Origin: a virus
Virus record (IMG/VR): IMGVR_UViG_3300050024_000062
Location: 1 to 42,401 of that record
Reading direction: 5' to 3' (one strand)
Length of the DNA stretch: 42,401 nt
Within the stretch, counting starts at the first letter, position 1. Each line of letters begins with the position of its first letter. Positions 1 to 42,401 of the stretch are shown here, one piece after another. Below the pieces are notes generated by a model. The model was not told the DNA's origin, did not search any database, and saw only the letters and a program-made list of their open reading frames with translations. The position numbers were made by a program, and so were the translations under genes.

Positions 1-32
1 CATAATCCACGCGATAAAAAAGGGGGGGGCGA

Positions 33-260
33 ATGACGGACGGCGAGTGCTATCAGACCGGCAATCGGGAGCTGGCGCGGTTTTTGGGGAAAAATCTCAG
101 GTCAGTGTGCCGGATGATTCCGGACATGAAGCGGCTTGGGGTTGTGATCGAGGACGTGGAGGGGCAGCCAAAAAGGCGAGTCAATAGGTGGCTGCCGTCT
201 CAGGTCGCGGCGTATATGGCGGCGCGGCAAAGAAAAAAATGGGAAGATAAAAAAAAGTGA
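33..260 (+). CDS. Small helix-turn-helix-like protein
   Basis: A 75-residue basic protein. Residues about 11-38 (RELARFLGKNLRSVCRMIPD region) look like a helix-turn-helix and are followed by a short wing-like stretch and a Lys-rich tail, so DNA binding is likely. In-frame stops at 3-5 and 15-17 force the start at 33, which follows an A- and G-rich ribosome site. It sits just before the putative late promoter at 322-350, so it could be a late-gene regulator, but that rests on position only. If the genome is circular it would follow the VRR-NUC gene at the right edge. No specific family was recognised. Confidence 0.6.
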   Translation: MTDGECYQTGNRELARFLGKNLRSVCRMIPDMKRLGVVIEDVEGQPKRRVNRWLPSQVAAYMAARQRKKWEDKKK

Positions 261-292
261 ATTTTGTCATATCGCAGTGTCATCTCTTAGTG

Positions 293-365
293 GCATTTCT
301 CACCGCATTTCTCACCGCATTTTGACAGCCCTAAAACCTAAGCGTATAGCCATTTTACAGCCCTA
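293..365. repeat. Short direct repeats around the late promoter
   Basis: The 12-mer GCATTTCTCACC occurs twice in tandem (293-304 and 305-316). A second pair follows, ATTTTGACAGCCCTA (319-333) and ATTTTACAGCCCTA (352-365), differing by one base. The repeats flank the -35 and -10 elements called at 322-350, so they may be binding sites for an activator. That role is inferred. Confidence 0.5.
322..350 (+). promoter_or_regulatory. Putative late promoter (sigma70-like)
   Basis: A perfect -35 box TTGACA (322-327), a 17-base spacer and a -10 box TATAGC (345-350, four of six consensus bases). It lies 72 bases before the endolysin start and is the only good promoter-like sequence seen upstream of the long rightward late operon. 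The gap 261-421 holds nothing else recognisable apart from the surrounding direct repeats. Confidence 0.6.
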
Positions 366-421
366 TTCCTCCTCAAGTGGGGGCGGTCCAACGTGGGCCG
401 TCCCTAAAAAAGGATCACCCA

Positions 422-868
422 ATGGATCTCGACAAGCTCGAAGCGGAAATAATCCAGGACGAAGGCGAAAGATACAAGGCCTACCGTGATTCCGAAGGGA
501 TATGGACCGACGGCATAGGCCACAACCTGGAAGCCCACGGTTATTCGCCGACGCAAATAGAGCAGTTCCGCACAAACGGCGTCACTCAGGCCCAGGTGGA
601 CCAATGGTTTAAGCAGGATATCGCTTCGGCCGTCGAGTGCTGCCAGCGCATTTTCCCAACGTTTGGTCAGCTCAACGATGCTCGTCAGCGAGTCCTGGTC
701 AATATGGCATTCGATCTCATGTACGAGCTCAAAGACTGGCATCACCTGCAAGCGGCTATTGCCAGCCAGGATTGGCAGGCGGCCAAGCTCAGCATACTCG
801 GCAGCAAGTTTGCCACACAGGGGCCGCTGCGTTGCAGTCGGCTCGCCGTCAGGATGTTTAACGGCTAA
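422..868 (+). CDS. Endolysin, T4-type lysozyme (GH24)
   Basis: A 148-residue muramidase-type endolysin that would cut the glycan strands of host peptidoglycan at lysis. The T4-lysozyme catalytic triad is visible with the family spacing: E14 in the DEGERYKAY segment, D23 and T29, followed by the GIGH motif at 31-34. Length fits the short GH24 endolysins. No signal peptide is seen, so release would need a holin, and candidate membrane proteins follow directly (887-1873). The start at 422 is preferred over the in-frame start at 377 because an AAAGGAT ribosome site precedes it and the GH24 fold begins there. First gene after the late promoter. Confidence 0.93.
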   Translation: MDLDKLEAEIIQDEGERYKAYRDSEGIWTDGIGHNLEAHGYSPTQIEQFRTNGVTQAQVDQWFKQDIASAVECCQRIFPTFGQLNDARQRVLVNMAFDLMYELKDWHHLQAAIASQDWQAAKLSILGSKFATQGPLRCSRLAVRMFNG

Positions 869-886
869 CGAGAGGGAGGGGGTGAT

Positions 887-1129
887 ATGCCGGAGGTGGG
901 CGCGGGTAACGCTTTTTTGGGGGTCGTAGGACTCGTGAATGTGGGGCTGGTAGTCTATTTGGTCAAGGTCGTAATCGCTCCACTGGCTATGAACATCAAG
1001 ACCCTCAACGCCGGCGTCGAAGAACTTTTTCTGTCACGCAATTGTCATGAAACGAAAATAGTTGCCATCGAAACAACTCACCGAATCAGGGGTTGCGATA
1101 CCCCCTTCAATCAAGGAGCAAAAAAATGA
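887..1129 (+). CDS. Small membrane protein of the lysis region
   Basis: An 80-residue protein with one strong hydrophobic segment (about residues 9-34) followed by a soluble tail containing two cysteines. A very good G-rich ribosome site precedes the start. It overlaps the next gene by four bases (ATGA), so translation is probably coupled. Position between endolysin and a two-TM holin candidate suggests a lysis accessory such as a holin, antiholin or inner-membrane spanin component, but no family is recognisable and no spanin partner was identified. Confidence 0.7.
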   Translation: MPEVGAGNAFLGVVGLVNVGLVVYLVKVVIAPLAMNIKTLNAGVEELFLSRNCHETKIVAIETTHRIRGCDTPFNQGAKK

Positions 1130-1455
1130 ACTGGTTATTTTTGGTAACGGCATTGGCCCCGCTGGTAACGACGCTGGTACAGGCGGCGGAAGCGGCTTTC
1201 TCCGGAATTAAAAACTCAGGATCGGTAAAAAAATCCGTTGTGACCACGGGAGTGCAGGCTGTGGTGCAGGGGATGGAGGCGATTTCCACGGGCGGACAAA
1301 AGAGCACCTGGGAGAAAATCGCCGGAATCGTGGATCCACTGATCGAAGATGCGGTCAGCGTTATGAACGGCCTGAAGCCGGGAACAGTCACAGCGGACGC
1401 ACCTCCGACATCGCCAGCGCCCCCCGAGGCCTCAGCCGTCATTCAGGCGACTTGA
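1126..1455 (+). CDS. Hypothetical protein with hydrophobic N-terminus
   Basis: A 109-residue protein. Residues 1-26 are hydrophobic and could be a signal anchor or a membrane helix, the middle is helical and Ala/Val/Gly-rich, and the last 30 residues are rich in Pro, Ala and Thr. The start at 1126 is chosen because it overlaps the previous stop as ATGA and follows a CAAGGAG ribosome site; an upstream in-frame start would overlap the preceding gene more. It lies within the lysis cluster. Function not recognised. Confidence 0.7.
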   Translation: MNWLFLVTALAPLVTTLVQAAEAAFSGIKNSGSVKKSVVTTGVQAVVQGMEAISTGGQKSTWEKIAGIVDPLIEDAVSVMNGLKPGTVTADAPPTSPAPPEASAVIQAT

Positions 1456-1608
1456 ATGAGCACCGATGAGGGCATTTGCCCCAACTGCGGACACGCGATG
1501 GCTGATTGCCAATGCGGTGATTTCGGCCGCGGTTGGGGCTTTAGTGTAAACCTGACCAGCCTTTGGGGCTGGCTGAGGGGCAAAAAGGGAAGCGACAGCG
1601 ATGATTAA
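1456..1608 (+). CDS. 50-residue zinc-ribbon-like protein
   Basis: The ORF begins directly after the previous stop and ends 8 bases inside the next gene, a tight coupling that argues for real translation. The product has four cysteines in a CPNC-x8-CxC arrangement plus a His, consistent with a small zinc-binding knuckle, followed by a Trp- and Gly-rich stretch and an acidic end. No strong ribosome site was seen, so expression may depend on coupling to the upstream gene. Function unknown. Confidence 0.6.
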   Translation: MSTDEGICPNCGHAMADCQCGDFGRGWGFSVNLTSLWGWLRGKKGSDSDD

Positions 1609-1873
1609 GGATTTGATCGAAGCCGTCTATTACTACCGCGAGGACAGCGCCAAGGGCGTTCCGTACTGGCACGATACCACGCTCATCGGGATCGTCGTGG
1701 GCGTTGTCTGTGCGGCTGTTGCGAAATATACCGGTGCCGTGGTGGATCCCAATCTGCAGGGCGCTATGATAGGCGTCATTACCGGGATCGGCGCATTACT
1801 CTCACCGCACACCGGGATCATGGCGAAGCCCACGGCCAAAATAGAAGAGCACAACTTAACCTCACTCAGCTAA
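1601..1873 (+). CDS. Putative holin, two membrane helices
   Basis: A 90-residue protein with a short charged N-terminus, two hydrophobic segments (about residues 27-48 and 54-68) separated by a short loop, and a polar tail. This is the layout and size of class II holins, which open the inner membrane and release the endolysin. It is four genes downstream of the GH24 lysozyme in the same operon. The assignment rests on size, topology and position; no diagnostic holin motif was recognised. Confidence 0.65.
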   Translation: MIKDLIEAVYYYREDSAKGVPYWHDTTLIGIVVGVVCAAVAKYTGAVVDPNLQGAMIGVITGIGALLSPHTGIMAKPTAKIEEHNLTSLS

Positions 1874-1884
1874 AGGAGTCTTCC

Positions 1885-2202
1885 ATGGCCAAACTCTCGA
1901 CCTCGCAACGCGCAGCGCTCCCTAAGAGTGATTTCGCAGTTCCGAGTAAAGCGCCTGGTCCCGGGTCGTTTCCGATGCCCGACGCTGCCCATGCCAGGAA
2001 TGCTCTCGCCCGAGCTGCCCAGGACGGATCTCCCCCGGTGCAGGCAGCGGTCGGCGCCAAGGTGGCCGCTAAGTTCCCGGGCGTGCAGACCGATCAGAAT
2101 AAGCCCAAGACCGGAGCAATGCCCAAGGGACACGGCGGCAAGACGATTACTTCGGCAGACCTTGCCCGTGGCCACACAAAGCACGGCCCGGCAACGCACT
2201 GA
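1885..2202 (+). CDS. Conserved prophage protein, HARNALAR-motif family
   Basis: A 105-residue basic protein containing the pattern F-P-M-P-D-AAHARNALARAAQDG followed by AAVGAKVAAKFPG. This matches a short protein family common in phages and prophages (DUF6582-like, from memory). A strong AAAGGAG ribosome site precedes the start. The family has no established function. It lies between the lysis genes and the terminase genes. Confidence 0.75.
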   Translation: MAKLSTSQRAALPKSDFAVPSKAPGPGSFPMPDAAHARNALARAAQDGSPPVQAAVGAKVAAKFPGVQTDQNKPKTGAMPKGHGGKTITSADLARGHTKHGPATH

Positions 2203-2211
2203 TGAGCGGTT

Positions 2212-2565
2212 ATGGATGAGCTTCAGCCCGAGGACATAATAGAACTCAACGGCCCGAACCTCGATGCTCTTATGGATAACGTGGGGCTCACGCCGGCAAA
2301 GCTCATTAAGAGGCTGAAGCAAAAACTCGATGCAACCGAGGTCAAGGCTTTTAGCTACCAGGGGTATGTTTCTTACTCTAAGCGCCTTAAGGCTCTATCC
2401 ATCCAACTCCAGGCTCTGGACATGGCGTTAAAGCTCAGAAAAATGTACCCGGCAGAAAAGCGAGAACTGAGCGGCCCGAACGGCGGCCCGATAGAAGTTG
2501 CCGGCAAAATGGATACCGAGGGACTCAAACGTGCAATCGAGCGTACAGCCAAAAAGCCTGAATAG
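2212..2565 (+). CDS. Putative terminase small subunit
   Basis: A 117-residue, mostly helical protein immediately before the large terminase gene and overlapping it. It carries the stretch RLKALSIQLQALDMALKLRKMYPAEKRELSGPNGGPI, split here only by its own length, which resembles the C-terminal part of many phage small-terminase-like proteins (…ALKL-K-YPAEK-E-SG-GGPI). Small terminase subunits recognise the packaging site on the concatemer and stimulate the large subunit. An N-terminal DNA-binding HTH is not obvious, so the call depends on position and the conserved C-terminal pattern. Confidence 0.6.
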   Translation: MDELQPEDIIELNGPNLDALMDNVGLTPAKLIKRLKQKLDATEVKAFSYQGYVSYSKRLKALSIQLQALDMALKLRKMYPAEKRELSGPNGGPIEVAGKMDTEGLKRAIERTAKKPE

Positions 2566-4189
2566 CGAATACGCCGAGCAGGCGATTATCTACCTCAAAT
2601 CTGCCACCTACGAGCAGGCCCTTGCTGTTTACGCTCAGATTCTTGATGATCCTTGCTGTGATGATTCGGTTGTGGCTCAAGTTGCGGCGGCAGACCGGTT
2701 CTTTCTCGTTGCTCAGATACTGAGGCGCTCAGATGCTTATCACCCCTGGCTGTTTGAGCGATGCCGCGAAGTCGAAGCCACCCCCGACGATCACCTGGAT
2801 CTGTGGGCGCGAGGCCACTATAAATCGACGTTCATAACCTTCGGCGGCAGCTTCCAGGAGATCATTCGCAACCCCGAGATCACAATAGGCATATTCAGCC
2901 ACACCAGAGGCATCGCAAAGACGTTCCTGTCTCAGATCAAAGAGGAGTGCGAGCAAAATCCTGATCTGCCGCGACTGTGGCCTCACATATTCTGGCGCGA
3001 TCCGCGCAGACAGGCCCCTTCGTGGTCTCTTGATTTCGGCCTGGTGATGAAGCGCAAGACCAATCCGAAGGAGAAAACAGTCGAGTCCTGGGGGCTAGTC
3101 GACGGTCAGCCGATCAGCAAGCATTTCGGGCTCATCATTTACAACGACGTCGTTACCGAAGAATCTGTTGGCTCACCGGAGATGATCCTCAAGACCACCA
3201 GGGCGTGGGAACTCTCGCGCAACCTGATCGTAACCGAGCGTGAAGACGTGCTGCCTCCTCGTACCTGGCACGAAGGCACGCGGTATAACTACGCCGATAC
3301 CTATGGTGTAATCCTCAAACGCGGTGCGATCGCTCCCCGGATCTACCCGGCAACCGATAACGGCCTGCCCGATGGCAAGCCGGTTTTCCTCACTGAGAAG
3401 GCGTGGGCGAAGAAGAAAAAGGAATCTTCCCCGCACACGATTGCCTGTCAGCAGCTCCTGAATCCTCTCGCCGGCAGCCAGCAGGAATTTAAACCCGATT
3501 GGATCAGGCGCTGGGAAGTGAGGCCCGAGACCATGAACGTCGCGATCCTGGTGGACCCCGCCAATTCCAAGAAGCGCGGAACGTCTAATTCCGCATTTGC
3601 TGTAATCGGCGTGGATGCTGCCTGGAATAAGTATTTGCTCGATGGGGCCTGTCACAAAATGGGCCTGAAAGAGCGCTGGGAGATGCTCAAATATCTCCGC
3701 CAAAAATGGATCAGGCAGCCAGGCGTACAGGTCGTAATCGTGGGATACGAGCGCTACGGGATGCAGTGCGATATCGATTACCACAAGGAAATGATGATCC
3801 TGGAAAAATGCCCGTTTCCGATCACCGAGGTCTCCTGGACTCAGGAAAGATCCGAGCAGAGCAAAGACGACCGTATCCGGCGTCTCATTCCGGACCATCA
3901 GAACTGGCGGTTTTTCTACCCTTACGAGGGCCAAGACACAAAGCTCATGATGGCCGCCGATGAACTTAAAAAGTCGCATCTCAAGGCTTCCGCGATCACG
4001 CGCAAGGACCAGGACGGAAAGCTCTATAACCTGGTCAACTGGATGATCGATAACGAGTACAACTTCTTCCCGGCGACGACGAGCAAGGACTTCCTGGACG
4101 CTATGAGCAGGCTCTACGATCTGAACATGAACCCGCCTCAGAAAGTCAGGGAAGAACACGTTACGCCGCCTTACACGGGGGATTTTTAA
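2531..4189 (+). CDS. terL: Terminase large subunit
   Basis: The DNA-packaging motor, about 552 residues, with an N-terminal ATPase and a C-terminal RNase H-like nuclease. A Walker A variant ARGHYKST lies at 93-100, typical of terminases, and a hydrophobic strand ending in acidic residues (IIYNDV, D206) fits the Walker B region. The nuclease domain begins at VAILVDPANS (D342), with GYERYG further on and a late acidic residue in KDFLDAMSRL near 520. A GTG start at 2531 is chosen because GAGGG lies just upstream; a TTG at 2498 in the same frame is an alternative. Either start overlaps the small-subunit gene by 35-68 bases. Confidence 0.95.
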   Translation: MQSSVQPKSLNSEYAEQAIIYLKSATYEQALAVYAQILDDPCCDDSVVAQVAAADRFFLVAQILRRSDAYHPWLFERCREVEATPDDHLDLWARGHYKSTFITFGGSFQEIIRNPEITIGIFSHTRGIAKTFLSQIKEECEQNPDLPRLWPHIFWRDPRRQAPSWSLDFGLVMKRKTNPKEKTVESWGLVDGQPISKHFGLIIYNDVVTEESVGSPEMILKTTRAWELSRNLIVTEREDVLPPRTWHEGTRYNYADTYGVILKRGAIAPRIYPATDNGLPDGKPVFLTEKAWAKKKKESSPHTIACQQLLNPLAGSQQEFKPDWIRRWEVRPETMNVAILVDPANSKKRGTSNSAFAVIGVDAAWNKYLLDGACHKMGLKERWEMLKYLRQKWIRQPGVQVVIVGYERYGMQCDIDYHKEMMILEKCPFPITEVSWTQERSEQSKDDRIRRLIPDHQNWRFFYPYEGQDTKLMMAADELKKSHLKASAITRKDQDGKLYNLVNWMIDNEYNFFPATTSKDFLDAMSRLYDLNMNPPQKVREEHVTPPYTGDF

Positions 4190-4368
4190 TGTCAGATCAA
4201 ATGGTTTATGCGGACGATGTTGTCAATGTCACACAATTCATAAGGCGTTTAGAAGAGGTTGAACGTCAGTTGCAGGCGAACAGAGACATTGTCCGTCAGG
4301 TCAATGCCTTGGAAGCTAAAGTTGTTGAACTCACAAAGATCATTAAGGAAGGATACTTCCCGGCATGA
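4189..4368 (+). CDS. 59-residue coiled-coil protein
   Basis: The start shares one base with the terminase stop (TAATG) and the stop overlaps the next start (ATGA). The product is almost entirely helical with heptad-like hydrophobics (QFIRRLEEVERQL and NALEAKVVELTKII), so a small coiled coil is likely. It is too short to assign. Tight coupling on both sides supports it as a real gene. Confidence 0.65.
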   Translation: MSDQMVYADDVVNVTQFIRRLEEVERQLQANRDIVRQVNALEAKVVELTKIIKEGYFPA

Positions 4369-4517
4369 GTGCACCCACATTCACCAACACCGATGCGCTC
4401 TCGATAGTCCTGGCCGCAGACGATGAGCATTATCAGCCCGACGTCTGCTACGAGTTCAGCAACCAGCGCAAGTTTTTGAGCACGGATAAGTCAACGAGCG
4501 GGATCTATAAGCCGTGA
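4365..4517 (+). CDS. 50-residue hypothetical protein
   Basis: Starts inside the previous stop (ATGA) and ends one base into the next start. An acidic, Ser/Thr-rich product without recognisable motifs. Support comes only from being the second of four tightly coupled small genes between terminase and portal. Confidence 0.55.
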   Translation: MSAPTFTNTDALSIVLAADDEHYQPDVCYEFSNQRKFLSTDKSTSGIYKP

Positions 4518-4666
4518 TGGAGAACTTCACACCGCATCCGGACTACTGGAAGCTGCCCGAGTGTATCAGGGCGCGGTACACCGAGAAGGAATTTGCATGG
4601 CTGGGGGATTTTGAGCGCAGAAGGCTGATGGAAACTGAGTGCTACCCTGAGCCGGAGGACGACTGA
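4517..4666 (+). CDS. 49-residue acidic hypothetical protein
   Basis: Start and stop each overlap the neighbouring gene by one base (TGATG). The product contains many aromatic and acidic residues (PDYWKLPECIRARYTEKEFAWLG region) and ends in EPEDD. No family recognised. Confidence 0.55.
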   Translation: MENFTPHPDYWKLPECIRARYTEKEFAWLGDFERRRLMETECYPEPEDD

Positions 4667-5022
4667 TGTACGAAATCGAAGACGAATGTGGAAAGCCCGT
4701 TGACCCGGCGGATGTGATTCTTGCCAAGCAGGCGGCGGACACGCTCAACCGGCACTACCCGGGTCACCTGTGGGCTGTGCACGTGGACTCGATCGGGGGC
4801 GTTATGCACGTCAAAAACTACAACGTGAGCTTCAAATACGGCTACTTGCTCAAACTCCACCATGTCTATACGGACCCTGATCTTACATGCGTGATGAGGG
4901 CCGGAGGTGAAATCCTTGAGCGTTGTGCTCACCGTCGAGGCTGGTATCAGGACGGATTTACTCCTACCCATATCGAGGGCGTACGGCCTCAAGACCAGCC
5001 GTTTAAGGGGATCATAATCTAA
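4666..5022 (+). CDS. Conserved hypothetical protein before portal
   Basis: A 118-residue soluble protein with the phrase HYPGHLWAVHVDS followed by GGVMHVKNYNVS, an arrangement I associate with unannotated phage proteins encoded next to portal genes. It overlaps the portal start by one base (TAATG). No catalytic motif or membrane segment is visible. Function unknown. Confidence 0.7.
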   Translation: MYEIEDECGKPVDPADVILAKQAADTLNRHYPGHLWAVHVDSIGGVMHVKNYNVSFKYGYLLKLHHVYTDPDLTCVMRAGGEILERCAHRRGWYQDGFTPTHIEGVRPQDQPFKGIII

Positions 5023-6983
5023 TGGCAGACTGGCTGAAGCGGGCGAAAGAGGCATACCAGACGAGCACAACTTACGTCGATGCGAACTTCCGGCGCATGT
5101 GGGAGGATAACCTTCGCCATTTCCAGTCACGACACGCCGCCGGAAGTAAATACTACAAAGACTTCTACAAGTACCGCACCAAGGGATTTCGCCCCAAGAC
5201 CCGCGCGGCGATCCGAAACATCGAGGCCGCAGCCGTAGCCGCCTTTTTTGCGAATGAAGACGTAGTAAGCATCGAGCCGCAGAACGAAAACGATCAGGCC
5301 CAGGTGGCCTCGGCCGAACTCATGAAAGAGATCCTGCAATACCGGCTTACCAAGACAATCCCCTGGTTCCTCATCGCGATAGGCGCGGTACAGGACGCCA
5401 CTGTCCAGGGGGTTGTCGCCTCATACCAGCACTGGAAATACGAGGAAGGCGAATACGATGAACCGGAAATCGAGCTTCTCCCGGTTGAAAACGTGCGGAT
5501 CTCGCCCAACGCCAAATGGACGGACCCCGTAGGATCGAGCCCATACCTGATCATTCTTTGGCCCACCTACGTCATGGACGTGCGTGAAAGGATGAGCCAA
5601 ACCGACGATAAGACCGGGATGCCAAAGTGGAATACGCTCTCTGATGATCAGATCCGGGCGGCCATGAAGCAGACGTTTGATTCAACACGCCAGGTCCGGG
5701 AGCAAAGCCGCGAAGATAAGTATCAGAATACGAGCTCGGCGGACCTAATGGACTTCGATGTTGTGTGGGTCCACGAAAATCACATGAGGATTGCGGGAAA
5801 AGATCTCGTGTACTGGACCCTTGGGACCGAGCAGCTCCTGACCGAGCCCAAACCGCTCAAAGACGTGTACCTGCATGGCGAGCGGCCTGTCGTTATCGGG
5901 ACCTGCATGGTCGAGACCCACAAGCTCTATCCGGATTCCATTGTGCGGATCTCCCAGCCGCTTCAGCAGGAAATGAATGAGCTGTCTAACCAGCGCCAGG
6001 ACAACGTTAAGCTTGTCCTTAACAAACGCTATATTGTCCGACAGGGCAGTCAGACCGATCTTCAGTCGCTTCTTCGAAATGTGCCCGGCTCCGTCACCAT
6101 GGCCAACGACGTAACCGCAGACGTCCGTGAGATGGAGTTCACCGATGTCACGGCATCCTCCTACCAGGAGCAAGACCGCCTGAACGTCGATTATGACGAG
6201 CTGGTAGGAACCTTTTCGACCTCCACCATCCAGACGAACCGCAAGTTAAACGAGACCGTGGGCGGCATGAACATGCTTCGCGGAGGTGCCAACGCACTTA
6301 CCGAGTACCTGCTTCGCTGTCTTTCCGAGACCTGGATGGAAAAGGTCATGCGCCAGCTCGTAAAGCTCGAGCAGGCCTATGAGACCGACGAGGTAGTGCT
6401 CACAACCGCTGGTAACCAGGCACAACTCTTCCAAAAGTACGGCATCAATCAGATTACCGATGAGCTTTTAAACGCCGAGCTGACCACGAAAGTCAACGTG
6501 GGCATGGGCGCAACCGACCCCTTAAGTAAGGTCCATAACCTCCTTGCCGGTGTCGCCGCACTCGCCCAGGCCGCCCAGGCCGCGCAAATGCTCAATCTCA
6601 ATATGCCCGAGATCGAAAAAGAGGTCTTTGCCCGCATGGGCTACAAGGACGGCTCGCGGTTCATAAACCAGCAGGAACCGGGCCAGCAGCAAGACCCCGA
6701 GAAGATGCAGATGGGTCAAATGATCCAGCAGATGCAGCAAGTGATTCAGCAGCTTCAGCAGGAAGCCCAGCAGCTTCAAACGCAAGTGAAAAGCAAGCAA
6801 GACCAGACGGACGCGCAGTTGACCATCGCGGCGCTTAAAACCGACGCGGAGAACCGCAAGACGGCGGCCCAACTCCACGCGCAAATTCACGGAAAAATAA
6901 TGGATCTGGACTCAGCGCATATCCTTGCAGCTAACGCACAAGAGGCTCAGGTGGCGAACCAAGGCGGTGCAAATGGATCGTGA
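5022..6983 (+). CDS. Portal protein (P22-like)
   Basis: A 653-residue portal, the twelve-fold ring at the head vertex through which DNA enters and leaves. Evidence is position after terminase and before scaffold and coat, the length usual for P22-type portals (about 700), and the layout: an N-terminal helical segment (RRMWEDNLRHF, KTRAAIRNIEAAAVAAFF), a beta-rich wing and clip (residues about 130-330), an amphipathic core including the NRKLNETVGGMNML segment, and a long C-terminal Gln-rich coiled coil (about 555-640) like the barrel of P22 portal. The stop overlaps the next gene by 11 bases. Confidence 0.92.
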   Translation: MADWLKRAKEAYQTSTTYVDANFRRMWEDNLRHFQSRHAAGSKYYKDFYKYRTKGFRPKTRAAIRNIEAAAVAAFFANEDVVSIEPQNENDQAQVASAELMKEILQYRLTKTIPWFLIAIGAVQDATVQGVVASYQHWKYEEGEYDEPEIELLPVENVRISPNAKWTDPVGSSPYLIILWPTYVMDVRERMSQTDDKTGMPKWNTLSDDQIRAAMKQTFDSTRQVREQSREDKYQNTSSADLMDFDVVWVHENHMRIAGKDLVYWTLGTEQLLTEPKPLKDVYLHGERPVVIGTCMVETHKLYPDSIVRISQPLQQEMNELSNQRQDNVKLVLNKRYIVRQGSQTDLQSLLRNVPGSVTMANDVTADVREMEFTDVTASSYQEQDRLNVDYDELVGTFSTSTIQTNRKLNETVGGMNMLRGGANALTEYLLRCLSETWMEKVMRQLVKLEQAYETDEVVLTTAGNQAQLFQKYGINQITDELLNAELTTKVNVGMGATDPLSKVHNLLAGVAALAQAAQAAQMLNLNMPEIEKEVFARMGYKDGSRFINQQEPGQQQDPEKMQMGQMIQQMQQVIQQLQQEAQQLQTQVKSKQDQTDAQLTIAALKTDAENRKTAAQLHAQIHGKIMDLDSAHILAANAQEAQVANQGGANGS

Positions 6984-7269
6984 GACGGCAGGGCATCTCA
7001 AACGCGTAAACACCGGCCTTCTAGCCGAGACCCTGATTGATTCCCGGCTTGGCAAGTACCTCGTGGAAAAATCTGAAGTGGAAGTTACCGGGCTCATTGA
7101 GCTTTTAAGGGTCGCTGACCCTGAGGACGCAAAGGAAATAAGGCGCCTGCAAACCGATATCCAGATAGCCGAACGCGCTTTGATATGGCTACGGGAAGCT
7201 ATTCTGGCAGGTCAGCAGGCAGAGCACATAATTCACGATCAGGAAGGAAATGAAGATTATGGCAACTGA
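6973..7269 (+). CDS. Helical hypothetical protein between portal and scaffold
   Basis: A 98-residue, strongly helical protein with no membrane segment. The start at 6973 is preferred over 6925 because AAGGCGGTG lies upstream and the overlap with portal is smaller. The stop lies 11 bases inside the scaffold gene. A role in head assembly is possible from position only. Confidence 0.65.
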   Translation: MDRETAGHLKRVNTGLLAETLIDSRLGKYLVEKSEVEVTGLIELLRVADPEDAKEIRRLQTDIQIAERALIWLREAILAGQQAEHIIHDQEGNEDYGN

Positions 7270-8236
7270 CGCTACCCGCGAGGGCGTGACAGATGAGCAG
7301 AAACTTTTAGCCGAACAGGAAGACATGCCTACCAATCCGCTGGATCGGCGGCAGGCCCTTCTTGAATCGTTAGCTCAAAGCGTCCAGGCCGAGCGGGTCA
7401 AAGAGATGACCGCGGCAGGCCAGGAAGCACCCGAACCTTTTACCGAAGGCAAAGAGGCCGAAAAACCAGCCGAGGAGCAACCCGCAGGCGAGGAAACTCC
7501 GGTCGAGAAGGTGAAGCTGGTTATCGACGGTGAGGAGCGCGAAGTACCGCTATCCGAAGTTGTGGACGCAGGGAAGCGCACTCTTCAAAAGCAAGAGGCG
7601 GCAGACAAGCGTTTAGAGGAAGCAACCAAGCTGCTCAGGGAAGCAAAGGAAGTTCGTGAGACGCCACCCGCGAAGCCGGACGCGTCTAAAGACAGCGCTC
7701 CCAAGCCGGACGCCGAGAAGGCGGCAAAAGTCGCCAAGCTCACCCAGGCTATCCGGTACGGTGCAGACGACGAAGCAGCCAATGCGGCCCTGGAGCTATT
7801 GGAACTTGGGGCCACGAAAGGCCCGAACCTCGACGACGCCATGTCTGCCATGGAAGCAAGACTTGACGCTAAGCAGACGTCTCAGAAGATTTTCGACCAG
7901 TTCAAGACCGATTTTCCGCAGATTACGGGTAACCAAAGGCTTCTCAATTTTGCCGGCCAGATCGTAGATGAGAAGGTCCAGGCCAAAGGGGGGACCTATA
8001 CCGATTACTCCACCTATCAGGCTGCAGCAAAAGAGGTCATGGATCTTTTCGGGGTAAAACCCGAGGAGAAAAAACCGGTCGCGGATCTGTCTGAGAAAGA
8101 AGCCAAGAAAAAAGAAGCAAGCAGTAGCGGCGTCAAGCCTGCACAGGGACGATCACCCGCAGGCGAAGTTGCCGAGCCCGATAAATCAGCATCCGATATC
8201 GTTATGGATATGAAGCGCAGGCGCGGGCAGCTTTAA
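7259..8236 (+). CDS. Capsid scaffolding protein
   Basis: A 325-residue, very charged Glu/Lys/Ala-rich protein directly before the coat gene, the standard place for the internal scaffold that guides procapsid assembly and then leaves. It contains the segment VKLVIDGEEREVPLSEVVDAG, common in phage scaffolds, followed by a coiled coil (RTLQKQEAADKRLEEATKLL), a Pro-rich linker, a helical domain and a basic C-terminus (MKRRRG), which in P22 scaffold binds coat. An in-frame start at 7250 is also possible; 7259 has better spacing to the AGGAAGGA site. Confidence 0.85.
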   Translation: MATDATREGVTDEQKLLAEQEDMPTNPLDRRQALLESLAQSVQAERVKEMTAAGQEAPEPFTEGKEAEKPAEEQPAGEETPVEKVKLVIDGEEREVPLSEVVDAGKRTLQKQEAADKRLEEATKLLREAKEVRETPPAKPDASKDSAPKPDAEKAAKVAKLTQAIRYGADDEAANAALELLELGATKGPNLDDAMSAMEARLDAKQTSQKIFDQFKTDFPQITGNQRLLNFAGQIVDEKVQAKGGTYTDYSTYQAAAKEVMDLFGVKPEEKKPVADLSEKEAKKKEASSSGVKPAQGRSPAGEVAEPDKSASDIVMDMKRRRGQL

Positions 8237-8250
8237 ATAGGGAGGGGCCT

Positions 8251-9189
8251 ATGGCCGGTCAGGTCTGGGCGGTAAATACATTGGGCGGGTATATGTTCTC
8301 GCTGAACCTGAGTTCCAAACTCAGGACCGCGGTGCAACCCCGTTCCAAATTCAGGCAGCTCTGTGACGCTAAAGACGCCACGATGGGCGGCTTGAAAAAG
8401 GGCGATATTTTCACATGGGATCTTTACGCAGACGTCGGGAGGCAGGGAACGACCCTGCTTGAAACCAACACGATGCCCGAGACCAACTACACGGTCACTC
8501 AGGGAACTCTTCAGATTACGGAAATGGGGCAAGCCGTTCCGTATTCCGGGAAGTTAGACAACTTGAGCATGCATCCCCTGACCGAGATCATCAATAAGGT
8601 GCTCAAAAACGACGTGGCGAAGGCGCTCGATCTTCAGTCGTGGGCGCAGTACAACGCTACGCCTCTGCGGGTCTATCCCACGGGCGGGACATCCACCACG
8701 GCAGTTACCCTTACCACCAACGGGACAGCTGGCGGAACAAGCACCACGGCACTGAGGAAGGGTCATATCGGAGCGATCCGAGACCTCATGGTCGAGCGCA
8801 ACATCCCTCCGTACTCCGGAGACGATTATTTCTGCCTCGCGTGGCCCTCAACCCTTCGGACACTTATGGGCGATCTTGAATCCGTCCATCAGTATACAAC
8901 CGAAGGCTTCGGCATGATTATGGCCGGGGAAAAGGGACGCTACGAGCAGACCCGCTTTATCGAACAGACCAACGTTCCCAAGGCGGGCTGGACCTCGACC
9001 GACTGGGCCGTGTTTCTTGGCCAGGATACAGTTGCCGAGGCAATCGCGGTACCTGAGGAAATGCGCGGGAAAATCCCGACCGACTATGGAAGGTCGAAGG
9101 GCGTCGCCTGGTATTACCTGGGCGGCTTCGGCCTGGTTCAAAACGTTGTCTTGCAGTCCCGCGTAATCAAGTGGGATTCGCTCGCTTAA
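8251..9189 (+). CDS. Major coat protein
   Basis: A 312-residue major capsid protein that builds the icosahedral shell. The N-terminus (AGQVWAVNTLGGYM), the stretch PRSKFRQLCDAKDA and the conserved phrase TLLETNTMPETNYTVTQGTL match coat proteins of a broad group of podoviruses and related phages with an HK97-type fold. A good GGGAGGGG ribosome site precedes the start. It follows the scaffold gene by 14 bases. No proteolytic delta domain is seen, in keeping with a separate scaffold. Confidence 0.92.
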   Translation: MAGQVWAVNTLGGYMFSLNLSSKLRTAVQPRSKFRQLCDAKDATMGGLKKGDIFTWDLYADVGRQGTTLLETNTMPETNYTVTQGTLQITEMGQAVPYSGKLDNLSMHPLTEIINKVLKNDVAKALDLQSWAQYNATPLRVYPTGGTSTTAVTLTTNGTAGGTSTTALRKGHIGAIRDLMVERNIPPYSGDDYFCLAWPSTLRTLMGDLESVHQYTTEGFGMIMAGEKGRYEQTRFIEQTNVPKAGWTSTDWAVFLGQDTVAEAIAVPEEMRGKIPTDYGRSKGVAWYYLGGFGLVQNVVLQSRVIKWDSLA

Positions 9190-9207
9190 CCAGAAAGGAG
9201 GACCTCC

Positions 9208-9714
9208 ATGAGCAATATGTATGACGATGCGAAATACGGAGTTATCCGCCGGACCTGGTTCGGGCTGACTCCCAAAGTGGGCGGTGCGCAGGCTGCCGGG
9301 ATAACCCTTGGCACCACAAGCACCATGACCCCGATCACAACACCGACGAGATGGTATCCGGACCGGGGCCCTGTGAAGTTTGTAAAGGTGGGCTACCGGA
9401 CTCTGGCCACCATCAGCAACGCTTCCAGTTCAGCAAGGCCTCTTAGGATGCTGACACGTGGGGCTTCGGGCTCTCAGGCGTGTTTGCTGCGCCCGAACTC
9501 CTGTACTCAGGCTGCCTTCTCGGTTGCCTCCACAACGACTTTCACCGTCGCTCAGTGTAAATCCGGCGAATACGTGAAATTCCAGTGGGGTACCAGCCAG
9601 ACGATTAAAGGCGGCGTGGCTGCGGGGACGATGAAGAAAAACACGACCCTTGGCACCGTTGCGATCTTTGTTGACTGGGTTCCGATGTTTGGACCCCAGT
9701 GGGATACTTTTTAA
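9208..9714 (+). CDS. Putative minor head or decoration protein
   Basis: A 168-residue Thr/Ser/Gly-rich protein, probably all beta, directly after coat with a near-ideal AGGAGG ribosome site, which suggests high expression. It is the last gene before a strong terminator, so it belongs to the head transcription unit. Size and place suggest a head decoration or head-completion protein; no family is recognised. Confidence 0.65.
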   Translation: MSNMYDDAKYGVIRRTWFGLTPKVGGAQAAGITLGTTSTMTPITTPTRWYPDRGPVKFVKVGYRTLATISNASSSARPLRMLTRGASGSQACLLRPNSCTQAAFSVASTTTFTVAQCKSGEYVKFQWGTSQTIKGGVAAGTMKKNTTLGTVAIFVDWVPMFGPQWDTF

Positions 9715-9719
9715 CCTGT

Positions 9720-9748
9720 GGGGGCGGTGTAAAAGCCGCCCCTTTTTT
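9720..9748 (+). terminator. Rho-independent terminator after head genes
   Basis: A perfect 7-bp GC stem GGGGCGG (9721-9727) and CCGCCCC (9736-9742), an 8-base loop and a run of six T (9743-9748). It separates the head genes from the sugar-modification block. Downstream late genes would need read-through or antitermination, or another promoter that I did not find. Confidence 0.9.
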
Positions 9749-9756
9749 GGAGAAAT

Positions 9757-10821
9757 ATGAACATCGTCTTTCTCGCAAATCACTGCTGCATCCGGGTCCA
9801 AAAGATGGCGCTCCCTCTTATGGAAAAGGGGCACCACGTCCATCTCATTTCTCGGAAACTTCCCCATTACCACAGCAATTTTACCACCGTGACGTTGTGC
9901 GACCACGCCGGACAGTACATGGAGGCCATTAAGTTGCTGGCTCCCATTGCGGACCTGTTTCACTGCCACAACGAACCGTCGTATTACGTGACGATGGTAA
10001 AAGAGATCTGCGATAAGCCCGTCATCCTGGATGTGCACGATTCTTTCGCCGCCAGGTCGACCGCGGAGGAAGCAACCGAAAGGCTGGAAAATGGCCATAA
10101 CCACATCAGAATCACTACTGAGGAACGCAATAACTTTCAACTGGCCGACGGACTCGTTTTCCCGGCCTGGTCATTCGCAGAGGTCGTTAGAAAAGAATTC
10201 GGACTCACTCAACCTCATCTGGTACTTCCTTCCATGCTGCCGAGAAACTGGCATATCTACGACTGCGCGGAGTGGCTCGGCGGACTCGTCTATGAGGGCC
10301 GGGTCGATCTTAAAGCCGAAATCGCAAAGCATCCCGTTTCATCGGGCTTTAAGTATACGGACTATGAAGGACTCGCGCAAAAAGCTCAGGAAATAGGCCT
10401 GGACTTCCATCTCTACGCAGGCCGGGACGATAAACCCTACCTGAACACCTACGAGAAGATCTCCTTCACTCACGCCCCGCAGGAATACCCGAAGCTTTTG
10501 AAGTGTATTTCCCGGCATGATTGGGGACTTGTGGGCAACCTGGAATTTACCCCAGAATGGGACGTAGCCCTTCCGAACAAGCTTTTCGAGTATGTGGCAG
10601 CTTGCGTGCCGGTTGTGGCGATAAACGCCAAGGAATCGGCCGAGTTTATAGGGAAACACGGGATCGGCATCACGGTCAATTCCCTTGAAGGGCTTTGCGA
10701 AAGGTGGGGCGAGCATCGCCAGATACGTCAAAATCTCATCAAAATGAGGCCAAAACTCACTATGTGCGCACACATTCACGAACTTGAAGAGTTCTACGAT
10801 CAGGTGATAAATGGACGCTAA
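9757..10821 (+). CDS. Glycosyltransferase, GT4-like
   Basis: A 354-residue GT-B-fold glycosyltransferase. The N-terminal domain opens with MNIVFLANH and contains ADLFHCHNEPS (about 68-78), like the acceptor domain of GT4 enzymes. The C-terminal nucleotide-sugar domain carries the diagnostic segment LPNKLFEYVAACVPVVA (about 268-284). It probably transfers a sugar from a nucleotide-activated donor to a glycan, lipid or protein acceptor in the cytoplasm; donor and acceptor cannot be told. First gene of the cargo block, 8 bases after the terminator. It overlaps the following methyltransferase by 11 bases. Confidence 0.85.
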   Translation: MNIVFLANHCCIRVQKMALPLMEKGHHVHLISRKLPHYHSNFTTVTLCDHAGQYMEAIKLLAPIADLFHCHNEPSYYVTMVKEICDKPVILDVHDSFAARSTAEEATERLENGHNHIRITTEERNNFQLADGLVFPAWSFAEVVRKEFGLTQPHLVLPSMLPRNWHIYDCAEWLGGLVYEGRVDLKAEIAKHPVSSGFKYTDYEGLAQKAQEIGLDFHLYAGRDDKPYLNTYEKISFTHAPQEYPKLLKCISRHDWGLVGNLEFTPEWDVALPNKLFEYVAACVPVVAINAKESAEFIGKHGIGITVNSLEGLCERWGEHRQIRQNLIKMRPKLTMCAHIHELEEFYDQVINGR

Positions 10822-11407
10822 AGCCTATTGGAACGCGATTGCCCGCTCTGTTTGTGACCATGAGGCCGGAAATGTTCGCCATAACTGGCTTAAGAGCCAG
10901 GCGATCACCAAGTTCATGCTCGAATACCGCCTCGATCAGCGCAAGATACTCGAAATCGGAGTCGGAGCCGGGATCAACGCCGCGGCACTCTCAATCGCAT
11001 GCGGTGAGAACTTTGACTATCAAGGCGTGGACATCTCCCCGGTATTTGCAGCCTCAGCCAGGAAGTTTTTTGGTCTGCCCGTGAAGGTTTGCGAACTCGA
11101 TAAGATGCCGTTTCCAGACGATTCCTTCGATTATGTGATGGCCTTCGATGTACTCGAACACGTTCCGGTCAATGATCGACGATCTCTGTACATCGAACTG
11201 GATCGAGTCTTAAAACCTCGCGCAAAGTTTTTTATCAACAATCCTCTCGGGGAATCCCTGCACGATCCCAACTTCGATTTCAAATGGGGAGAATGTGATA
11301 TTTCAGGAGCTTGCGAACGCATGGGAATGCGAATTGAGCGGGTCCAGATGTATACGTGCCAACCGGGAACTCGTTATCAGTTCATCGTTTTGGGGAGGGG
11401 CTATTGA
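10811..11407 (+). CDS. Class I SAM-dependent methyltransferase
   Basis: A 198-residue Rossmann-fold methyltransferase of the Methyltransf_11 type. Motif I is ILEIGVGAG (46-54), the acidic ribose contact is in GVDIS, motif III follows as FDYVMAFDVLEHV, and ELDRVLKP matches the region after motif IV. Small-molecule methyltransferases of this type often methylate sugars in O-antigen clusters, and this gene lies between two glycosyltransferase genes, so a sugar or glycan substrate is the best inference. Overlaps the next gene by four bases. Confidence 0.88.
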   Translation: MDAKAYWNAIARSVCDHEAGNVRHNWLKSQAITKFMLEYRLDQRKILEIGVGAGINAAALSIACGENFDYQGVDISPVFAASARKFFGLPVKVCELDKMPFPDDSFDYVMAFDVLEHVPVNDRRSLYIELDRVLKPRAKFFINNPLGESLHDPNFDFKWGECDISGACERMGMRIERVQMYTCQPGTRYQFIVLGRGY

Positions 11408-12270
11408 AAGTTCAGATTGTAAATGACCTGCCGATGCAGTGGGAAGATGGATATCGCAAAGCGCTGGACGGCTATGATCAGGAATGGGTGAAGACTCCCC
11501 AAAATACCGGCAGTCTCGATGCCCGGATCTTCATGTGGTGTAGCGAGGACGCCGTAAAGTTTCAGCAGAGAAATTACGGACTGCCCACGCTTTGCTTCGT
11601 CAGGAGATATGAAGTCTATGCCGGTTTCGTCAATTACATGCCCTGGGATACGGTGGCGGAGATCGTCGTCGTAAACGATGTCATCGGTGAAATGGTCGAG
11701 CAGCTCGCCGGCAAAAAACCGCACGTCATCTACAATTCCATTATCCCCCAGCGTTGGACCTGGAAAGACCGTATCCCCGGCCCGAACGTAGCCATGGTGG
11801 GTTTTGTAAATCAGAAGAAGAACTTACCTCTTGCCCTGCAGGTCATGGCGTATCTGCCGGATGGCGTTTTGCACATCGCCGGTGAGATCCAGGATCCGCA
11901 GGTCATGGACTACGTGGTCAACCTGGCCAACTCGCTGAATGTTCAGGTCCGCTTCTACGGCGCCATTGCCCGCGATCACATGAATGAATGGCTCGACGAT
12001 AAGTCCTTTCTCATAAATCCGAGCATATCGGAGGGGTGTCCGAACTGTGTCCTTGAGGCCCTGGCCAAGGGGATAAGGCCCCTTGTCCATAACTGGCCTG
12101 GCGCAAGACAGCAATTCGGAGACCTGGTGTTTGACGGCGTAGACCAGGCCGTTCGAATGGCCGAGGCCTCAGATTACGACTCCCATTTCTATCGTCACCT
12201 GGCTGAAAAGCAATTCGGCGAGGCCAATTTCATGGAATTCCGGAGGGTTTTTGATGGGATCTTTGCCTAA
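11404..12270 (+). CDS. Glycosyltransferase, GT4-like (second)
   Basis: A 288-residue GT-B glycosyltransferase. The C-terminal domain shows VAMVGFVNQKKNLPLAL (start of the donor domain), LHIAGE, VRFYGAI and then the EX7E-type motif SEGCPNCVLEALAKG, all typical of GT4. The TTG start at 11404 is chosen because GGGGAGGGG lies just upstream and the reading begins with a beta strand MKVQIVND typical of the fold; the open frame extends up to 11356. It is shorter than usual GT4 enzymes (about 350-400), with a reduced N-terminal acceptor domain. Confidence 0.83.
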   Translation: MKVQIVNDLPMQWEDGYRKALDGYDQEWVKTPQNTGSLDARIFMWCSEDAVKFQQRNYGLPTLCFVRRYEVYAGFVNYMPWDTVAEIVVVNDVIGEMVEQLAGKKPHVIYNSIIPQRWTWKDRIPGPNVAMVGFVNQKKNLPLALQVMAYLPDGVLHIAGEIQDPQVMDYVVNLANSLNVQVRFYGAIARDHMNEWLDDKSFLINPSISEGCPNCVLEALAKGIRPLVHNWPGARQQFGDLVFDGVDQAVRMAEASDYDSHFYRHLAEKQFGEANFMEFRRVFDGIFA

Positions 12271-13132
12271 ATTCGTACTCATAGGGGCGGCGGGATACAT
12301 TGCTCCGAAGCACATGCAGGCGATAAAAGACTGCGGTGGGGATCTAGTCGCGGCCCTCGATCCTCACGAGTCGGTTGGAATCCTGGATAAGTTTTTCCCA
12401 GACTGCGAGTACTTCAATTCTGTCTGGCAGCTCCACAATTTCATTGATGAAAATCCCGTTGATTACGTATCCATTTGCAGCCCAACGGATAATCACCGCG
12501 TATCGGCGATAAACGGGATGCGATGGGGGGCTGACGTAATTTGTGAAAAACCACTTGTCTTGACGGTTGAAGAGCTGGAAACGCTTAGAAGGGTCGAGAT
12601 CCAGACCGGAAAACGCGTCTATACAATCCTGCAGCTCCGGTATCATCCGCTCATGGCCGAGATGAAGGCGGCGGCGCAGGGTAAGAATCACGAAGTCGAA
12701 ATCGACTACGCAACGCCTCGAGGCCGCTGGTATCACAATACCTGGAAGATCCGGCCTAATCAGTCCGGAGGGCTGGCGACCAATATCGGGATTCATCTTT
12801 TCGATACGGCAATCAACCTTTTCGGACCATCGGAGCGAGAACCCGAAATAACCCTGAACCTCGATGATGTTATGTCCGGAACACTCTACCTTCACCGGGC
12901 AACCGTGCGCTGGTCACTCTCGATCGATAGAGGTTGGAAGGCCCGACGCGTTTTTATGATCGATGGTAAAAACTTCGATCTGTCCAACGGATTTACAGAC
13001 CTTCATTCCGAGGTCTACCGGCAAGTGCTGGCTGGTAAAGGGACCGGGATTGACCATGTGGCGCCCTCGGTGCGCATGACTGAGACCTTGAGGGGACTTT
13101 CGAATGGACAATCTACCGCCCACTGTGCATGA
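12254..13132 (+). CDS. wlbA: WlbA/WbpB-like UDP-sugar 3-dehydrogenase
   Basis: A 292-residue Gfo/Idh/MocA oxidoreductase. GAAGYIAPKH (11-20) is the dinucleotide-binding loop of the WlbA/WbpB subgroup, EKPLV (98-102) holds the conserved catalytic-region Lys-Pro, and LQLRYHP, RGRWYHNTWK (156-165) and SGGLATNIGIHLFD closely resemble WlbA. Those enzymes oxidise the C3 hydroxyl of UDP-N-acetylglucosaminuronic acid for synthesis of diacetamido-uronic acids in LPS. The start at 12254 follows GGAGGG. It overlaps the acetyltransferase gene by 29 bases; in bacteria the two act in one pathway, separated by an aminotransferase step for which no gene is seen here. Confidence 0.85.
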   Translation: MGSLPKFVLIGAAGYIAPKHMQAIKDCGGDLVAALDPHESVGILDKFFPDCEYFNSVWQLHNFIDENPVDYVSICSPTDNHRVSAINGMRWGADVICEKPLVLTVEELETLRRVEIQTGKRVYTILQLRYHPLMAEMKAAAQGKNHEVEIDYATPRGRWYHNTWKIRPNQSGGLATNIGIHLFDTAINLFGPSEREPEITLNLDDVMSGTLYLHRATVRWSLSIDRGWKARRVFMIDGKNFDLSNGFTDLHSEVYRQVLAGKGTGIDHVAPSVRMTETLRGLSNGQSTAHCA

Positions 13133-13586
13133 GACGGCGATAGTTGATCATGGGTCTCACATAGGACCTGGAAGTAAAGTATGGCACTGGAGCCATATCA
13201 GTTCGGGGGTCTTTATCGGGGATAACTGCATGATCGGCCAGGGCGTCTTCGTCGGTGAGCAAGTCATGATCGGAAACGGTTGCAGGATTCAAAACGGAGC
13301 GCAGATCTTCACGGGAGTCACCCTTGAAGAGGACGTATTCATAGGACCGCACGTCGTTTTCACAAATGTGCTGTACCCAAGAGCGTTCAAGAGCCAACGT
13401 GATTCCTTCAAGAAAACTCTTGTCAAAAAAGGGGCAATGATCGGGGCCAATGCAACGATTCTTTGCGGGGTCACAATCGGAGGGGGGGCAATGATCGGGG
13501 CTGGATCGGTGATTACGAGGGACATCTCCCCCTTCGAGGTTGTGAGCGGGGCAAGTAAACATTTGAGATTCATATGGAAGGATTAA
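13104..13586 (+). CDS. wlbB: WlbB/WbpD-like sugar N-acetyltransferase
   Basis: A 160-residue left-handed beta-helix acetyltransferase with hexapeptide repeats. VWHWSHISSGVFIGDN, GQGVFVG, NGAQIFTGVTLEEDVFIGP and FTNVLYPRA correspond to the WlbB/WbpD subgroup, which acetylates the 3-amino group of UDP-GlcNAc(3NH2)A using acetyl-CoA. Later repeats (IGANATILCGVTIG, IGAGSVIT) complete the helix. The related FdtC/QdtC acetyltransferases for dTDP-amino sugars are an alternative; the WlbA-like neighbour favours WlbB. Confidence 0.86.
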   Translation: MDNLPPTVHETAIVDHGSHIGPGSKVWHWSHISSGVFIGDNCMIGQGVFVGEQVMIGNGCRIQNGAQIFTGVTLEEDVFIGPHVVFTNVLYPRAFKSQRDSFKKTLVKKGAMIGANATILCGVTIGGGAMIGAGSVITRDISPFEVVSGASKHLRFIWKD

Positions 13587-13588
13587 AA

Positions 13589-13882
13589 ATGGCAGCAGAA
13601 CTCGACAGGTCAAAGCAGTTTGGGCAGGTTTACGGGGTAGCGGGAGCATCCTTTGAGCAGGACGGCAAACTCTTCAACGGAAAAGGCCTTGAGGTAGCTC
13701 AAGAGATATACGACGAGGCAAATCAGGCGCCGGCCGATCCGATTGCACAACTAAAATCCGCCCTGGCCGAGCTGGGCATCACCGAGGTGACATCGGCGAA
13801 CAAAAAAGACGTTCTGGCGCTTCTGGCTCAGGTTGTTTCTGAACCCGAAGGTCAGGTTACCGACTCGGAGGTTTCCGCGTAA
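13589..13882 (+). CDS. Small protein with HeH/LEM-like C-terminus
   Basis: A 97-residue protein. The N-terminal half contains FGQVYGVAGASFEQDGKLF, a pattern seen in small phage proteins encoded near capsid or tail genes. The second half (IAQLKSALAELGITEV followed by ANKKDVLALLAQV) resembles a HeH/LEM-like fold. The start at 13589 follows GAAGGA with normal spacing; 13574 in frame is less well placed. It seems a misplaced structural gene inside the sugar block. Overlaps the next start by one base. Confidence 0.65.
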   Translation: MAAELDRSKQFGQVYGVAGASFEQDGKLFNGKGLEVAQEIYDEANQAPADPIAQLKSALAELGITEVTSANKKDVLALLAQVVSEPEGQVTDSEVSA

Positions 13883-14544
13883 TGTTGCCAGGATTTTGTA
13901 TGATATGCGCCTTCGAGATGGTCCATATTCTCGATGATCTTTGGGCGTGTCCCGAATGCAGTCTGGTCTCGAGCCAACTGCCGGCCGATATTTCGCGTTA
14001 CGATGAGGCATATCACGCCAAATATGAGGTATATGCCAAGACAGACCTCGGGAAAAAACTGACTCAGGCACGTTGGGACCTGGTCAAAAAGTACTTGCCA
14101 CATGGTGTTATCCTCGACTTCGGAAGCGGATCTGGACATTTTGCGCGGGAGAACCCAAACGGTGTGCATCGGGTGATTCAATACGACATCAATCCGTTTT
14201 CGAATAACTCAAGCGTAAGCACCCTGGATACCCGCGTCAATGCGGTGACTTTTTGGGATTCCTTGGAGCATGTGGAAGATCCTTATGATTTGCTCGATTA
14301 TCTCAGGCCCGAATTCATCTTCATGACTGTTCCGGATGCGTTCTCGATACCCACGCATTTCATGAAAAGCTGGAGGCATTACCGACGCGGGGAGCACGTT
14401 CACTACTTTTCTCGGCCTTCTCTTCGGAGACTCGCGGAGCGGTTGGGATATGCAATCCTGGAATTCTCAACAATGGAGGGCGACCTGAGAAGTCCGGAAG
14501 CTCCGGATTGGCTGCTCACCATGGCGGCGGAGAAGATCCGATGA
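13882..14544 (+). CDS. SAM methyltransferase with N-terminal zinc ribbon
   Basis: A 220-residue protein. The N-terminus has two cysteine pairs (C6 and C9, C23 and C26) typical of a zinc ribbon. The rest is a Methyltransf_23-like Rossmann domain: motif I ILDFGSGSGHFA, an acidic residue in QYDIN, and WDSLEHVEDP. The later HYRRGEHVHYFS segment is typical of class I methyltransferases found in polysaccharide clusters. A sugar or lipid-linked glycan substrate is likely given the neighbours. Start overlaps the previous stop as TAATG; stop overlaps the next start as ATGA. Confidence 0.83.
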   Translation: MLPGFCMICAFEMVHILDDLWACPECSLVSSQLPADISRYDEAYHAKYEVYAKTDLGKKLTQARWDLVKKYLPHGVILDFGSGSGHFARENPNGVHRVIQYDINPFSNNSSVSTLDTRVNAVTFWDSLEHVEDPYDLLDYLRPEFIFMTVPDAFSIPTHFMKSWRHYRRGEHVHYFSRPSLRRLAERLGYAILEFSTMEGDLRSPEAPDWLLTMAAEKIR

Positions 14545-15650
14545 AAACCGCAGTCGTTGTTCGATATGGTGGAATTGGAGATATGTTCCAGGCATCTTCC
14601 GTTCTGCCCGGCCTGAAGGCCCAGGGGTATCGAGTGGTAATGAACACGACACCATCGGGGCAGGAAGTCCTTAAGCACGATCCGCACATAGACGACTGGA
14701 TCATCCAGCAACCCGGGGAAGTGGCAAGAGAGAAGCTGAGCGATCATTGGCGCTACATCTCCGAGCGGTGCGATAAGTTCATAAATCTTTCTGAAACGGT
14801 TGAAGGGGTCCTTTATCCCACCGTGGAAAGGGCCGCTTTCTACTGGCCCAAAGACGCCCGACATTTCTTGTGCGACATAGACCAGGTGCATTTGACTCAC
14901 CTGGTGGCCGGTGTTCCACCCGGACCATGCTACAGGTTCTACGCCACGCCAAAAGAGCAGAAATGGGCGTTCAAGATCCGGAAGCGCATGGGCGGTAAAG
15001 TCATCCTCTGGGTCCTTTCCGGATCGTCGGTACATAAGGTTTGGCCTTACCTGGACCAATGCATTGCCAGGATCATGCTCAGGCTGCCGGATGTGAAAGT
15101 GGTCCTGGTGGGTGAGGAGCTGGCGCAGATACTCGAGATGGACTGGAAAAACGAACCTCGCGTAATCGGCAAGTGCGGCAAATGGTCGGTGAGAAAGACT
15201 CTGGCCTTTGCCCACGAAGCGGACCTGGTTATCGGCCCCGAAACCGGCGTCCTTTACGGGATGGGTTTACAGAAAGTTCCAAAGATCGTAACGCTGTCTC
15301 ATTCTTCGATGGAAAATCTGTATAACCACTGGCGAAACGTGGTGGCGTTAATGCCTGAAGCCTGTGAGTGCTATCCGTGCCACCGGCTGCACAACAGCTT
15401 TGATTTCTGCCACAGGGACGAGGAAACCGGCGTCGCGCTCTGCCAGGCCAAGATAAGCCTCGATGCCATGTGGGACGCCATAAAATTTGTAATGGAGAAA
15501 ATAGGTGAGAAAAATAACGATCTCTCTTCTGGTTTTAGCCGTGCTGGTCTTGCTGACGATTCCGGCGCTTGCCGGCGGCCCCTACCTGGTTGCGACTCCG
15601 GTAACGGGAGCAACATCATACAATGTGCAGGGCCTTCCAGCGTCGATTAA
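14541..15650 (+). CDS. GT9-like (heptosyltransferase family) glycosyltransferase
   Basis: A 369-residue protein. MKTAVVVRYGGIGDMFQASSVLPGL is the N-terminal signature of the GT9 heptosyltransferase family, and ADLVIGPETGVLYGMGLQKVP corresponds to the family's conserved D-x-GP-TG-x-H region, though the usual His is replaced by Leu-Tyr. GT9 enzymes add heptose to the LPS inner core. A Cys-rich segment (EACECYPCHR) follows. The last 48 residues overlap another gene in a different frame and look unlike the family, so the functional part probably ends near FVMEKIG. Start chosen by ATGA coupling and an upstream GGAG. Confidence 0.8.
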   Translation: MKTAVVVRYGGIGDMFQASSVLPGLKAQGYRVVMNTTPSGQEVLKHDPHIDDWIIQQPGEVAREKLSDHWRYISERCDKFINLSETVEGVLYPTVERAAFYWPKDARHFLCDIDQVHLTHLVAGVPPGPCYRFYATPKEQKWAFKIRKRMGGKVILWVLSGSSVHKVWPYLDQCIARIMLRLPDVKVVLVGEELAQILEMDWKNEPRVIGKCGKWSVRKTLAFAHEADLVIGPETGVLYGMGLQKVPKIVTLSHSSMENLYNHWRNVVALMPEACECYPCHRLHNSFDFCHRDEETGVALCQAKISLDAMWDAIKFVMEKIGEKNNDLSSGFSRAGLADDSGACRRPLPGCDSGNGSNIIQCAGPSSVD

Positions 15651-15855
15651 CGCTACGGGGCTGGCGCCAGACTCCACTTACGGTTTCAAGCTCGATTTGT
15701 CGTCGCTTCCAGTCGGGTCATATACGGTAACAGCAATGGCATGTTTGACTGATGTCAATTTCGGACTGGAGTGCTCAGCGCCGTCAAGCCCTTTCGTATT
15801 CAGCAAACCAGGGCCACCATCAGTTCCAATAGGACTCGGATTGTCTACCAAGTGA
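15505..15855 (+). CDS. Exported protein with signal peptide
   Basis: A 116-residue protein starting with GTG after a GGAG site. Residues 1-23 form a clear Sec signal peptide (MRKITISLLVLAVLVLLTIP, then ALA before a likely cut). The mature part has beta-strand-like repeats (TSYNVQGLPASINATGL, TYGFKLDLSSLPVGSYTVTA) resembling a fibronectin-III or Ig-like domain with two cysteines. It overlaps the GT9 gene by 146 bases in another frame. A secreted protein at this place in a phage operon is unusual; function unknown. Confidence 0.7.
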   Translation: MRKITISLLVLAVLVLLTIPALAGGPYLVATPVTGATSYNVQGLPASINATGLAPDSTYGFKLDLSSLPVGSYTVTAMACLTDVNFGLECSAPSSPFVFSKPGPPSVPIGLGLSTK

Positions 15856-15876
15856 CATGGACCGGAGGAAAGTAAA

Positions 15877-16101
15877 ATGCAAACAGAATATCGAATTGTC
15901 TTCACGGCAACTTTTGACGGGGCGGATGCCCGGGACGCTTTCTACGATCGGCTAAAAGAGCAGATCTCAGGAGTAAACGCCGGTCTTGCAACCCTGAAAG
16001 CCCAGGTAGCAACACCGATCAGCGGTTCCATCAAACGCGCCGACATGACGAAGGACGAATATCTCGTGGCGACGCCAGGGGCAACCGAGCAGGTGGTTTA
16101 A
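15877..16101 (+). CDS. 74-residue hypothetical protein
   Basis: A small protein following a strong GGAGGAA ribosome site. The N-terminal part has alternating beta and helix (YRIVFTATFDGADARDAFYDRLKEQI) reminiscent of a ferredoxin-like fold, but no family is recognised. It opens the second half of the late operon before the tail genes. Confidence 0.65.
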   Translation: MQTEYRIVFTATFDGADARDAFYDRLKEQISGVNAGLATLKAQVATPISGSIKRADMTKDEYLVATPGATEQVV

Positions 16102-16103
16102 TA

Positions 16104-16670
16104 GTGCCGACTTATTTCGGGTATAACGCAAGCGGGGTGGGAGACGATAGCGGGGATGGTGGCAGCCTGTTCTGGCACAACCCCGCCGTCTTCGTCTACA
16201 CCTGTCCTGGATCGGGAAACCAGACGATCAAGGAACTCTCCGCTTACGTGCACTATGGAAGTGTCAGCACATACCATATAGCCGTAGCTGCATATTCCGC
16301 TGCGGGCGCTCTGCTCTGTAAATCCCCATCGACTGTGGTCGATAATCCGGCTTATGCCTGGAAGGGGGTAACCGATCCGGCTCAGACATCTCCCGCAAAT
16401 TACAACTTAACGGGAGGCGTCCAATACTGTCTGGCAGCCCTCATCGAGAATAACGACACGCACTTCGGCTACGACACAGCCACGGGCAACAACGTGGAAG
16501 CGGCAAGCAGCGCTTACGGCAGCGGACCACCCGCCACGTTGCCCTCTGGGACCCCGGGTACAGAGAAATACTGCATCAGGTGCGGAGTCGATCCGGCGAG
16601 TGGGGCCTTCGCACCTATTTTAAGCCGACTTGGCCAACCCTTTTGTGCTCGCACTTTCGCGGGGTTTTGA
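16104..16670 (+). CDS. Putative virion surface protein, beta-rich
   Basis: A 188-residue protein starting with GTG two bases after the previous stop. The sequence is rich in Gly, Ser, Thr and aromatics with repeated short beta strands (TIKELSAYVHYGSVSTYHIAVAAY), like a jelly-roll or carbohydrate-binding module. Five or more cysteines are present. It lies before a fibre-like gene and the tail genes, so an appendage or adhesin role is likely but not proven. Confidence 0.65.
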   Translation: MPTYFGYNASGVGDDSGDGGSLFWHNPAVFVYTCPGSGNQTIKELSAYVHYGSVSTYHIAVAAYSAAGALLCKSPSTVVDNPAYAWKGVTDPAQTSPANYNLTGGVQYCLAALIENNDTHFGYDTATGNNVEAASSAYGSGPPATLPSGTPGTEKYCIRCGVDPASGAFAPILSRLGQPFCARTFAGF

Positions 16671-16673
16671 GAT

Positions 16674-18053
16674 ATGCCTGAGCGCATTCCACAATCAGTC
16701 ACCATTCGGGTCGCGTTCCTTGCCTACCTGGCGAGCGACCACGTTACCCCGGCCACCGGTAAGACCATTGTCGTCACGATCAGCAAGAACTGTGCAGCCT
16801 ACGGTAACCCTTCAGCGGGAGCAACAAACGCCACGGCAGTCGCAAACGGACTGTACTACGTGGACCTGTCGACAACGGACACCGGGACGCTCGGGCCTCT
16901 CGCCGTCCATGGGGCTGAAGGCACAATCGATAACGTTGATGTGCTCTATAACGTCGTAAACGCCAACAACGCAGGTCTGGCGGCACTTCCCAACGCGGCG
17001 GCGCAAGCAGCGGGCGGTTTATTCACAATGGGCTCAGGGGCCGGGCAGATCAACCAGGCCGCTAATGGTCAGGTCGATATTAACGTGAGCACCATCAAGG
17101 GCCAGGCAGTGACCTGCGGAGCAGGCGTAACGGTCCCAGCATCACTGGCAGCTGTGGGCTCAAATATGGGCACCGTCAGCTCAGTTACCGGGAACGTTTC
17201 TGGCAATGTCGTCGGCACGGTAGGGAAATCTGCCATGACCCTGGCCTCGACAGATGTTACCGGCAACCTGCCTGCCGATCTCAAGAATGTGACGGTGGGC
17301 GTAGACTTCTCCGCAACCATGAAGACGGCCCTGAATGCGGCGACTCCAGCGGTTACCGTTTCCGATAAGACCGGATTTTCTCTTTCAGCCTCTGGCGTTC
17401 AGGCTATCTGGGACGCTCTCACTTCGGCTCTTGTCACCGCAGGAAGTATCGGGAAACGGATAGTCGATTACCTCACCGGAGACATCTTCGCGCGGATCGG
17501 GGCACCCTCCGGAGCTTCTGTTTCGGTGGACATCTCGGCCATAAACGCCAAGACCACGAATTTACCGGCGAGTCCCGCCGCGGTGGGTTCAGCCATGACC
17601 CTATCGGCGGCAGCAGTAGATCTCATCTGGGATGAAGCACAAGCCGGCCACACAACCGCTGGAACCTTCGGAAAATACCTCGATGCTCAAGTGTCCTTGG
17701 CGGGAGGAGGAAGTCTCACGGCTCCTGCAATAGCTGATGCTGTTTGGGATGAAGCTATATCGGGTCATCTGGGCCTTGGGTCGACAGGTGCAAAATTAAG
17801 TGCGGCCTCGGGGGCTTCAGGGGCCGGGGCCATAGCGTGGACCTACACGGTAAACGATACCTCAAACGGGAATCCCATTTCGGGAGTCAGGGTGTGGATT
17901 ACGACGGATCAGGCCGGAACCAACGTGATCGCCAGCGGTGAAACGAATCAGTTCGGCATAGCGACTTTCTACCTCGATGCCGGACCCGTCTATGTGTGGT
18001 GCACAAAAGCGGGCTATGAATTTAATAATCCAGACGTGGAGACAGTGAGCTAA
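16674..18053 (+). CDS. Fibre-like structural protein
   Basis: A 459-residue Ala/Thr/Val-rich protein. An N-terminal domain is followed by repetitive beta-helix-like sequence (TVSSVTGNVSGNVVGTVG), then two copies of an IWDEA/VWDEA-type segment (near 320 and 365) that occur in phage appendage proteins, and a C-terminal domain (about 385-455: NGNPISGVRVWITTD, GIATFYLDAG) resembling a carboxypeptidase-regulatory-like/Ig fold. These features suggest a trimeric fibre or baseplate component. The stop overlaps the next start (TAATG). Confidence 0.75.
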   Translation: MPERIPQSVTIRVAFLAYLASDHVTPATGKTIVVTISKNCAAYGNPSAGATNATAVANGLYYVDLSTTDTGTLGPLAVHGAEGTIDNVDVLYNVVNANNAGLAALPNAAAQAAGGLFTMGSGAGQINQAANGQVDINVSTIKGQAVTCGAGVTVPASLAAVGSNMGTVSSVTGNVSGNVVGTVGKSAMTLASTDVTGNLPADLKNVTVGVDFSATMKTALNAATPAVTVSDKTGFSLSASGVQAIWDALTSALVTAGSIGKRIVDYLTGDIFARIGAPSGASVSVDISAINAKTTNLPASPAAVGSAMTLSAAAVDLIWDEAQAGHTTAGTFGKYLDAQVSLAGGGSLTAPAIADAVWDEAISGHLGLGSTGAKLSAASGASGAGAIAWTYTVNDTSNGNPISGVRVWITTDQAGTNVIASGETNQFGIATFYLDAGPVYVWCTKAGYEFNNPDVETVS

Positions 18054-18805
18054 TGGGCGGATCTGGGGGTGGGACACCAATACTCGGGGGCGTAAATGCT
18101 CCGGCAGCCTATGATTTCAGTGTATCGGGCCTCGATATCATCACTCAGGCATATCGCGAAATAGGCTACAAGGGGCCGGAAGACTCGCTTGAGGGATGGG
18201 AGATCCAGGACGGCCTCTTGAAGCTGAACCTCCTTGTGAAGTCCTGGATGGGTCCAAATAACCCGATAGCCAAGGGCCTCAAGGTCTGGCAAAGAGCGCG
18301 AGGAGTACTCGTCCTTTCGGCTAAAAATTCCTTCTCGCTTCAGCCTGGTGGGGACCTGGATATCCCGGTCCCGGTGAACCTCATTTCGGCAACGCTTAAA
18401 ACATCAGCCGGAATAGTGGTAACGACTCTCGACCCGATCCTTGCCATTCAATACGAGATGATTCCGAATAAATCGGCAGTCGGAACCCCGATGCAATATT
18501 ACTTCGAGCGCGGAATTGGGGCATCGTCCTTCGGCCTTGATTGCATCCCGAGTGATCTCACCATGACCATAAATCTACTCTATCTCAGGATTTTGCAGGA
18601 CTTTGACGGTCAAACGGACGTTCCTGATTTTCCCCAGGAATGGTACAGGACCTTGGTTTACAATTTGGCAATGGAGCTCGCGCCCATGTGCGGAAGGCCC
18701 ATTTCCCAGGACCTGCAAAGCCTTGCTCAATCGTCTTTTGCCGATGCGAATACGGTTGAGCCGGAGCGCACGGTTTTCTTTTTCGAGCCGGGAAGGGATT
18801 ACTAG
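18053..18805 (+). CDS. P22 gp4-like head-tail adaptor
   Basis: A 250-residue protein with the layout of P22 gp4-type tail accessory factors: an N-terminal helix bundle (SGLDIITQAYREIGY, EIQDGLLKLNLLVKSW), a beta-rich middle and the C-terminal phrase FPQEWYRTLVYNLAMELAPMCG, typical of this family. In P22 gp4 binds below the portal ring and keeps packaged DNA from leaking. It directly precedes the gp10-like gene, as in P22. Confidence 0.82.
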   Translation: MGGSGGGTPILGGVNAPAAYDFSVSGLDIITQAYREIGYKGPEDSLEGWEIQDGLLKLNLLVKSWMGPNNPIAKGLKVWQRARGVLVLSAKNSFSLQPGGDLDIPVPVNLISATLKTSAGIVVTTLDPILAIQYEMIPNKSAVGTPMQYYFERGIGASSFGLDCIPSDLTMTINLLYLRILQDFDGQTDVPDFPQEWYRTLVYNLAMELAPMCGRPISQDLQSLAQSSFADANTVEPERTVFFFEPGRDY

Positions 18806-20206
18806 ATGCCCTCAGCTTCAATGATCGGCGCCATGTACCGGCCAAGAGATGTAAGTTACCCGAATTGCAACTGGTGGTTCGATACCATCCAGGCCGGCCA
18901 AGACGTAAAGGAGCGGCTGTATCGGACGCCCGGGCTCGCTCTTTTTGCGGATACGGGTGTTAACTCCGAAACCAGAGGTATTAAGGTCCCGGCAAACGAT
19001 CCGAATTACATGTACGCAGTGGTAGGAAACCGGGCGTTCAGGATCGATGCGCTTGGGAATATCTTTACGGCTACCGGAAATCTTTCAATCGTTTCCGGCC
19101 ACGTGCAGATGGAATCAAACGGCGTTCAACTCATGATCATTGACGATCAGGGTGGATATATTTTCGATTTTGCGACCCTTGTCCTAACGCAGATCACCGA
19201 TATTGACTTCTCGATCACAAAGGGCACCCTGACGTATCAGGACGGCTATTTTATCTATACCGATGGGGAGATTTTTGCTCTTTCCAGTCTCTATGACGGA
19301 ACGCAATGGTCATCCCTGGACATGGCTCAGGCCGAAGGATGGCCGGACCCGATACTTGCCGGGCTCTCGGATCACCGGGAACTCTGGCTTTTCGGGACCG
19401 AGACAACCGAAATCTGGATGGATACCGGGGCGTCCACGTTTCCTTTTGAGCGAGTCGCCGGCGGATTTATCGAAGAAGGACTGGGCGCACGGTTCGCGTA
19501 TGCAAAGCTCGATAATACCGTCTGCTGGTTGTCTAACCATCGCACGATCCTGCGCGCTTCCGGGTATACCCCCGCAAAGATCAGCCCTGATTGGCTTGAC
19601 TGGGAAATTTCCCGGATGAGCACCGTAGATGACGCTTTTGCCTTCAGCTACGTCCTGGCCGGGTCATACATGCTGGATATTACTTTTCCCTCCGCCGATA
19701 AGACCTTTTTTTACAATGCCAAAACGGGACTCTGGCATCGAAAATCAAGCGGCGTGGACGGAGGCAGACACCGGGCGAACTGTTACGCCTATTTCCAGAA
19801 AAAGCATTACGTGGGCGATGCTCAGACCGGTAAAATATACGAAATGAGCATGAACGCCTTAGATGATGCCGGGGATCCCATCAGGCGCGTCTGGACGTTT
19901 CCCAATATCTCCAGCCAGAACGATTATCTGATTTATCACAGTGAGGTGGCAATAGAGTTCAAGCCCGGGATCGGCCTGGAAGACGGCTCGATTCCCTATG
20001 CGGAACTGTGCTGGTCTGAAGGCCTGGAATCTACCTGGAAGGCTCCAAGGAAGCGAAACGTGGGCGCCGTTGGCGATTATGATCGCCGTACGAAGTGGCA
20101 GCAATTGGGAGCGTCTCGGAATAGAACGTACCGGTTGACGGTTTCAGATCCGGTCGACTGGGAAGTGCGTGATTACCGGCCGAACTACTCGGAGGGGACC
20201 TCCTGA
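18806..20206 (+). CDS. P22 gp10-like tail hub / DNA stabilisation protein
   Basis: A 466-residue protein of the size of P22 gp10 (472). The sequence is mostly beta with blade-like repeats and conserved phrases (DHRELWLFGTETTEIWMDTG, FERVAGGFIEEGLGA, CWLSNHRTILRASGY) matching gp10-type tail hubs. Gp10 forms the six-fold hub that closes the portal channel and carries tailspikes. Neighbours on both sides agree with the P22 order. Confidence 0.86.
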   Translation: MPSASMIGAMYRPRDVSYPNCNWWFDTIQAGQDVKERLYRTPGLALFADTGVNSETRGIKVPANDPNYMYAVVGNRAFRIDALGNIFTATGNLSIVSGHVQMESNGVQLMIIDDQGGYIFDFATLVLTQITDIDFSITKGTLTYQDGYFIYTDGEIFALSSLYDGTQWSSLDMAQAEGWPDPILAGLSDHRELWLFGTETTEIWMDTGASTFPFERVAGGFIEEGLGARFAYAKLDNTVCWLSNHRTILRASGYTPAKISPDWLDWEISRMSTVDDAFAFSYVLAGSYMLDITFPSADKTFFYNAKTGLWHRKSSGVDGGRHRANCYAYFQKKHYVGDAQTGKIYEMSMNALDDAGDPIRRVWTFPNISSQNDYLIYHSEVAIEFKPGIGLEDGSIPYAELCWSEGLESTWKAPRKRNVGAVGDYDRRTKWQQLGASRNRTYRLTVSDPVDWEVRDYRPNYSEGTS

Positions 20207-20721
20207 TGGCCCAGTTAGCCAAACATCCCCGGACACCCATGCTGGATAAAGCCGGAAATCTCACAAGGGAGTGGAGCGATTGGTTTACCCTGAAGGTGAC
20301 CATTCCCATTTCCGATAATACCGTGGCCATTGATCAGAAGGCCAATCCGATTACGGGCAGCTCCGGGCATTTCGTCGTCCTGGATGCGGACGGCCAGGCG
20401 CTGGACGGAGGAGATAATCCCGATCTGACCCATCTTCAGCACGATCACAGCTCGGTTGTGAAAGGTGGAACCCTTCCTCCGCTAGGCGGGGGCACATTCC
20501 CGCTATCGGCAGCGGTGGCGACGACGGTCCCCGATACGGCCATAACCGCGAATTCCTTTATTGCGATTTTTCCGACCAACGCGGCGGCGGCCACACTCAT
20601 GGGAAGCGCTAAGAGCTTGTACGAATCAGCAAGGGTCGCGGGAGCGTCTTTTACCGTCAGTACGGCAAGTGGTGTGGCGGCGGCCGGGACTGAGACTTTC
20701 GAATATGTGAGGATTGGATGA
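20206..20721 (+). CDS. Putative tail appendage or needle-position protein
   Basis: A 171-residue protein occupying the place of P22 gene 26 (tail needle), but the sequence does not look like a long coiled coil. The N-terminus HPRTPMLDKAGNLTREWSDWF is a motif common at the start of phage tail proteins that dock on a tail hub, and the C-terminal part is beta-rich and Ala/Gly/Thr-rich. I read it as a small tail appendage. The start overlaps the previous stop by one base; the stop overlaps the next start. Confidence 0.7.
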   Translation: MAQLAKHPRTPMLDKAGNLTREWSDWFTLKVTIPISDNTVAIDQKANPITGSSGHFVVLDADGQALDGGDNPDLTHLQHDHSSVVKGGTLPPLGGGTFPLSAAVATTVPDTAITANSFIAIFPTNAAAATLMGSAKSLYESARVAGASFTVSTASGVAAAGTETFEYVRIG

Positions 20722-21206
20722 TGCCGTACTTAAAACCTTTGAGCCCAAATGATTACGCCCTGCTTTATCCGATAATCACGGCGAACGAGCCTTTCGCGGA
20801 AAAAACGAGTCTGCAGGCCATGGTTCTGGCGCTTGCCCAGCAGGAAGGCTGGACCGTTTGGGATGGGGATAAAATCATAGGCGTAATTTCTCTTTCAAAT
20901 TTCCGAGTGCTCCACAGCGTCATGATACATGTCGTCCTGGATAAGGCATACATTCGCAAATGGGCATCCCGTCAAATGGTGCGTCAGGTCTTTCATTATC
21001 TTTTCAGCCCCGATCTGCTCGACCTGGTGAAAGTCTATTCCTATGCCATTCCTGGAGTCACGACGGACGTAGAAAGACAATTGGAGCAATTGGGATTTAA
21101 GGAAGAGGGCATCGATAGGAAGGGATTTGTAGCTCCGAACGGCGAATGCTTCGACATGGTGAACTACTCGATGCTCAAAGAGGAATGCAAATGGATAAGA
21201 AAATAA
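20718..21206 (+). CDS. GNAT-fold protein in P22 gene 14 position
   Basis: A 162-residue protein with a GNAT acetyltransferase layout: an N-terminal strand-helix (LKPLSPNDYALLYPII), the central strands WTVWDGDKIIGVISLS and SVMIHVVLDKAYIRKW, a helix after the acetyl-CoA strand, and a C-terminal EQLGFKEEGIDRKGFV typical of GNATs. The usual Q/R-x-x-G-x-G/A pyrophosphate loop is not clear. P22 gene 14, in the same place, belongs to a related family (DUF2824) needed for head assembly or ejection, so a structural rather than enzymatic role is possible. Confidence 0.72.
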   Translation: MMPYLKPLSPNDYALLYPIITANEPFAEKTSLQAMVLALAQQEGWTVWDGDKIIGVISLSNFRVLHSVMIHVVLDKAYIRKWASRQMVRQVFHYLFSPDLLDLVKVYSYAIPGVTTDVERQLEQLGFKEEGIDRKGFVAPNGECFDMVNYSMLKEECKWIRK

Positions 21207-22195
21207 CGTTCGCCTTCTGGCCTCTATATGTCCATTGGAGTAACGCCGTAGCCCAGCTCTCAGCCGTATGCAAGAAGCGCGGCATCGAGGTCGACGTGGT
21301 AATGCTCGATGCATATCCAGACCCTGCAGATTTTGCCCCCGGTTCGGATCTTGTCGGCTTTAGCTGTGTCACGGCCCACGATTACCGGAAATGCATTCCT
21401 TACATGAGGAGGGCTAAAAAGCTCGGCAAGACGGTGCTCCTCGGTGGGGTGTGGGCCTCCCTTGGCCACGAGGTTGACTGTTGTGTCGATCTGGTGTGCC
21501 GGGGAGATGGTGAAGGTCTGCCCGATTTCATCCTGGAAGGCGATGAAACCATATTCCAGAAAGCTTGCGTCACAAAAGACCTGAACGCAATACCCCTTAT
21601 GGACTACGGCCTTCCGATGGTCTTTGATCGCCTGGTACCTCCCTTCGGGACCGATCCGGCCCTCATCTATGTCAGCAGCCGGGGTTGTCCAAATTGCTGC
21701 ATCTTCTGTCAAATTCAATGGCAACACCCAGGACAACGGATCAGAACAACGGTCGCAAAAGACCTGCGCAAACTCACGAAGATTCATAAACCGGCTGGAA
21801 TCTACTTCGGAGACGCGCTTTTGCCTTACGGATCGAAGGCGTGGCGTGATTCCTGGGGAGATTTCAGGTACCCATTTACCGGGTACATTCGGGCCGATAT
21901 TCAGCCCGCAGAACTCGAATGGCTGATCGATCGGGGAATGATGGGGTGTGCGTTCGGCATTGAAACGGGCGATGAATGGTACAGAAACCAGATCCTCGCC
22001 AAGGGCATCACCGATGCTCAGATATACGAGACGGTAAAAAGACTCAAGACTCACAATATCTGGTTCATGTCGTTTTTCATGGCCGGGCTTCCAAGCGAAA
22101 CATGGACCATGCTTACTCGCTCGGCGAAGATGATCCGCGCCATTGGGGGCGAAACAGCTATCTGGAAATACGAAGATCTGGCCATCGCGGAATAA
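21191..22195 (+). CDS. Radical SAM protein with B12-binding-like domain
   Basis: A 334-residue protein. Residues 1-130 form a Rossmann-like domain as in B12-binding radical SAM enzymes (DLVGFSCVTAHDY, KTVLLGGVWAS, DLVCRGDGEG), but the DxHxxG cobalamin-ligating motif is not seen. The radical SAM domain has the cluster motif C166-x3-C170-x2-C173, then a GIYFGDALLPYG strand and CAFGIETGD (253-261), typical of this class. The start at 21191 follows GAGGA. Such enzymes do radical methylations or rearrangements on lipids, sugars or cofactors. It is embedded between tail and ejection genes. Substrate unknown. Confidence 0.88.
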   Translation: MDKKITFAFWPLYVHWSNAVAQLSAVCKKRGIEVDVVMLDAYPDPADFAPGSDLVGFSCVTAHDYRKCIPYMRRAKKLGKTVLLGGVWASLGHEVDCCVDLVCRGDGEGLPDFILEGDETIFQKACVTKDLNAIPLMDYGLPMVFDRLVPPFGTDPALIYVSSRGCPNCCIFCQIQWQHPGQRIRTTVAKDLRKLTKIHKPAGIYFGDALLPYGSKAWRDSWGDFRYPFTGYIRADIQPAELEWLIDRGMMGCAFGIETGDEWYRNQILAKGITDAQIYETVKRLKTHNIWFMSFFMAGLPSETWTMLTRSAKMIRAIGGETAIWKYEDLAIAE

Positions 22196-22207
22196 AAAGG
22201 GGGTGCC

Positions 22208-23116
22208 ATGGGCGCTACGACGGCAGTAATGGCAGGGGTAGGAGCACTCGGTGTAGGCGCAAGTCTTTTCGGGTCATCGAAAGCGGCCGATGCTCAGCTT
22301 CAGGCGGCAAACAGTGCCGCAGCGGTCCAGACAAACGCGCTTAATTTTCAAAAGCAGCAATACAATACGACCCTTCAGAACCAGCAGCCGTGGTATCAAA
22401 CGGGTGTCAATGCGCTTTCGCAGATAAACGAGCTTATGGGGCTGCCCTCGCCATCGTCGGGTACTTACAACTCTTACGCCCAGCTCGGTCCCGCCCCTAC
22501 TCAAATGCCGGGGGAGACTCGGAAGGCTTTCAAAGCAAGACAACTCGCGTATACCCAGCAGTCGTTGGGTCTTCAGAAAAATGCGCTTATTTCGGGCGAA
22601 AGCGGCGGATCGGCGACACCGAATACCTCGACCGCTCTTGCAACGCTTCAGCAGACTCCCGGCTATCAGTTCCGCATGGATCAGGGCATGAACGCTCTCG
22701 ACCGTACGGCTGCAGCCCAGGGAAACCTGATGTCCGGAGGGCACACGAAAGATGTTTTGAACTACGCCCAGGGTTTGGCGAGCGATGAGTACACAAACCA
22801 ATTCAACCGGCTGGCCACCCTTTCCGGATTCGGCCAGACGGCGAATCAGACAAACGCGGCAACGGGTGTCTCCACCGGAACAAATGTCGGGAATACGAGC
22901 AATAATCTTGCCCAGAACGCCCTTTACGCCGGGAACGCCTCCGCGAGTCAGTACATTAATTCTGCGAACGCTATAAACGGCGGGATAAACGCTTATCAGA
23001 ACTACAATATGTACAACAACATGACGAACGCGCTCGCTGCCGGCAAGCAGCAAGCTCAGGCGAGTCCACCATCTTCGGGCGATATGTCGGTTTATTATCC
23101 CTGGTACACAGGCTGA
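22208..23116 (+). CDS. Ejection protein, P22 gp7-like
   Basis: A 302-residue Ala/Gln/Asn/Gly-rich protein. It begins with a hydrophobic glycine-rich stretch (AGVGALGVGASLFGSSKAA) and has the conserved phrases TPGYQFRMDQGMNALDRTAAAQGNLMSG (split by length here) and YTNQFNRLATLSGFGQ found in gp7-type DNA-transfer proteins of P22-like phages. These are packaged in the head and ejected first to help DNA cross the envelope. First of three ejection genes in P22 order. Confidence 0.82.
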   Translation: MGATTAVMAGVGALGVGASLFGSSKAADAQLQAANSAAAVQTNALNFQKQQYNTTLQNQQPWYQTGVNALSQINELMGLPSPSSGTYNSYAQLGPAPTQMPGETRKAFKARQLAYTQQSLGLQKNALISGESGGSATPNTSTALATLQQTPGYQFRMDQGMNALDRTAAAQGNLMSGGHTKDVLNYAQGLASDEYTNQFNRLATLSGFGQTANQTNAATGVSTGTNVGNTSNNLAQNALYAGNASASQYINSANAINGGINAYQNYNMYNNMTNALAAGKQQAQASPPSSGDMSVYYPWYTG

Positions 23117-23124
23117 GGTGAGAT

Positions 23125-24426
23125 ATGAACGCTTTGCAGATTCCGGATCTTAATACGAACTATGGGCCTGATTATGGGAAGATCGCGACGGCGGCCAACG
23201 CGGTGGGGCAAAACGCATTACTTCGCATGCAGCTCCAACAGCAGCAGGGAACGATGGATGCCATGCAGAATGTAAACGGCGTCGAGGATCTGCCTGGGGC
23301 GGCCATAAATGTAATGAAAGTAAATCCCACTGCCGGGATGGGAATGCTTGGCAGTCTCGCCACTATGCAAAAATCAGGAGTAGATATCCAGCACACGCAA
23401 GCCGAGACGATGAAGACCAACCTGGATAACGCTTCGAAGGCCATTGATTTTGTAGCGGCGAATCCTCAGTCCTATCCACAGGTATGGCAGAAGTATTCAT
23501 CGGCGGGCGTGAATTTGCCTCATCCTTCGACCTTTGCCGACGATGCCGGGAATATGGACCCGGCAAAGCTCACTCCGTTTCTGACCAAGGCAAAGCAGTC
23601 TCTTGCCTCATATGAAGATCAGATCAAGGCGCAAACGCCTACCATCCACGAGATACAGGTAGGTGGCAATAAGCAGCCGGTCAGTGTCATGCCGGGGCAG
23701 GGGGCAGGTGGAATTCAGCCGATGGGACCAGGTGGCCCGGCCTGGCAACCAAAACAGGAACTCAAAGAAACGCTCGACCCAACAACGGGAAAACCTACTT
23801 ACACCTGGACCACTCCGCCTCAGCCGGGCGCGACAGGACCGGCGGGTGGCAACGCACAAACGGGGCTCGGGGTATACAATCCGGCTGAGGCCAATAGGCC
23901 CTTTACGAACGAACAGACGCTGAGGACACAGTTTGAAAAGCAGGCTGAGCCTTTTGTGAAGATGCGGGACGAGTATTCGAATATCCAGAGTCTGGCGGCG
24001 AAGGGGAGTCCCGAGAGCGACCAGGCCCTTATGTTTTCATGGATCAGGATGTTTAATCCGAGAATCACACAAACCGAACTTGAGTCAACCGAAAAGGCGC
24101 GCGGAGTGCCTACGCCCCTTTGGGTATTATACAAAAAAGTATACTCCGGAGAGTCCTTAACCCCAGCCCAACGCCAAGATATTGTGAATTCTGCCGGTCA
24201 AGTCTACCAAAGTCACTTGTCTAACCATGAATCGCTTGAGAACGAGTACAAACAAACCGCCCAAAGCTACAATCTTAATCCCGACAGGGCGGTCCCGAAT
24301 TTGAAGATTCAGCCCAATTCTGCGAATTATAAAAGTGTGGGGGATGTACAGGCCGCCTATAAGGCCGGCCAATTGCCCTACGATCAGGCGAAACAGATAT
24401 TAAAGACGCAATTTGGGGTTGATTAG
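23125..24426 (+). CDS. Ejection protein, P22 gp20-position
   Basis: A 433-residue soluble protein, Gln/Ala/Pro-rich, with long helices at both ends and a Pro/Gly-rich middle (about 195-255). Position between gp7-like and the transglycosylase-bearing gp16-position protein, and the length (P22 gp20 is 471), support an internal virion/ejection protein. The C-terminus (SVGDVQAAYKAGQLPYDQAKQIL) is like the short helical repeats often found in virion proteins. The stop overlaps the convergent opposite-strand gene by four bases. Confidence 0.75.
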   Translation: MNALQIPDLNTNYGPDYGKIATAANAVGQNALLRMQLQQQQGTMDAMQNVNGVEDLPGAAINVMKVNPTAGMGMLGSLATMQKSGVDIQHTQAETMKTNLDNASKAIDFVAANPQSYPQVWQKYSSAGVNLPHPSTFADDAGNMDPAKLTPFLTKAKQSLASYEDQIKAQTPTIHEIQVGGNKQPVSVMPGQGAGGIQPMGPGGPAWQPKQELKETLDPTTGKPTYTWTTPPQPGATGPAGGNAQTGLGVYNPAEANRPFTNEQTLRTQFEKQAEPFVKMRDEYSNIQSLAAKGSPESDQALMFSWIRMFNPRITQTELESTEKARGVPTPLWVLYKKVYSGESLTPAQRQDIVNSAGQVYQSHLSNHESLENEYKQTAQSYNLNPDRAVPNLKIQPNSANYKSVGDVQAAYKAGQLPYDQAKQILKTQFGVD

Positions 24427-24671
24427 AAACTTGATTTTACGAAACGAACGATGGGAAATATGAAGATTACAATAAATATGGTCATGGCAGCCGCCACAAG
24501 CAGGTCTATGCCAATCCACATGGAAGCACCCGCAATCACGTTAAAGACCAGTTCATACTTTGAATGTGAGTCTGCTATCCATAGGGAAAGAAGGTCTCGG
24601 AGGGGTATCCAAAAGAGGGCGAACAGAAGTACGAAGATGCCAGTGTATAGACCGAAGATTTTGTTTAGCAT
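24423..24671 (-). CDS. Small membrane protein, opposite strand (second of pair)
   Basis: An 82-residue hydrophobic protein with two membrane helices (about residues 8-32 and 45-76) separated by a short polar loop (IADSHSKYEL). It overlaps the upstream gene of the pair by seven bases, so both are probably coupled from the promoter at 24900-24927. Codons run against the late operon, a sign of an inserted moron gene. P22 carries its sieA exclusion gene, also a membrane protein on the opposite strand, in this neighbourhood of the late genes; an exclusion role here is inferred. Confidence 0.72.
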   Translation of the reverse strand: MLNKIFGLYTGIFVLLFALFWIPLRDLLSLWIADSHSKYELVFNVIAGASMWIGIDLLVAAAMTIFIVIFIFPIVRFVKSSF

Positions 24672-24874
24672 GATGGGTCTCTTTGTATCCAGTGCCCGAT
24701 GGACGGAATGCCAAGCAGAAGGCAGAAGATCGCTCCGGCTAGTAAGATCGGGACCAGGAGCAGCGGTACAATCGAGATAATAGAATGGCGACCTTCGGGC
24801 AATATGAAATAGGGAAACAGAAGGTAAATGGAAAATAAGAGAAAAGTGTACAGTCGAACAGCTCTATTTCTCAT
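24665..24874 (-). CDS. Small membrane protein, opposite strand (first of pair)
   Basis: A 69-residue protein with two hydrophobic helices (about 8-25 and 32-55), a positively charged N-terminus (MRNRAVR) and a polar C-terminus. The start at 24874 follows an excellent GGAGGAGGAG ribosome site. With the gene at 24423-24671 it forms a two-gene unit that interrupts the ejection genes on the other strand, with its own promoter. No family recognised; a lysogenic-conversion or superinfection-exclusion role is plausible. Confidence 0.75.
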   Translation of the reverse strand: MRNRAVRLYTFLLFSIYLLFPYFILPEGRHSIISIVPLLLVPILLAGAIFCLLLGIPSIGHWIQRDPSC

Positions 24875-24899
24875 AGTCTCCTCCTCCAAGGATTTGCAT

Positions 24900-24927
24900 A
24901 GTTTAGAACAGCTTTTTACTCTGTCAA
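24900..24927 (-). promoter_or_regulatory. Promoter of the opposite-strand membrane-protein pair
   Basis: On the minus strand, a perfect -35 box TTGACA (24927-24922), a 16-base spacer and a -10 box TAAACT (24905-24900, four of six). It ends about 25 bases before the start at 24874. It would allow expression in a lysogen while late genes are off. Confidence 0.65.
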
Positions 24928-24939
24928 GGATAAATTGAA

Positions 24940-27687
24940 ATGGATGCAGCCGATCTTTTGCTTGGCGATAGTGGTGCGAGTCCCCAGCCTTCACCGACGG
25001 CCACCTCAGATGATTACGTCCAAAGCTTAGGATTCCCGCTAGGTTTTACCCCGAAGGGCGAGCACTACGAAGCCCTCGTTCCCGCAATCGAGGACGCGTC
25101 AAAAGAAACCGGGGTTCCCGCAAATCTCATCCGGGGTGTGGTCTGGAAGGAATCCATGTTTCACCCCGATGTGGTCTACGGGAAAAAAGTAGGCGACTCA
25201 GGCGACTCCGGAGCCATGCAGCTTATTCCTCCCACCGCCAAGGCCATGGGAGTAAAAAATGTATTCGATCCAGCCTACAACATCATGGGGGGTGCGAAAT
25301 ATTTAGCCTCCCTTCATGACGAACTTGGAGATTGGAGTAAGGCGGCAGCGGCTTACAATTCGGGAGGTGCTCACAGGTTCTTTCTCAATAATCCTGACGC
25401 CTCTGCAGAGCAAGCCCCGAATTATGATTCTTATGTTCGGCCCGTTCTTTCAGCCGCTTATAAATTCGGGAAAAATGCCGTTGCGCCGACCGAAGCACAG
25501 GCGGCCGAAACTCCTCCAGCGAAGGTTTCCGCCGACGATCTCCTTTTAGGGAACGCCACATTGCCGGACCAACCGGCAGCCGCTCCCGCAGACCAGCAAC
25601 CGGGCAAGGTCTCCGCCGATGATCTTTTGAAGGGGACAACTCCCGCGCCCGCACCGCAAGCCATTCCTCCCAATGCGCCCGATTGGGCGAAGGATCACCC
25701 TGACGCGTATTGGAACGCCGTCAAAACGATAAATAGCCTCGATATGCCGGGAGATATGGCGGCTTTGACCGCAGGGGCGAAGATTGGAGCCACCGGAGGT
25801 GCAGCCCTTGCAGCTCCTACGGTTGTGGGCGCTCCAGTCGGGGCACTCGCGGGAGGCGTAGCAGGGGCAGGTCTTGCCTATGCCATTAAGCAATATGGAA
25901 TGGACGCGGTGAAGCAATACTTGGGCATGGATAAGCCTTACGATCTGCCGGAGGGCATTGCAAAGGGAATTGGGAATGTAATGAGCGGCGCGACAATGGA
26001 GGCCGGAGGCGGTGTTGTCGGGAAAGGCCTTGAAGTTGCGGCGGCCGGCGTGGGTAAAGCTGTAAGTCTGCCTGCATCAGGTATAAGAAAATATTTCGGT
26101 TCCATTGAAAATCCGGTCTCTGGCCTCACGCCAGGGCAGCTCGCAGAAGACTATAGTGCATTTGGTCTTGACCCTATGGCCGGAGCCCTCACACAAAATA
26201 AGGCTACTCAGGGACTTCAAAATGCCCTTGCCAAAATGGGCGGATCGGCGAAAGTCATCCAGGAACAAGCGGATGCGAACCTTGCGAAATTGGGCGATAA
26301 GGTTCAGGGCATCGCTGAAAGCTTTACCGGTTCGGGACCCGAAGATCTTAAGGCGAATAATATCAAGCCCTCCGGTGAGCAGCTCGGGGACTTCGTTCTC
26401 AATAAAGCCGCAGAAATCGGCGACAGATTCAAAACTACAGCCGGGCGCGTCTTTTCGAACGTCGATTCCAGGATCGGAGACCTTCCCGCCAAAGCCGACA
26501 ACCTCCAAGCATGGATTGACGACAGGGCCAGTCAACTTTCTCCGGAGGCTGCTACAAACTTCAGAAAACTGGTTTCCAAATGGACGGATCCGATATTGCA
26601 GGATGCGGCGGCAGCCCCTCCCCCCATCAAAGTGGGAGGCCAGACCATCACAAGGGACACCAATCCCGGGCTTTATGACAGTATCGTGAAAAGCAATCCC
26701 GATCTGGCAAGCGGGGAAACAGGAGGCGGTCTCAACTTCAGATCTCTTCGTTACTGGCGAACCCAGATAGATGAAAAGCTTGGTAATCCCCTCATTGCAG
26801 ACACGGATACCGCAACCAGGGGAATGCTGAAACAGATTCGAAACCAGATCACAGCGGACATGGATGCCTCGGCTACCGAGGGAGGGCCGGAGGCGATAAG
26901 AGCTTTCAAGGGCGCAGATGCCTGGTATTCTCAGCAAAAAGATGTAATGGGCCGCATCGAAAAACTTGTAGGAAGCGGTGACGTAGATCGGATAGGAAAC
27001 GCAGTTCTGAATCCCAGCGTGCCGCCTCAATCTTTAAGGGCGCTTCGGACGAAAATGGATCCGGAAGACTGGGATGTAGTGTCCGGGACCATATTTTCAA
27101 AACTCGGCATCGCAAAACCGGGAGCGCAGAACGTTGCTGGGGATGTCTTCAGTCCGAACACTTTCATGACCAATTGGAGCAAGCTCTCCCCGGAAGCAAA
27201 ACAGGTCCTATGGGGCGGCACAAGATATTCGGAGTTGACTCCCGAACTCGACCGCGTTGCTCGCGTATCGGCCTCCATGAAAGACGCCGCGAGCATGGCC
27301 AATACCTCGAATACCGCACCGGTGGGCATGTGGATGCGGCTTATCGGAGGTCTGGGTACGGCGGGTTATGGGACTATGACCGGCAATAAGACAATGGAAG
27401 GAATGGGGGCGGGAGTTGCCGGAAGCGTGGTTGCACCTTATGCCGTTGCAAAGCTCATGACTAATCCGCGCTTCGTGGGATGGCTTGCCAGGACAGGTGA
27501 GGATATGCTTTCGCAACCTACCGTTCAGGCCACGCAAGAAACGCTTTCCAAATCGTTCGGAAGGCTCGTTACTGTAGCAAAAGGAAATCCGAATATAGGC
27601 CCGGATGTCTATTCTTACCTTCACTCTCTATCCGACTCGGCTAAGCAAGAACAAAACCCGTCCGAACCGATGCCGGTAGCTCCATAG
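24940..27687 (+). CDS. Ejection protein with lytic transglycosylase domain (gp16 position)
   Basis: A 915-residue internal virion protein. Residues about 45-150 are an SLT/GH23 transglycosylase: catalytic E71 in VWKESMFHP, then SGAMQLIPPTAKAMGV, NIMGGAKYL and AAAAYNSGG. It would open peptidoglycan during DNA entry. The motif DLLLG with preceding acidic residues recurs three times (ADLLLG near 4-9, SADDLLLG near 197-204, SADDLLKG near 225-232). A Gly/Ala-rich hydrophobic segment (about 275-330) could enter a membrane. P22 gp16 is 609 residues and has no such obvious domain; T7 gp16 does carry one. Starts 13 bases after the opposite-strand promoter. Confidence 0.85.
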   Translation: MDAADLLLGDSGASPQPSPTATSDDYVQSLGFPLGFTPKGEHYEALVPAIEDASKETGVPANLIRGVVWKESMFHPDVVYGKKVGDSGDSGAMQLIPPTAKAMGVKNVFDPAYNIMGGAKYLASLHDELGDWSKAAAAYNSGGAHRFFLNNPDASAEQAPNYDSYVRPVLSAAYKFGKNAVAPTEAQAAETPPAKVSADDLLLGNATLPDQPAAAPADQQPGKVSADDLLKGTTPAPAPQAIPPNAPDWAKDHPDAYWNAVKTINSLDMPGDMAALTAGAKIGATGGAALAAPTVVGAPVGALAGGVAGAGLAYAIKQYGMDAVKQYLGMDKPYDLPEGIAKGIGNVMSGATMEAGGGVVGKGLEVAAAGVGKAVSLPASGIRKYFGSIENPVSGLTPGQLAEDYSAFGLDPMAGALTQNKATQGLQNALAKMGGSAKVIQEQADANLAKLGDKVQGIAESFTGSGPEDLKANNIKPSGEQLGDFVLNKAAEIGDRFKTTAGRVFSNVDSRIGDLPAKADNLQAWIDDRASQLSPEAATNFRKLVSKWTDPILQDAAAAPPPIKVGGQTITRDTNPGLYDSIVKSNPDLASGETGGGLNFRSLRYWRTQIDEKLGNPLIADTDTATRGMLKQIRNQITADMDASATEGGPEAIRAFKGADAWYSQQKDVMGRIEKLVGSGDVDRIGNAVLNPSVPPQSLRALRTKMDPEDWDVVSGTIFSKLGIAKPGAQNVAGDVFSPNTFMTNWSKLSPEAKQVLWGGTRYSELTPELDRVARVSASMKDAASMANTSNTAPVGMWMRLIGGLGTAGYGTMTGNKTMEGMGAGVAGSVVAPYAVAKLMTNPRFVGWLARTGEDMLSQPTVQATQETLSKSFGRLVTVAKGNPNIGPDVYSYLHSLSDSAKQEQNPSEPMPVAP

Positions 27688-27696
27688 GGGGAAACT

Positions 27697-29607
27697 ATGA
27701 AAACCAACAGACCGCGCTTCTTTATATCCACCCTGACCGCTCTATTCTTGCTCCTGAGCGCATTCCTCCCCTTGACCCATGCCACGACAGGGGGGCTTCT
27801 CGGATATCCCAAATTCAGGGCGTTCACCGCGTCTGGCGTGCCGCTTGCCGGAGGCAAGCTCTACACTTACGCGCCGGGCACAACCACGCCCAAATCGGTC
27901 TATGTGGATCGAGCATGTACGACTCCTGCGGCAAACCCGGTTGTTCTGGATGCCAACGGCGAAGCGACGATCTATCTGAACGGAGCCTATAAGCTCGACC
28001 TGCAAAACTCGGCTAGCGTAGAGCAATCCGGATGGCCCGTGGATAACGTGCAGGGAAACGGTCTATCCGGGGCCTCGACCACCTTCACGGCGAATGCCAC
28101 GGCGCCAAGTGTTGCAACCGGGACCTCGGTATTCATCACCAATAACTCCGTGGATACGACCGTTGGATCTTTTACCGGGCTTACCTCCGGAGCGTCCTTC
28201 GATGTTCTCGTTGCAGACACGCACACGACTTTTAATTTCGGCGCCGCGCACCTTCACGGAAATGCAGGTGTTCAGTACAAAGCGGCCATCTACGACGTCG
28301 TTCACTGCGCCTCGGATGGAACGGACGCCGATTGCATCCTAAGCTCGGGGACCGCGCAGGCCCCTGTTGTCATCACTGGGGCTACGCCGTCTATAGCGGG
28401 CTACAAATTCGTAAAGACCAACAATGCCACCACAACGACCATGACCAATGTCACGGGACATGTGGCCGGCCAGGTGACGACTTTTATCTTTGGCGATTCC
28501 AACACCACGGTCAGCTTCTCGGGGGGGAATTTCAAGGGGCATCAAAGCACTGATTGGCAGCCGCTTGCCAATGATTCTATGACCTGTACCAGTGATGGGA
28601 CATACGAATATTGCAGCAATGCGCCCGGCGTTGCCAACACACTTACATATCGAAATCGACTCATCAACGGCGAGATGCGGATCGATCAACGGAACGCCGG
28701 AGCCGCCCAGACGATTACGCAGGGTGCGGGGAATATCTACACCGTGGACCGGTGGTTTGCCGCAGCCGTCACTTCAAACGTAACGGGTCAGCAAGTCGCT
28801 GCAGCAGCACCGTTCACAAAGGCCTACCAGATCACCGGCGCAGCATCCAACACTTATGTCTCATTGGGTCAGAAGATCGAGAGCGTCAATATTGTAGACC
28901 AGGTAGGACAGACGGTCACATTCTCCGCGTATGTTTCGAGTTCTTCCCTTACGTCAATAACGTGGTATTCCCAATACGCAAATAGTTTGGATAACTGGAC
29001 CGGCGCCACGGCGATCTCCGCCGGGACATGGGGCGGAGTTACCGGTACCCCTCAACGGTTCATTGGATCGTTTACAGTGCCGGCTAATGGGGCAAATGGA
29101 ATCTCGGTCATCATTCAAGCTGCCAGTGGGCTCGGCGCCGGCCAGACTCTTACAGTAACTGGATGCCAGCTCGAGCCCGGGAGCGGCGTTTCGGCTTTCG
29201 AGCGCAGACCCGACGACGCGGAGCGCCAGAGATGCTGGAGATATCTACCTTGTTTTCGGAATACGGTTAGTTCACAGCAAAGTCTTCAGGCCTCCGGACA
29301 GTGTCTCACGACGACTACGGCAATGATCGTTTTGCCGTTTCCGGTCATGGCAAGGGAAACCGCAACGGGAGTGGCGAGTGTTTTTGGAATAAGTGTAAGT
29401 GCAGTAGGAGATTTATCCGTTACGAAAGTGGATGGGACAACCCAGGCGGTCACGGCTTTTACCGGAGGGGCTCAATGCGGAATAGTAACCCCTGCTTCCG
29501 CGACGATTCCAGTGACCGTCGCGGCTAACCTTGTTGCAGGCAATGCGACCCGGTTGATCATGGCAGGACCTAGCACCTACCTGTATATCAACGGGTTCGA
29601 ACTATAA
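27697..29607 (+). CDS. Tail fibre / tailspike-like protein
   Basis: A 636-residue protein. After an odd hydrophobic N-terminus (residues 6-29, like a signal peptide ending in THA) comes GYPKFRAFTASGVPLAGGKLYTYAPGTTTPK (split by length here), the virion-binding head domain common in phage tail fibres. The middle has repeated beta modules (NNATTTTMTNVTGHVAGQVTTFIFGDS) and the C-terminus begins near 315 with NRLINGEMRIDQRNAGA and ends in a carbohydrate-binding-like domain (GCQLEPGSGVSAFERRP). It corresponds in place to P22 gene 9. It should bind the host surface receptor. Confidence 0.82.
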   Translation: MKTNRPRFFISTLTALFLLLSAFLPLTHATTGGLLGYPKFRAFTASGVPLAGGKLYTYAPGTTTPKSVYVDRACTTPAANPVVLDANGEATIYLNGAYKLDLQNSASVEQSGWPVDNVQGNGLSGASTTFTANATAPSVATGTSVFITNNSVDTTVGSFTGLTSGASFDVLVADTHTTFNFGAAHLHGNAGVQYKAAIYDVVHCASDGTDADCILSSGTAQAPVVITGATPSIAGYKFVKTNNATTTTMTNVTGHVAGQVTTFIFGDSNTTVSFSGGNFKGHQSTDWQPLANDSMTCTSDGTYEYCSNAPGVANTLTYRNRLINGEMRIDQRNAGAAQTITQGAGNIYTVDRWFAAAVTSNVTGQQVAAAAPFTKAYQITGAASNTYVSLGQKIESVNIVDQVGQTVTFSAYVSSSSLTSITWYSQYANSLDNWTGATAISAGTWGGVTGTPQRFIGSFTVPANGANGISVIIQAASGLGAGQTLTVTGCQLEPGSGVSAFERRPDDAERQRCWRYLPCFRNTVSSQQSLQASGQCLTTTTAMIVLPFPVMARETATGVASVFGISVSAVGDLSVTKVDGTTQAVTAFTGGAQCGIVTPASATIPVTVAANLVAGNATRLIMAGPSTYLYINGFEL

Positions 29608-29609
29608 AT

Positions 29610-29873
29610 TTACGGATGCGCCTCGCCCCCCTCATGTGGCCGATTGGTCATCGGCTCAATGGCTACGGGAATGATTGAGCCATCCTTGCAGACGATCACA
29701 TAGAGGAAGGTATAAGGATTAGTCCACACGTCCGTGACCCGGGTAAGGGCACACTTCGGCGTCGTTGCCATTGGATCGACCCAGGTCATCTCGGGATCTA
29801 CCGGAGTGAGGTTTGCGGCTAAACATACGCATGCCATCAGTAAAATTGCCAGTGTCAGAATTGCTGCTTTCAT
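29610..29873 (-). CDS. Small exported protein
   Basis: An 87-residue protein convergent with the fibre gene, two bases apart. A signal peptide (MKAAILTLAILLMACVCLA) is clear; cleavage after CLA or lipid attachment at C15 (LMAC) are both possible. The mature part has two further cysteines (CALT, VCKDG) that could form a disulfide. An AGGAGAAGG site precedes the start at 29873. Its transcript would start between the leftward terminator and the gene, where no clear promoter is visible. Function unknown; a lysogenic-conversion gene is possible. Confidence 0.65.
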   Translation of the reverse strand: MKAAILTLAILLMACVCLAANLTPVDPEMTWVDPMATTPKCALTRVTDVWTNPYTFLYVIVCKDGSIIPVAIEPMTNRPHEGGEAHP

Positions 29874-29907
29874 TTCCTTCTCCTTTTGCACAGCCCGTAG
29901 ATTGAAT

Positions 29908-29942
29908 AAAAAAAGGGCCTCCGGATAATTCCGAAAGCCCTT
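29908..29942 (-). terminator. Leftward rho-independent terminator after integrase and att
   Basis: On the minus strand, AAGGGC ... CGG ... CCG ... GCCCTT forms a stem with a small internal loop, followed by seven T (29914-29908). It would end the leftward early/integrase transcript after it has crossed the att region. Confidence 0.75.
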
Positions 29943-29952
29943 GGAAAAACAA

Positions 29953-30158
29953 AACCGCTACTCGACCCGCTACTGTCCTTTTTTCTATTTTCTGTAGATG
30001 TGGAGCGGGAGACGGGCTTCGAACCCGCGACCCTCAGCTTGGAAGGCTTTGTGTCTCGTTCGCTAAGTGCGGAAATACTAAGGATTTTATTCATTTTATT
30101 TCTCTGCGGACCCGTCATTTACCCTGCTTTGCCGTGTGAACCGCTACTCGGGTAGCGG
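29953..30158. repeat. Putative integrase arm-site repeats
   Basis: The 12-mer AACCGCTACTCG occurs at 29953-29964 and again at 30139-30150, one on each side of the tRNA-derived core. CCGCTACT also occurs at 29967-29974, and an inverted GTAGCGG at 30152-30158 pairs with 30141-30147 as a 7-bp hairpin. Repeats flanking a core next to an integrase gene fit arm-type binding sites of a lambda-like attP. The identification is by arrangement, not by known site sequence. Confidence 0.65.
30001..30048 (-). other. attP core: 3' part of tRNA-Gly(UCC)
   Basis: Read on the minus strand, 30048-30001 gives the anticodon loop CTTCCAA, the 3' half of its stem (GCTGA), a T-arm with loop TTCGAAG and the acceptor end CTCCCGCTCCA, ending in CCA. 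The matching 5' acceptor strand GCGGGAG and D-arm are absent upstream, and the 5' anticodon stem matches only for three bases, so this is a tRNA fragment, not a gene. Phages that integrate into tRNA genes carry such a fragment to restore the tRNA after insertion. The integrase gene ends about 110 bases away. Confidence 0.85.
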
Positions 30159-30160
30159 CT

Positions 30161-31222
30161 TCAGGCGAGTCGTATCGGATTGTTTTCTCTTCCGTCATCG
30201 AACATCCCCTCCAATCTTGTTAGCGCCTCTCTTTGCGCCTCCGGTATCGAATGAAGATAAATCTCCGTTGTCCGCTTGTTCTCGTGGCCCAGGATGCCCG
30301 ATAACACCCCGGTCGGTACTTTCATCACGTCATGCAGGTACGTGGCTACAAAGTGCCGTATGGCGTGGAATCCATACTCTTTAATCTCTGCCCGCTTGCA
30401 GATCCGGTGCATGAATTTCGGACGCCTGAGATACCGGCTATCCTCGCGCACGTTATAGAATACCCACTTTTCCTGTTTCCTTCGGCTCCACATGGATTTG
30501 AGCATAGATTTAAGATCAGCGTTCATTCCGATTGTGCGAGGTTTCCATTCGCCGGCCTTATTCTTCCGGGTCCAGAGCGTCACGGTCCCCTGTTCGAAAT
30601 TCACGTCCTGCCAGGTGAGGCGAAGTATTTCATCTATTCGGGCCAGGGTATGAGCGAGAATCACGATCAAGGGCCGCTCGTCGGCATTACAGGCGGTCAA
30701 AAGCTTTAGAAATTCCTGCCTTGTCGGGATTTCTTTTTCCGGCGTGGTCGACGGCATTTTCTCAATTTTCGCACACGGATTTGCAAGATCGGGGATATGG
30801 ATTTTTTGAACCCACGAAAAAAGACTCGATAGTTCCTTCCGGTAATTGTTGTATGAATTCTGACTAGGGGCCCTAGCTAAAAATTCGGACAATGCTGCCG
30901 GTGTGATATCGCGGATCGGAAAGTCCTGCTCGGGTGTGATCCTAAGGTGTGAGATCATTTTTTTATAGACCGTCTTTTTGTTGGCGACGTTCCCGCTTGC
31001 GTGCCGTCGCCCCGACCAGTCGAGGTATTTGTTGCACAGGTCCGAAAAGCCCATGTCGATTCGGATTATCTCCGGCTTCGGACTCATCACTTCCTTTCGC
31101 CGGTCCTCCCTGGCCCCTCGCGCTGCCGCCTTTGTCGCGCACCCTCCCCCGCCGTAGGATTTTTTCTGATGCTCGAACTCGTATTTCCACTTCCCCGTTC
31201 TCTTGTCCTTCCATAATCCCAT
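30161..31222 (-). CDS. int: Tyrosine-recombinase integrase
   Basis: A 353-residue phage integrase that would join attP to the host tRNA-Gly gene. Catalytic residues visible: R195 in LARIDEILRL (the family usually has G-R), H286 and R289 in YGFHAIRH, H313 in LGHE and the nucleophile Y322 in EIYLHS. K220 or K222 lies in the beta-hairpin region. The N-terminus (GLWKDKRTGKWKYEFEHQKKSY) is an arm-binding domain and residues 55-145 the SAM-like core-binding domain. The start at 31222 follows AGGAGA. Last gene of the leftward operon, ending beside the att site. Confidence 0.93.
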   Translation of the reverse strand: MGLWKDKRTGKWKYEFEHQKKSYGGGGCATKAAARGAREDRRKEVMSPKPEIIRIDMGFSDLCNKYLDWSGRRHASGNVANKKTVYKKMISHLRITPEQDFPIRDITPAALSEFLARAPSQNSYNNYRKELSSLFSWVQKIHIPDLANPCAKIEKMPSTTPEKEIPTRQEFLKLLTACNADERPLIVILAHTLARIDEILRLTWQDVNFEQGTVTLWTRKNKAGEWKPRTIGMNADLKSMLKSMWSRRKQEKWVFYNVREDSRYLRRPKFMHRICKRAEIKEYGFHAIRHFVATYLHDVMKVPTGVLSGILGHENKRTTEIYLHSIPEAQREALTRLEGMFDDGRENNPIRLA

Positions 31223-31361
31223 CGATTGTCTCCTGGCGGAATCGAAGGCAACGGATACCAGCAGGGTAAAATCCCCCGAAACGATCTGCATGAGCATAAA
31301 TCGTCTTAACTGAAATTTGCAAGAGACTTGCAACTTGCTCAGGGGTCAAAAGTTTGTTCAT
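30963..31361 (-). CDS. Excisionase-like HTH protein
   Basis: A 132-residue basic protein. Residues 4-50 (LTPEQVASLLQISVKTIYAH, then RCLRFRQETIDGIM) are the MerR-type HTH found in AlpA/Xis-like DNA-binding proteins, placed directly before integrase, so it may direct excision. The ribosome site is weak (GCAGG). The C-terminal 85 residues are low-complexity Arg/Gly-rich sequence and overlap the integrase gene by 260 bases in another frame. The functional part may be only the first 55-60 residues, but no earlier stop exists in frame. Confidence 0.7.
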   Translation of the reverse strand: MNKLLTPEQVASLLQISVKTIYAHADRFGGFYPAGIRCLRFRQETIDGIMEGQENGEVEIRVRASEKILRRGRVRDKGGSARGQGGPAKGSDESEAGDNPNRHGLFGPVQQIPRLVGATARKRERRQQKDGL

Positions 31362-31377
31362 TGCGAACCTGCCAGCT

Positions 31378-31860
31378 TCACGGGTTCCACTCCTCGACCT
31401 CGAATCTATCTCTGCACGCTCGGCACTGGATATCGCCACGGACATTTGCCGGGTTGTCTGTGACGGGAATCTTCGCGCCGCATTCGCAGCACAAGTTGTC
31501 GCAAAATTCTATTTCCGTCTCCATCTGTCCCGGATCGATCTCGACGCTGTAAATACCCAATGATCCCTTGACCGGGAAAGGACGCCTCAGCTTGCGCACG
31601 TTCCTCAACTCCCATGCCCAGGCCCTTGGATACAATTCACAACCCGCTGCCCCTTCGTCGGCTTTCGTCATCCGCCTGCATCGAACCAGCTCCGCGATGC
31701 ACAGCGCGAAACCAGCTGGCGGGATGTTGGGTTTCTTGCTTGAACAAATCAAAACATCTCCTCTGTAATCCGTCGCCCAGGTCCGGGTTTCGATAGTCTT
31801 CACTCCGCGGTAAATCATCGAAGCCCATGGCCGCTTTACTGAGATCGCTTTAACTTCCAT
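31378..31860 (-). CDS. ASCH-domain protein with C-terminal zinc ribbon
   Basis: A 160-residue protein. Residues 1-110 match the ASCH (PUA-like) domain: ISVKRPWASMIYRGVKTIETR, DYRGDVLICSSKKP, ALCIAELVRCR and AWELRNVRKLRRPFPVKGSLGIYSV. ASCH proteins bind RNA or act on nucleosides, and phage members are common but poorly characterised. The C-terminus holds cysteine pairs (CCEC and CRAC) forming a probable zinc ribbon. A strong GGAGGGGAGAGG ribosome site precedes the start. Position in the recombination operon gives no further hint. Confidence 0.82.
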   Translation of the reverse strand: MEVKAISVKRPWASMIYRGVKTIETRTWATDYRGDVLICSSKKPNIPPAGFALCIAELVRCRRMTKADEGAAGCELYPRAWAWELRNVRKLRRPFPVKGSLGIYSVEIDPGQMETEIEFCDNLCCECGAKIPVTDNPANVRGDIQCRACRDRFEVEEWNP

Positions 31861-31881
31861 CCTCTCCCCTCCTGCCGCGAG

Positions 31882-32115
31882 TCATGCGGCTGTTAACGGC
31901 GGCCGGTCCGCGATCTCGAGCGGCATCGCCAAAAACCACGGCAGCCGGTGCGATTGTCTCGCAATTTTGCGCACTGCACCGGCCCTTAATTCTCTGCACC
32001 TTTCTGTTACACATGCCCGACAGTAGGAGTGAAGCCGGCCGTCTTTCAGCCGGTAATAAAACTCCTCATCGGCAGGCCAGTCTTCCTTGCAGCGCGCACA
32101 CTGTTTTTCTTTCAT
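31882..32115 (-). CDS. Small zinc-finger protein
   Basis: A 77-residue basic protein with C6-x2-C9 and C-x2-C pairs (QCARCKEDWPADEEFYYR and SYCRACVTERCR), the pattern of zinc fingers at the N-terminus of phage HNH or endonuclease VII-type proteins (C-x2-C ... EFY ... C-x2-C). No nuclease core follows. The start at 32115 is chosen over upstream in-frame starts (32127, 32169) for lack of ribosome sites there. Possible nucleic-acid binding. Confidence 0.65.
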   Translation of the reverse strand: MKEKQCARCKEDWPADEEFYYRLKDGRLHSYCRACVTERCRELRAGAVRKIARQSHRLPWFLAMPLEIADRPPLTAA

Positions 32116-32135
32116 TGTCCGCCCCATAGCGTCGC

Positions 32136-32798
32136 TCAAGCTGCTTTTCTTTTGGCAAGCAGGGCACACGCGGCTTGAAATTTATCGACCGGAAAACGCT
32201 CGAAGCTTTCGGCCTGAAATGTTTTCAAGAAACCCACCGTGTTCATTCCCACGTCCTTTACGAGAGCCTCAAGCTCTGCGGCCTGGGTGGACGTGATGCA
32301 ACCGGCGGGTGCCGGACCTGCCTGTTGTCCGCTGCTTGGGGCGCGTTCCGGTTCGGGATTTCCCGCTTGCGGCTCGTAGGTGTGGTTCTCGGAGTCTTTT
32401 GGTTCCTCCGTGGGGATGGAAAACACCTGCAGGAATGCATATTTCTGAGCGGCACTCATGCATTTGTTGGATGATTTATCGCCGGAGTCCATTGCCTCAC
32501 CGATCGTCACGGCCTCAACGCTCGATCCATCGGACGCAAAAAACGTATATGATACGGTCAGGATAGTGTAGATCAAGATCCCGCCCGACTTTGCGGGACG
32601 TTCTTCGCGTTTGATATCGAGCACCTTGGGGACGGTAAACACTCCGTGTTCGGATAAAGCGCTGTTGAGCGCGTTATAGATGTCGTCTATGCCGCGGAAC
32701 TGGTATCCCTGCTGAGGGTTTCTTCGGTCCTTGCCGATGGATCCGACTGAAGCCATTATCTTTGGGATTTGTTCATATATCAGGGATTTGTCGCTCAT
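32136..32798 (-). CDS. erf: ERF-family single-strand annealing protein
   Basis: A 220-residue protein of the P22 Erf superfamily, which anneals complementary strands in phage recombination. The N-terminal domain shows GYQFRGIDDIYNALNSALSEHGV (split by length), SYTFFASDGSSVEAVTIGEAMDSGDK and MSAAQKYAFLQVFSIPTE, all diagnostic. A Pro/Gln-rich linker (about 140-170) and a C-terminal helical segment follow. It overlaps the ATPase gene by four bases (ATGA) and has an AAAGGA site. Confidence 0.92.
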   Translation of the reverse strand: MSDKSLIYEQIPKIMASVGSIGKDRRNPQQGYQFRGIDDIYNALNSALSEHGVFTVPKVLDIKREERPAKSGGILIYTILTVSYTFFASDGSSVEAVTIGEAMDSGDKSSNKCMSAAQKYAFLQVFSIPTEEPKDSENHTYEPQAGNPEPERAPSSGQQAGPAPAGCITSTQAAELEALVKDVGMNTVGFLKTFQAESFERFPVDKFQAACALLAKRKAA

Positions 32799-34072
32799 AT
32801 TAACTGTCCTTTCTCGACCACAAACACGCCTACATTTTCAGGCACGATGGCCGGCTTTTCTCCTACGATGGTGGCCAGTATGCTTTTCTCTTCTCTCTGT
32901 GCCCGTTCGATAAAGCCAAAAATGGATTTACCCAGCGATTCGGCGCGATCGATGAGTTCCAGGCCGAAGCCCTCCGGGTAGAGAGAGGAAAGTTCCCCCG
33001 AGAGTCTCATGATTTGGCTGGTGGACAGCATACTTGCCTGGGTGCCTTCGTAAATGAAGTTCCCGTTCTCATCGAAGGACAGGTTTTTAATGCCGCCAGT
33101 GTCGATTTCTGCGAGTTTAGCGATTTTCTTTTTCTTAATGTCTCGTTGTTTGGCTTCTAAGTCGGAAAGCTGCTTCTCGTCGGCTGCCTTCTCGGCGGCT
33201 TTTGTGAGCCGTGCTTGATACGCTTCGTAGAGTACCCTGTTTGCTTCGCCCCGGCTTATCTTGGCTTCCAATTCGGCGGTATCCGGAGGCACGGGTGCTT
33301 TAGGGTGAGTGGGAGCCGTAGGCGCAACCACGAAGTCTATTGGCGGATTATCGGAAAGCCATTTGAGATGCTCTTCGATCTGTTTTTTGCGCGTGGCCGC
33401 CGCTTCGTTGTGTGCATCGGCTTTGCGGACAGATATCGAATATTCCTCTCTGATCGATTCAATTTCGTTATCATGATACGTGCGCAAGAAATCATAATCC
33501 GCTCTAATCCCTGCAATCTCCGCTTTGGCCGCCTCAACATTCAGAAGCCTTACTTCCCGTGTGTCGATTTCTCCGTACGACTTGACCTTGGCCCGAAGGT
33601 CGCGCGCGTCAGATTCGGCCCTGGTCGCTTCCGCATCCAGCTCGGTGGTATCCACGGCGAAAATATCGACAAGATATTTCTTGCGCTCCAACTCATCCTT
33701 ATTTTTGAAAAATTCGTTATCGAGCAGGTACGGATTGAGGAACTTTTTGATTTCATCAACGGGGCGCTTCACCGATTTTCCATCGAGAATGAACACGATG
33801 GGCCTGTCATTGGTTTTAGAACCGTCCCTGGTTACGTACCATTCTCGAGTTAGTGATCCCCTATCGAATACGATTGTAACGCTGGCTTCGGCTTGGCCGT
33901 GCCGGATAATGTCTGTAGGATATTTGCCTCCAAACGCCCATTTCACGGAATTGAGCAGAGTAGTCTTGCCCTGCATGAGATCCCCGTAGAAAAGAATCAG
34001 GGGCTTGTCCAGGTCAATGGTCGTGTCCGCGATCATGCCGATATTTTTAATGATGACCCTTTTAACCTTCAT
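32795..34072 (-). CDS. SbcC/Rad50-type ATPase
   Basis: A 425-residue P-loop protein. It begins with MKVKRVIIKNIGMIADTTID, the typical first strand of RecF/SbcC/Rad50 ATPases, followed by Walker A GDLMQGKT (30-37). A long coiled coil spans about 145-335, and the C-terminal lobe has STSQIMRLSGEL (signature-like) and FGLELIDRAESLG (Walker B-like D). Phage homologues are often paired with an annealing protein and exonuclease, as here (ERF downstream, DEDD exonuclease upstream). It probably works in DNA end processing. Start set by ATGA overlap with the exonuclease stop. Confidence 0.82.
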   Translation of the reverse strand: MKVKRVIIKNIGMIADTTIDLDKPLILFYGDLMQGKTTLLNSVKWAFGGKYPTDIIRHGQAEASVTIVFDRGSLTREWYVTRDGSKTNDRPIVFILDGKSVKRPVDEIKKFLNPYLLDNEFFKNKDELERKKYLVDIFAVDTTELDAEATRAESDARDLRAKVKSYGEIDTREVRLLNVEAAKAEIAGIRADYDFLRTYHDNEIESIREEYSISVRKADAHNEAAATRKKQIEEHLKWLSDNPPIDFVVAPTAPTHPKAPVPPDTAELEAKISRGEANRVLYEAYQARLTKAAEKAADEKQLSDLEAKQRDIKKKKIAKLAEIDTGGIKNLSFDENGNFIYEGTQASMLSTSQIMRLSGELSSLYPEGFGLELIDRAESLGKSIFGFIERAQREEKSILATIVGEKPAIVPENVGVFVVEKGQLI

Positions 34073-34671
34073 ATGTAATATCCCTTCAAACTCTCGTACA
34101 AATCCCACGTGATTTTGCAGTCCTGCCGGCAGTATTCGTGGACTTTTGCGAACTCGCCGCGGTCCCATAGCCCCTGGACCTGAGAGCCGTCGATCCCGTC
34201 AGTTTTGCGGGCGCCTAATTTGAGGTTTGCGTATAGGTCCAAGTTGCCGCGCGCATACGAGTCCCAGTTGCCGAGCACCATGCGGACGTCGATATGATTG
34301 CCGCCGATATCATATTTTTTCATGCTGATTTGTTTTGTGGGCATTATCCCGTGGTACCAGGACCTGCGCAAAAGGAGCGGCAGATCGAATGACCATCCGT
34401 TAAACGTCACGATGATATCGGTGGTCTCCAAGATGTCCCACACGGCCAGAAGTAACTGCCGCTCTGGGTCCGTGTCGAAATCATTTTGCCCTATCGACCA
34501 GCATTGACCGTCGGCGCAGAACCCAGCCACGCAGGGCTGAATGTAATTTGGATCGAAAGCCAGTTTTTCAGCAGGGTCCGTGCGGTCACGGGGTCCCTTT
34601 TCCGGGATAAACGGCATTGCTTTCGGGCAGCGGATAGTTTCAAAGTCCAAAACAGTGGCGGATCTCGTCAT
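34069..34671 (-). CDS. DEDD 3'-5' exonuclease
   Basis: A 200-residue RNase H-fold exonuclease. Motif I is LDFETI (D9, E11), motif II is VTFNGWSFDLPLL (second D), and motif III is EYCRQDCKITWDLY, the Y-x3-D form (DEDDy), as in PolB-type proofreading domains. It lacks a polymerase domain. Close neighbours (SbcC-like ATPase, ERF) suggest a role in resection for recombination. The start at 34671 follows GGAGGG and overlaps the small upstream gene as TAATG. Confidence 0.85.
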   Translation of the reverse strand: MTRSATVLDFETIRCPKAMPFIPEKGPRDRTDPAEKLAFDPNYIQPCVAGFCADGQCWSIGQNDFDTDPERQLLLAVWDILETTDIIVTFNGWSFDLPLLLRRSWYHGIMPTKQISMKKYDIGGNHIDVRMVLGNWDSYARGNLDLYANLKLGARKTDGIDGSQVQGLWDRGEFAKVHEYCRQDCKITWDLYESLKGYYI

Positions 34672-34790
34672 TATATTCCCTCCATTAATTTCCGCTCGGA
34701 TTCGGTTTGCTCGATAAACCAACGGCAGAGCGGATCTTCGGGGTCGACTACGGGCCGCGCTTCAGAATCCTCATTTCCGAGCGTTTTCAT
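34671..34790 (-). CDS. 39-residue acidic protein
   Basis: A tiny ORF linked to both neighbours: its start overlaps the upstream stop (ATGA) and its stop overlaps the exonuclease start (TAATG). The product is acidic with one cysteine (PEDPLCRWFIEQTESERKL region). No motif. Its coupling argues it is translated, and its reading may deliver ribosomes to the exonuclease gene. Confidence 0.55.
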   Translation of the reverse strand: MKTLGNEDSEARPVVDPEDPLCRWFIEQTESERKLMEGI

Positions 34791-35014
34791 AGCGCCGCCG
34801 TCCAGCCCTGCATTTCGGCAAATAAGCGGTTGAGCGTATCCGTCGTATGATCCATCACCGTCACATCCGGAACGATTTCCTGTAATCGAAGCGTCCGGTT
34901 ATGTTCGCAACGTCTACACTGGATCATAATCTTGCCTTTGTATGCCGAGGTGATACGTAGATCGTCCCCGCGTCCTCCGCATGGGCAAACGATATCAATC
35001 ATTGCCTTTGTCAT
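34787..35014 (-). CDS. Zinc-ribbon protein, Com-like
   Basis: A 75-residue protein with the pairs CPC (residues 10-12) and C-x2-C (QCRRCEHNRTLRL), a zinc ribbon reminiscent of Mu Com-type or transcription-factor-like small proteins. AGGAGA precedes the start, which overlaps the pentapeptide-gene stop (ATGA). Probable nucleic-acid binding, function not known. Confidence 0.68.
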   Translation of the reverse strand: MTKAMIDIVCPCGGRGDDLRITSAYKGKIMIQCRRCEHNRTLRLQEIVPDVTVMDHTTDTLNRLFAEMQGWTAAL

Positions 35015-35829
35015 TCGGATATCTCCTTTGGGGCGGTTTCATCGGCCGGGGTAATCTCTTCCTTCGGCGTCCAAAGTTCCGCGTGGCGGAAAACGAGCTG
35101 AAGCGCTGCGGCGTATTCGGTCGCGTGGATATTGCTGTCGTGGGTTTTGGCCAGATCGGCACGGAACTCCATGAGAGAACCAAAAAAGCAACCAGCCTGA
35201 AAATGGAGGCCCTTATCCGTGATGAAAGCCGTGAAGTAAGCTGATCTCGATCCGATCGGACCGATCTGGATGATGGGTCTATGGCCGATAAGAGTTGCAG
35301 CGCCACTCAGGACTGCTCCACTCAGGACTGCGCCACTCAGGACTGCTCCACTCAGGACTGCTCCACTCAGGACTGCGCCACTCAGGACTGCTCCACTCAG
35401 GACTGCTCCACTCAGGACTGCGTTCCTCAGGTCTGCGTTCCTCAGGACTGCTCCACTCAGGACTGCTCCACTCAGGACTGCTCCACTCAGGACTGCGCCA
35501 CTCAGGACTGCTCCACTCAGGACTGCGCCACTCAGGTCTGCGCCACTCAGGTCTGCGTTCCTCAGGACTGCGCCACTCAGGTCTGCGTTCCTCAGGACTG
35601 CGCCACTCAGGTCTGCGTTCCTCAGGTCTGCGTTCCTCAGGACTGCGCCACTCAGGTCTGCGTTCCTCAGGACTGCGTTCCTCAGGTCTGCGTTCCTCAG
35701 GACTGCGCCAGATCTAAATGCTAATTTGGCTACAAGTCCCAACCGGACAGCTTCCGTGTCCCCTTCCACTTCGGCCTCGAAGATCACGGAGCCAGAAAAC
35801 CAGTTTTTAATTTGAGTTAACGATTTCAA
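35011..35829 (-). CDS. Pentapeptide-repeat protein
   Basis: A 272-residue protein. After about 38 residues comes an uninterrupted run of about 27 pentapeptides of the form A(V/D)L(S/R)(G/N), which should fold as a right-handed square beta-helix, then a conserved C-terminal domain (SRSAYFTAFITDKGLHFQAG, EYAAALQLVFRHAEL) often found behind such repeats in phage proteins. Some pentapeptide proteins mimic DNA and inhibit gyrase, but most have no known function. The TTG start is supported by a strong AAGGAGGGGG site and overlap with the previous stop. The DNA repeats are nearly identical (see 35311-35700). Confidence 0.85.
   Translation of the reverse strand: MKSLTQIKNWFSGSVIFEAEVEGDTEAVRLGLVAKLAFRSGAVLRNADLRNAVLRNADLSGAVLRNADLRNADLSGAVLRNADLSGAVLRNADLSGADLSGAVLSGAVLSGAVLSGAVLSGAVLSGAVLRNADLRNAVLSGAVLSGAVLSGAVLSGAVLSGAVLSGAVLSGAVLSGAATLIGHRPIIQIGPIGSRSAYFTAFITDKGLHFQAGCFFGSLMEFRADLAKTHDSNIHATEYAAALQLVFRHAELWTPKEEITPADETAPKEISE
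35311..35700. repeat. 26 tandem 15-bp DNA repeats in the pentapeptide gene
   Basis: Twenty-six consecutive 15-base units with plus-strand consensus GACTGCKCCACTCAG, plus partial units at both ends. Only two places vary: base 2 (A or T, giving Val or Asp) and bases 7-10 (TCCA, GCCA or GTTC, giving Ser-Gly or Arg-Asn). No unit has a stop in any of several frames, which makes long false ORFs on the plus strand. Confidence 0.95.
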
Positions 35830-36152
35830 ATTCCCCCTCCTTTGTTAAAGAGTTCCTCGCACCTCGCAAACACCCGGCAGCTCATCGGATGGCAGTCCGG
35901 ACAGTGTTCCGAGCAATCGAATTCCGGATGCGCCCGGTCGAAGGCCCAGAACTCGAGCCCGGCCCGCGCCCTGTTGGGCCAGGGGCCGTGGATCACGGAG
36001 TCGGCGGGGTGATGGAAATACCATTCGCCCGCAATGCAGTACACGTGGTCGCATTCCCGTTGTATTTCGGCAACGGTTCGCACGTCCCAATCGGCCGCCC
36101 ATTCTGCAAGATCGCGGTCCGTCGTTTTGGAGCTGCGGGTTAATGGGGTCAT
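35826..36152 (-). CDS. Hypothetical protein with Cys-rich end
   Basis: A 108-residue protein, first gene of the leftward operon, with a GGAGAG site. It has many Trp/His residues in the middle (CIAGEWYFHHPADSVIHGPWP) and a C-terminal cluster of cysteines (DCSEHCPDCHPMSCRVFARC) that may bind zinc. Family not recognised. It overlaps the TTG start of the pentapeptide gene. Confidence 0.65.
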   Translation of the reverse strand: MTPLTRSSKTTDRDLAEWAADWDVRTVAEIQRECDHVYCIAGEWYFHHPADSVIHGPWPNRARAGLEFWAFDRAHPEFDCSEHCPDCHPMSCRVFARCEELFNKGGGI

Positions 36153-36294
36153 GGATTGCTCTCCGTCTTGCGTTCACTTCGAACCGATCTTCTGCCGTCT
36201 TGTCGACACCATCTTTCTGCCGCCTCACCGTGTGCAGTTTCCGTCAGGAGGTCGATCACGAATGAGTCAGCGGGTGTCGATCAGTGTTGCGATT

Positions 36295-36323
36295 AGAATA
36301 CACAAGTTTTCGTTCGATGTAAA
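36295..36323 (-). promoter_or_regulatory. Leftward early promoter (PL-like)
   Basis: On the minus strand: -35 TTTACA (36323-36318), a 17-base spacer and -10 TATTCT (36300-36295). It precedes the leftward operon starting at 36152. Two direct copies of GTCGATCA (36276-36283 and 36251-36258), 25 bases apart, lie just downstream and could be regulator sites. The 36153-36402 gap contains this promoter, the repeats and a terminator. Confidence 0.65.
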
Positions 36324-36356
36324 GCGGGAAAAGAACGAAATCTTACGAGAGAGGGC

Positions 36357-36383
36357 AAAAAAATAGCCGCCCGTGTGGACGGC
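36357..36383 (-). terminator. Terminator after repressor and RcsF-like lipoprotein genes
   Basis: On the minus strand GCCGTCC-ACAC-GGGCGGC (one G-T pair in a 7-bp stem), then TA and seven T (36363-36357). It lies 20 bases after the lipoprotein stop and ends the immunity transcript before the PL-like promoter. Confidence 0.85.
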
Positions 36384-36402
36384 CTGTGCTAATCGGGGTC
36401 TT

Positions 36403-36795
36403 TTACTTGATTATTACGGCAGTTCCGCTCGCTTGAACAGTTTCCCAGCAGTTTGTTCCCCACGTGTCCGTGCCGCGGCTGTCGAATGTAACATCGATAA
36501 CTGTGTTGGCTCCCATTTCGAGAGCTTTTAGTTTTAGCTGCGCTAGGGCGTCTCCCTTCGAGGCAGGAGGGTCTGTCAGGAGGTGTTTGCAGGAATAAGC
36601 TGTGATCTCTCCAAGGGTATCGATGATCTCGGTGGGCGCAGCGTTGCCCCCAAGCATGAATATTCTTACGTGGGCCGCCTGGCGCAATTGCTCTTTGGGT
36701 ACCTTCGAAACGTCGGTCACAGGGACAAATGTCCCGCACCCAGAGCTGATGGCAGCGAATATCAGTATCGCGAATTTTGCCTTTTTAAACTTCAC
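36403..36795 (-). CDS. RcsF-like outer-membrane lipoprotein
   Basis: A 130-residue protein. Residues 1-19 are a lipoprotein signal with SSGC at 17-20 and Gly after the Cys, so outer-membrane sorting is expected. The mature part aligns by eye to Escherichia coli RcsF: VRIFM, then TLGEITAYSC against DLGEVSGDSC, ALAQLKLKALEMGANTVI against the ARKRMQINASKMKANAVL helix, and NCWETVQASGTAVII against GCYRQAVCIGSALNI. One of RcsF's two disulfide pairs seems kept. RcsF reports envelope stress to the Rcs phosphorelay. A GTG start follows GGAGGAGGG. It is 19 bases after the repressor gene and shares its transcript. Confidence 0.75.
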   Translation of the reverse strand: MKFKKAKFAILIFAAISSGCGTFVPVTDVSKVPKEQLRQAAHVRIFMLGGNAAPTEIIDTLGEITAYSCKHLLTDPPASKGDALAQLKLKALEMGANTVIDVTFDSRGTDTWGTNCWETVQASGTAVIIK

Positions 36796-36814
36796 TGAGC
36801 GCCCTCCTCCTGAT

Positions 36815-37567
36815 TTATCTTTTCGCCCACCACCAAGCCACGCGGCCGACTATTTGTTCGTAGCCCTCGTCGGCCCTAAGATACAAAGTCGTATCCTTCA
36901 TGAACTGATTTTCGGGCTCCCCGATTATCATTTTATTGTCAGGTAAAAATCTTAGCCACTTTACCGTGACCTTTCCATTGGTTCTGAACGCGACCATCTT
37001 GTTGTGCAAATTGGCTGGCTCCCGGTCTGAATGATCTATGGCTACTATGTCGCCTGTCTGAAGAATCGGAGCCATTGAATCGCCATCGACGTGCGCACAG
37101 GTGTAATTTTCGGCGTCATGAGGCATCCAATCTCGAGAAGCGTAGATGAGAACCCAGCCCTCAACAGCATCCTCATCCACTTCCTGAGGCAAACCCGCCG
37201 CAATGGAATCTTTCAAAAGGGGGATGGGCAGGTAATTGCGGAGTGCCAGTCTGTCAAATTTACCGTAGGTTTTTAATCTGGGAACTTTTTCTATTGTGAG
37301 GTCAGGAGGGCGAATGGCGTCCCTCTCGCGTCCAAAAAACCAGTCCATGGATTTTCCAAAGAAATCAGCAAACCAAAGGACTCGCCCCGCTCCTGGCGTT
37401 GATATTTTTCCTAAATAGTCCCTAAGCATTTTCGCGGAAATCTTATAGCCGTCTTCAGTCATTTTTGTTGCGGCGGATTCCGCGGTGAGACCTCTCTGCT
37501 CGATTGCAAGTTGAAGCCTCTCGGCAAAAATGTCCTTCCACGAATTCTTCGGATCTATTGTTGACAT
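36815..37567 (-). CDS. LexA/CI-type phage repressor
   Basis: A 250-residue repressor that keeps the prophage silent and is inactivated by RecA-stimulated self-cleavage. Residues about 12-75 are an XRE-like HTH domain. The C-terminal S24 peptidase has the nucleophile S164 in DGDSMAP and the general base K203 in VTVKW, and the scissile Ala-Gly is probably A124-G125. The start at 37567 is used because S24/HTH homology starts here; the frame stays open far upstream but would overlap cro. No ribosome site is evident, so it may be leaderless or poorly translated. Its start codon lies within the divergent rightward promoter. Confidence 0.92.
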   Translation of the reverse strand: MSTIDPKNSWKDIFAERLQLAIEQRGLTAESAATKMTEDGYKISAKMLRDYLGKISTPGAGRVLWFADFFGKSMDWFFGRERDAIRPPDLTIEKVPRLKTYGKFDRLALRNYLPIPLLKDSIAAGLPQEVDEDAVEGWVLIYASRDWMPHDAENYTCAHVDGDSMAPILQTGDIVAIDHSDREPANLHNKMVAFRTNGKVTVKWLRFLPDNKMIIGEPENQFMKDTTLYLRADEGYEQIVGRVAWWWAKR

Positions 37568-37581
37568 GCGCACGAATTCTT
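37539..37581. promoter_or_regulatory. Candidate operators: repeated CACGAATTCTT
   Basis: The 11-mer CACGAATTCTT occurs at 37539-37549 and 37571-37581, 32 bases apart or about three helix turns. Each contains GAATTC and part of an imperfect palindrome. The second copy lies between the -35 and -10 boxes of the rightward promoter; the first is within the repressor's early codons. Repressor binding is inferred. Confidence 0.5.
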
Positions 37582-37590
37582 GTGTATTAT
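37561..37590 (+). promoter_or_regulatory. Rightward early promoter (PR-like)
   Basis: TTGACA (37561-37566), an 18-base spacer and TATTAT (37585-37590, five of six). It would drive the Cro-like gene and the replication operon. The -35 box overlaps the divergent repressor start codon. Confidence 0.75.
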
Positions 37591-37618
37591 GTTCCTTACT
37601 AAACTCCGGAGGTGGCAA

Positions 37619-37894
37619 ATGATCCCACGACACAGACTGCAAGGGATTCCCATAAAAATGGCGCTCATCGAGCGGGGCTTCTCCCAAAAGGACATGGCCT
37701 CGATCATGGGAATGGTCTACTCGACCTTCAACATGAAATTGAGGGGAGAGCGGCATTTCACGGAATCCGAACGGAAAAAGCTCTCAACGATTCTCGGGAA
37801 GCCGGAAACCGAGCTTTTCCCAAATAAATTAGATAACGAAAAGGGCCAAAATACACAAGCGGAATCGACACTGAAGGCCGCCAACGGCGCGTGA
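37619..37894 (+). CDS. Cro-like HTH regulator
   Basis: A 91-residue protein. Residues 8-60 form an XRE/Cro HTH (KMALIERGFSQKDMASIMGMVYSTFNMKLRGERHF), followed by a helix (ESERKKLSTIL) and a polar tail. It is the first gene from the rightward promoter, divergent from the repressor, as cro is. The start at 37619 follows GGAGG. It probably opposes the repressor at the shared operators. Confidence 0.82.
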   Translation: MIPRHRLQGIPIKMALIERGFSQKDMASIMGMVYSTFNMKLRGERHFTESERKKLSTILGKPETELFPNKLDNEKGQNTQAESTLKAANGA

Positions 37895-37907
37895 ATAATG
37901 AAAGAAA

Positions 37908-37940
37908 GGTCCCGGCAACGCGGGGAACGTTACCGGGACC
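37908..37940 (+). promoter_or_regulatory. Strong hairpin after the Cro-like gene
   Basis: GGTCCCGG (37908-37915) pairs exactly with CCGGGACC (37933-37940); after one C-A mismatch AACG pairs with CGTT, closing a 7-base loop. No T-run follows, so it is not a standard terminator. Its place after the first rightward gene is where lambdoid phages have nutR and tR1. A role in antitermination, RNA stability or processing is possible. Confidence 0.6.
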
Positions 37941-37992
37941 AGGGGCATAATCCAACCTGATTTTATCACCAGGCCGGAGGGGGGGCTGGTTA

Positions 37993-38220
37993 ATGGGCAA
38001 ACGCGACATCACCAAGAATTTCCGTATCGATGATGAGTTCGAATGTTGGCTTGGCAAGCAGCTCGTCGAACTCGATTGCAGCCTTTCCGATCTAATCCGC
38101 ACTTCAATTCTCCTGGCCATCGGTCAACTTAAGGAAAATCCTTCGTTGCTAAGGATGATCTCACTGGAACAACTCAGAAGTCAGCAAGACTTTCGTAAGA
38201 CAAACGGAAACGTTGACTAA
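37993..38220 (+). CDS. Ribbon-helix-helix protein
   Basis: A 75-residue protein with a CopG/Arc-like pattern: strand DITKNFRIDDEF, then two helices CWLGKQLVELDCSLSDLIRTSILLAIGQL (split by length). Such proteins are dimeric DNA-binding regulators. A GGAGGGGGGG site precedes the start. It may add a layer of control over the replication operon. Confidence 0.75.
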   Translation: MGKRDITKNFRIDDEFECWLGKQLVELDCSLSDLIRTSILLAIGQLKENPSLLRMISLEQLRSQQDFRKTNGNVD

Positions 38221-38279
38221 AAATCTGTACATACAACTGTATTCATCTAAGGATTTCGGTAATTTGGGGAGAACAAGAA

Positions 38280-38402
38280 ATGATGTTTTTAGCCGGTTTA
38301 TTCATTGGCTTCATGGCCGGGCTCGCCCTCACGGGATTATGCCGGGCGGCGTCTCAGCCCGATCCTAAACAGGAAATCCTCGAGGGGTACGACTCACACT
38401 GA
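38280..38402 (+). CDS. 40-residue single-TM peptide
   Basis: A short ORF directly before the helicase gene (one base between) with GGGGAG upstream. Residues 2-22 are a glycine-rich hydrophobic helix (LAGLFIGFMAGLALTGL), then a polar tail. Phage operons often hold such tiny membrane peptides of unknown role. Supported by spacing and ribosome site only. Confidence 0.5.
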   Translation: MMFLAGLFIGFMAGLALTGLCRAASQPDPKQEILEGYDSH

Positions 38403-38403
38403 T

Positions 38404-40050
38404 ATGTCCACCCTATCCCTTCGTCCATATCAAGCCTCGGCGGTCGAAACGCTGAAATCAGCCTTGGTCCGCAAGCCCTCGGTGCTGCTGACCGCAGGGT
38501 GTGCTGCGGGCAAGACGGTTGTATTTTCGGAGCTGGTAGCCTGGCTGCGCCGCCATGGTAAGCGCTCGTTAATTCTGATCGACCGTGAGCAGCTCGTCAG
38601 CCAAACCGCAGCTCGCCTCTCGGAATATCTCGGTGAGCACGTCGGCATCGTGTGCAGGTCGGCGGCCAGGTACCGGGATCTCACCCAGCCGGTGACGGTC
38701 GCCTCACGTCAGACGCTGGCTCCTATGCTGCGAAACGGCTCGGCCGATTACAACTGCAATTTGCTGGTTCTCGACGAGGCACACCTCAGTCAGTCGGCGC
38801 AGTACCGAGCAATTATCGAGCGCCTGCGCGAAAACCATCCGGACATGAGAATCCTGGGATGCACCGCCACGCCGTTTCGCATGTTTGGCGGCCCAATCTA
38901 CGGGCGCAAAAAATCACTTTGGGATCAAATCGACGTTCGAATTACGACGGCCGAGCTGCTCGAGCAGGGATATCTCACGCCACTTACCTGGAAGGTTAGA
39001 CAATCCGATTTTTTAAAGCAGCTCGATCTGATCGAAAAATCAGGCACCGGAGAAATCGACGAACAGGCACAGTCCGACGTGGTGGGGTCCGTGACGTTTG
39101 TGGCCGGCGTCTATGAGGCGTGGACGCAATACTGCCGGGAGCGCAAAACAATCATATACGCCCTAAATATCGCGCATGCCGAAGCGATTGCTGCGCTTTT
39201 TTCGGACCAGGGCGTTCCGGCCTGGGTGATCCACTCGAAAATGCCGGCGTGGAAAGTCCACTACACAATCGACGAATTTACCAAAGGCCTGGGCGTCATA
39301 ATAAACGTCGGGATACTCACTCTGGGATCGGATATCCCGTCTACCACGGCGATAATATTGGCCAGGCGTACGTTATCAACAGCGTTATTTTTTCAGATCG
39401 TGGGACGCGGATCGCGGCTCCATCCGGGAAAATCTGACTGCTTGATCATCGACCTGGCCGGCAACGCTTTTCTGCACGGAATAGATCCGGATAATCCGGT
39501 GCTCCAGTTTGCCGGCGACGAGGACCCGGCGCCACGCATTAAAATCTGCCCAATGTGCGAGACGGCGACCAGTATGCAGGCGGCAACCTGCGCAAGTTGC
39601 GGTTTTAAGTTTCCGGTCGACCAGGTAAAACCGGCAGCTCCCGAGCCGGTCAAAGACCATGGTCCGGCAGGCGAGCTGGTAGATTTTAAGGGGTTTACCG
39701 TCGAGGCGTGCCACCAGGTCGATTACAAATTTCACCAGCGGTATAACGCAACAAATATTCCGACCGTCGAATGTACCTACCACTGTGAGGGGCGGTGGAT
39801 TCGGCAGTGGCTCTGTCCGGAGCACGAGCAGGGCACATTCCCGCAGAAAAAAGCAAAATGGTATTGGATTGGCCTGGGGGGGCGGTATCCGGTGCCGACG
39901 AGTGTGCGCGAGTGGATCCGCCGCGCGCCGGCGGAACTCAATGGCAACGTAACGGTTACGCTCGATGAATCGGGTAAATATCCAGTTGTAAAAAGAGTGG
40001 TGGCATCGGAGGGGGAATATGGACGAAACGAGGCTCGAAGAGCTGGTTGA
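38404..40050 (+). CDS. SF2 DEAH-box helicase with zinc finger
   Basis: A 548-residue superfamily-2 helicase. LRPYQ (6-10), Walker A TAGCAAGKT (30-38), DEAH (124-127), motif III GCTATPFR, and motif VI QIVGRGSRLHPGK are all present, with ILTLGSDIPS as motif V. After the helicase core is a four-cysteine zinc finger (CPMCETATSMQAATCASC), then a C-terminal domain with CHYHCEG-like Cys/His residues. Phage versions of this family precede D5-type primase genes and probably unwind DNA at replication start. The start at 38404 follows the small gene; longer open frame upstream lacks a site. Confidence 0.9.
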   Translation: MSTLSLRPYQASAVETLKSALVRKPSVLLTAGCAAGKTVVFSELVAWLRRHGKRSLILIDREQLVSQTAARLSEYLGEHVGIVCRSAARYRDLTQPVTVASRQTLAPMLRNGSADYNCNLLVLDEAHLSQSAQYRAIIERLRENHPDMRILGCTATPFRMFGGPIYGRKKSLWDQIDVRITTAELLEQGYLTPLTWKVRQSDFLKQLDLIEKSGTGEIDEQAQSDVVGSVTFVAGVYEAWTQYCRERKTIIYALNIAHAEAIAALFSDQGVPAWVIHSKMPAWKVHYTIDEFTKGLGVIINVGILTLGSDIPSTTAIILARRTLSTALFFQIVGRGSRLHPGKSDCLIIDLAGNAFLHGIDPDNPVLQFAGDEDPAPRIKICPMCETATSMQAATCASCGFKFPVDQVKPAAPEPVKDHGPAGELVDFKGFTVEACHQVDYKFHQRYNATNIPTVECTYHCEGRWIRQWLCPEHEQGTFPQKKAKWYWIGLGGRYPVPTSVREWIRRAPAELNGNVTVTLDESGKYPVVKRVVASEGEYGRNEARRAG

Positions 40051-40435
40051 CCGCATCAGCGCGTTTTCCGATCAGTGCAGACTGGACGCCGCAAACGCGC
40101 GGAACGATCGGAAATTCATTATTGATTTTATGCTGGCGATCCAGGGGCCGTTCATCGAGTTCGTCGAGACCCGAAATAGTGCCGCGTTTAAATCGGATCT
40201 GAAAAAACTCGCGGACAAACAGACTATTCGCAGCTCCGTTGACTACTGGTTCTGGCGACCCGAGACATCCATGGAATTCCGGAATCAGCTTCGCAAGAGG
40301 GCCAACTATCTCAAAACTTCGAATTACACTCTCGATCAAGCGTGGGACCTGCTCGTTGATTATGTCGCGGGCTGGACCGGGCGCGAGCTCGACGAGGCCC
40401 TGTTAAAATCAGTGCTCGCGGGGGCATATAAATAA
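40019..40435 (+). CDS. Hypothetical replication-operon protein
   Basis: A 138-residue, helical, charged protein between helicase and primase genes, overlapping the first by 32 bases and the second by one. A GGAGGGGG site supports the start. No recognised domain. A helper role in replication is plausible from position. Confidence 0.7.
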   Translation: MDETRLEELVDRISAFSDQCRLDAANARNDRKFIIDFMLAIQGPFIEFVETRNSAAFKSDLKKLADKQTIRSSVDYWFWRPETSMEFRNQLRKRANYLKTSNYTLDQAWDLLVDYVAGWTGRELDEALLKSVLAGAYK

Positions 40436-41799
40436 TGCCCGCGCCGGCCGAATTTAAGCAAGCGGTCCTGGGGACTCCGCAAACATTGCCGCCGCCGGTA
40501 AATCTCACCGAGGATTTCCTTGCGCTGTCGTTTGCGCGGCTGCACAGCGACAAGCTCAAATATTGCCATCACCGGGGGTCATGGTATCAGTGGGACGGGA
40601 CCAGGTGGAAGCATGAGGAGACGCGCCTGGCGTTCGATTGGGCACGCACACTCTGCCGGCAGATGAATTCGGAATGCAAAACCAATATTGCAAAATCTGC
40701 TACGGCGGCCTCGGTTGAAAAATTCGCGCAGGCGGACCGCAGGTTTGCCGTGACGTCCGAGATCTGGGACCGGGACCCGTGGTTGCTCGGAACTCCTGGT
40801 GGCACGGTCGATTTACGGACCGGACAAATGACGCCGGCGCGTCAGGCGGATTGCATTACGAAGCAGACGAGCGTGGCTCCGGCCGATGATGCGTACGCGC
40901 CGCGGTGGTTTCAGTTCCTGGATGAGGCGACACGTGGAGACCGGGGGTTGATCCGGTTTTTGTGGCAGATGGCTGGTATGTGTTTGACCGGAAGCATCCG
41001 GGAGCATGCCCTGTTTTTTATCTATGGAGATGGGGGAAACGGGAAGGGTACGTTCCTGAATGTTTTGACGGAAATTCTCGATGATTACGCCAAAACAGCC
41101 GCGATGGACACATTTACCGCTTCAAAAACGGAGCGGCATTCAACGGACCTGGCCATGCTGAGCGGGTCCCGCCTGGTTACGGCCTCGGAAACCGAAGCCG
41201 GAAAGTCCTGGGCCGAGGCAAAGATAAAGCAGCTCACCGGAGGGGACCCCATTACGGCCCACTTCATGCGGAAAGACAACTTCACTTACAAACCTCAATT
41301 CAAGCTTGTGATTATCGGCAATTATAAGCCGGTTTTGCGCAATATTGACGAAGCTATGCGCCGGCGCTTCAATGTGATTCCCTTTATCCATAAACCCCTC
41401 CAAAAAGATCTGAGACTAGACGAAAAGCTCCGCTCTGAGTATCCGGCAATCCTGCGGTGGATGATCGAGGGGTGTCTGGATTGGCAAAATTCGGAATTGG
41501 TCAGACCAGAAATAGTGACCGAGACTACCAATACCTATTTCGATGATCAGGATTTGTTCGGCAGGTGGATCGAGGAGTGCACGAAGCCTGGAATTTATGA
41601 GTCTACCACCAGGCTCTTCGAGTCGTGGAAAAGCTATGCCGAGAAAAGCGGCGAGAACGCTGGCAATAGCAGAAGATTCGCCGAGCGTATGGCGCAAAGA
41701 GGTTTTGAGTCCAGCCGACAACGAATCATGGGGCCGGTTTGCAGAGTGTATAAGGGGATCGAATTGATCATCCGCGAGACCTCTAGGTATCCGGATTGA
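40435..41799 (+). CDS. D5/P4-type helicase-primase (SF3)
   Basis: A 454-residue protein of the phage/plasmid primase family with C-terminal SF3 helicase. Walker A is GDGGNGKGT (198-206), Walker B region SRLVTASETE (245-254) and sensor motif KLVIIGNYKP (about 286-295) followed by RRRFNVIPF. The N-terminal part has the D5_N pattern WDRDPWLLGTPGGTVDLRTG (110-129). There is no clear archaeo-eukaryotic-type primase domain at this length, so it may be a helicase only. It likely opens the origin lying just downstream. Confidence 0.9.
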   Translation: MPAPAEFKQAVLGTPQTLPPPVNLTEDFLALSFARLHSDKLKYCHHRGSWYQWDGTRWKHEETRLAFDWARTLCRQMNSECKTNIAKSATAASVEKFAQADRRFAVTSEIWDRDPWLLGTPGGTVDLRTGQMTPARQADCITKQTSVAPADDAYAPRWFQFLDEATRGDRGLIRFLWQMAGMCLTGSIREHALFFIYGDGGNGKGTFLNVLTEILDDYAKTAAMDTFTASKTERHSTDLAMLSGSRLVTASETEAGKSWAEAKIKQLTGGDPITAHFMRKDNFTYKPQFKLVIIGNYKPVLRNIDEAMRRRFNVIPFIHKPLQKDLRLDEKLRSEYPAILRWMIEGCLDWQNSELVRPEIVTETTNTYFDDQDLFGRWIEECTKPGIYESTTRLFESWKSYAEKSGENAGNSRRFAERMAQRGFESSRQRIMGPVCRVYKGIELIIRETSRYPD

Positions 41800-41911
41800 T
41801 GTGTACGTGTGAACGAATGTGTACGTTCACACAGGTATTACACGCATATACGCGCGCGCGCATATAAAGGGGATAGGGGAAATGGCGTCAACATGCGTAC
41901 ACACGTACACA
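41800..41911. other. Putative replication origin with iterons and Z-DNA tract
   Basis: Four copies of TGTGTACG: two direct (41800-41807, 41818-41825) and two inverted (41896-41903, 41904-41911). TGTGTACGTGTG at 41800-41811 has an exact inverted copy at 41900-41911. GTGTGAACG (41807-41815) pairs with CGTTCACAC (41824-41832). Between the iterons lies a strictly alternating purine-pyrimidine tract of about 28 bases with a CGCGCGCGCG core, prone to Z-DNA. It directly follows the SF3 helicase gene. Origin function is inferred. No gene is seen in 41800-41926. Confidence 0.6.
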
Positions 41912-41926
41912 AAATCGGATTTATAA

Positions 41927-42124
41927 ATGCCAAAATATATACTCCAAGAATTTAATCCAAAGTGTGTGCCGCCCGGATTTTGCGACATGGATGGGACTGT
42001 TCGTAATACGTATGCCGAGGCCCGAAAATTGCTCAGACTTCTTGAGGCTGGGCGAGGGATTTCACCTTTCGGAACCGGTAAATATCGGATCGAGATTATT
42101 TACAAATGTCCGAATCTCAAATAG
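41927..42124 (+). CDS. 65-residue hypothetical protein
   Basis: A small basic protein after the putative origin. No motif is recognised; the sequence has alternating strand and helix (YAEARKLLRLLEAG, then YRIEIIYKCPN). It overlaps the nuclease start by 19 bases. The ribosome site is weak. Confidence 0.55.
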   Translation: MPKYILQEFNPKCVPPGFCDMDGTVRNTYAEARKLLRLLEAGRGISPFGTGKYRIEIIYKCPNLK

Positions 42125-42401
42125 TCAAATCAGTTCTGGATTTACTCGAAGCATTACGCCGCAACGGTTTGCCAGTGATTGCAACCAGGACGAATGCGGG
42201 TCAGGTGCAAACGATCCAGGGACGGTGGATTAAACTGTGCGATCCGGGGTGGGGGGATATCACAGCGTGTATAGCGGGCGTTCCGGTGATGATCGAATGC
42301 AAGGCCAGACATGGGGTTGCTAGGAAAGAACAGCTACATACACGTCAGAAATGGGAGGCTGCCGGGGGGGCATATCTCCTTGTAAACGAGCTATCGGTTT
42401 T
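42106..42401 (+). CDS. VRR-NUC nuclease, cut by window end
   Basis: The first 98 residues of a VRR-NUC domain protein. Typical features: GWGDITACIAGVPVMIECKA (D and E-x-K of the PD-(D/E)xK core) and then KEQLHTRQKWEAAGGAYLLVNE, the Q-x-x-W-x-x-GG-Y-L-V pattern. Phage VRR-NUC proteins are short endonucleases found next to D5-type helicases and probably resolve replication intermediates. No stop before the edge, so the C-terminus is not seen. If the molecule is circular it continues at base 1. Confidence 0.85.
   Translation, partial: MSESQIVKSVLDLLEALRRNGLPVIATRTNAGQVQTIQGRWIKLCDPGWGDITACIAGVPVMIECKARHGVARKEQLHTRQKWEAAGGAYLLVNELSV

Follow-up and report, generated by a model that had tools for sequence, protein, structure and literature searches.

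Sugar enzymes encoded within phage structural operons are already known from mycobacteriophages. In Corndog (cluster O), an O-methyltransferase and three glycosyltransferases (gp35-38) lie between the portal and the protease, and a modified capsid was proposed in the locus description (PMC4351075), and later mycobacteriophage work is reported to show that the capsid and the tail tube are glycosylated by such transferases (PMC12363180). As far as the sections on these loci go, glycosyltransferase and O-methyltransferase genes stand within the virion structural operon in Corndog, Che8 (cluster F) and cluster J, as they do here, and gp17 of the cluster J phage LittleE is a methyltransferase-glycosyltransferase fusion, like the fused protein found in relatives of the present phage. 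Those phages are siphoviruses of Gram-positive hosts in which capsid glycosylation has been reported. The same sections name neither a GT9 enzyme nor WlbA/WlbB, and the present lineage, unlike the mycobacteriophage loci, combines one near-universal GT9 core gene with a variable cassette. The kind of system is familiar from Corndog and cluster J, and what is new is the other enzymes, the host range, the near-universal core enzyme and the occurrence in two capsid lineages.

The locus lies in a linear IMG/VR virus record (IMGVR_UViG_3300050024_000062), whose 42,401 bases are together called the window. Its main landmarks are:

2498-4189, + strand: TerL
5022-6983, + strand: SU10-type portal
8251..9189, + strand: major capsid protein (MCP), upstream anchor of the slot (phrog_1357, 1.1e-15)
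18053..18805, + strand: neck protein, head-tail adaptor Ad3-like (phrog_12985, 2.6e-20; phrog_637, 6.5e-4)
18806..20206, + strand: head closure Hc3, downstream anchor (phrog_578, 6.2e-87)
22208, + strand: ejection protein
24940, + strand: SLT-domain protein
27697, + strand: fibre-like protein
30161-31333, - strand: integrase
on the - strand: Erf-like protein
36818-37756, - strand: CI-like repressor

The integrase, the Erf-like protein and the CI-like repressor, taken with the set of structural genes, identify a temperate, podovirus-like phage. Its MCP has relatives among cultured phages, namely the E. coli phages PTXU04 and Bas95 and Vibrio phages (about 49-50% identity), and no close DNA match to the window was found in cultured phages. 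Between the capsid and neck genes lie:

9208..9714, + strand: 168-aa protein, first gene 3' of the MCP, 23% Ser+Thr (gp9208)
9720-9743, + strand: intrinsic terminator, 9 bp stem and U-tract
9757..10821, + strand: GT4-like glycosyltransferase, GT4a (PF13439, 6e-4, below the cut-off)
10811..11407, + strand: SAM methyltransferase 1, MT1 (PF08241, 3.8e-17)
11401..12270, + strand: GT4/GT1 glycosyltransferase, GT4b (PF00534, 2.2e-11)
12254..13132, + strand: WlbA/WbpB-like 3-dehydrogenase, Gfo/Idh/MocA (Pfam 1.7e-16; PDB 3o9z, WbpB, 1.6e-70)
13104..13586, + strand: WlbB-like hexapeptide acetyltransferase (Pfam 7.9e-28; PDB 3mqg, WlbB, 3e-47)
13574..13882, + strand: 102-aa probable virion gene within the block (tblastn matches)
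13882..14544, + strand: SAM methyltransferase 2, MT2 (phrog_6564, 7.3e-32; PF13489, 4.2e-15)
14541..15650, + strand: GT9-like (heptosyltransferase-fold) glycosyltransferase, core gene (model, Foldseek, synteny)

An earlier sequence-only reading had placed two GT4-like and one GT9-like transferases, two SAM methyltransferases and the WlbA-like and WlbB-like enzymes between coat and tail genes, right after a terminator; Pfam, PDB profiles and modelling recovered every one of these genes, and the flanks and the terminator are as it described. The block, 9757-15650, is best explained as a late-expressed virion glycosylation locus with a conserved core step and a variable elaboration, a reading to which we give a probability of about 0.65 and in which both glycan and target are predicted; it would resemble Corndog, with enzymes of Gram-negative type. 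The sequence-only reading had noted that late expression would suit decoration of the virion, and with the late-type position of the genes decoration is the leading use.

The block runs from GT4a through MT1, GT4b, the WlbA-like, WlbB-like and 102-aa genes and MT2 to the GT9-like gene, all on the + strand, with the MCP on one side and the neck genes on the other. Successive genes from GT4a to GT9 overlap by 1-29 nt, and the block is one overlapping polycistron within the late operon. The U-tract of the terminator abuts the Shine-Dalgarno sequence of GT4a, and only 13 nt separate the terminator end from the GT4a ATG, which leaves no room for a promoter; a consensus scan found no promoter-like site on the + strand between 7232 and 13563. 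Strict terminators within 1.2 kb 3' of the MCP were found in 20/219 relatives, compared with 4/219 in upstream controls. The 102-aa gene has tblastn matches downstream of the MCP in 18 loci, the window's own extract counted and cultured E. coli phage Bas95 included, and the block is therefore interleaved with core structural genes. A homologue of gp9208 (33% identical) occupies the equivalent place in locus L006; together with its position and composition, this makes gp9208 a candidate head decoration protein and a possible glycan acceptor.

Searched singly, the GT9-like protein of the window has no Pfam or PHROG match, although its homologue in L004 passes the PF01075 cut-off (1.2e-5) and other homologues match weakly. 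A profile of the methyltransferase-GT9 fusion (MT-GT9) matched only methyltransferases in the PDB, and a GT9-only profile was still weak (3tov, E 0.02), so that the GT9 assignment rests on structure. The AF2 model (pLDDT 85, pTM 0.84) has top Foldseek matches, from 5e-15 to 1e-8, that include 3tov (GT9; 5e-15), WaaF, WaaC and TibC, with 1psw at 2e-14 and with WaaF and WaaC ranking higher than TibC. As modelled, the protein is a GT-B fold whose best structural matches are GT9 relatives. Its residues include D14 in a GD motif, S162-x3-K166 and E234-T235-G236, and four cysteines (C277, C280, C290 and C301) near the C-terminal helix are invariant across 53 diverse GT9-like sequences. Homology stops near residue 320, and in most relatives the GT9 part forms the C-terminal portion of a protein of 500-550 aa with a methyltransferase domain at its N terminus.

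With WaaF and WaaC the protein shares the GT-B fold, the GD near the N terminus, the S-x3-K and the E/D-T-G motif, its Glu standing at what we take to be the place of the known Asp of WaaC; however, sequence similarity to them is near the detection limit, and the four-Cys cluster and the position in a virion operon set the GT9-like protein apart. As a counter-point to the virion reading, GT9 enzymes mostly act on the LPS core. TibC, in turn, is a protein heptosyltransferase with a four-Cys iron finger (C339/342/358/370) and a catalytic Asp (PMC4358343), and the likeness to TibC/Aah (BAHT) extends to the fold, the four-Cys cluster near the C-terminal helix and a catalytic-type Asp. In contrast to TibC, the GT9-like model begins at the Rossmann lobe, where relatives carry their methyltransferase domain, the Cys spacing differs, and TibC gives no sequence match to the GT9-like family. 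BAHT membership was considered and is not claimed, as the N-terminal beta-barrel is missing from the model. Cys clusters of this type may occur in other GT9 enzymes too.

The gene is tied to the capsid gene across a wide set of phages. A search with the MCP yielded 80 loci and 474 MCP relatives in IMG/VR, and GT9 is encoded in 27 of the 28 relatives holding at least 7 kb downstream of the MCP, a figure that covers the closest MCP relatives and describes the lineage, not all phages sharing that capsid. Conversely, of the 63 GT9-seeded loci in which the upstream part exceeds 6 kb, 60 carry the MCP there on the same strand, at an MCP-GT9 distance of 0.7-9.6 kb; the three exceptions are L117 and L122, which are HK97-type, and L123, in which the match spans only 49 residues. 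With a GT9 profile, at least 590 IMG/VR stretches were retrieved, together with loci in prophages or MAGs of Polaromonas, Paraburkholderia, Aromatoleum, Pseudothauera, Magnetococcales, Methylophaga and others; homologous prophages occur mostly in Gram-negative hosts. Isolates whose prophages carry GT9 or MT-GT9 include Paraburkholderia sp. C35, P. rhynchosiae WSM 3937, Aromatoleum anaerobium LuFRes1 and Azorhizobium doebereinerae UFLA1-100. MT-GT9 was not found in 50,697 cultured phage records, which gave weak matches to the methyltransferase domain alone. GT9 is absent from the cultured MCP relatives Bas95 and Vibrio D65, and that capsid fold therefore does not need it. GT9, usually as MT-GT9, thus belongs to the fixed core of a large podovirus lineage, and variable cargo fills the stretch between MCP and GT9. 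The sequence-only reading had called the set unusual, which holds for cultured phages but not for uncultured ones, and the picture of a one-phage oddity is contradicted by this conservation. Similar loci are known in mycobacteriophage clusters O and J.

The slot itself varies widely. The shortest MCP-GT9 intervals hold one small gene (L004), whereas longer ones carry GT2, GT4 and GT17 transferases, FkbM and TylF methyltransferases, a PIG-L deacetylase, sulfotransferases, a Maf-like PF01973 domain, Gfo/Idh/MocA and hexapeptide enzymes, and some hold large proteins, for example a pectate-lyase-like one. Among the slot representatives listed, nearly all those with a Pfam match are glycosyltransferases, methyltransferases or sugar enzymes; two representatives are HNH endonucleases. 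Across 20 long records, MT11 matches fall essentially all in the slot and GT1-type matches only in cassette carriers, with one GT2 outside the slot. On the MCP and GT9 trees, the six cassette carriers can be explained by as few as 2-3 changes, which makes the GT4a cassette mostly clade-bound.

Relatives of the remaining cassette enzymes were drawn from the GT9- and MCP-seeded loci; single-sequence scans of viral contigs with GT4a and Gfo had returned no relatives, their one-sequence peptide patterns being too strict. A GT4a profile from six homologues matched Gtf3/GtfC-type glucosyltransferases in the PDB (1.7e-5); its structure model is poor (pLDDT 60), and the GT-B fold given by Foldseek carries low weight. 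Homologues of GT4a (45-55% identical) occupy the same slot in L006, L127, L128, L154 and L165, and those of GT4b (30-43%) occur in the last four of these. MT2 differs from the methyltransferase fused to GT9 in relatives and has homologues in L013, L133 and L184. The WlbA-like and WlbB-like proteins show full-length similarity with catalytic residues present, K99 of EKP and H181 of NIGxH being retained in the alignment of WlbA-like homologues. Both enzymes are shared, with high scores, with the wlb/wbp pathway of Bordetella and Pseudomonas, but the window has only these two of the enzymes needed. A WlbC-type aminotransferase (PF01041) and a UDP-GlcNAc 6-dehydrogenase (PF00984) were absent from the six records searched, some of them fragments, which implies dependence on host intermediates. 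WlbA/WlbB sugars are known from O-antigens, and this toolkit fits LPS as well, a further counter-point to the virion reading.

The strongest indirect evidence for a link to the capsid comes from a second capsid lineage. In L117, L118, L122 and L204, a GT9 or MT-GT9 gene lies between an HK97-type MCP and an Ad1-type head-tail adaptor, in loci carrying portal phrog_12, a protease, MCP phrog_10 and adaptor phrog_442; the type was assigned by PHROG tests on L117, L118 and L122 and by homology for L204, and L119, with its MCP on the opposite strand, was left out of the count. By blastp, the MCPs and portals of these loci have no significant similarity to those of the window. Within the GT9 family, their enzymes group together in one well-supported clade, and a single transfer of GT9 with its place beside the capsid gene retained is the simplest reading. 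The use of the same capsid-to-adaptor slot in two lineages indicates a capsid-linked role.

Under virion glycosylation, the GT9-like enzyme, with the methyltransferase usually fused to it in relatives, would carry out the conserved core step, and the remainder of the glycan would follow a variable recipe encoded between MCP and GT9. The recipe here would comprise two GT4-type transferases, two methyltransferases and the WlbA/WlbB pair, which would help to make a 3-acetamido-uronic-type sugar out of host UDP-sugar intermediates, and the cytoplasmic enzymes would modify the capsid or a decoration protein during head assembly. Gtf3/GtfC extend a protein-bound glycan. This likeness and that to TibC, the implied use of host intermediates and the hydropathy result, which shows no membrane-spanning protein among the cassette products, favour cytoplasmic glycosylation of virion proteins. 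We infer the time of expression, the donor sugar, possibly ADP-heptose, and the acceptor, which would be the MCP or a gp9208-type protein; shielding, adsorption or stability would be the presumed biological use.

The main rival, which we regard as unlikely, is that the block modifies host LPS or another envelope glycan, in late infection, where it would keep released virions off debris and infected cells, or in the lysogen, where it would mask receptors. GT9 and WlbA/WlbB have their ancestry among LPS enzymes, the hosts of homologous prophages are mostly Gram-negative, and the window encodes an integrase and a CI-like repressor. The slot, however, adjoins the MCP in two capsid lineages, no promoter stands behind the terminator, and the integrase lies 15 kb off on the opposite strand. 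A tyrosine integrase was recognised in only 9-11 of 30 long relatives and a serine recombinase in 1 of the 17 tested, in contigs that may be incomplete, and this scarcity makes it less likely that the core gene serves lysogeny alone. Gtr/Oaf serotype-conversion cassettes, the phage-borne sugar enzymes of temperate phages, include a membrane transferase or flippase and lie near the att site or the immunity region. The present block has no such membrane protein, is not near att, stands within the late operon and, as the sequence-only reading held, contains many more genes. The lysogenic change of LPS which that reading had also entertained is accordingly disfavoured for the core gene.

It is considerably less probable that the block is a hitch-hiking moron, in which case a bacterial sugar cluster, itself mobile, would have settled in a tolerated gap with neither virion nor LPS function. 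The wide variation of cargo among relatives and the HNH endonucleases in the slot would agree with this, but the GT9 core is near-universal, its catalytic-type residues are invariant over the 53 sequences, and the recognisable cargo consists mostly of glycan enzymes, with L128 repeating the window's order of GT4a, MT1, GT4b, WlbA-like, WlbB-like and GT9 genes at 30-55% identity. Hypermodification of phage DNA by the transferases and methyltransferases is very improbable: phage glycosyltransferases that glycosylate DNA bases are known (work cited in PMC12619734), but no thymidylate-synthase-family hydroxymethylase was found in the window and one was matched in only 2/26 records, neither GT9 nor WlbA/B belongs to the DNA-modifying enzymes, and the position adjoins the MCP. 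A host cluster joined by misassembly, raised in the sequence-only reading, is ruled out, since the homology search for the gene set in related phages that it had proposed recovered the same set and order in the independent contig L128 and subsets in L006, L127, L154 and L165.

A wider proposal, which we hold tentatively and at slightly below even odds, is that of lineage-wide capsid glycosylation in phages of mostly Gram-negative hosts, in which a near-obligate heptosyltransferase-fold enzyme, usually fused to a methyltransferase, primes the glycan and a variable cassette sets its type, the core enzyme having passed from one capsid lineage to another, unrelated one without leaving its capsid-adjacent slot. 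If this is true, virion glycosylation would be no mycobacteriophage curiosity but would belong to the core traits of a large lineage of environmental phages, and its cassettes would vary as bacterial O-antigen clusters do. Prophages in isolates of Paraburkholderia, Aromatoleum, Pseudothauera and Azorhizobium would then be testable, and the purpose of phage capsid sugars would become accessible to genetics.

Group I introns (Rfam RF00028) split the major capsid gene in three relatives of the phage that carry a homologue of GT4a, the first glycosyltransferase of the block, between the capsid gene and the heptosyltransferase-fold gene GT9:

L128:1635-1868, group I intron (RF00028)
L165:4087-4385, group I intron (RF00028)
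L154:2044-2286, group I intron (RF00028, score under the gathering threshold)

The insertion points differ among all three, and endonuclease frames were recognised by eye within two of the inserts, GIY-YIG-like in L128 and LAGLIDADG-like in L154. The capsid gene of the window is uninterrupted. An RNA match was also observed in L165, located between the GT4a homologue and the gene that follows the capsid gene:

L165:5722-5786, int-alpA RNA (RF02996, slightly under the gathering score)

Two delta-proteobacterial MAG contigs harbour GT9-like genes, relative to which the phage GT9 family is the ingroup:

L120:3228-5755, two GT9-like genes in tandem
L121:959-2955, GT9-like

Past residue ~320, the tail of the window GT9 is without homologues and is modelled with low confidence by AF2, and it looks as if it were the product of a lost original stop. 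Another frame starts within the 3' end of this gene:

15505-15855, 116-aa ORF, N terminus signal-peptide-like

Within the neck/ejection gene region of the window lies an adjacent pair, possibly a second modification pair:

20718-22195, GNAT-type acyltransferase (phrog_4470) and radical-SAM protein (match to PDB 9ccb, 3e-5)

Follow-up and report, generated by a model that had tools for sequence, protein, structure and literature searches.

A compact cobalamin-type radical SAM enzyme family encoded beside the DNA-ejection genes of podoviral contigs

Cobalamin-type radical SAM enzymes and the phage protein

The described enzymes that most resemble the phage protein reported here combine a cobalamin domain with a radical SAM barrel. 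MgmA (9ccb, TIGR04014) is a methanogen enzyme serving one protein; it is a B12 enzyme without a lower ligand, which methylates a protein glutamine and has a cleft that fits an extended peptide (PMC11796369). AprD4 (6fd2, NF033070) is a radical SAM diol dehydratase whose substrate is an aminoglycoside, paromamine (PMC5461906). According to PMC13331322, OxsB, TsrM and TokK bind cobalamin base-off without a His ligand, and the loop after strand 3 supplies the class 1 residue under the cobalt, which is not necessarily His. Both MgmA and the solved class 1 enzymes continue into a C-terminal domain. A radical SAM and a GNAT domain stand within one protein in Elp3. In Streptomyces phage SF3, the B12-binding radical SAM protein gp36 (about 499 aa) is encoded beside thymidylate kinase and NUDIX genes.

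We analysed the window, that is, the whole 42,401-base stretch forming the complete IMG/VR virus record IMGVR_UViG_3300050024_000062. Its radical SAM frame is open on the + strand from 21146 to 22195 (stop codon 22193-22195), and ATG 21191 is the likely start, being closely preceded by AGAGGA and agreeing approximately with the N-termini of the homologues. Read from there, the gene (21191-22195, +) encodes an intact, compact B12-type radical SAM enzyme of 334 aa. Its N-terminal part (about residues 1-109; 21191-21517, +) is a predicted cobalamin-type Rossmann domain, delimited by the Pfam B12-binding match (residues 18-109) and the structural model, with landmarks at GG 85-86, GDGE 105-108 and the loop after strand 3 (residues 59-64). 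The radical SAM barrel occupies about residues 157-326 (21659-22168, +; secondary structure of the model) and holds the [4Fe-4S] motif C166-x3-C170-x2-C173 (21686-21709, +), which is invariant in a 34-row alignment, an invariance informative in the family rows only because most of the wider rows came from a motif search. The window protein exceeds the cut-off of Pfam Radical_SAM (PF04055; 2.6e-7, 31.4 bits against 29.5) and stays below that of Pfam B12-binding (3.9e-6, 27.1 bits against 32.1). The initial annotation had proposed a full-length radical SAM protein with Cys at exactly these three positions, which holds. The B12-type domain that it had seen is likewise borne out by the predicted Rossmann domain and by full-length fold matches to OxsB, TsrM, CysS and TokK.

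Searching PHROGs at E 1e-3, we found no family for the protein (best match phrog_26379 at 0.047), nor any match for its L112 homologue. The codon usage of the gene is weakly phage-typical (0.08 bits per codon, a low value). The frame is more than a chance one, since it has homologues at 49-53% identity, a dN/dS of about 0.14 and a confident predicted fold (pLDDT 92.8).

Performing AlphaFold2 prediction on the 34-row alignment, we obtained a model with pLDDT 92.8 and pTM 0.90; an earlier three-row model (pLDDT 57.7) was set aside. The alignment comprises the window protein and proteins from viral contigs, the distant rows coming mostly from a radical SAM motif scan (among the matches listed) and being filtered by score and coverage; the near-copies L097 and L134 were excluded. 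The model consists of a cobalamin-type Rossmann domain and a radical SAM barrel. In VIA-align 2, the Z values were 27.1 for AprD4, 25.1 for OxsB, 23.9 for TsrM, 23.8 for MgmA, 21.9 for MiaB, 21.2 for CysS, 20.8 for RimO and 16.6 for TokK. These matches span about 290-330 residues, while other radical SAM enzymes reach a Z of about 12 and match in the barrel only. AprD4 is the nearest fold in both fold-comparison programs (328 aa, 14% identity; profile match 7.9e-8). MgmA, which like the family has a Rossmann cobalamin domain and a barrel, superposes with an rmsd of 3.1 Å over 298 aa at 17% identity. The two-domain core of OxsB, TsrM, TokK and CysS matches almost the whole model, and the sequence alignment with CysS covers profile positions 6-215. 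Elp3 structures, in contrast, match mainly in the barrel, and the phage radical SAM and GNAT proteins are encoded by two separate, overlapping genes.

None of the equivalog cut-offs was reached by the window protein: TIGR04013 (37.4 bits against 251), PhpK (TIGR04479; 36.3 against 600), MgmA (TIGR04014; 29 against 360), HpnJ (TIGR03471; 26.6 against 577.6) and AprD4 (NF033070; 15.4 against 500). The five intact proteins of the family described below all match the TIGR04013, PhpK, Sden_1168, ApyD, HpnJ, rSAM_ladder and MgmA models, and four of the five match that of AprD4. The profiles pick no chemistry because enzyme families acting on lipid, phosphorus, peptide and protein match about equally.

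In the model, the window protein ends at the last barrel strand, with no C-terminal domain after it, unlike MgmA and the solved class 1 enzymes. In comparison, 40 distant viral B12-type radical SAM ORFs (among the matches listed) run a median of 78.5 residues past this end (range 27-327). We therefore treat the proteins as a compact family of their own rather than as standard class 1 members. The loop after strand 3 reads CVTAHD, and T61, aligned by reading with the CysS loop, takes the position of the residue under the cobalt; the five family members have T, T, T, T and H there (His in L112), unlike the class 1 enzymes. Elsewhere in the Rossmann domain, G86 is conserved in 34/34 rows, G105 in 32/34 and E108 in 33/34. 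The initial annotation had noted an apparent loss of the cobalamin-ligating motif. Losing a DxHxxG-type ligand does not argue against cobalamin binding, because OxsB, TsrM and TokK bind B12 without a His ligand (PMC13331322) and MgmA has no lower ligand (PMC11796369).

Family members, searches and selection

With the window protein alone as query, no relative was found in viral contigs or genomes, and none among phages at E 1e-5. The reading of an isolated acquisition was dropped once looser two-row alignment patterns, and then a fragment alignment, recovered a family in pattern scans of a 2.9-million-contig viral collection. Five further viral contigs carry the radical SAM gene in the same slot, intact in L094, L107, L109 and L112 and internally deleted in L108, bringing the family to six contigs with five intact genes. 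Over at least 96% of the length, the intact proteins are 53% (L094), 49% (L107) and about 50% (L109 and L112) identical to the window protein. The homologue search in phage tail modules suggested by the initial annotation was thus productive, and the isolated case against which it had warned did not materialise. It had also raised the loss of cluster Cys residues in close relatives: these are invariant in 5/5 intact members, but L108 has lost the whole core. There, L108:9995-10279 joins the N-terminal ~80 residues in frame to the last residues, and the GNAT start is still overlapped; this is either a real deletion or an assembly error. All members are metagenome contigs, and L094 and L108 share the sample code 3300033405.

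Of the four intact relatives, only L107 falls slightly under the Radical_SAM cut-off (27.2 bits). For B12-binding (cut-off 32.1), L094 scores above (39.4 bits) and L109 (27.7) and L107 (26.0) below; no value was reported for L112.

No family member was found among 50,697 phage records or 72,556 plasmid records, in scans that may omit records very close to the window; the named phages and plasmids gave just distant matches at 22-29% identity. SF3 gp36, for example, is 27-29% identical over part of the protein, and its gene lies outside an ejection slot. Two scans of host genomes gave no relative, an absence from bacteria that is weakly tested because L109 and L112 themselves do not carry the patterns of the second scan. 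In the literature, judged mainly by titles and with paywalled work mostly outside the scope, we found no title dealing with radical SAM genes located in the tail or ejection modules of phages.

For L094 and L107, the closest pair, the radical SAM dN/dS is 0.144 (dS 1.44), other pairs being near or at dS saturation; on these substitution rates, the family is under purifying selection. In the tree, the five intact proteins form one clade (support 100/100, stem 1.98) against 29 distant viral rows, and the long-branch warning applies to the outside neighbour of the clade. In summary, the family is a real, podoviral, compact variant of the cobalamin-type radical SAM enzymes, and our searches of named collections gave no member of it.

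A second radical-SAM-like ORF lies between coat and tail genes at L112:3973-4917. It has a CxxxCxxC near its start, matches a PapB-like model at 2e-5 (below cut-off) and adjoins ORF 3200-3976.

The late-gene slot and the GNAT partner

The late genes of the window run from an adaptor through head closure Hc3 (P22 gp10-like; 18806-20206, +; phrog_578 6.2e-87), a small tail protein in the needle position (20206-20721, +), a GNAT acyltransferase (20718-21206, +; phrog_4470 6.3e-13, phrog_1249 3e-4) and the radical SAM gene to a P22 gp7-like DNA-ejection protein (22208-23116, +; phrog_598 7e-34). A second virion protein of the ejection block, with its role taken from position (23125-24426, +; phrog_13634 1.6e-17), a transglycosylase virion protein with an SLT domain (24940-27687, +; Pfam SLT 7e-20) and a tail fibre follow. 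The needle-position protein resembles the phrog_34100 tail protein in its C-terminal part and is 41% identical over 129 aa to the product of the L112 gene in the equivalent place. The GNAT and radical SAM frames overlap by 16 nt. Terminator and promoter scans gave sites no more frequent than in shuffles, so the operon structure rests solely on gene overlap and spacing.

The placement of the gene between a GNAT-like gene and the ejection gene, as first annotated, is correct. The accompanying claim that P22 has nothing there stands only for the radical SAM gene, as P22 gene 14 is flanked there by needle gene 26 and ejection gene 7. Gene 14 (L242:8911-9366) is in the equivalent place and about the size of a GNAT gene; its identity as a GNAT is not supported, as three profiles gave E 0.03-0.1 and a fourth no match (each against a single-sequence database).

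Two small hydrophobic ORFs at 24423-24994 (-) separate the transglycosylase gene from the second gene of the ejection block. They possibly include a superinfection-exclusion gene, by analogy with P22 sieA, which is on the minus strand and directly follows the ejection genes. The window phage looks temperate from its gene content, as an integrase, an S24-type repressor and Erf are encoded, and its early region also holds a pentapeptide-repeat protein (35014-35829, -) and an ASCH-domain protein (31381-31860, -). A radical SAM gene does not imply the anaerobic host setting initially suggested, and we found nothing else in the window that points there.

Comparing the six contigs, we find that the radical SAM and GNAT frames overlap by 4-16 nt in all of them. 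The order is Hc3, needle, GNAT, radical SAM and ejection in the window, L109 and L112, and neck, GNAT, radical SAM and ejection in L094. The radical SAM gene precedes the GNAT gene in L107 (neck, radical SAM, GNAT, ejection) and in L108 (Hc3, tail gene, radical SAM remnant, GNAT, ejection). The window, L109 and L112 have Hc3, GNAT and ejection proteins in common; L108 shares Hc3 and an ejection gene with them. The neck proteins of L094 (phrog_511) and L107 differ from the Hc3 type and are 68% identical to each other. After the ejection block, the contig of L094 (G001, 51 kb) carries a 2,694-aa ORF (41781-49862, reversed orientation).

Between the window and L112, identity is 50% for radical SAM, 45% for GNAT, 30% for Hc3 and 28% for the first ejection protein; against L109, the values are 49%, 35%, 32% and 31%. 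The radical SAM protein thus diverges less than the products of the adjacent genes, consistent with strong constraint or with a later spread of the gene. The GNATs of the family form two sets without detectable pairwise likeness, both of which reach phage acetyltransferase PHROGs: phrog_4470 for the window and L109, and phrog_1249 for L094, L107, L112 and, weakly, the window.

We also examined P22-like loci, keeping 80 out of at least 577 relatives; 57 of the 80 show Hc3 and then an ejection gene. No radical SAM gene was found in these loci (0/80). The gene is therefore dispensable, being absent from all 80 relatives and deleted in L108. A GNAT gene occupies the slot in 13/57 relatives lacking radical SAM at first pass and in 17/57 after iteration. 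The difference from the 6/6 contigs with GNAT beside radical SAM gives a Fisher p of 0.0015, a value that ignores relatedness and imperfect detection. The gap from Hc3 to the ejection gene ranges from 807 to 6469 nt among the 57. In phage Atu_ph08, a window-type GNAT gene directly precedes virion protein genes, with no radical SAM gene.

A sugar cassette lies in the window at 9757-15650, after the coat/decoration genes and before the tail genes, with GT4-like, methyltransferase, glycosyltransferase, Gfo/Idh/MocA oxidoreductase, hexapeptide sugar acyltransferase (NeuD-like, below cut-off) and second methyltransferase genes; its ORF 14508-15650 looks GT9-like by eye. The distant B12-type radical SAM genes L146:5359-6621 and L193:3007-4242 lie in sugar cassettes as well (neighbours judged by eye), that of L193 adjoining ORFs that resemble siphovirus late genes.

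Proposed function and alternatives

We tentatively propose, at less than even confidence, that the enzyme carries out a radical modification of a polypeptide, most likely a C-methylation, with the GNAT sharing its target or its pathway. The enzyme would be made late and would bind a [4Fe-4S] cluster, SAM and a host-derived corrinoid. The segment receiving this radical mark, probably a methyl group, may belong to a host protein or to one of the ejection or tail proteins that the same operon encodes. Four points, each weak alone, make us read the substrate as a protein: the lack of a C-terminal domain, the position in the ejection operon, the GNAT as partner and the precedent of MgmA. In the model, the open barrel without a substrate-binding domain of its own fits a macromolecular better than a small substrate, and the gene context speaks for joint action with the GNAT. 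The narrower idea that the overlapping genes form a dedicated two-enzyme system, placing a radical mark and an acyl group on an ejection or tail protein of the phage itself during assembly, is in our judgement rather unlikely. It is very improbable that the two would act as one enzyme, a split analogue of Elp3 in which the GNAT brings acetyl-CoA chemistry to the radical site.

Other substrates have to be weighed against a polypeptide, the initial annotation having named a virion protein, a nucleotide or the host envelope as possible targets. The radical SAM enzyme, perhaps with the GNAT, could instead alter a sugar or lipid of virion glycans or of the host envelope, for example by C-methylation or deoxygenation, acting with the 9757-15650 genes and changing receptor or immunity. 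The position of the cassette between coat and tail genes agrees with this, as do AprD4, the nearest fold, acting on paromamine (PMC5461906), and the sugar cassettes around L146 and L193, the best-scoring distant viral relatives among the matches listed. The radical SAM gene, however, lies about 5.5 kb from the cassette, in overlap with the GNAT gene and next to the ejection genes, and no counterpart of the cassette was detected in G001. We first worked with a link to the sugar cassette and demoted it, as PF13692 matched in only one of the six contigs (the window) and PF00535 in none, several of these contigs being short fragments. We keep the sugar reading, at a rather low probability, because most of the contigs are fragments and three ORFs judged glycosyltransferase-like by eye (L112 3200-3976, L109 1947-2804 and window 14508-15650) lack an informative Pfam match.

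Host takeover or counter-defence, in which the two enzymes, late in infection or on entry, would change a protein, tRNA or metabolite of the host and leave the virion unmodified, also appears unlikely to us. RimO, which modifies a ribosomal protein, and MiaB, which modifies tRNA, are among the full-length fold matches. There is also a phage precedent in Rac, a GNAT encoded in overlap with the first structural gene, which triggers cleavage of the host RNA polymerase alpha subunit (PMC7552054). Genes inside a structural operon, however, are probably made late for a takeover, and the window-type GNAT of Atu_ph08 directly precedes virion proteins. A laterally gained passenger without a stable phage role, sitting in a tolerant late-operon slot, would explain why the gene is rare (0/80 Hc3 relatives examined), why it is internally deleted in L108 and why the distance from Hc3 to the ejection gene is so variable (807 to 6469 nt). 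We consider this quite improbable in view of the dN/dS of about 0.14 for L094 and L107, the invariant cluster residues of the five intact members, and the single clade with the same kind of partner in 6/6 contigs.

Modification of a polypeptide, together with the GNAT, is the reading that we carry forward. A B12-type radical enzyme that phages encode in a fixed slot by the DNA-ejection genes, beside a recurrent partner, becomes directly testable, and for structural work the family offers a compact representative, minimal at its C-terminus, of a difficult class of enzymes. If the target is a host molecule, an oxygen-sensitive, B12-dependent enzyme would be added to late infection. If it is a virion protein, a radical-chemistry step would enter phage virion maturation, and a dedicated two-enzyme system, if true, would mean radical SAM modification of a virion protein.
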